Virus record (IMG/VR): IMGVR_UViG_3300009104_000101
Coordinates: 1 to 27,230 of that record
Source: a virus
Strand: one strand, 5' to 3'
DNA length: 27,230 nt
The position numbers and the translations under genes are program-made. The notes below the pieces were generated by a model, which was not told the DNA's origin, searched no databases, and was given only the letters and a program-made list of their open reading frames with translations. Below, piece after piece: positions 1-27,230 of this stretch (within the stretch, counting starts at the first letter, position 1; each line of letters starts with the position of its first letter).

Positions 1-461
1 TGGTATTTACCACTATGCTTTAAAAAGTATCTATGATTATCATATAGTTCATCTCTTTCTCTTTCTTTTTCCCAATGGAATACATATTCTAATCCTTTAA
101 CAGGTGAATTTGTAGCAGATAAACCTACATTGTTTTCGGTACCATCATAATATTGCGCACCTTTTACTTCATAATCATATCTAGCTAATTTACGTATACC
201 TATACCATATCTATAATCAAATTCATGATAAACAGTTCCATCTTCTACAACTGGAATATCATATAATCCACCGCTAGGATTAGTTCTTACGAAATAATCT
301 GGTACGTTTTCTTTTGGATTTTGCATATCACCAGCTACATAGATAGTACTATACTTAAATAATTCTTTATAAACATCTTTAAAGAATTTACCTTTTTCTT
401 TTTCTTGTCCACTTATATTAAATGTAATAAGTATACATAGGGCTAATAAAATTTGTCTCAT
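1..461 (-). CDS. Secreted phage protein with signal peptide, C-terminus cut by window edge
   Basis: An open frame starts with ATG at 461 and runs without a stop to base 1, giving 153 residues of an incomplete protein. The N-terminus (MRQILLALCILITFNISGQ) has a short basic start, a hydrophobic core at about residues 4 to 16 and a small/polar end, as in a Sec signal peptide; cleavage near residues 18-19 is plausible. The mature part is rich in Tyr, Asp and Gly (for example DYRYGIGIRKLARYDYEVKG at about residues 80-100), which suggests a beta-rich exported protein. I recall similar proteins in phages of marine Bacteroidota, but I know no established function. It starts 7 bases after the stop of the 77-residue gene and is the last gene of the visible operon. 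An A-rich leader with no Shine-Dalgarno precedes the ATG. Envelope targeting during lysis or superinfection exclusion are possibilities only. Confidence 0.75.
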   Translation of the reverse strand, partial: MRQILLALCILITFNISGQEKEKGKFFKDVYKELFKYSTIYVAGDMQNPKENVPDYFVRTNPSGGLYDIPVVEDGTVYHEFDYRYGIGIRKLARYDYEVKGAQYYDGTENNVGLSATNSPVKGLEYVFHWEKERERDELYDNHRYFLKHSGKY

Positions 462-468
462 GTTTGTT

Positions 469-702
469 TTATTTTTTAGTTTTTCTACCTTTACGCGCTT
501 TACCTTTTAAAGCATCGTCTATATCTCCAAGTTGATTGCCAACTTCTTTTACAGCATCAGCAACATCTTTAAGTTCTTGAGCTGTAAGTTTATATCTTTT
601 TTTAATTTCTTTTATTGTTGCGATAGCTTTTTCATCTACAGAAGTTTTACTCCATACATAATTCCACATATCTTTCCAATATTGTTTTGTTAATTTCCAC
701 AT
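469..702 (-). CDS. Small basic helical protein, unknown function
   Basis: This is a 77-residue protein with a Trp-rich N-terminus (W2, W9, W13, W17) followed by a predicted helical middle rich in Lys, Glu, Val and Asp, and a very basic tail ending KARKGRKTKK. It has no clear membrane-spanning segment, although the Trp-rich amphipathic start could lie against a membrane. It begins 4 bases after the stop of the giant virion protein gene and ends 7 bases before the secreted protein start, so it is co-transcribed with both. The start ATG is preceded by AAAAAGAAATAAAATT without Shine-Dalgarno. Comparable short proteins beside the last structural genes occur in marine Bacteroidota phages, to my recollection, but I do not recognise a characterised family. 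A lysis-related or minor virion role is a guess from position. Confidence 0.7.
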   Translation of the reverse strand: MWKLTKQYWKDMWNYVWSKTSVDEKAIATIKEIKKRYKLTAQELKDVADAVKEVGNQLGDIDDALKGKARKGRKTKK

Positions 703-706
703 AATT

Positions 707-3700
707 TTATTTCTTTTTAATTTTTACATAATATACTACAGTTCCTGCTGGGGACTCTAGTTCTACGATATCGTTAGAGTCAAAATCTTTTAAGTTCCTA
801 TACATAACCTTTTTATAACCCTGTGCTTTTAATTTTCTAATATCGTTTTTATAATCTACTTTGGCTTTTTCTTTTGCTTTTTCTTCTTGTTTAATAGTAC
901 TTTGTAATCCCCAATAAGGTAATCCTACGCTCCATGTATCCCATCCTAATACTAGAGCCACTCTTTGCCATGCTCTCGTTTCTTCATCCATCGCTGCTCT
1001 TAAGTTCATTGTCTTACGTAATACTCTATCTACGGGCAAATTAGTAGCTGCTGAAACCAATTGTGCTAAAGCTAAATAAGTAGGATTGTCTAAACTCCAC
1101 CCACGTTTTTGAATTTCTTCCATATTCCAATTAAATGTTTTAGCTGTTGTTCTTAGTTTACGTATTTTTGAATCTAAAACTGGCGAAAACCCAAATACCT
1201 CCCATACAGCTTCTTCATAATCTGGTGATTTCTTTTCATTTTCGCTGGCAACAACCATTGCTATATTTTTAACTGTAGATATTACGGCCCCGCCAAATCC
1301 AAGTCCAAATAATAAAGAGTCCGCCATCCCATTAAGAATTTTAGCTGCTCTAGTTTTCTCTTCTTCATCAGTTTCATCATCAAATAATAATGCAAATAAT
1401 GTTTGTTGTAAACTATGAAATACAATATTTTGTACAGTACTATAATATACAATTTGAGAAATATTACTTAAATCGCTTTCTCTTTGAGTCATACCAGGGT
1501 TTTTTCTCCTATTATATAAATCTCTAATAGATTTTTTCATTCTTCTATTATACTGCATTGTAACATTTTGGAATGATAATATAACCCTACCAGCTAGACT
1601 TGCTTGTTGCTGAGATATTTTACTTGGATTACTTGATTGCTGAGTTTCTTCTGATATAGCATAAAAATCATCAAATGCTTTTGCCTCTGCTTCTGCTTCT
1701 GTATATTTTTTACCGGTTTCTTGATTAATTCTTTTTAGATAAGTAGCTTTTCTATTAATAAAGAATGTAGCACCACCAGTGGCAATTGCTAAACTATCCA
1801 TTATTCGAGTTATAATAAATCCTTTATCTAATAAATAGTTAACCATTCCTTTAAATCCACCTTTTCTACCAGCATCTACAAGTTCAGCTTCATTAACATT
1901 GATTTTTAATCCATCACGCCTGTTAACTAGATAATCAGAATTTAGTAATTTTATTACAGTAGGGAAATAATCTTTACTAGCAAAAGCTTTAGCTGCTGCA
2001 TATATATTATTATCACCCCAATTAATAAAGTTAATATTAGAAATTAATTGAAGCAATCCTGATCTCATATTAACAAACATAATAGCCCCAACAGATCCAT
2101 TTAGCCAATCTAACATTTCATTTACTATTCTTGCACCACCGCCTTGATATACTGGTCTATTACTACCAGATTTCATTCTACGTAAACTATCTTTTAATGC
2201 ATCAACCCATTTCTTACCATATAGTGCTTCAAGCTTATTCATATTCTTATCTGAGAATATAATCTTAGTATTCTCATCAAATTCGGTCATTGCTTTTCTT
2301 CTAAAATTAGTGTCTATATCATTCATTAAATCTGTATCAATAGTGCCTGCTATCCAATTATCTCCTGGAGCTGGATATTGTTTGCTTTTTGCTATTAACA
2401 TAACATTATCAGCAAAACCCATTAGCTCTACATCATTTTCTACAGCCTTAACTAAAGCATTTTGATCACGCTTAGACAAACCGGGAATTTCCATACCTTG
2501 TTTAGTCCACATATATACTCTCATTGCTTGAGATTTGGTATAAGGGCCAACACCAATTTCATTCATTAAAGGATTATTTAATCCCTTAGATTTTAAAGAA
2601 GGATAAGCTTTTTTAAGTGCAGCAAAATCATTTGCAACTGCTACTTTAGCAGATAAAATTTCTTGCTCAGCCTTATTAAAAGGATCAATTAGGTTGTCTC
2701 TAATCCATTTAGCATGCCTATTCCCTTGTTCGCCATACCCCATTAAGTCATACATTAGCCCTAAGAAATCTTCAGCAGAAGGAGTTATAGTTAATTGATC
2801 GCCCAACCATTTAAAAAATCCTTTGTCTTTTTTCTTTCCTTCTAATCGAGCTCGAGTTTCAGAATATTCTGCTTGTGCTTTTAAACCAGTTGTTTCTTCT
2901 AGCATTTCATTAAACTCTTTATCAAGATTTATTTCTTTATCTGCTATAGCTTGTTGTACTTTAGATTTAACATCTACTTGATCTAAAATTTGCTTCACCG
3001 CTTTTACATTAGATAACTGGTCGTCAGCAAAATAAAAGTCATTGTATCCTTCTTTGGTTTTTTGTAATATCCAATCAGCTTTAGCTTGAGAGCTGCCATT
3101 TTCTAGTCCAATTATATTTTCTATTGGTATATTTAAACCTATACTATCTAAAAATAATTTTATATTTTGTGCCGATGCCTGTGGCCTAGCTGTAAGAATA
3201 TAGATATCACCACTTCCAAATTTATCTTGTCTACGTAAAGCTAAATCTGCTAATGGGCCTTTTTTAGCGCCCTTGACATCTTTAAATTGTGAAAAATCGA
3301 ATTCTGCTCCTTGTGCAGCTAATATATCTGCTTGCTCTGCAAACTGCGCTGGAGTTAATCTTCTTAATGTACCATCAGGCATTTTAACTAAAACTTGTTC
3401 TTTTGTTTTAGCTAATGTATCATCTAAATCAAATACACTAATGCCTTTTTTCTTTTTATTTACTTTCTGCGCATTTACTTGAGTATCTAAAGAGTTTTCT
3501 AAAGTTTCTTTTGTTTGTGTAGTTGTTTGGTCTTTATTTGTAATAGTGGGGGCTAATTTATTAATTTTCTTTTTAGCTTTCTTTTCAGATTCTATTACAG
3601 CATCAGGGGATCTTTCAATCATAACAAGGTTTTTCTGATTAACTGCCCCGTCATATCTTGATAAATTCTCTCCTGTTGTTTTCCTGCCTAATCCACCTTT

Positions 3701-6700
3701 TTCTTTAGTATCATTTAATTTTTTAGCCTCTTGCTTGCCTATAATATCTACATGACTTTCGTCTAATATTTCTCTTATTTGTTGTTTGGCACTTTCAACA
3801 TTCTGGTTTGTTTTTAATACATTTCTAATTTTTTCACGGATAGTTGCAATAGGGGGAGTATGCTCATATTCTACTTTTATATCACCGTTTTTATCTGCTT
3901 TAACATTGTCTTGTATAGACCTTATAGTTCCAACCATTCGTAAAGCAGAATCGCTAGCTCCACCCATTATATCTAATAACTGAATTGCTACATCTTGTTC
4001 GCCAGCTTCAATTAAATCCCCTAATGTTTCAACAATATAATTTTTAGCTTCAATAGAGTTTTTATCACTACTTGCAATATTGTCTTTTATATATTTAAGA
4101 GCTCCTTTTATACCACTTTTTTTATATATTTTTGCTATATTAGTTGGGGCATTAGAAGGTCTAAGTGGCCCAGTATTTATTAATTTTTCTCCATTTAATA
4201 AAATAGAACTTCTTTTGCCTTGTACAGAAAGCGTAAAGCCATAATCACTTAATTTAACACCAAGCTGTTTTTCCCAATATTTATAAGCAGCTTGGGCATT
4301 ATCACCTTGCCATAATTGATGAGCTTGTGTATTTTTTTGATAAGAAGTATTTATAAATTGTAAAAAGTTTTTTAGAATTATTTGTTTTGCATCATTTGAT
4401 ATATTCCTTCTTTTTAATAATTTTTTAATTCTATTAATTTCATAATCAGATACATTATTATATTTATCTTTAGCAACTTGGGCAAAAGCTTCATCAACTT
4501 TTTGTTGTACTATTTCATAATTATCAATATCTATTTCAGTAAGAGTACCAATTGTATTATCAACTATTTGTTCTTGCTTGATAGTTACTGCTATAAGGTC
4601 TTTTATTTGCTGGGCCCCTCGTTCTAGAGCTTGAACAAAAGATAAACCTTCTTGTAATGCGGCTTTAATTCCTCTTAAAAAAAGTACTATAGTTTGCCTC
4701 CCTGCTTCTAAAAACCCCATATTCATTCCTAATACATTAGGGTCGGCTTTTAATTTTTCTACAGTTTCTATACTTTTATCAATACCTTCAATTATTACAT
4801 CTAAAGATCTTTTTTCTTTAATTCTTCCATCATATGTTCTTTCTACTTCGTCAATAAACTCTTCTGCTGTCATTTCTACCCCAGCTTCTTCTAATGAAAT
4901 AGATAAATCCTTCATGAAATCTTTATCAGTTTTCATTTCTTGAAATTGTTCAATAGTTAATCCTTTTGCTAATAAATCTATAAAACTTCTACGGCCACTT
5001 TGATCTTTTGTATAAAAATCTATTAAAGCTTGTTTGTTTAATCCAGAAAGTTTATAAATCCCTGTTCCAGCTGCTGTTCCTTTTTCTCTACCTATTTTTT
5101 CTATATTAAACCCTTTAACAGTTTTAAACCTCTTTTTCATCGCAGCTATAGGAATAGTTTCTATATAGCCGTCATTTATAGCCTTTTTTATAAAATCATT
5201 CTGCGCTTTTACACTTTTCCCCATCGCCTTTCTTACTGCAGCTTTTGTTGCTTTATTTTGGGCTTTTAATTCTTTTGCAAGTGATGAAGGATCTAGTTTA
5301 GTAATTATTTTTTTACCTTTTCCCCCGATTTCTTTTACTTTACCCACAGAACTAGCTATAAATTGTTTTACGCTAGTTTTAATATTTGTTAAAATCTCTG
5401 GCCTAACATCAGCGGTTTGTTTTTCTATAGCTGCAATATCAGTAGGGTATTTTTTCTTTTCAAATTCTTTACCTTGAGTTTCTTGGGTTTCCTCAGCTTG
5501 AAGTTCCTGAGCCCTTTCATCCGACAAACGAGTTGATTTGCCTTTTTTATCTAATTGCTGTTCTGCCCCATAAAAAGCAGATTTTTTAGGTTTTATATTA
5601 GCGGTAATATATGTAGATAATGACCCCTTAGATGGATCCCAACCCTCTAATATTTGATTAAAATGTTTATTTACAAATGATACAGCATCCTCTCTTTTAA
5701 CAGTGCCTTTCTGGCTATCAAACCCTAAAGCTTTTAATGCAATTTTTTCATATTGATTTAATAAGCTTTCCATATTTGAAGTTCCAATATTGCCGTCTTT
5801 ATACTCTGTGCCTAAAGTATCAATATTTTCTCCCTTAGAGCCTGTAGGAACAATACCTTGGGCCACAGTGTCTCCTTCTAAACTTTTTGCCAATATATCT
5901 GCTTCTTGAATAATTTTCTCAATTTCAGCATCTACTTCTTTTTTCCTATTAATTTCAACAATACTTATTTGTTTATTATTAGTTTGCTTTATTTGATTTT
6001 CTAAATTTTTTTGTTCCATCAATAATTCAACTAATCTTTTCCTATCTCTAGCATTTACATGAATTGGAACTGTTAAACCAGCATTTCGTACATTTGAAAC
6101 TCTTTCTAATTCTTCTCTTTTTTGCTCTTTATTTAAATAAGGATCATTTTCAATTTCTTTTTTTAATTCTTTAAATAATGCTTCTACTGTTTTACTTGTT
6201 TTACTTTCAGGGTTTATTTTTAATTTAGAAACAATAGCTTTAGCTCTATTTGTATAAGACCCCATCATTATCCCAGCCATTTGGCTTTGCCCAAATAAAG
6301 CACCACCAGCAGTACCTACTCCCATTAATCTTCCTAATACCCATCCACCTTCTGCGCTTTCTAATATTTGATCAAAATCTATATTAGATGTAAAAGGATT
6401 TTCTTGACCTACAGCAGCATTTGTAAAACCTTGTTCTAACCAGTCCTGAAAGCCTTCAGTTCCCCATTCTTTCCATTGTCCTAATTTATAAACAGAAAAC
6501 CCAGTTACAGCATTTATTAAATATTTTTGGAATCCATTACGCATTAATGTTTTCATCGTAGGATTATCAAATACAAATCCTCCCATTTTACCACCAACTT
6601 TCGAAAATATTAAATCAGAGAAAAATTCACTACCCATTACTGATGCCCCAGCCCCTATAGCGGCTAATTGATCACCATATTTAGGATCTTGTAAAGCTTC

Positions 6701-9031
6701 AAAAAATTCTTGTGGGGTTATTTCTCTCCCGGCATATTTAGGATCATTTTGCATCTGTCTTCTTACGCCCTCCATATAAACACTACTATATGTCATAGCC
6801 CCTTGTATAGTAGCCCCTGCTGCCATTAATATTCCCCCAGACCACATAAGGCCGCTTGCCACAGGAGTAGCAATTCCTCCTGTTGCTACACTCATAGCTG
6901 TTCCTCCCGCCATTAACGCACTACCTAATAACGATGGTACCATGTGAGTAGCTTGATTAAGACCCATTCCTAAATGCTGCATAAACCCTTCAACACTTAA
7001 AAAATCCTCTGTAACTTCAAGTTTATTAAGTTTTGCTAATTCCCCATAAGCATCAATCATTTGGTCATAATCATTTAAGTTCGCCTCCATAGTTTCATTT
7101 AAATCTGACTCTCTTTGATCTAAAAACTCACCAACAGTTAAATCATCATCTCTAGTGCCTCTATAAGCAACTAAATATCTATTTAATTGTCCATTATTAT
7201 CAAGTTTTCTAGCTTCACCTACTTTCATATTTAAATCTAATCCAGCACCGCCTTCTAAAAAAGGGCCTCCTTTAATTTGTTGTTTAAGATTTTCTACAAC
7301 TCTATTTCTATTTTTTAATCTAGGAGCACGTAGACTTATTTCCATCTCATTCCAAAACTTCCCTTCATACCATACAGATTCTTTAAATTGAATAAAATTT
7401 TCATCTATATTGGCCTTCCCTCTTTCAAATTGTGGAATAGTTCTAAAAATATTTTCACCTCTTGCCCCACCTCTTATATTAGTAAATATACGTTTTGCAG
7501 CATCTATAATATTCATATCTTCCATGGAACTATAAATTTCCATTCTTTGGTCAATACTTTTTAACCTAGGATCATGCATTCTTGCATGACCTTTAAATAC
7601 ATCGGGCATTAACTTTTCAGCTATTACTCCATATTCTTTATATATTCTCGCTGCTTCGGGATTATCTATTAAAGCTTTTTGAAACTTTTTATTATATAAA
7701 TCTTGTACTGCTACTTGGTATTTTTCTACCATTAAGTTTAAATCTTCCTCAGAAGTTCTATTAGCAACCATTTCATTTATTTGATCGACTTTATTGTTAA
7801 ATTCTCGAACTAATGGATGATTACCAAATTCAGGATTACTTCTATACCACTTATCTTCACAATAAATACCCCATTTTTGACATTGCCCCTGCATCCAATC
7901 TACTCTTTTTTGCCATTCTTTATTTATATTTTCAATAAATTTAGGGTCTTCTATTTGCATTTTAAGCTCTGTAGCTTCTTGAGACAATAAATCATATTCT
8001 TCTTTATCTATACCATAATCGATATATTCTAATTCTAAATTATTTACTTCTGCAAGAAATTCCTCATTATTTTCAATTTCATTCCCAATATTTTTAGTTA
8101 GTTTAATAGTTCGGGGGTCTGCTTGATAAGCTTTATTAATAGCTTTTAAATATTCTTCTGTTATATAAGACTCTTTAGTTTTGGGATTGATTCCCTCTTT
8201 AATATCTTCAAATTTAGGCATAAATTGCATTACATGGGCTTTTGCCTCAGGGGTTGCTTCTACTATTTCAAATAACTTTTCAGCTGTAAGATCTATTTTG
8301 CCTGCTTGATAATCTATAAGAAGTTGTTTATTATCAATAATTTCTTCTTGGGTAATATATTCTTCAGAATTTTCTTTAATAAAATTTTGAATTTCTTTAT
8401 CATTATTTGCAATAGGACTTACAGTTAATGATTCTCCATTAGGTGCAGTAATTTTTATATCAGCATTAAGATTTCTATGTTTAATTTCAAATTCAAAATT
8501 AAGACCATTAAATTTATTATTTAAAATTTCTAATGCTTGTTCAGCCTCTGGCAACCCTTTTGCTCTAATTCCTCGAGCTTGATTTCTTTGAGTTAAATTA
8601 TTTGATAATCCTAATTCAGTTTCATAATCTATTTCAGCATCTATAACAATTCCACTTGGTTGTTTAGGTATAAATGCTATAGGAGAGGAAACATTATCAA
8701 TATTCTGCTGTGTAGCCTCAACATTAGGAGATCCATCTTTATTTAATATTGGGTTTTCAGCTATTTCTTGTTTACTATTTAAAGAATTATTTATTTGATT
8801 AATCCACGATTTATCTTCATAAATTTCTTTTTCTTGTGTTAAAGATATATTACTCCCGTCTACATTTACTGTATCTGAAACAGGTTCAATTTCTGCTTCA
8901 GTTTCCACTGGCGATTTTTCATTTCTTCTTTTATGTTCAGCTACAACTTTCTTTATTTCTTCTTCAGATTTTCCATCTAGTTCCATCTGGCGAATTATAT
9001 CTGCTAAGCTGTTCAATACTGCTAATGCCAT
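707..9031 (-). CDS. Giant virion-associated polyvalent/ejection protein with HAD phosphatase-like domain
   Basis: At 2774 residues this gene fills almost a third of the window. The N-terminal 650 residues are charged and mostly helical. Residues 690-755 form a Gly/Ala-rich hydrophobic stretch, with a second one near 895-925. Residues about 1085-1185 include WDPSKGSLSTYITANIKPK (W1131), resembling sigma-70 region 2. A conserved-looking EHTPP string sits at about 1723. Residues about 1860-2020 are a HAD hydrolase-like domain with motif I DLDDT (D1868, D1870), motif II ILTARP (T1947), motif III K1984 and motif IV FADDQ (D2003, D2004). More hydrophobic segments lie near 2305-2335, 2524-2550 and 2564-2600. 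Similar giant proteins occur late in structural operons of marine podoviruses. I infer that it is packed in the head and ejected with DNA, with the hydrophobic parts helping cross the envelope. No polymerase or lysozyme motif was seen. Confidence 0.85.
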   Translation of the reverse strand: MALAVLNSLADIIRQMELDGKSEEEIKKVVAEHKRRNEKSPVETEAEIEPVSDTVNVDGSNISLTQEKEIYEDKSWINQINNSLNSKQEIAENPILNKDGSPNVEATQQNIDNVSSPIAFIPKQPSGIVIDAEIDYETELGLSNNLTQRNQARGIRAKGLPEAEQALEILNNKFNGLNFEFEIKHRNLNADIKITAPNGESLTVSPIANNDKEIQNFIKENSEEYITQEEIIDNKQLLIDYQAGKIDLTAEKLFEIVEATPEAKAHVMQFMPKFEDIKEGINPKTKESYITEEYLKAINKAYQADPRTIKLTKNIGNEIENNEEFLAEVNNLELEYIDYGIDKEEYDLLSQEATELKMQIEDPKFIENINKEWQKRVDWMQGQCQKWGIYCEDKWYRSNPEFGNHPLVREFNNKVDQINEMVANRTSEEDLNLMVEKYQVAVQDLYNKKFQKALIDNPEAARIYKEYGVIAEKLMPDVFKGHARMHDPRLKSIDQRMEIYSSMEDMNIIDAAKRIFTNIRGGARGENIFRTIPQFERGKANIDENFIQFKESVWYEGKFWNEMEISLRAPRLKNRNRVVENLKQQIKGGPFLEGGAGLDLNMKVGEARKLDNNGQLNRYLVAYRGTRDDDLTVGEFLDQRESDLNETMEANLNDYDQMIDAYGELAKLNKLEVTEDFLSVEGFMQHLGMGLNQATHMVPSLLGSALMAGGTAMSVATGGIATPVASGLMWSGGILMAAGATIQGAMTYSSVYMEGVRRQMQNDPKYAGREITPQEFFEALQDPKYGDQLAAIGAGASVMGSEFFSDLIFSKVGGKMGGFVFDNPTMKTLMRNGFQKYLINAVTGFSVYKLGQWKEWGTEGFQDWLEQGFTNAAVGQENPFTSNIDFDQILESAEGGWVLGRLMGVGTAGGALFGQSQMAGIMMGSYTNRAKAIVSKLKINPESKTSKTVEALFKELKKEIENDPYLNKEQKREELERVSNVRNAGLTVPIHVNARDRKRLVELLMEQKNLENQIKQTNNKQISIVEINRKKEVDAEIEKIIQEADILAKSLEGDTVAQGIVPTGSKGENIDTLGTEYKDGNIGTSNMESLLNQYEKIALKALGFDSQKGTVKREDAVSFVNKHFNQILEGWDPSKGSLSTYITANIKPKKSAFYGAEQQLDKKGKSTRLSDERAQELQAEETQETQGKEFEKKKYPTDIAAIEKQTADVRPEILTNIKTSVKQFIASSVGKVKEIGGKGKKIITKLDPSSLAKELKAQNKATKAAVRKAMGKSVKAQNDFIKKAINDGYIETIPIAAMKKRFKTVKGFNIEKIGREKGTAAGTGIYKLSGLNKQALIDFYTKDQSGRRSFIDLLAKGLTIEQFQEMKTDKDFMKDLSISLEEAGVEMTAEEFIDEVERTYDGRIKEKRSLDVIIEGIDKSIETVEKLKADPNVLGMNMGFLEAGRQTIVLFLRGIKAALQEGLSFVQALERGAQQIKDLIAVTIKQEQIVDNTIGTLTEIDIDNYEIVQQKVDEAFAQVAKDKYNNVSDYEINRIKKLLKRRNISNDAKQIILKNFLQFINTSYQKNTQAHQLWQGDNAQAAYKYWEKQLGVKLSDYGFTLSVQGKRSSILLNGEKLINTGPLRPSNAPTNIAKIYKKSGIKGALKYIKDNIASSDKNSIEAKNYIVETLGDLIEAGEQDVAIQLLDIMGGASDSALRMVGTIRSIQDNVKADKNGDIKVEYEHTPPIATIREKIRNVLKTNQNVESAKQQIREILDESHVDIIGKQEAKKLNDTKEKGGLGRKTTGENLSRYDGAVNQKNLVMIERSPDAVIESEKKAKKKINKLAPTITNKDQTTTQTKETLENSLDTQVNAQKVNKKKKGISVFDLDDTLAKTKEQVLVKMPDGTLRRLTPAQFAEQADILAAQGAEFDFSQFKDVKGAKKGPLADLALRRQDKFGSGDIYILTARPQASAQNIKLFLDSIGLNIPIENIIGLENGSSQAKADWILQKTKEGYNDFYFADDQLSNVKAVKQILDQVDVKSKVQQAIADKEINLDKEFNEMLEETTGLKAQAEYSETRARLEGKKKDKGFFKWLGDQLTITPSAEDFLGLMYDLMGYGEQGNRHAKWIRDNLIDPFNKAEQEILSAKVAVANDFAALKKAYPSLKSKGLNNPLMNEIGVGPYTKSQAMRVYMWTKQGMEIPGLSKRDQNALVKAVENDVELMGFADNVMLIAKSKQYPAPGDNWIAGTIDTDLMNDIDTNFRRKAMTEFDENTKIIFSDKNMNKLEALYGKKWVDALKDSLRRMKSGSNRPVYQGGGARIVNEMLDWLNGSVGAIMFVNMRSGLLQLISNINFINWGDNNIYAAAKAFASKDYFPTVIKLLNSDYLVNRRDGLKINVNEAELVDAGRKGGFKGMVNYLLDKGFIITRIMDSLAIATGGATFFINRKATYLKRINQETGKKYTEAEAEAKAFDDFYAISEETQQSSNPSKISQQQASLAGRVILSFQNVTMQYNRRMKKSIRDLYNRRKNPGMTQRESDLSNISQIVYYSTVQNIVFHSLQQTLFALLFDDETDEEEKTRAAKILNGMADSLLFGLGFGGAVISTVKNIAMVVASENEKKSPDYEEAVWEVFGFSPVLDSKIRKLRTTAKTFNWNMEEIQKRGWSLDNPTYLALAQLVSAATNLPVDRVLRKTMNLRAAMDEETRAWQRVALVLGWDTWSVGLPYWGLQSTIKQEEKAKEKAKVDYKNDIRKLKAQGYKKVMYRNLKDFDSNDIVELESPAGTVVYYVKIKKK

Positions 9032-9043
9032 ATTTAAATTTAT

Positions 9044-10150
9044 TTAACCAAGATATTTTTTATATAAATCTTCATCGGTAGTTTCTGTTATTTGTGGTAT
9101 TAATGTGGGTTTGCCATCTTCCCCTTCTGGTACTTGGTTTTGTATAAAAGGTAATAACATGTTTTTTATAAAATACGCATGATATTTTTCGCTAAATTCC
9201 TTTTTTTGTTTATTATTTAAAGGCAAATTTTGATATGCCCAACTTTTATCTCCAGCATTTTTATCTTTAACTTGCTCATCATCTTGTACCATGCTGGTAT
9301 CATTTGCTAAATACATATTCCATAGAGCCACCGCGCTTTGTTCATCAGATAAATATCCAGCAACTTCAGCCTGTAATATAGGTGTAAGTTTTTTAACAAT
9401 TTTGGCTTCATCATATTGATATACATTTCGCATATATTTTTTACCATCTATTTCAATTTCAATTTGATCATATATAGGATTTCCTTCGACGTCTAATATT
9501 CCATAATCTGCTATAGATATTTTAGCATCAGGATTTAACTTTTTAGTTTCAGAATTTATATAAGCTGGATTAATTAAAGCAGCGGAGGTTAATACTTCTT
9601 CAGCTCCCTCGTTTATATCAGGAGTAATTGAAATTAAAGATTTATCATTATCTATTAATTGTTTTAATCTACTGCTATTAATTTTAAATTCTTCATCAAA
9701 TAATGGCCCATTCGCGCTTAATTCAAAACTGCCATCATCTAATAAATTCATGTCTATTGCATACCCATCTTTTTCGCTATACCCAGGTCTTCCATTTATA
9801 ATATTATTTAATACCATATATGTAGAAGGATTATTTATATCATAATTAGGTTGTTTTAATGCTTCTAGTTCTGTAGTAATATTAGTTATAAATTTTATAG
9901 CTTCTTCAGGGGCCTTTTCAAATATTTGATTTTTATGTGCTAATTCTTCACAATTATCACAATCGTTGGTATTAATTTTTCTAGCATTTTCAGCATATTC
10001 AGCAGCAGTATTAGCAAAAGCTTTTCCTAATACATCAAATGTCTTTCCGGGATTAGATTTTAATAACGCCGTATTATAAGCTATTCCGTCATTACTATCT
10101 TCATTTTGAAGTTGTTGAGATTGTATTCTATTTTCTTCTGGTGATAACAT
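9044..10150 (-). CDS. Hypothetical virion/cargo protein (368 aa)
   Basis: I do not recognise a domain in this 368-residue acidic protein. It has a Gln/Asn-rich N-terminus, a CDNCEE cysteine pair at about residue 63 and an Ala-rich helical stretch around residues 40-60. A beta-containing centre carries strings such as IADYGILDVEGNPIYDQIEI, and the C-terminus is helical and ends DEDLYKKYLG. There is no signal peptide or transmembrane segment. It lies between an Ala/Gln-rich internal-virion-like protein and the giant virion protein, with 11- and 12-base gaps, which is where T7-type phages encode internal core proteins. By position it may be a capsid cargo or ejection protein, or a chaperone for loading one. 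The function is unproven. Confidence 0.7.
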   Translation of the reverse strand: MLSPEENRIQSQQLQNEDSNDGIAYNTALLKSNPGKTFDVLGKAFANTAAEYAENARKINTNDCDNCEELAHKNQIFEKAPEEAIKFITNITTELEALKQPNYDINNPSTYMVLNNIINGRPGYSEKDGYAIDMNLLDDGSFELSANGPLFDEEFKINSSRLKQLIDNDKSLISITPDINEGAEEVLTSAALINPAYINSETKKLNPDAKISIADYGILDVEGNPIYDQIEIEIDGKKYMRNVYQYDEAKIVKKLTPILQAEVAGYLSDEQSAVALWNMYLANDTSMVQDDEQVKDKNAGDKSWAYQNLPLNNKQKKEFSEKYHAYFIKNMLLPFIQNQVPEGEDGKPTLIPQITETTDEDLYKKYLG

Positions 10151-10161
10151 AATTTTTATTT

Positions 10162-10863
10162 TTATTTTCCGCTTTGAATTCCAGCTGATGCTATTGTAGT
10201 AAAGGCTCCGGTAAATGCCGCTGTTTGATCAGCTTGTGCTTGGTTAGATGCTGCTTGAGCATTAGACATTAATGCTGCTATCCTTGACATTTGATCTCTA
10301 TCTCGTTGTTCTTGCGCAGTAAACATAAATTGGGCACCTTGTGCTTCTGCAGCCTGTACTCTTTGACCTTCAGAAATACCTAATTGTTGTAATCTTAATT
10401 TTTCAGCTAATGTTCTTTCTTCTAACCTGGCTTCTCCTTCTGCCCTTAATCTTTCATTTTGAGCCTCTTGTTGTTCAATTCCAGCAGCAATCTGTTTTTT
10501 AGAAGCCAAAGCTGCTTGAGCTAAAGCAGTTGCCCCACCAGCAGATGATCCAGTTGATCTTAAAGTATCTAATGTATTTGCCAATGCTATATCCGATTGC
10601 TCCATTTGGATTTCAGCTGCTTGCGTAGCTACTCCTAAATGAGCCATAGGATTACTCATTAAACTAGACAAATCTTGAGCCATACCGGCTAAACTGGTTA
10701 CATTTTCCCAAGGATTTATAATAGCTTGTCTATTTCTTTCGAGACTATCTAATTTTGCCTGAAGCTTTCTAGCTTTTGATGCTTGGCGTCTACGTTCTTT
10801 TCCAGATCGTACTCCCTGAAAAACCATTCCTGCGACCGCGACTCCTGTTGCTGCCCAACTCAT
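10162..10863 (-). CDS. Internal virion / DNA ejection protein, T7 gp14-like in character
   Basis: This 233-residue protein is dominated by Ala, Gln, Glu and Arg. Its N-terminus (residues 1-18) is hydrophobic and Gly/Ala-rich, followed by a basic patch (GKERRRQASKARK) and then long amphipathic helices likely to form coiled coils from about residue 90 to 215. The C-terminus is Ala/Thr/Gly-rich (AAFTGAFTTIASAG). This hydrophobic start plus Ala/Gln-rich helical body is typical of podovirus internal virion proteins such as T7 gp14 and P22 ejection proteins, which form a conduit for DNA across the envelope. The assignment rests on composition and gene position between the tail genes and the giant virion protein, not on a signature motif. 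The leader is AT-rich without Shine-Dalgarno. Confidence 0.7.
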   Translation of the reverse strand: MSWAATGVAVAGMVFQGVRSGKERRRQASKARKLQAKLDSLERNRQAIINPWENVTSLAGMAQDLSSLMSNPMAHLGVATQAAEIQMEQSDIALANTLDTLRSTGSSAGGATALAQAALASKKQIAAGIEQQEAQNERLRAEGEARLEERTLAEKLRLQQLGISEGQRVQAAEAQGAQFMFTAQEQRDRDQMSRIAALMSNAQAASNQAQADQTAAFTGAFTTIASAGIQSGK

Positions 10864-10867
10864 ATTA

Positions 10868-11347
10868 TTATTGTTTTAATTGTTTTTGATTTGCTATAAA
10901 TTTATCAAATTCTTCATAATTAATAGCTATATTTTCTTCTTCTATTTTTTCTAAATCTTTTTTATTATCTTTATTTAAATGGACAGTTGTCCAAATTAAT
11001 TCAGTTTTAGCATATACTGCTCTTTTTACCCCTGGCGGGGAAATAAAAGAACAAGGACCTTTTAATTCTTTAATTCCTCCATTTTCAGTTGCCACTATTG
11101 CTTCTCCTTTTAATAAGAAAGCTGGATGTTCATGTTTATGTATTTTGCCTATAACCACTACACCTGCTGGAACTGTTAATTCTCTAACATACATTCCTTC
11201 AGAAAACAAATGTTTTACTGGGAAATCTTCTGGTACCATTATATATTCTTTATCTAAACTTTTAATTTTATCTTCAAGATTTATTATTTGAGATCTAAAT
11301 TTTTTGTTAGATAAGTTGTGATTCTTTTTCAAATCTACTTTATCCAT
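10868..11347 (-). CDS. Cupin-fold protein encoded within the tail gene cluster
   Basis: This 159-residue protein has a helical N-terminus (1-40), a cupin-like beta barrel at about residues 43-124 and a charged helical C-terminus. Cupin motif 1 is recognisable as GKIHKHEHPAFLLKGEA, with H70, H72 and H74 as possible metal ligands. Motif 2 is seen as GPCSFISPPGVKR, where the usual motif-2 histidine is replaced by Arg, and a further histidine lies in TTVHLN near residue 123. The metal site is therefore non-canonical, or the barrel may serve only as a structural or binding fold. Small cupin proteins are common beside structural genes in marine phages, to my recollection, but their role is not established. 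It lies 10 bases after the 492-residue tail gene and 4 bases before the ejection protein gene, arguing for late expression and a virion or assembly role. Confidence 0.8.
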   Translation of the reverse strand: MDKVDLKKNHNLSNKKFRSQIINLEDKIKSLDKEYIMVPEDFPVKHLFSEGMYVRELTVPAGVVVIGKIHKHEHPAFLLKGEAIVATENGGIKELKGPCSFISPPGVKRAVYAKTELIWTTVHLNKDNKKDLEKIEEENIAINYEEFDKFIANQKQLKQ

Positions 11348-11357
11348 TTAATTTAAT

Positions 11358-12836
11358 TTATCTTAATCTATAGTCGCTGCTTACAGCGAATAATTCTTTT
11401 AATCCTCCAGGATCAGTAGTAGCATCAGTTTGCATAGTTACTGTAGCATAATAAGCTTTTATACCCATAGTTTGATTGCCCCATATTACTTCACCTGCTA
11501 AAGGATCAGCAGTAGTATTTTGTATAGACGCCACATATTGATTTTGTTTTCTATCAAAACCAGCTCTATATTGAATATTATCTTCAATATATGCGCCTTC
11601 ATCATAACTATATATAACTGAAGCCGTGTCATTATTATTTATCCAACTACCATCTATTAAATCTTTACCTGTTTCATCAGAAATTAAAGATGTAACTTTC
11701 CATCCATTAGTTCCTTCATAAGCAATAGTTTGAAAAGTTTTTACCATATTAGGTTCTGGATTAAATATAAATTGAATAGAAGAACTATTGTCTACTCCAT
11801 AAAATTGATTTCTAGGTATAACAGCTCCACTACTAGTAGTTGTTTGATAATGCTGGTATATTTTAGGTCCATAAGCTGTATAATATTGCCCTTGTAAACT
11901 AAAAATTTGATTAGGTTTATATGTATAAAACCCTGTCCACCCCTGTGTTCTTTCATCAAAAGTTAAAGTTTTATAAGTGCCTTGTTCTTCTGAGTGTGCC
12001 GAAGCAGTCATTGGATTAGTCTGTAAAGATAATACATAATTTTGATTATATACATCATATCCACCAACTAATGCCCCTGTACTAGAAATTAATGATAATT
12101 GATCTCTAAAAAAGTCAATCATTCCATAATTAGATATTTCTTCTATATTCCCTCCAGCTAATCGTAATACAGCATTTCTATGCCTGTCTACAAAATATTT
12201 TCTATATCCATAAGATGCAAAAGATTCTGGATTTGTTCCAATACCCCAGTTCCCAAGTATAGGGGTTATTTGTCCTATAACAATATTAGCTGAAGTTGTC
12301 ATTGGCTGACCCTCTGCGGTATAAACTGCATCTTTATCTATTAAAGCTATATTTACTTTTCGTTCTTGTAATATTGTTAAATTAGTATCTTCTGCAAATA
12401 GTTTTTGTATTGTCCCACCTATAGGATCTACACTTCTTGTAATTTCTTCACTAACACTAAATTGATTAGTATTATTAATCCCTGTTCTAGAATTATATAT
12501 TCCTGAATAAATTAAAGAATTTCCTCTTCTATTACTAGTATCATTCTCTTCAACAATATAAGCTTTAACCCCATAGTCTGTACTAGTATTATTATATCCA
12601 CCCCTAATTCTTGCTTCTTCTAAATACCAATCTTCAGCAAAATTTTTCGCGGGTTGCCCAACGGGTGGGCCTGTTTGATAAGCTAATGCTCCAGCGCCAA
12701 TATTAGCGTCTGTGGTAGGAGAATCTAAAGCGCCAACAGCCCAATAAGCTGTACTAGGTGCACTAAAAGAAGGAAAATCTGCTTTTTTCTTCATCCAAAA
12801 TGAGTTAAAATATCCTATCTCTAGTGTTATAGCCAT
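11358..12836 (-). CDS. Tail protein, nozzle/muzzle-like (492 aa)
   Basis: This 492-residue, beta-rich protein is high in Thr, Ser, Gly, Tyr and Asn. The most family-like part is residues 138-245, with IGGTIQKLFAEDTNLTILQE, then KDAVYTAEG, WGIGTNPESFASYG and AVLRL followed by a GMIDFF segment. A later block contains GGYDVYNQNYVLSL (258-271) and an ERTQGWTGFYTY string (about 295-306). I associate this set with the large tail hub or muzzle proteins of crAss-like and marine Bacteroidota podoviruses, where related blocks form beta-propeller-like tail structures. In those phages I recall these blocks sitting in the same polypeptide as the N-terminal module found in the upstream 1471-residue protein, so this gene may be the separated distal half. 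It follows that gene after a 33-base AT-rich gap. There is no signal peptide or obvious receptor-binding motif. Confidence 0.7.
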   Translation of the reverse strand: MAITLEIGYFNSFWMKKKADFPSFSAPSTAYWAVGALDSPTTDANIGAGALAYQTGPPVGQPAKNFAEDWYLEEARIRGGYNNTSTDYGVKAYIVEENDTSNRRGNSLIYSGIYNSRTGINNTNQFSVSEEITRSVDPIGGTIQKLFAEDTNLTILQERKVNIALIDKDAVYTAEGQPMTTSANIVIGQITPILGNWGIGTNPESFASYGYRKYFVDRHRNAVLRLAGGNIEEISNYGMIDFFRDQLSLISSTGALVGGYDVYNQNYVLSLQTNPMTASAHSEEQGTYKTLTFDERTQGWTGFYTYKPNQIFSLQGQYYTAYGPKIYQHYQTTTSSGAVIPRNQFYGVDNSSSIQFIFNPEPNMVKTFQTIAYEGTNGWKVTSLISDETGKDLIDGSWINNNDTASVIYSYDEGAYIEDNIQYRAGFDRKQNQYVASIQNTTADPLAGEVIWGNQTMGIKAYYATVTMQTDATTDPGGLKELFAVSSDYRLR

Positions 12837-12869
12837 AGTATTAATATTATTACTTGTTTTTACTTATTA

Positions 12870-15800
12870 TTACAGTGTTCCTATACAGTTAGCCCCATAG
12901 TTTCCTGCCTTAGGATAATTCTTATCTCCATATTCTACATAGAACTTATTAGTACCGCAAGCAGCTCCACATGCTCCACCTCCCATTTCTTTAGTAAATA
13001 CTCTATATTCACCAGCTTGACTGAACCAATATTCATCTGAATCTGGTGCTCCATTGGTAGCTGTTAATTGTATATTATAACTAACTTCTCCACCACCTAA
13101 TTGAGCTGGGGAATTTTCATCGCAAGTCGCTGTAGTCCAAGAAGACTCCGCATCTTCCCTATATTGAATGCTATAATAAATTGTTGCATCACTAGTGGTA
13201 CATGTACTTGTTAAAGTTGGTATAACTTTCATTGTTCCTGCAGTCAAAGCACCTGTAGTATATGGTCCTATTTCGCAAGCAGCCTTAGCTCTAACATTAT
13301 ATAAAGCATCTGGTGGCCAATTGTATCCAGCGATTCCATATGTTCCACCTGTATCTAAATCTGTACTATTTGTTTCAGCAAATAACCACTCACTATTCTG
13401 ATTACATGTTGCCCAAGTTGTTGTATCCCAAGCACAGCAAATAGCCCTTGGCGTATGTTGTAAACCTACAGTAAAAGTAGCCACTTCTTCATCTGTTAAG
13501 CCCTCTCCATTTATATCTGTAAGACGAATACCTACATTATAAGTGGTATTTTCAACCATTGTACCAGTTACAGTTAAAGCTCCAGCAGAACTCATACTAA
13601 ATATAGCACTATTAGCAGTATAATCTGCATGATTAGGGTCTAAATCCCAAAATAATTCTAATGTTTTTTCAGTTGTATTGTTAGTATTAGTTCCATTTAC
13701 TCCTGTAAAAGTATGAATAGTTGTTGTAGCTAAAGTTGGAGCCGTTATACTAAAACTATCAATTTCTGGGGCTATATTTGTTAATGTAAGCGTATAAGGC
13801 CCTATGTCATCTGTATAAGTTTCCGTTAAAGGCGTATAAGTGGTTCTAAATGTTAAAGTAAATATATCAGTAGAATTCCCTGGAGATTTTGAATTAGCAT
13901 TATACCAAAAATATTTACCTGCACTTGTACTTAATTGGAATTCACCATCCGCAGGGCCAGATGATTCTGTTAAAGTAAACAAATTTTCTGCGGTTCTATC
14001 AGCTCCTGTTTGATCTACTACTTGTTGAATTACAGCAGATATTTTACTTCCATCAATAATTGAACTTCCGCCTCCATCTATGAAATTAAAAGGTGTTCCA
14101 ATATCAGTAGAGGGGGCATCGCTTTCGGGAAATGTGGAAGAATTCTTTTCCATCCCTATCACACCGCCATATTGTGCATCTACCATAGCATTTAATAAAT
14201 CTATTCTACCTGATAATGAAGTTTCATAAAATAATTCTAAAAGAGAATATACTGGTTTAGTTTCTACAACACTTAAATAAGGTTGACAACTATTTATTGT
14301 ATCTGCTGCTCCAGCCGATGCGCTTGTGATGTTTGCGCCTACAATACCTGCATTAGTAGGAATATCCGTAGGAGATAAATTAGCTGGACCATTTTGTGAT
14401 GTACTAAACTTTATCATCATAGGATTTTCATCTGTATTATATAAAGGGGCAACAACGGGTGATACTCCCCATGGCACGCTTCCTAAAGCTGTTGGTGTAT
14501 TTACCCATCCTGTAGTAGCGGCCCCTACTTGAGTTATAACCATTTTATCATAAGGCCCTTGCGGCGTTCCAGTATTTATAAAAGGAATAGATACTAACTC
14601 CATATCTTTCACCGTAGCAATTGAAAGTACGTTTTGGGATATTGTTCCAGGATAATATTGGGCATTCCATGGCACATCTTTTTGTGGTATACCATAAGGA
14701 CGATTAGAATTTCTATTATTTATATTAGGAGTATTTACTCTAATATATAATAATTCACTACTATTAAATTCAGTATCTGTAGGTCCTACTTCTTTTAAAT
14801 CTCTAGGGATTTTATTAATATTATCACTTAATAAAGTAGAAAAACTAACTTTATTTAAATCTGCTCCTCCTCCTACTACAGGATACCCATTAGTAAATCC
14901 TGGCAAATATACATTATAATATTCTTGTTCTTGTTGTTTTACTACAATTTTATAAGAATACCATCCTAAAGGATTTTCTTCACCTATATTAATTTTAAAT
15001 TCACCATCTTCGGCACCGCCCTCAACAGTTAATTGATCAGATTGGCTGTATCCACTACCGGGATTTACAATTGTTAAAGCAGTTACCGCACCACCACTAA
15101 CTGATGATACTAAAACTGTACATCCACTGCCATTCCCGCCATTCGTAGGATAAAAAGTATTTGCAACATACCCACTGCCTCCATCCACTATGCTTTCAAT
15201 ACTAGCAGCATGTCCTACTTCAGAATATAAACCAGGCCAACCAGTAGTAGGGTCAGGGTCTTTAGGCCCAATAGCTCTGTCTAGTCTTACTGTTAGAGCA
15301 TCCCCTAACCAATTTATAACAGGATTAGCTGTTTGATCTCCGTAAGTATTATAGGCATTATATATAGTAGAGCCTTTTAGTGTATCAGAACTATCATAAG
15401 ATGAAAGAACAACATCAGATTGTCTTCCGTACTTATCTGCTAATACCCATCCTACTTGATAAGTTCTATTTTGTTTTGCAGTATGATTAGGATATTCAAT
15501 AAAATTATTCCAACTTAAGGACTTGTCATTAACACCAGCCTGATAATCTATAGAAGAAGGGCTAGTGTGTTTATCTACATAGTTTCCATATACAATTCTA
15601 TTGCTTATTAATTCTTGGGCTAAAGCTTTAATTGGAACTTTATCATATACTCTTACAGTTTGTGATTCGGGTAATGTTTTATAAGGCTTTGCTGAATCAT
15701 AAGTATAATCATAATAATATTGAGTATTTAAAGTATGAATTATATCATTATATCCTATACTATTAAAATTTGTAGATTGATCTAGCTCGCTTACTTTAAT

Positions 15801-17285
15801 TTTTTCTAAAACTGTTACAGCTAAAGAATTAGATTCACGATATAATAAATCTATTTCAGTTATTTTTAAATTAGATGTTAAAGCTGCCGGAGTACTATAA
15901 GGCATAGGGGTTCTAAGCTTTACAGTAGTAATTTTATTTTCAAACCAAGCTACAATAGTAGATTTATAAGCCTCATCCATATCAGGACCAGGATCAGCGT
16001 CTGATTGTTGTCCTTTTCCAAACTCCCCATCTTGTTTAGGAATAAAGATAGGTTGACTAAATGGAGCCATTAAAGAATATTCATTATCTTCAAATTTAAA
16101 TCTATAACTAAACCTTACAAATTTATTTTCTAAAAATTTTTTATTAGCAAAAGTGCTATTATAAAATTGATTATTACCTATTATAATATTATCACTAGTT
16201 GTTAAAGTAGTAGCTTTTGATAATTTTATATATAATTTTAAAACACCAGCCCCGTCATGTTGACAAACCATTTGTGTTATTGTAGTATCAGCAGGCACTC
16301 TAGCGGCATCAGTGCTACAGGTTACAATATCCCCAATTCTTGGTAATCCCCCAGTTGATTGAGTAGCAGCTAAACCTCCAGATCCTTGGTTTAATCTAAA
16401 TTCAGTAGTATTAGCTACTTGAGGATTTACAGCAGGACTTATATCATTTATTCTTCCAACACTCCAATTTGAAACATAAATTTCCGCTTCATCTCGCATG
16501 GTAGGTCGAGAAAAATCAATATAAAAATCATCATCCCATTGAACCTTTGTGTCTAATTTTAATTTTGTTCCATCTAATATACCTATTACTTTTATTAAAG
16601 TAGTAATAACAGGTGTAAATCCTGGTGCTTTATTATAATCAGTTATAATATCCCCAATTTTTACATTAGTAGTGCTCCCGGTTATTTCAATATCATAAGA
16701 AGCACTTGCCATATTACCATCAATTGTTGTAGTATATCTATCTAATATTTCTATTGGTTGATGAGGATAATATTTAGCAACAGAAATTTGCTCTTCAGTT
16801 GTATAATGAGTAGAACTAAGGCTAGCTAAGGTAACATTTATTTTCCTTGGTTGATTTAAATTATCTGTCCAAAATAATAATTCTTCTACTAAATTAACTC
16901 CAGTTATTCTAAAAGATTTATTAAAATTAAGAAAATAACCTATAACTAAAGTGGATAAAGTATTAGCATTAATATCATATTTATATATGCCACAATTAGC
17001 AGTACTAGGGGCTCGTGTATTGCCACTAGCATTATCCCAGTCTGTAGCAAATAAATATATTATATTATTTGTTTCATCTGTAGCATATCCAATAATAGAT
17101 TTTGAATTACCTGTGTCTATAATTGAAGTATTCCCTAATACATTTTCAAACTCACCAACTGTAGAACCTTCAGATCTACTAACTAATAAGTTAATAGCTT
17201 CTCTATATTCACCAGCAGGTACAATACGAGAGTCAAGGTCTTGGTTCATTTTACCTTTTAAAAAGGTATTTTTAGTTTGTGCCAT
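12870..17285 (-). CDS. Large tail hub / tail stabilization protein
   Basis: This 1471-residue protein opens with a family signature covering residues 4-50: KNTFLKGKMNQDLDSRIVP, then AGEYREAINLLVSRSEG and VGEFENVLGN. I recognise it from tail stabilization/hub proteins of crAss-like and marine Bacteroidota podoviruses. The body is beta-rich and low in Cys. Residues about 695-755 hold a Gly-rich element with two GSGY motifs around GSGCTVLVSSVSGGAV. Residues about 1170-1280 resemble an Ig/cadherin-like domain (LELFWDLDP, YNVGIRLTDINGEG). The last 190 residues are Cys-rich, with nine cysteines beginning at C1283/C1284. By analogy to P22 gp10-type hubs it should attach below the ring proteins and close the DNA exit channel, with the C-terminus perhaps surface exposed. 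It starts 3 bases after the stop of the 398-residue connector gene, so the two are probably translated together. Confidence 0.75.
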   Translation of the reverse strand: MAQTKNTFLKGKMNQDLDSRIVPAGEYREAINLLVSRSEGSTVGEFENVLGNTSIIDTGNSKSIIGYATDETNNIIYLFATDWDNASGNTRAPSTANCGIYKYDINANTLSTLVIGYFLNFNKSFRITGVNLVEELLFWTDNLNQPRKINVTLASLSSTHYTTEEQISVAKYYPHQPIEILDRYTTTIDGNMASASYDIEITGSTTNVKIGDIITDYNKAPGFTPVITTLIKVIGILDGTKLKLDTKVQWDDDFYIDFSRPTMRDEAEIYVSNWSVGRINDISPAVNPQVANTTEFRLNQGSGGLAATQSTGGLPRIGDIVTCSTDAARVPADTTITQMVCQHDGAGVLKLYIKLSKATTLTTSDNIIIGNNQFYNSTFANKKFLENKFVRFSYRFKFEDNEYSLMAPFSQPIFIPKQDGEFGKGQQSDADPGPDMDEAYKSTIVAWFENKITTVKLRTPMPYSTPAALTSNLKITEIDLLYRESNSLAVTVLEKIKVSELDQSTNFNSIGYNDIIHTLNTQYYYDYTYDSAKPYKTLPESQTVRVYDKVPIKALAQELISNRIVYGNYVDKHTSPSSIDYQAGVNDKSLSWNNFIEYPNHTAKQNRTYQVGWVLADKYGRQSDVVLSSYDSSDTLKGSTIYNAYNTYGDQTANPVINWLGDALTVRLDRAIGPKDPDPTTGWPGLYSEVGHAASIESIVDGGSGYVANTFYPTNGGNGSGCTVLVSSVSGGAVTALTIVNPGSGYSQSDQLTVEGGAEDGEFKINIGEENPLGWYSYKIVVKQQEQEYYNVYLPGFTNGYPVVGGGADLNKVSFSTLLSDNINKIPRDLKEVGPTDTEFNSSELLYIRVNTPNINNRNSNRPYGIPQKDVPWNAQYYPGTISQNVLSIATVKDMELVSIPFINTGTPQGPYDKMVITQVGAATTGWVNTPTALGSVPWGVSPVVAPLYNTDENPMMIKFSTSQNGPANLSPTDIPTNAGIVGANITSASAGAADTINSCQPYLSVVETKPVYSLLELFYETSLSGRIDLLNAMVDAQYGGVIGMEKNSSTFPESDAPSTDIGTPFNFIDGGGSSIIDGSKISAVIQQVVDQTGADRTAENLFTLTESSGPADGEFQLSTSAGKYFWYNANSKSPGNSTDIFTLTFRTTYTPLTETYTDDIGPYTLTLTNIAPEIDSFSITAPTLATTTIHTFTGVNGTNTNNTTEKTLELFWDLDPNHADYTANSAIFSMSSAGALTVTGTMVENTTYNVGIRLTDINGEGLTDEEVATFTVGLQHTPRAICCAWDTTTWATCNQNSEWLFAETNSTDLDTGGTYGIAGYNWPPDALYNVRAKAACEIGPYTTGALTAGTMKVIPTLTSTCTTSDATIYYSIQYREDAESSWTTATCDENSPAQLGGGEVSYNIQLTATNGAPDSDEYWFSQAGEYRVFTKEMGGGACGAACGTNKFYVEYGDKNYPKAGNYGANCIGTL

Positions 17286-17288
17286 GTA

Positions 17289-18485
17289 TTAATGTTTTAT
17301 CCATTTAGATTTGTTACGCATCACTTGGACGATTTCATCTAATTTAATATTAGATAATCTTATTTTAGCATTTCTTAATGCTGCATATCTTTGTCTTTTA
17401 TATTGAGGAGCAAATTGAGCTGTAGATCTTCGGATAGATAATATGCTATATAAAAGATGCTGATACATAGCTTCTTCAGCAAGTTTAGGTACTTTAGTAT
17501 CTAAATCATATGCTAATCCATCAGAAACATATTCTAATATAATAAGTTTACCTTTTAAATCACTAGAAAAATTAAATGTTCCTCTTTTTTCATCTATATT
17601 AAACCATCCATTCATTTGCATATTAACAGGATCTCCTCCATATCTTTGCCCATAAAATCCTCCATATCCTGAAACTTCTCCCCACCAATCATACATCCAT
17701 ACATCAGGATTTTGATTACTAGGCGGCCATACACCAGTTATATTCTCTGTGTTAAAGCTTTCCCATCGCTGATTTGTTATTGAAGTTCCTTCTACATTAT
17801 CTCCAAAATTATCTTGCACTATATTACCTTTTTGATCTTGAACAGGCGCTTCCCATGGGCTACTAGTTAGCTGAGTTGGGAAAATAGTATGTTTAACACC
17901 AGAGCCATCGACCCAAGATAATTTAACATAATTAACATAATCTTGTGGTATTATTACTGAAAGATTATCAGGAACAGATAATTCTTGGGATTTTATACTT
18001 TTTAATGTATCATAACTAAATTCTTGCAAACCTCTTTTGGCATGAAATATTACATCTGTTCTTTTAACTCTAGATATTAATTTATCTTCACCCACATAGC
18101 CTACTAAAAAGTTATTTACAATATCAGCTATTTTTATATATTCATAGCCTCCATAATTATTTTCAACTGCACTTTCTTTTAATTGACATTTTACATAAGT
18201 TCCTACTGGTTGTTGATTACCTAAAGTAATTATATTATTACTTAAAGAAAATGTAGTAGTATATAAAGTCCATTGATCTATACCAGTTGGGCTAGTATAT
18301 ATATTAAAATTATTTAAAGCATAATCAACATCTGTTGGATTCCAACTGTCTACACTACCCATTACTAAATCAGTATTAAATGTAAAAGTATAAATTTGAG
18401 TAGCTACTTCTGTATATATAATCTGCGCGCCCGCGTAATACTGTAAATTAGTTTCGGTGATTATTCCACCATCTGGTCTAGGCAT
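17289..18485 (-). CDS. Head-tail connector / ring protein (tail adaptor, gp4-like by role)
   Basis: This 398-residue protein has two parts. Residues about 20-105 form a beta-sandwich-like stretch (NNFNIYTSPTGIDQWTLY). Residues 117-398 carry the connector-like core: IKIADIVNNFLVGYVGEDKL, then KRTDVIFHAKRGLQEFSYDT, VPDNLSVIIPQDYVNYVKL and a C-terminal helical bundle ending NKSKWIKH. The core pattern (start helix, HAKRGLQEFSYDT, PQDYVNYVKLSWVDG) matches, from memory, the widely conserved ring/adaptor proteins that stack under the portal in podoviruses, a role comparable to P22 gp4. The region at 265-290 is rich in Trp, Tyr and Gly (WMYDWWGE, GGFYGQRYGG) and may line an interface. It sits 3 bases downstream of the 319-residue gene and 3 bases upstream of the hub gene, in keeping with a tightly coupled neck module. 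Confidence 0.75.
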   Translation of the reverse strand: MPRPDGGIITETNLQYYAGAQIIYTEVATQIYTFTFNTDLVMGSVDSWNPTDVDYALNNFNIYTSPTGIDQWTLYTTTFSLSNNIITLGNQQPVGTYVKCQLKESAVENNYGGYEYIKIADIVNNFLVGYVGEDKLISRVKRTDVIFHAKRGLQEFSYDTLKSIKSQELSVPDNLSVIIPQDYVNYVKLSWVDGSGVKHTIFPTQLTSSPWEAPVQDQKGNIVQDNFGDNVEGTSITNQRWESFNTENITGVWPPSNQNPDVWMYDWWGEVSGYGGFYGQRYGGDPVNMQMNGWFNIDEKRGTFNFSSDLKGKLIILEYVSDGLAYDLDTKVPKLAEEAMYQHLLYSILSIRRSTAQFAPQYKRQRYAALRNAKIRLSNIKLDEIVQVMRNKSKWIKH

Positions 18486-18488
18486 ATC

Positions 18489-19448
18489 TTATTGTTTTGA
18501 GTTTTGTTCTTCTGCTTGTATTTGTGCTGCTGCCACTTGTATAACACTAGGGTCTTCTATTATTAATCCCGCGTATACTAATATTCTTAATATAACTTCT
18601 ACTTGTTCTGATGTATGTAAATCAAAATCAACTGAAGCGCTAGGGCTATATAAAAATTGCCCTTTTGCCCCAGTAGAATACCCCCATACAATATTACTTG
18701 GTCTTTTTAAATAAGAAGCTGTAATTAAACTATCATTAACGCTTGTTGCAGTTATAGTAGTGGGGTAAATAGTTAATTGTTTATTTTCATATAAACAGTA
18801 GGGTTGTATAGTAGAAGCTTTAGTCAGTGGAGATTTTTCAAGTAAATATACTTCATTTCTTTCTACCACCTGTACTTCTGTAATATCATTATAAATAACT
18901 GTTCCTAGCCTATAAAAATCTTCTGGATATAATTCTACTAATATTACATCAGCAGCTGTTGGAGCAGCAGCAAAAGCAACTGTAGTTGTACCAGCGTCCC
19001 ATGTATATTGAGCAGGAGATGTTTGTAAAGCACCTTGTAAATAAACTTTAACTACTGCGTTTTGAGAATCCGCAGCTGTCCAGTTAGTTACTGTAAATAC
19101 TTGATTTCCTCCTGATGGGTTAGCTTGTGTAAAGGATTGTGTTATAGTTGGCGTAGTAGCCGTAGTAGGAAGAGTATAAATATTAGAACCACTGGCAGTC
19201 GGAGTAGCAGTTCCAAATCTTTTAAATATATCTAATTTTTCTTCTAAGTTTGTTACTCTATTAGCATATTCAGTATCATTTTGTGGCATACGATATAGCT
19301 GATACAAATCATTAGCATAGTTTTCGAATATATTTCGTTGCACCTGTGTACCAACTTTATTAAATTCGTCAGGTGTCATATATCCTCTTTGTTGTTGGTT
19401 AAGGATTAATAAAACAGTTTTGTATACAGTATCTACATTTATTGCCAT
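18489..19448 (-). CDS. Neck/connector ring-type structural protein (319 aa)
   Basis: This 319-residue protein starts with a helical region (residues 1-78, including TVLLILNQQQRGYMTPDEFN and QRNIFENYANDLYQLYRM). A beta-rich insert at about 103-174 (FTVTNWTAAD, VKVYLQGALQTSPAQYTW, VAFAAAPTAADVILVELYP) resembles small beta-sandwich domains used in phage fibres and appendages. The C-terminal part (about 188-319) ends with a helix-rich tail containing EQVEVILRILVYAGLIIEDP. The helical N- and C-parts with a central beta insert fit ring/connector proteins between portal and tail hub in crAss-like and marine podoviruses, but I know of no catalytic motif and the match is from memory. It follows a GC-rich hairpin after the 258-residue gene and starts 3 bases before the next connector gene. 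Confidence 0.65.
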   Translation of the reverse strand: MAINVDTVYKTVLLILNQQQRGYMTPDEFNKVGTQVQRNIFENYANDLYQLYRMPQNDTEYANRVTNLEEKLDIFKRFGTATPTASGSNIYTLPTTATTPTITQSFTQANPSGGNQVFTVTNWTAADSQNAVVKVYLQGALQTSPAQYTWDAGTTTVAFAAAPTAADVILVELYPEDFYRLGTVIYNDITEVQVVERNEVYLLEKSPLTKASTIQPYCLYENKQLTIYPTTITATSVNDSLITASYLKRPSNIVWGYSTGAKGQFLYSPSASVDFDLHTSEQVEVILRILVYAGLIIEDPSVIQVAAAQIQAEEQNSKQ

Positions 19449-19464
19449 TATAGTATATTTTTAT

Positions 19465-19493
19465 AATAAAGGCGGCGTGTTGCCGCCCTTATT
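19465..19493 (-). terminator. GC-rich hairpin with following U-rich run, downstream of 258-aa gene
   Basis: On the minus strand a 6-bp stem GGCGGC/GCCGCC with loop AACAC is extended by AATAA/TTATT arms across one mismatch, and continues into TTTATTATAAAAATAT. The stem contrasts strongly with its AT-rich surroundings. It has the layout of an intrinsic terminator, but the U run is short and broken, so partial termination or mRNA 3'-end protection is likelier than a full stop. It lies in the 55-base gap before the 319-residue connector gene. Confidence 0.55.
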
Positions 19494-19503
19494 AAATTAT
19501 ATG

Positions 19504-20280
19504 TTAAGATAGTCTTTTAGTTATCGTTTTATAGACTTCTACACCTTCATCAGTTTTAAACCATGCAGCTAATGCTGAATATGGATTTTCATCAAAAGGA
19601 ACTGTCATTAACCTACGATCATTACTCCCCCAATGGACAGTCCTCTGATCGCCAGAAAGTTTTAATATTCCAGCCTCAACAGCTCTAATACCAAAATTTC
19701 TTAATTGAACATTATCATCTTTAGCTAAAGCAATAAATTGTTTAGGATTAGATTTTGCAAATAATAACAAGTCTCTTCTAATTTCTTTGGAAGTCATTGT
19801 AGTAACTTTAGTTCCACTTTGAACTCTCATTATTGCCTCTGCTTGATCAATTTCCATTTCTTTAGCCGCATTTAATGCTAAAATTTCAATTTCTAAATCT
19901 ACTAATTCATCTTTAGCATCTTCAATAGGCTTCATTTCTTTATATCTCTTATCTCTATCGGGATGATAAAGTGATAATAATTTTTGCAAAGCTTGATGTT
20001 CTCTTGGAACATGAAGAAAACCGTCTTTAAACACAATATGCCTTATTGTAACTTCTCCTTTTTGTTCATCAACAAATGGCGAAGCCTGATTTGTAGCATA
20101 TCTTAATGCTCTTTGAGAGCCTAATGTTTCATCAAAATAAGTTAAAGGATACTTTTCAGTATGTCTAGATTTTAATGTAAAAGTTAAAGGTTCTTTATTA
20201 CCTTTTAATTGATAATTTCTATCTTTTATTTCCCAACCTTCTTCTATAGAAGGTTTAGTTTTTTCTTTTGTTTTTGCCAT
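19504..20280 (-). CDS. Conserved phage protein of unknown function, downstream of major capsid gene
   Basis: This 258-residue charged protein has no membrane segment. The N-terminal third looks beta-rich (PLTFTLKSRHTEKYPLTYFD, then RALRYATNQASPFVDEQKGE). A HPDRDKRYKE string at 106-115 leads into a helical middle (120-200) and a C-terminal segment with VHWGSNDRRLMTVPFDENPY (215-234) and AAWFKTDEGVEVY. I recall closely similar proteins next to capsid genes in uncultured marine phages, without a known function. Its place between the capsid and connector genes suggests a capsid auxiliary, head-completion or assembly role. It is the only gene flanked on both sides by GC-rich hairpins (20304-20334 and 19465-19493), so its mRNA level may be set separately from the capsid gene. 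Its leader is AT-rich and lacks a Shine-Dalgarno. Confidence 0.7.
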   Translation of the reverse strand: MAKTKEKTKPSIEEGWEIKDRNYQLKGNKEPLTFTLKSRHTEKYPLTYFDETLGSQRALRYATNQASPFVDEQKGEVTIRHIVFKDGFLHVPREHQALQKLLSLYHPDRDKRYKEMKPIEDAKDELVDLEIEILALNAAKEMEIDQAEAIMRVQSGTKVTTMTSKEIRRDLLLFAKSNPKQFIALAKDDNVQLRNFGIRAVEAGILKLSGDQRTVHWGSNDRRLMTVPFDENPYSALAAWFKTDEGVEVYKTITKRLS

Positions 20281-20303
20281 AATATAATATAATTAAATAG
20301 TTA

Positions 20304-20334
20304 AAGGTATTGGGCGCCGAAGCGCCCTTACCTT
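20304..20334 (-). terminator. UUCG-tetraloop hairpin downstream of major capsid gene
   Basis: On the minus strand a perfect 6-bp stem GGGCGC/GCGCCC closes a UUCG loop with a C-G closing pair, the very stable cUUCGg tetraloop. An outer 6-bp stem AAGGTA/TACCTT stacks below it across a small internal loop. The element lies in the 63-base gap just after the capsid gene. No uninterrupted U tract follows, so it could be an attenuating terminator or an mRNA-stabilising 3' structure that raises capsid mRNA relative to downstream genes. Confidence 0.6.
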
Positions 20335-20343
20335 ATAAAAAAA

Positions 20344-21861
20344 TTAAGCTACAAATAATACGAAATTATTTCTTGCTTGAGTACATAGACATCTTTCTGA
20401 TAAGAAGTTAACCTCCATAGCATCTAGAGTAGAAGTAACAGCACCGCCAACAGAACCTGTTAACCATGATTTCATTCTTCTATCATCTGCTTGAGAAGCT
20501 CTATATCTTACATGTAAGAAAGGTCTCCTAATGTTTGTTCCAAGTAACTGATCGTATACTGTAGAAGTACCAGCTGGTACTAATACACCATCAATGTTGT
20601 CACCGTTAACAAAATTAGTTGAACCGCCTCTTGTAGAAGCGTCATTTAGATATTTCCAAGAAGTTTTATAGAAGTCATATGAACCTCTTCTAAAACCAGA
20701 GAAACCTAAGTTAAGCGCCATGTCTTCAGAGTTTTCAAATACACCATAAGATGTACCACCAGCTCCGTAAGAGTTTTGTTGCGCTAACATGTTATCAAAT
20801 AATAACTCAGTTTTTCTATCTAAGAAAAGCATATTTTCTTCAATAGCTCCTTGAGTATCTAAATTCTCTAGAACTTGATCAAAGTCTTGTAAACTTCCAG
20901 CATAGCCAGAAAGTACATTACCACCATTATTAATAGCAGCAAATAAACCTTCAGTACCTAGAGTAGTTGTTGCAGCCGAGAACGAATTAACGTTAGCAAG
21001 GTTATCTGCAAAACTTTGAGCACCACCACCTGCAGCTGCAGTTGCTAGTTCACCTTCAACCATTGCCATTTCAAGATAATCTTCAAATCTCATTCTAGTT
21101 TCACCTTCAGCTTTTAAATACCAAAGATACCCACTAGTTCCATCTTCTCCCGCTACTTCAACCCAACCGATTTGCGCAGTATCAGATCCACTAACAGCGT
21201 ATCTGTTTCTGATTATGATTGGTTTGTTTTGGAAAGTTGATAATTGAGGTTGAATAGATTCTCCTGTAGTAGCATTGTCTAATGAAGATCCTTTTGCATA
21301 TTCAGAACCGTATACAAATACTTTTAATCCAGTTACTACTGCACCAGGTACAGCTGCTCCAGAAATAAAGCTTTGATTATAAGCATATGCAGTAAAAGTT
21401 GCATAAGCAGCAAGAGCACCAACTGGAGCACCTCCAGAGTTTCCTACTATTGCTTTAACGGTAAATGAAGGGTCATTAGGATTCATAACCACAACAGTTG
21501 CATTTGGCATAATAGCATTTTGAATTGCTCCACCTGCTACAATTGCCGCACCTGCATTATCATTGATAGTCATTGTAAAACCATCAACAGCTAGACTTAC
21601 ATTATCATAAGCGATATGTAATCTATTTTGTTCAGACCAAACTACTTGGTCAGACATCATTGGCATTTCAGCGCCAACCATTCTTAAGAAGCCACTTAAC
21701 GTTCTGTTTCCATAACGCTCTACCTCTGCTTCATAAATTTCTGGTAGATATTGTTGTGAGAAATCTCTAGTTCCATCAGTAAAACTCATATAGTTAGAAA
21801 CTAATAGTTGCTGATCAGAACTTGGAGATAATCCCCCAAACTGAGGACTTAATACACCCAT
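20344..21861 (-). CDS. Major capsid protein, HK97-fold type
   Basis: This 505-residue protein follows the scaffold gene, as is standard for capsid genes. The N-terminal arm contains FTDGTRDFSQQYLPEIYEAE and RTLSGFLRMVGAEMPMMSDQ, then VVWSEQNRLH (residues 73-82), a pattern I associate with capsid proteins of marine and crAss-like phages. Residues about 85-230 are a Gly/Ala/Val/Thr-rich beta section that probably includes the E-loop and an inserted domain. A helical part follows (RMRFEDYLEMAMVEGE). The C-terminus (FLSERCLCTQARNNFVLFVA) fits the final P-domain strands. It should self-assemble around the scaffold as hexamers and pentamers. The start ATG is preceded by AT-rich sequence without Shine-Dalgarno, and a stable UUCG hairpin lies just past the stop. 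The assignment rests on position, length and motif resemblance. Confidence 0.88.
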   Translation of the reverse strand: MGVLSPQFGGLSPSSDQQLLVSNYMSFTDGTRDFSQQYLPEIYEAEVERYGNRTLSGFLRMVGAEMPMMSDQVVWSEQNRLHIAYDNVSLAVDGFTMTINDNAGAAIVAGGAIQNAIMPNATVVVMNPNDPSFTVKAIVGNSGGAPVGALAAYATFTAYAYNQSFISGAAVPGAVVTGLKVFVYGSEYAKGSSLDNATTGESIQPQLSTFQNKPIIIRNRYAVSGSDTAQIGWVEVAGEDGTSGYLWYLKAEGETRMRFEDYLEMAMVEGELATAAAGGGAQSFADNLANVNSFSAATTTLGTEGLFAAINNGGNVLSGYAGSLQDFDQVLENLDTQGAIEENMLFLDRKTELLFDNMLAQQNSYGAGGTSYGVFENSEDMALNLGFSGFRRGSYDFYKTSWKYLNDASTRGGSTNFVNGDNIDGVLVPAGTSTVYDQLLGTNIRRPFLHVRYRASQADDRRMKSWLTGSVGGAVTSTLDAMEVNFLSERCLCTQARNNFVLFVA

Positions 21862-21872
21862 AATTGTTAATT

Positions 21873-23126
21873 TTAATTGTTAAATTTACTTCGTTTAATT
21901 TTCAATTTTGAACTATCTACACCGTCTATAGCTCGAACTTTAAATCCTCCAACGTATATATCTTCCGTGCCTGATTGGCGCGCTTGATCAATTGTAGGGT
22001 TCTTAGAACTTTCTACAACGTTTTTTATTCCATCAGATTTTCCTTGTTCGTAAAAATGATTTACTATTTTATCTATATTCTGTGCAGCATATATAGCTTT
22101 ATGATAACCTTTCGTATCTTTAACATTCCCTTCTTTGTCTAAGAACTTCTCGACGAAGTTGTTTAGATTAGATTGATTTTCTGCAACCGCACTGGGATTC
22201 TTAACACCGTATCTAAATTTCTTTTCACCAACTTCGAAATCAAAACCTTTGAATTCATCAGTGAACATTTTTTTAGTATTATTAAGAAATTTTTCATGCT
22301 TTTGCGTAGCTATTTCTTGTTCTTTACTGTAGCGATTAAAGAAGTCCATAGCTTTTTGTTGGTCTTGATTTACGCCCGGCCTCAACTTGATCTCGTCGTA
22401 ATATTTATTTTTCATTTCCTCCAAAAAGTACTTCGCTTCTGCTACAGCTTCTTTTTTAGCGAGTTTTTTTCGTTTGACGTCTCGCTCTTCGTCAACTTCA
22501 TTATCATAATCAAAGCTTTCTTCTAATATAAAGTCAACTTCTTCTTTATTCAAATGAGGTTTTGTTTTAGTATAATACTCTCTTAATAAAGCATCATCAT
22601 TTACGCTAGAATAATCAGCGTTAAGTCTTACATAGTCTTCAACTGTTCCACCAGTATCTTTCATAAAATCTACCAGTTTTTCAACATTCTCTGGTAAATC
22701 CACAGTTTTAGGTGATACTTCATCTATTACTGTATTTTCTGGTTCTTTTACTTCTACCTCTTCTTCTTCAACTTCGACAATAGGCGATTCGGGTTCTGAT
22801 ACTTGCACATCTTCCTTTGTATCGCTGACCCGTACTTCTCCGTCCACTCCCTCGCTATCTCCGGCTCGTTCGCCCACAGGTATTTCCTTTGTTTCTCCGA
22901 TAGGAATGGCATTGTCTTCTTCTTTTTTAGTTAAATCTACTTTTACTGGTTCTTCAATTTTAGCATTAGCTTCTAATGAAGTATCCACTTTAGATAAATC
23001 CACTTTAAATGGTTTATCTTTTTCTGTTTTAAATTTTTCAAATTTAGGTTTGGATTTCATTTTCATATCCCCACCTTCTGATTTGACTTCTTTAGTCACC
23101 TCAGATTTTGTTTCTGTTTTTGACAT
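21873..23126 (-). CDS. Capsid scaffold-like protein
   Basis: This 417-residue protein is extremely charged. Residues 1-65 are Lys/Glu-rich, 66-145 are acidic and probably disordered (VEVEEEEVEVKEPENTV), and 145-330 are helical with a DYVRLNADYSSVNDDALLRE string followed by a HLNKEEVDFILEESFDYDNE string and then Lys/Glu-rich helices. The final 90 residues are mixed and end KLKIKRSKFNN, a basic tail of the kind that contacts coat protein. Charged helical proteins between portal and capsid genes are scaffolds in most tailed phages, and the central pattern is one I recall from scaffold-type proteins of marine phages. No protease motif is visible. The stretch encoding residues about 83-102 is much more GC-rich than the rest of the gene. 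It starts 21 bases after the portal stop. Confidence 0.75.
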   Translation of the reverse strand: MSKTETKSEVTKEVKSEGGDMKMKSKPKFEKFKTEKDKPFKVDLSKVDTSLEANAKIEEPVKVDLTKKEEDNAIPIGETKEIPVGERAGDSEGVDGEVRVSDTKEDVQVSEPESPIVEVEEEEVEVKEPENTVIDEVSPKTVDLPENVEKLVDFMKDTGGTVEDYVRLNADYSSVNDDALLREYYTKTKPHLNKEEVDFILEESFDYDNEVDEERDVKRKKLAKKEAVAEAKYFLEEMKNKYYDEIKLRPGVNQDQQKAMDFFNRYSKEQEIATQKHEKFLNNTKKMFTDEFKGFDFEVGEKKFRYGVKNPSAVAENQSNLNNFVEKFLDKEGNVKDTKGYHKAIYAAQNIDKIVNHFYEQGKSDGIKNVVESSKNPTIDQARQSGTEDIYVGGFKVRAIDGVDSSKLKIKRSKFNN

Positions 23127-23147
23127 AATATAATATTATAAAATTAA

Positions 23148-25529
23148 TTAAATACTCGGCTGTACATCCGAATTTCTTTTTTCAAAATCAATAGGCAATA
23201 AATCATGATTTCTTTGATCAATCATTTCACTTTGTTGTGTGCCTTCCATTTTAGTTCTTTTATCTTTACGATCTTCAATAGCTTTTTCTTTATCTCTCAT
23301 CCCTTGGACTTCCAATTGTTTTAATTGCATATCATATTGAAATTGAGTTGCCATTTCTTGTTCAGTTAATTTAGCTTGAACCTGCATTCTTTGTATTTCC
23401 ATTTGGGCTTTTGCTTTTTCTAATTCAGCATTTGCTCCAGAAATAGCTTGTTGTTTTTGTACTTCAAACATAGCTTGTTGTTCTTTTGCTTGAGATTCTG
23501 CTTGTGCTTGTGCTTGTATATTAGCTTGTTGTGCTTCTTGCTCTTGAATAATACGTTTTTTACGTTTTTGTTTTAATAAATCATTAGCTAATTTAAGATT
23601 TTTAATCTCTCTAATATCTATAGCATCTTCTAAATCAATTCCACCTTGTTGTAATGCCATTTGAATATTTTGTTCTAGCATAGCTTTTTCTTCTTCTTCT
23701 GGTTCTAATTGTAAATAAATACCAAAATCATGAAGATTTAAATTTTGGATTTCTGCTAGAGTCCCTACATTATAAGTAGATATAGAACTTTTTAATGAAT
23801 TTAAAGTTAATGGATAATGTAAAGAATCAGCTATTTTTAATGAAATATTTTCACATGTTCTTAATGTTAACCATAGACTAGCTTGTAATATATGTTTAGT
23901 AGCTGTATTAGAAGCATTGGCTGCCATTTTTTGTAATCCTACAAGAGCATCTTTATCTGGCATACTTCCATCTCGCGCCTCATTCAACCCGGTCACATCT
24001 CTAATTAACTGTAGATAATATTGATAAGTTTGAATTAAACTTTGAATTTTAGCTCCACCACTACTACTTTGTAATTCTTGAATAGGAACTTTACCCCTAT
24101 TTAATTCTCCTTCTTGAGTTAACGATCTACCAATTATACTACCAGTTTGAAAATACATATTCAATGCTTCTGCTGGATTATAATTAGTACCATTCCCAAG
24201 ATCAACTTCAGCAATTCCATCCATATCTAAGAACACACCATCTGGAACCATTCTAGCAATTACTTGTTGCAGTTTTAAATGAGTTAATTGAATTATATCA
24301 GCAAACCCAGTTATTTTACTTACTATAGAATTAATCTTACCATGATACATTCTAGGAGCAACAATTGCATAACTCATTTCCACCTTAGTAGTATCTGCAA
24401 AAGGCCTAGTCATATTCTCAGCAAGTTTCCATTCTACTAATTCATTAATTCCAATTACTTTACACCCTGTATATAATACTTCTATTTTTCTTGATACTTT
24501 TTTAAATGTATCTGCTTCAGGTGGATTAAATTGATCTGTTTTAATTAAAGATTTTTCTAGACCTGCTTCAGTTTGTTTTATTTTAAATACTTGACTATTA
24601 TAAGTTTTATATTCAAAAAACATAACTTGTACTGTATCAGGGTCATAAGTTTGCCATCCATATAAATGAGTTCTATTGCCTTTAGCTTTAGATATTCTTT
24701 CTAATTGGTCATGAGTTAAATGTGGAAATTGCTTAGCTATTTCAGGGACAGTTAAACTTTTTACTTCTCCAACATAATATATATCTTCAAAATTAGGATC
24801 TTCAGTATAAGAATATATTAATCTTGCTGGATCTACGTAATCTATTTTAATACCATTAGCTTTATTCCAGTTAGTTTTTACAGCCCCAATACCTAAAGTT
24901 ACTAAATCATAATTAAATCTTTTCTTTATATTATCAAATTTATTTTTAGATAATTGATTATCAATAACTTCTTCTTCTGCAATTTCTATAGCTTGTTTAT
25001 AACTTAATTGCATATGAAGATCTAATTCTTCTTCGCTTTCAGGAAGATTAGCAGGATTAGAAGTTTGGTATTCATCAATTCCAATACCTTGTAATTTTTC
25101 TAAATAAGGTTTAGCTAACATATCTTGATAAATAGCATTAGCATAATCCGTTCTTTTCTTTAAAGATACTGGGTCTTGGGCAAAAGCATTAATTTCAAAT
25201 ACTTTATTAGATAACCCATTAACAACAATATCCACAAATTTAGCTACTACAGGCACAGGTTTCCAATCTAAATTAAGATAAGACATATCCCCATTAATAG
25301 CTAATTCATCTTTATATTTTTGGACAGGTTGTTCCCCACGAGCATATAATCTTAAAGTATGAAATCTATTATAAGAAGTAGCAAACCTACTGCCATTCCC
25401 GCCTTGTCTCCACCATTCACTTTCAATAGCCTGCGCTACTAATCTTCCATATTCTATAGAAGCTTTTTCAGCATCAGACACTACTTGACTAGGAAAAGCG
25501 CTATTTGGATTTGCTAAATTTATATTCAT
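23148..25529 (-). CDS. Portal protein
   Basis: This 793-residue protein is close to the P22-type portal in length (about 725). The N-terminus (1-110) is helical with LYARGEQPVQKYKDEL. The central wing/stem area includes YDLVTLGIGAVKTNW (207-221) and a YVDPARLIYSY string (231-241), a common portal pattern in which the downstream DPxR residues map a conserved strand. Residues 505-550 contain LIRDVTGLNEARDGSMPDKD and GLQKMAANASNTATKHI, typical of the portal crown-stem transition. Residues about 648-755 form a long Gln/Ala/Lys-rich coiled coil, as in portals with an extended C-terminal barrel reaching into the capsid. It should form a dodecamer at one vertex, bind terminase during packaging and ring proteins afterwards. 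Its ATG directly abuts the terminase TAA, implying translational coupling. Confidence 0.9.
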   Translation of the reverse strand: MNINLANPNSAFPSQVVSDAEKASIEYGRLVAQAIESEWWRQGGNGSRFATSYNRFHTLRLYARGEQPVQKYKDELAINGDMSYLNLDWKPVPVVAKFVDIVVNGLSNKVFEINAFAQDPVSLKKRTDYANAIYQDMLAKPYLEKLQGIGIDEYQTSNPANLPESEEELDLHMQLSYKQAIEIAEEEVIDNQLSKNKFDNIKKRFNYDLVTLGIGAVKTNWNKANGIKIDYVDPARLIYSYTEDPNFEDIYYVGEVKSLTVPEIAKQFPHLTHDQLERISKAKGNRTHLYGWQTYDPDTVQVMFFEYKTYNSQVFKIKQTEAGLEKSLIKTDQFNPPEADTFKKVSRKIEVLYTGCKVIGINELVEWKLAENMTRPFADTTKVEMSYAIVAPRMYHGKINSIVSKITGFADIIQLTHLKLQQVIARMVPDGVFLDMDGIAEVDLGNGTNYNPAEALNMYFQTGSIIGRSLTQEGELNRGKVPIQELQSSSGGAKIQSLIQTYQYYLQLIRDVTGLNEARDGSMPDKDALVGLQKMAANASNTATKHILQASLWLTLRTCENISLKIADSLHYPLTLNSLKSSISTYNVGTLAEIQNLNLHDFGIYLQLEPEEEEKAMLEQNIQMALQQGGIDLEDAIDIREIKNLKLANDLLKQKRKKRIIQEQEAQQANIQAQAQAESQAKEQQAMFEVQKQQAISGANAELEKAKAQMEIQRMQVQAKLTEQEMATQFQYDMQLKQLEVQGMRDKEKAIEDRKDKRTKMEGTQQSEMIDQRNHDLLPIDFEKRNSDVQPSI
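23499..23516 (-). repeat. Tandem hexamer (3 copies) in portal coiled-coil region
   Basis: Three exact tandem copies of TGCTTG (plus strand) encode the repeating Gln-Ala part of the portal C-terminal coiled coil (about residues 672-678). It is a short in-frame repeat that can expand or contract by two residues per copy without a frameshift. Confidence 0.7.
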
Positions 25530-27230
25530 TTACTTAATTATTTTTGAAACTAATCCTTTATTGTTATATTTTTTAATACCAAGATCAATTGGTTCTCTTT
25601 TTCTTCTGCTTACTGGCGCATATCTATTTTTATTACATGCCATTATTGCAAGTCCAGAACTAATAGAAGCATCATGACTAGTTCTGTTATTTATATCAAA
25701 AGCCGCCCAATCTTCTAATGTTCTTTGAAAATACATATTTCCATAATCATCACCATTAAATCCTATAGAGCTTTCTATATAAGATTCAATAGCAGCAGCA
25801 TGAGCTTGTTTAATATCTTCACTGGAGTTGGGTATTCCTCCAATTTCCCTTTCTGTAACAGATAATTTAATATAAATTTTATCTGGTCTATTCATTGCAA
25901 ACCCTCTATATCCTCTACGTTTAAAATGATATAGTAATCGGGGTTTATTATTTTCACATAATATTGGCATCCCATAAAATACACAAGCCATTAATACATC
26001 TTCAAAAAAAACTTCTGCAGTTTGTGGTCGTGCTATATATTCTAAGAAAAAATGGTCAGATGGTGCTTCCTCCATACTAAACTTAGTTAAACCATGTAAA
26101 GATCCATTAGAGCCTCTTTTATCAACTGTCCCTGATATATCATAAGGGTCACAACCAAATGCACCCATATGTTCATTACCAGGGTATTTAATACCATTTT
26201 TTTCTATATATCTATTTTGTAAATTTTTATTAGGCACCCAAGTTATAAAAAATCTACCTTGATTATTAGGAGCAAATATAACTCTTGTATCTTTAATACC
26301 ATTTTCCCATAAAAAATTTCCCTGTGTTACAGCCGCTTTATTATTAGAGTCTTCATTAAAATCTATTTGTTGGTATATCTTTGTTAGATTAAATAAAGAG
26401 GATTTAGATTCATCCCTAAACGCATGCTTAGTAGTTCTTGGAAATTGTCTATAAAATTCGTTTAAAGCATCTTGATCATTTTTTAATCCATCAACTTCGT
26501 TTTCCCAATATTCGATGACCCCCAAATCAATAAATTCTCCTTGTGGCCCTTTAACTTCGGTAGTTGGGGTATTGAAGACAGGTATCCCATTAGCATCAAT
26601 GTATCCCTCGTAGTTCCATTCCATAGGTATGAACAAAGAATATAGTCCTGAGCTAGTCTGTCCATTGCGGTTTCTTTTTGTAACATCTGAGTTATCATAT
26701 AATTTTTTAAAGTTTCTACCTCCTTTATCTAAAGCATTTGAAGTACTACCCATCATACATTTACCAATAATCCTACTTCCTAATCTTAAAGTTGTTTTTG
26801 TTACTCGCCAATTATTTAATATATTATTTGGCTTTTCCCATTTACCACTTTCATCATGTACTAATAGTTTTAATTTTTCACCATCATAACTATTATCTCC
26901 TGTATTTTTCCAGTCAATTGTAGTATCTAGTCCTTGTAATTCACTTGCTTCAGTTCCTAATTCTATCTTTCTTCTAGTAAACTTAGAAGCTGGGACTCTA
27001 TATGCTAGTTCTGTTTTAGGTCGATCCATACCATCTTGAATCGGTTTAAAAAAGAATGGGTAATTTACTGATATAGGTACAACCTTGTCAGTAAACATTT
27101 TTTTCGCATCTGGTCCAGTTTTAGATAATATTCCATATCTCGAGTCACTTGCCAAAGTGGCTAAATTAACTACCTCCCCTGAGGCCATAAAAGAGAATCC
27201 TGATCTACGATTTTTAAGGTAACACATTCC
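25530..27230 (-). CDS. terL: Terminase large subunit, N-terminus cut by window edge
   Basis: The open frame reaches the window edge, so the true start lies outside; numbering here is from the first visible Met (27227). The first residues, YLKNRRSGFS, match a deviant Walker A motif (R7 to S12, with Phe where Lys usually stands). Walker B is KLKLLVHDE (D125, E126) and the coupling motif is MGSTSNALDKGG (about 159-170). The nuclease domain follows: motif I AFGCDPYD (D360), motif II near ILCENN (E425) and motif III RTSHDASISSGLAIMA (D519). It is the ATP-driven DNA packaging motor and headful or site-specific nuclease, acting at the portal. The missing part probably includes the adenine-binding N-terminal region, perhaps 100-200 residues judging from usual terminase lengths. 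Its stop codon is followed at once by the portal ATG. Confidence 0.92.
   Translation of the reverse strand, partial: GMCYLKNRRSGFSFMASGEVVNLATLASDSRYGILSKTGPDAKKMFTDKVVPISVNYPFFFKPIQDGMDRPKTELAYRVPASKFTRRKIELGTEASELQGLDTTIDWKNTGDNSYDGEKLKLLVHDESGKWEKPNNILNNWRVTKTTLRLGSRIIGKCMMGSTSNALDKGGRNFKKLYDNSDVTKRNRNGQTSSGLYSLFIPMEWNYEGYIDANGIPVFNTPTTEVKGPQGEFIDLGVIEYWENEVDGLKNDQDALNEFYRQFPRTTKHAFRDESKSSLFNLTKIYQQIDFNEDSNNKAAVTQGNFLWENGIKDTRVIFAPNNQGRFFITWVPNKNLQNRYIEKNGIKYPGNEHMGAFGCDPYDISGTVDKRGSNGSLHGLTKFSMEEAPSDHFFLEYIARPQTAEVFFEDVLMACVFYGMPILCENNKPRLLYHFKRRGYRGFAMNRPDKIYIKLSVTEREIGGIPNSSEDIKQAHAAAIESYIESSIGFNGDDYGNMYFQRTLEDWAAFDINNRTSHDASISSGLAIMACNKNRYAPVSRRKREPIDLGIKKYNNKGLVSKIIK

Follow-up and report, generated by a model that had tools for sequence, protein, structure and literature searches.

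A probable outer-membrane beta-barrel family in a putative late envelope module of marine Bacteroidota-type phages

The stretch of DNA analyzed here (27,230 bases, a single virus record; the window, below) ends on its left within a minus-strand gene whose product, OMP, represents a widespread family so far without a name. On the best reading of the data, OMP is a barrel family in a late envelope module of a marine Bacteroidota-type phage. A conserved signal peptide suggests that the protein is probably exported, a structure prediction places it, probably, in the host outer membrane as a beta-barrel, and comparison of gene neighborhoods links its gene to a pair of genes for small envelope proteins, TMcc and TRX, and to endolysins. 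Our favored explanation, to which we give slightly less than even chances, is that OMP forms the outer-membrane component of a late module that acts on the envelope at lysis. That a phage encodes its own outer-membrane protein is not without precedent, Lom of phage lambda being one example.

The phage and its gene row

The terminase (phrog_6681, E 5e-125), the portal (phrog_6547, E 2e-142) and a structural protein matching phrog_13704 (E 3.5e-83), which we take for the major capsid protein, are encoded on the minus strand of the window, together with further virion genes and a giant protein. By terminase and capsid protein, the closest deposited relatives are the uncultured podovirus record MW202828 (67.6% and 48.2%, respectively) and Flavobacterium 'elemo', Cellulophaga and Maribacter phages. 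The giant protein (GIANT, 2774 aa; 707..9031, minus strand), presumably virion-associated, precedes OMP in loci of the window type and is present in 68 of the 116 loci whose neighborhoods were compared. Its residues 1853-2039 weakly match phage polynucleotide kinase (phrog_415, E 5.9e-05), and GIANT could be an ejected polyvalent protein. Directly upstream of OMP, with a gap of 7 nt, lies a 77-aa gene without a signal peptide (469..702, minus strand), by eye kin of a neighbor cluster (c14) found at varying positions in 20 of the 116 loci; the mechanical clustering missed the copy in the window. Elsewhere in the row, a 159-aa protein (10868..11347, minus strand) matches the short tail fibre/adhesin families phrog_12032 (E 2.5e-41) and phrog_24280 (E 1.6e-28); Pfam gives it just a faint cupin match.

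The OMP open reading frame (3..461, minus strand) starts with the ATG at 461 and runs free of stops to the left end of the window, encoding 153 residues that begin MRQILLALCILITFNISGQEK; judging from relatives and structure prediction, these are the 5' 153 codons of a gene with about 245 more codons past the contig end. Recovery of the full gene from a longer contig had been proposed; a close relative, L005, 96% identical to the window protein over the shared part, encodes 396 aa. The body of the protein had been described as rich in Tyr, Asp and Gly, which holds for Tyr (11.9% vs 4.2% in the other 13 large window ORFs) and is a mild enrichment for Gly (8.9% vs 7.0%) and Asp (7.4% vs 6.1%). 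Its placement at the end of the structural operon did not survive comparison with relatives, in which the same strand continues with the TMcc/TRX pair and mostly then with an endolysin, the latter in most of those loci that have enough DNA.

Relatives of OMP were found in 35 of 41 stretches picked up by a pattern scan of IMG/VR viral contigs, with a closed gene in 28 of the 36 loci of the first scan (own locus included), and in 419 of 457 stretches from a profile scan of IMG/VR, of which 80 were retained. Measured from mechanical start codons, the 156 closed relatives span 357-447 aa, with most at 389-434. Among nine close copies compared over the 459-base fragment, dN/dS lies between 0.05 and 0.24 in all 36 pairs; by this sequence measure the gene is real and under purifying selection.

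Export signal

The earlier proposal of an exported protein with a signal peptide is borne out by the family as a whole. The predicted signal peptide comprises residues 1-18 (MRQILLALCILITFNISG; 408..461, minus strand), with cleavage before Gln19. The N-terminus of OMP is the most hydrophobic among 15 window ORFs (Kyte-Doolittle 3.23 vs 1.94 for the next, as the 10-residue mean starting at residue 4), and the hydrophobic stretch is followed by ..NISG|Q. Across the signal-peptide region of a 26-row alignment of the family, M1 and Q19 are the only invariant positions. A small residue plus Gln ends the hydrophobic stretch in 147 of the 156 closed relatives (130 of 139 unique sequences), the remaining nine having V-x-A followed by K, N, D or E; eight of these nine share the start MKKLMTIL. 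The residue after the cleavage site is therefore Q or K/N/D/E and never Cys, and homologues lacking a signal peptide, which would have spoken against export, did not occur among the 156. According to the available text of PMC5837995, Gln directly after the signal peptidase I (SPI) site is a Bacteroidota-specific 'Q-rule', with a mean Q-value of 71% across species. OMP has the features of a Bacteroidota Sec/SPI substrate under this rule, and the conserved residue both supports export and indicates a Bacteroidota host.

If the N-terminal helix were no signal peptide, OMP could be a virion component, as its position in one gene row with virion genes might suggest; the prevalence of the Q-rule residue, together with the predicted barrel fold described below, makes this highly improbable.

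Predicted barrel fold

A beta-barrel prediction had been proposed as a check on the envelope assignment. The AlphaFold2 model of L005, computed from 52 sequences, is a barrel of about 12 strands (pLDDT 75.4, pTM 0.68); an earlier model from 26 sequences was poor (pLDDT 64.5). The 51 other sequences in the alignment are 31-78% identical to L005 (minimum 29% by BLAST). Residues 39-153 of the window protein (3..347, minus strand) correspond to residues 37-151 of L005, which is without two residues after Gln19, and cover the start of the predicted barrel, strands b1-b4. Assuming a periplasmic N-terminus, the long connections of the model (34, 91 and 39 residues) share one side; the turns on the opposite side are short, bar one of 31 residues, much at low confidence.

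Structure comparison agrees with an outer-membrane barrel. The 12 PDB chains found by Foldseek at E <= 0.001 are outer-membrane proteins or BAM complexes, with query TM-scores of 0.19-0.30, and scores by query length are 0.17-0.30 over the 50 matches listed. The 50 matches listed by VIA-align 2 are outer-membrane barrels, including 5ayw, whose title says merely 'membrane complex' and which we take to be one; the best is CymA (Z 11.7, rmsd 6.0, 212 aligned residues). Many barrels reach Z 9-12, and query TM-scores stay at 0.17-0.30, so that the fold class alone is supported and no particular porin family (CymA, OmpG, NanC or Tsx). In the viral fold library (BFVD) one clear relative stands out, the unnamed viral protein A0A516LKJ4 of 342 aa (Foldseek E 1.8e-28, TM 0.69/0.79, 24% identity over 402 columns).

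Like OMP, the Lom/Ail proteins, lambda Lom among them, combine a phage-encoded outer-membrane barrel with a location near late genes. They are, however, 8-strand barrels of about 200 aa, compared with about 12 predicted strands and 396 aa in OMP, and their family is not among the five Pfam families touched by any of 26 OMP members at E <= 1, which places OMP outside Lom/Ail as judged by sequence family. A different role for a barrel would be that of a porin or uptake channel, adding a pore to a starving host and so feeding the infection. The diffusion channels CymA, OmpG and NanC are among the best structural matches, and proteins of uncultured Caudovirales named porin turn up in the search of the viral fold library. 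We nevertheless consider this role rather unlikely, since the gene is linked to lysis and not to metabolic genes and, within the limits of a two-pattern scan of genome contigs and a search of 395 genomes, no homologue on a bacterial chromosome was found to suggest transport.

Distribution of the family

Sequence searches leave OMP without a named relative. Neither Pfam (best E 0.034) nor PHROGs (best E 0.024) gave anything significant for 26 members, NCBIfam had no significant match to three members, no PDB sequence matched the OMP profile (A1) at E <= 1, tblastn of 50,697 deposited phage records found no OMP apart from one match at E 6, and searches of the open-licence PMC literature listed no paper on the family.

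Acquisition of the gene from a host was considered and rejected: the genome-contig scan and the class search found OMP only on phage-like contigs. The former, with two short peptide patterns, gave seven relatives among 103 stretches, on MAG contigs labeled Woesearchaeota, Maricaulis, Alphaproteobacteria and Bacteroidetes, all seven with GIANT, TMcc, TRX or a Peptidase M15 (M15) endolysin nearby. The latter covered 395 genomes from the class to which the L039-bearing Bacteroidetes MAG belongs, an even draw from a larger group with four candidates per genome scored among the matches listed, and returned one OMP, in that same MAG. We read the OMP-bearing MAG contigs as misbinned phage contigs; distant homologues in hosts may still exist. 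The Woesearchaeota-labeled G002 has five OMP matches and the Maricaulis-labeled G003 three, on different contigs and some of them partial; these bins appear to have gathered several phage contigs.

The idea that OMP is a cassette carried by unrelated phages was likewise discarded, as the window-type terminase (TerL) and capsid protein are present in all but one of the 17 records or genomes that were sampled. The seven records with a 'holin-type' layout have TerL 70-74% identical to the window type. By terminase and capsid sequences, then, most layouts of the OMP locus belong to one phage group. Truly distant carriers exist and are few: TerL identity falls to 34-35% in L142 and L144 and to 27%, over part of the protein, in L170 (a 115 kb contig), and L139 (82 kb) carries OMP with no match to window-type TerL. 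Eight more OMP records without a TerL match are fragments of 14-32 kb and thus little informative. In the record of locus L155 (G425, 28873-30559) the terminase match is in four pieces, three with internal stops, which an intron, a frameshift or a faulty assembly could explain.

Conserved neighbors

Up to 10 genes per side were clustered in 116 OMP loci, own locus included and a few contigs duplicated. TMcc, a one-helix membrane protein of about 95 aa with its helix from about residue 17, occurs in 99 of them, TRX, an exported protein with a thioredoxin fold, in 96, a Peptidase M15 endolysin in 79 and a holin-like gene, one member of which matches phrog_3427 (E 1.6e-19), in 40; in many loci a neighbor is missing because the contig ends too soon. 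Among unique OMP genes flanked on each side by 3 kb or more of sequence, all 85 have TMcc and TRX within seven genes, in a set that includes loci found via TMcc. A scan for TMcc alone found TRX in 78 of 79 loci and OMP in 53; when 11 stretches whose contigs had been collected for OMP are left out, the counts are 67 and 42 of 68.

The three genes come in two orders, OMP-TMcc-TRX and TMcc-TRX-OMP, and are closely packed, with overlaps or gaps of at most 10 nt between OMP and TMcc (54/54), TRX and OMP (48/48), TMcc and TRX (204/205) and OMP and M15 (23/29). A small exported protein found beside OMP in 22 of the 116 loci, exp75, also nearly touches its neighbors; between GIANT and OMP the median gap is 49 nt. 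With the order TMcc-TRX-OMP, an endolysin lies within three genes downstream in 51 of 54 cases with sufficient flanking DNA (46 Peptidase M15, 5 Amidase_2, 3 none) and is the immediately following gene in 34 of 59; with OMP-TMcc-TRX, 41 of 47 have an M15 endolysin no more than 10 genes away and six have none. Examples of both endolysin families were confirmed by Pfam or PHROG. As far as gene order can tell, OMP stays close to endolysins even when the endolysin switches between two unrelated families.

Several additional features of these regions deserve mention. In L147 (901-1536), TMcc and TRX read as a single 211-aa ORF, either a natural fusion or a frame artefact; if real, the fusion bears on the topology of the pair. 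In L184, two TMcc-TRX copies flank OMP. Another OMP-bearing phage contig, L025, encodes a chaperonin Cpn60 (1506-3146; Pfam E 4e-66) and, at 3468-3725, what we take from its motif to be a small co-chaperonin. A conserved ORF of 45-47 aa (MDFSIILLLPNG...; cluster 28) immediately precedes the holin-like gene in 11 of the 116 loci (for example L064:5740-5883, L071:9637-9780 and L191:7036-7173), with a similar form in loci without OMP. In 30 of the 116 loci there are genes for exported proteins or lipoproteins carrying a DKxxHF-like motif (L014:4417-4755 and cluster LP8); those that precede OMP often overlap its mechanical start.

TMcc has more K/R on the N-side of its helix in 101 of 162 sequences, fewer in 22 and equal numbers in 39; its N-terminus is predicted to be inside and its bulk periplasmic. 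A coiled coil is possible, from a heptad count made without a control. Its single N-terminal helix and possible coiled coil, and the place of the module near endolysin and holin genes, recall the two-component Rz/Rz1 spanins, of which the inner-membrane partner has an N-terminal transmembrane helix and a periplasmic coiled coil and the outer-membrane partner is a small lipoprotein. Spanin families, when compared with TMcc, gave no match, and OMP, a predicted barrel of 396 aa with no Cys at its cleavage site, differs from an outer-membrane spanin; a spanin-like action is not contradicted by this.

The thioredoxin fold of TRX is recognized by Pfam in the L007 protein (Thioredoxin, E 5.1e-07); TRX of L025, a short form, gave no Pfam match. 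The Q-rule Gln is present in 96 of 96 TRX sequences, and a CxxC beyond residue 20 in 0 of 96, so that TRX does not qualify as an active thioredoxin or Dsb protein. Its last residue was compared in 165 unique flank-checked copies, including those of the second TMcc scan, a set partly chosen by OMP. Where OMP is present, TRX ends in Phe in 121 of 125 copies, in Tyr in three and in another residue in one (L184); where OMP is absent, 0 of 40 end in Phe or Tyr. We do not regard the terminal Phe as proof of contact, since a tree of 162 rows shows essentially one split (two changes for OMP, one for the TRX tail and one supported independent pair), which leaves the correlation without statistical force; a Fisher p of 2e-21, which ignores relatedness, was set aside. 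By sequence the association appears old and constant, and is suggestive only. Among tree rows that have OMP, the layout around the gene (giant protein or holin nearby) changed three times. Sequence distances of OMP correlate only weakly with those of TRX (Spearman 0.25) and TMcc (0.20), and more with those of M15 (0.44); OMP partners thus seem to have been re-paired, unlike what tight co-evolution would produce.

A possible role at lysis or in exclusion

An envelope function had been proposed for OMP in the form of superinfection exclusion, outer-membrane disruption for lysis or masking of the receptor. The signal peptide and predicted barrel support the general assignment; they do not choose among the three. 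In the explanation we favor, action at lysis, the gene row that runs from structural to lysis genes would yield OMP late in infection. The host Sec pathway would export the protein, signal peptidase I would cleave it ahead of Gln19, and host BAM would fold it into the outer membrane, its three long loops (about 34, 91 and 39 residues) facing outside. It would work with TMcc, as a small inner-membrane protein, and TRX, periplasmic and lacking CxxC, so that the phage would supply one protein per envelope layer. After the endolysin has cut the wall, these proteins would weaken or open the outer membrane, a step that spanins carry out in coliphages. We infer the late timing, the contact among the three proteins and the action at lysis from the constant neighbors of OMP, namely TMcc, TRX and an endolysin, joined in some layouts by a holin-like gene. 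Conserved proximity to endolysins of two unrelated families leans toward a lysis-stage role.

Copies of the pair without OMP provide a counterweight. They make up 40 of the 165 flank-checked unique TMcc-TRX copies; 23 of the 40 have an endolysin within five genes downstream and 17 do not. OMP is therefore dispensable to the pair, and in those phages lysis would proceed without it, which counts against the lysis reading and leaves room for exclusion or masking. Lipoprotein genes, recognized by a simple motif, lie nearby in 10 of 40 loci without OMP vs 8 of 50 with it (p 0.30); the difference is not significant, and no outer-membrane spanin replacing OMP was seen.

Such an accessory distribution is expected if OMP serves in superinfection exclusion or receptor masking, where OMP and its partners would block, in infected cells, the receptor that the phage itself uses and would also keep released progeny from sticking to debris, in the manner of Cor and Llp of coliphages T1 and T5. 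In one type of locus OMP lies between fibre-like genes, labeled by eye, and lysis genes. The T1 cassette, as described in the available text of PMC13164509, comprises three genes, for an outer membrane protein, a membrane associated protein and Cor, directly after a tail protein gene, and Llp of T5 is a periplasmic lipoprotein that jams FhuA (PMC9586334, available text). The likeness lies in a few phage-made, envelope-directed proteins, set beside a tail gene in T1. A weak match of exp75 to Cor (4 of 9 members, best E 3.8e-04) seemed to strengthen it; the similarity is mainly in the signal peptide (hhalign residues 1-43, 64% probability), however, and kinship of exp75 with Cor was rejected on that ground. 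The other two proteins of the T1 cassette, gp31 and gp32, gave no sign of kinship with OMP (hhalign 0.1-0.2%), and Cor and Llp are small lipoproteins, whereas OMP is a 396-aa protein of SPI type in which the lipobox Cys is absent. Moreover, T1 Cor is reported to act early (PMC13164509) and the T1 lysis genes lie about 13 kb from the cassette, whereas the OMP gene stands among structural and lysis genes, with endolysins among its constant neighbors. On balance exclusion or masking is a possible but doubtful role, and action at lysis is the explanation we prefer.

A more specific and more speculative version of the lysis explanation, which we think improbable as it stands, is a three-layer device in which TMcc with a periplasmic coiled coil, a redox-dead TRX serving as linker and OMP would open the outer membrane instead of a spanin, the C-terminal aromatic residue of TRX docking on OMP.

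Implications

Little is known of how phages of Bacteroidota breach or modify the outer membrane; the available text of a flavophage survey names spanins in two of the isolates only (PMC8776804). If OMP acts at lysis, it would represent a new route past the outer membrane, and the three-layer device, if true, would be a previously undescribed one in abundant marine Bacteroidota phages. If OMP instead blocks receptors, it would shape co-infection by phages of abundant ocean bacteria.

Follow-up and report, generated by a model that had tools for sequence, protein, structure and literature searches.

A single very long gene closes the virion module of the virus fragment analyzed here (the complete 27,230-base IMG/VR record IMGVR_UViG_3300009104_000101; hereinafter the window), raising the question of whether its product is an inert part of the particle or a multi-domain cargo protein that carries enzymes into the host along with the phage DNA. 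The gene is one uninterrupted ORF coding for 2774 amino acids. The boundaries given for it in an earlier note on this DNA are exact (707–9031), with the correction that it lies on the minus strand and is read from 9031 to 707, the plus-strand frame over the same interval being full of stops. The chance of 2774 consecutive open codons at 32% GC is ~10^-95, and comparisons with two relatives yielded a dN/dS of ~0.3 for the N-terminal half (residues 1–1208 versus L081; dN 0.040, dS 0.128), ~0.09 for the HAD domain and ~0.15 for the C-terminal part (both versus L083). The frame is real, and purifying selection acts on the 2774-aa product.

All genes of the window are on the minus strand; those with an assignment used below are:

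25530–27227, minus strand: terminase large subunit, its 5′ end cut by the window (phrog_6681, E = 5e-125)
23148–25529, minus strand: portal protein (phrog_6547, E = 2e-142)
20344–21861, minus strand: head protein in the major capsid position (phrog_13704, E = 3.5e-83)
12870–17285, minus strand: 1471-aa virion protein of the stabilization-protein region (phrog_14478, E = 9e-48)
11358–12836, minus strand: muzzle-type tail gene (PF25729, crAss_MUZ_C, 42.9 bits against a cut-off of 27)
10162–10863, minus strand: 233-aa cargo-type gene in the position of T7 gp14 (homolog of phi40:1 gp99; hhalign 94.3%, E = 1e-7)
9044–10150, minus strand: 368-aa cargo-type gene, by its position comparable to T7 gp15 or crAss cargo 2
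707–9031, minus strand: the giant gene (ORF of 2774 aa; dN/dS 0.1–0.3)

The order runs from the terminase and portal through a 417-aa protein, the capsid-position protein, three small virion proteins and the 1471-aa protein to the muzzle, and thence through genes for proteins of 159, 233 and 368 aa to the giant, which is followed by a 77-aa gene and a cut gene of the 408-aa type. The 159-aa gene (10868–11347), situated between the muzzle and the cargo genes, is cupin-like (Cupin_2, E = 0.09) and is not found at that place in the relative G002. With its muzzle match above the cut-off, the phage is crassvirus-related, and the cultured relatives of its portal are the flavobacterial phages Flavobacterium elemo, Cellulophaga phi38:1, phi40:1 and phi13:2, and Tenacibaculum Gundel. 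Judged by these sequence matches, the window is a fragment of a marine crassvirus-related phage; the cultured phages closest to it belong to Elemovirus, Pervagoviridae and Pachyviridae, whose records are not placed under Crassvirales. As the portal relatives infect flavobacteria, the host, assigned through relatives only, is probably a member of Bacteroidota. In the window and its relatives alike, the virion module ends with the giant, which comes behind the muzzle and the two smaller cargo-type genes; of these, the 233-aa one has homologs in 73 of 73 relatives and the 368-aa one in 49 of 73. These two neighbors bear out the statement of the earlier note that the giant follows ejection-type genes, and the transcription order (233, 368, then 2774 aa) fits that of a podophage third ejection gene.

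Searching IMG/VR with a profile built on the HAD and the C-terminal part, we recovered at least 561 related stretches, from which 77 distinct full-length giants were read (2267–3300 aa, median 2915). The window copy can be divided into the following segments:

8917–9031, minus strand: N-terminal tag of ~38 residues, MALAVLNSLADIIRQMELDGKSEEEIKKVVAEHKRRNE (iterated HMM, window E = 3.5e-10)
7742–8916, minus strand: variable N-terminal region, residues ~39–430 (homologs in 4–5 of 87 sequences)
5903–6904, minus strand: hydrophobic Gly/Ala-rich module of the ejection type, residues 710–1043 (39 relatives; hhalign to the gp101/gp127 module)
5816–5902, minus strand: junction, residues 1044–1072, the site of an HExxH cassette that is empty here (alignment and motif counts)
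5435–5815, minus strand: small helical domain, residues 1073–1199 (27 relatives; AF2 local pLDDT mostly 70–93)
4793–5293, minus strand: mid domain of helices and a β-hairpin, residues 1247–1413 (20 relatives; AF2 local pLDDT mostly ~85–95)
3482–4684, minus strand: variable linker, residues 1450–1850 (homologs in 2–3 sequences only)
2948–3457, minus strand: HAD phosphatase domain, residues 1859–2028 (motifs, PHROG 415, invariant residues)
866–2929, minus strand: conserved helical C-terminal core of ~690 aa, residues 2035–2722 (AF2 pLDDT 78; BFVD fold matches)

In the module comparison of 87 sequences, the N-terminal region (1–430) and the linker (1450–1850) were common to the window and just 2–5 sequences; the hydrophobic module was found by HMM in 39 relatives, the domains at 1073–1199 and 1247–1413 in 27 and 20, the HAD in 81 (a frequency biased upward, as the search patterns contained the HAD peptide NDFYFAD), and the core in all 82 of the giants bearing a C-terminus. 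Modules are also swapped among relatives, namely an HExxH motif (50/77), a kinase inside the HAD (7/77), a DUF3293 domain in elemo, and the HAD itself, which is missing in L089. Given this uneven sharing, the giant is a mosaic whose C-terminal quarter is constant, and on these alignments it is that quarter, overlooked in the earlier note, rather than the enzymes that is the conserved core of the family. The whole giant had no match in Pfam, and phmmer and profile searches of PDB sequences returned nothing for the whole giant, the C-terminal core, the domain at 1073–1199 or the HAD. Some giant-bearing contigs (L182–L194) are found in MAG bins labeled Woesearchaeota, Maricaulis, Aliivibrio, Ilumatobacteraceae and Bacteroidetes, and are likely mis-binned phage contigs. 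A cellular origin of the giant was rejected, the genome-contig matches occurring only in such taxonomically scattered bins and in no isolate genome; accordingly, no integrated copy was seen.

The connection to virions comes from the hydrophobic module. The Gly/Ala-rich segments already remarked upon in the earlier note are present at residues ~697–740 and 789–809 (residues 701–800 being 32% G+A), with a moderate hydropathy only (maximum ~1.3 over 21 residues) and no confident fold match for the module. Through hhalign comparisons, we found residues 710–1043 to be homologous to a module of phi40:1 gp101 and phi13:2 gp127 (98.8%, E = 7e-17); the relative L087 bridges them in BLAST searches (E = 9e-20 against phi13:2 gp127 and 9e-13 against phi40:1 gp101), and elemo gp18 was matched with E = 3e-5. 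The giants at the same place in cultured relatives measure 3694 aa (elemo gp18), 1691 aa (phi38:1 and phi40:1 gp101), 1990 aa (phi13:2 gp127) and 3859 aa (MW202828). Two of these, both very large homologs by position, display further features: elemo gp18 (L098:2719–13803) has a DUF3293 domain (E = 1e-12) and the MW202828 giant (L099:741–12320) two HEFGH motifs. In the phi40:1 record, gp99, gp100 and gp101 are identified by MS/MS virion proteomics. Since the window giant has a module homologous to one of gp101, and its 233-aa neighbor is homologous to gp99, we infer that the giant is packaged in the virion; what gp101 shares with it is the hydrophobic module only, the HAD and C-terminal core not being found in gp101 by profile searches.

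Immediately after this module most relatives (about two thirds) have ~270 residues with an HExxH motif preceding the domain at 1073 (50 of the 77 giants by the strict motif; e.g., HEFLH in L090, L109 and L122), and in the window, L081, L083, L114 and L118 the hydrophobic module leads directly into that domain. By this alignment, the family usually possesses a predicted metallopeptidase that the window copy lacks, a second point that had been overlooked. Zincin-like metallopeptidases have been proposed to process polyvalent proteins (Iyer et al., PMC5512222), and the presence in most relatives of peptidases of the type proposed to self-process would suit a giant made late as a cytosolic enzyme polyprotein, left unpackaged and cut by its own peptidase. 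This we consider highly improbable, as the peptidase is missing from the window copy, the gene is placed among and co-oriented with virion genes, and the giant has a module homologous to that of the MS/MS-detected virion proteins.

The adjacent domain at 1073–1199 had been described as sigma-70-like, which our searches do not sustain: the window copy matched no sigma family, only one of 18 relatives did so weakly (Sigma70_r2, E = 0.08; NCBIfam sigma models, E = 0.007–0.06), no fold match was obtained, and the alignment of the domain did not match the sigma-like protein that a relative encodes separately. The latter, a 250-aa protein encoded among the early-side genes of G002 (L195:10902–11654, minus strand; Sigma70_r4, E = 6.5e-4, below the cut-off), suggests by this similarity that such phages may redirect the host RNA polymerase; G002 (68,850 bases) has no other giant gene. 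Next to no credence attaches to the giant being a diverged crassvirus cargo associated with RNA polymerase (gp47-like), or itself a virion RNA polymerase. crAss001 gp47 (L180:16120–23145), a giant cargo protein associated with RNA polymerase, does occupy the equivalent genomic place and contains an HExxH motif as well (HEAFH, residue 2157); however, the DxDxD motif is absent from the window giant, hhalign comparisons with crAss001 gp44–gp50 gave probabilities of at most 1%, tblastn with crAss001 gp50, which could miss distant relatives, found none in 15 related contigs (51–69 kb) or 5 cultured relatives, and one relative encodes the separate sigma-like protein instead. Homology to the RNA polymerase or to gp47 was rejected on the hhalign and gp50 tblastn results, and the view that the giant differs from the virion RNA polymerases of N4 and crAss-like phages stands in the comparison with the crAss001 cargo.

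AlphaFold2 modeling of residues 1847–2774 (50 sequences; pLDDT 78, pTM 0.67) produced a small α/β HAD domain and a long helical core. Foldseek searches of the PDB with either model gave no significant match, HAD folds being matched weakly (LHPP, probability 0.85); since the global confidence of the second model is low (pTM 0.36), its matches carry little weight. In BFVD, the 1847–2774 model matched 52 viral proteins with E ≤ 1e-3, many at 11–15% identity with a probability of 1.0, among them a Gundel_1 structural protein (low TM-score) and proteins named ART-PolyVal or ‘large polyvalent protein associated domain’; because the ‘polyvalent’ names may stem from other domains of these targets, we read the fold match as a resemblance to the class and not as membership. 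Membership in LPD38 (PF18857) was tried and rejected, with no hmmscan match at E ≤ 10, none in a genome search and none by hhalign against five LPD38 sequences; LPD38 being one of many polyvalent-associated domains, a protein lacking it may still belong to the class. Genes for polyvalent proteins are located next to those of the virion (PMC5512222), and the giant likewise adjoins late virion genes, exchanges domains between relatives, and combines several domains including an enzymatic one (HAD, hydrophobic module and helical core) in its 2774 aa. The idea central to the earlier note, a multi-domain virion cargo giant of the polyvalent kind, is thus supported by position, homology to the gp101 module, module swapping and fold matches.

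That the best-conserved part is a helical core and no enzyme, and that the cargo core of podophages is partly structural (PMC10925440), would also agree with a virion protein that is inert, an internal core or a kind of scaffold, its modules being structural remnants with no enzyme acting in the host. The HAD makes this distinctly unlikely: its catalytic residues are invariant among the 27 aligned relatives at a dN/dS of ~0.09, and relatives additionally possess enzymes for which a scaffold has no use, namely an HExxH peptidase and a kinase whose P-loop is intact.

The HAD domain itself, reported in the earlier note as phosphatase-like, is real, with intact motifs I–IV (D1868-L-D1870-D-T1872, T1947-A-R1949, K1984/K1991 and D2003-D2004). 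It matched PHROG 415, ‘polynucleotide kinase’ (E = 7e-6 with the HAD and 6e-5 with the whole giant), as did 20 of 27 HAD relatives (6 of 27 also matching phrog_1238), and beside this match had no significant PDB relative by sequence. It is therefore better described as a likely kin of the phage polynucleotide 3′-phosphatase-type HADs than as a generic phosphatase. In seven of the 77 giants (L146, L150, L160, L163, L167, L169 and L170; e.g., L170:9377–10006) a P-loop kinase with an intact P-loop lies inside the HAD, directly after motif I. One kinase-bearing member matched AAA_33 (E = 2.8e-15) and Zeta_toxin (E = 1.3e-10), and the best solved relatives of the nested kinase are 4gp7 (E = 8e-4), T4 polynucleotide kinase (0.03) and PezT/zeta toxin (0.26–0.47). 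The first, deposited as a metallophosphoesterase, we take to be the kinase domain of Clostridium thermocellum Pnkp (CthPnkp). A kinase nested in a HAD is an architecture unlike that of T4 or metazoan Pnkp. In L089 (9395–10000) another domain replaces the HAD ahead of the conserved C-terminal core. The closeness of the kinase to CthPnkp and T4 Pnk, together with the PHROG 415 match of the HAD, points weakly to 3′-phosphatase or end-healing chemistry. As a tentative extension, which we place on the unlikely side, this large marine clade without a packaged RNA polymerase might inject, as part of the giant, an end-healing HAD 3′-phosphatase, sometimes with a nested kinase, and so reverse the cutting of tRNA or DNA ends by the host before phage genes are expressed.

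Our preferred reading, which we hold to be probable, makes the giant an ejection protein of polyvalent build, the largest and the third in line in a marine podophage related to crassviruses, and one that delivers enzymatic modules with the DNA. It would be packed in the phage head and leave through the tail once the 233-aa and 368-aa cargo proteins have passed, presumably in that order; the hydrophobic module, by its composition and homology, may place it in or through the inner membrane, and the enzymatic modules would then enter the cytoplasm along with the DNA. The ~690-aa helical core would be the obligatory part, for assembly, packing or channel building, and the HAD a predicted active phosphohydrolase, most likely acting as a nucleic-acid 3′-phosphatase, with the remaining modules exchangeable and the usual metallopeptidase of the family missing in the window copy. 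The ~38-residue N-terminal tag is common to 47 of ~80 giants (the window and 46 others) though the regions after it are unrelated, and its HMM found no match in shuffled N-termini and five in 60-aa windows taken from the interior of other giants; we would guess that it is a packing or docking signal.

Polyvalent ejection cargo is already known as a kind: polyvalent proteins as a theme go back to a description of 2017, and the cargo of crassviruses has been tied mainly to RNA polymerase. New here are the marine crassvirus-related lineage, the constant HAD and helical core, the gain or loss of a metallopeptidase cassette, and the kinase nested in some HADs. This marine relative, to which hundreds of contigs are related, has in the ejection position a giant with a phosphatase on its constant core and with exchangeable protease and kinase modules, and the searches revealed no RNA polymerase. 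Should the giant be injected, it would show how these phages arm the earliest phase of infection, and the delivery of end-repair enzymes ahead of phage gene expression becomes testable.

Among known systems, the ejection operons of T7 (gp14-gp15-gp16) and DEV (gp73-gp72-gp71) run from small through medium to giant, and in DEV the giant is a virion RNA polymerase thought to traverse the inner membrane (PMC10925440). Like T7 gp16 and the gp71-type virion RNA polymerases of Schitoviridae, the window giant is the third and largest product of such an operon, with helical regions and enzymatic cargo; unlike them, it has no RNA polymerase or lysozyme that we could find. As Pfam, PHROGs and PDB fold searches gave no match to T7 or P22 gp16, we propose that it works like gp16 and not that it is a homolog. 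In crAss001, cargo proteins are stored in head and tail and must be partly unfolded for extrusion (PMC10172136); the genes for gp45–gp47 follow the tail stabilization region, as the cargo genes do here, and the giant gp47 is encoded at the same position, whereas profile comparison shows no resemblance to the window family and crAss001 packages an RNA polymerase. With the polyvalent proteins (PMC5512222) the giant shares huge size, multiple domains, a place by virion genes and exchangeable enzymes, the HExxH metallopeptidase being the commonest module in its relatives too, and its C-terminal fold is shared with BFVD-named polyvalents; it differs from them in the kinase nested in the HAD of relatives, in that no LPD domain is recognized by sequence, and in the missing peptidase of the window copy, and a text search of Iyer et al., 2017 (PMC5512222) did not find a HAD module. 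The likeness to Pnkp-type enzymes (T4 Pnk, CthPnkp) consists in the PHROG 415 match of the HAD and in the kinase of seven relatives; unlike Pnkp, the window has the HAD only, and the kinase of relatives is nested after motif I rather than fused head to tail. Finally, Cellulophaga phi38:1 and phi40:1 gp101 and elemo gp18, though without the HAD and conserved C-terminal core by sequence, occupy the same genomic place and have a hydrophobic module homologous to that of the window giant, and with phi38:1 and elemo in culture, packaging becomes testable.
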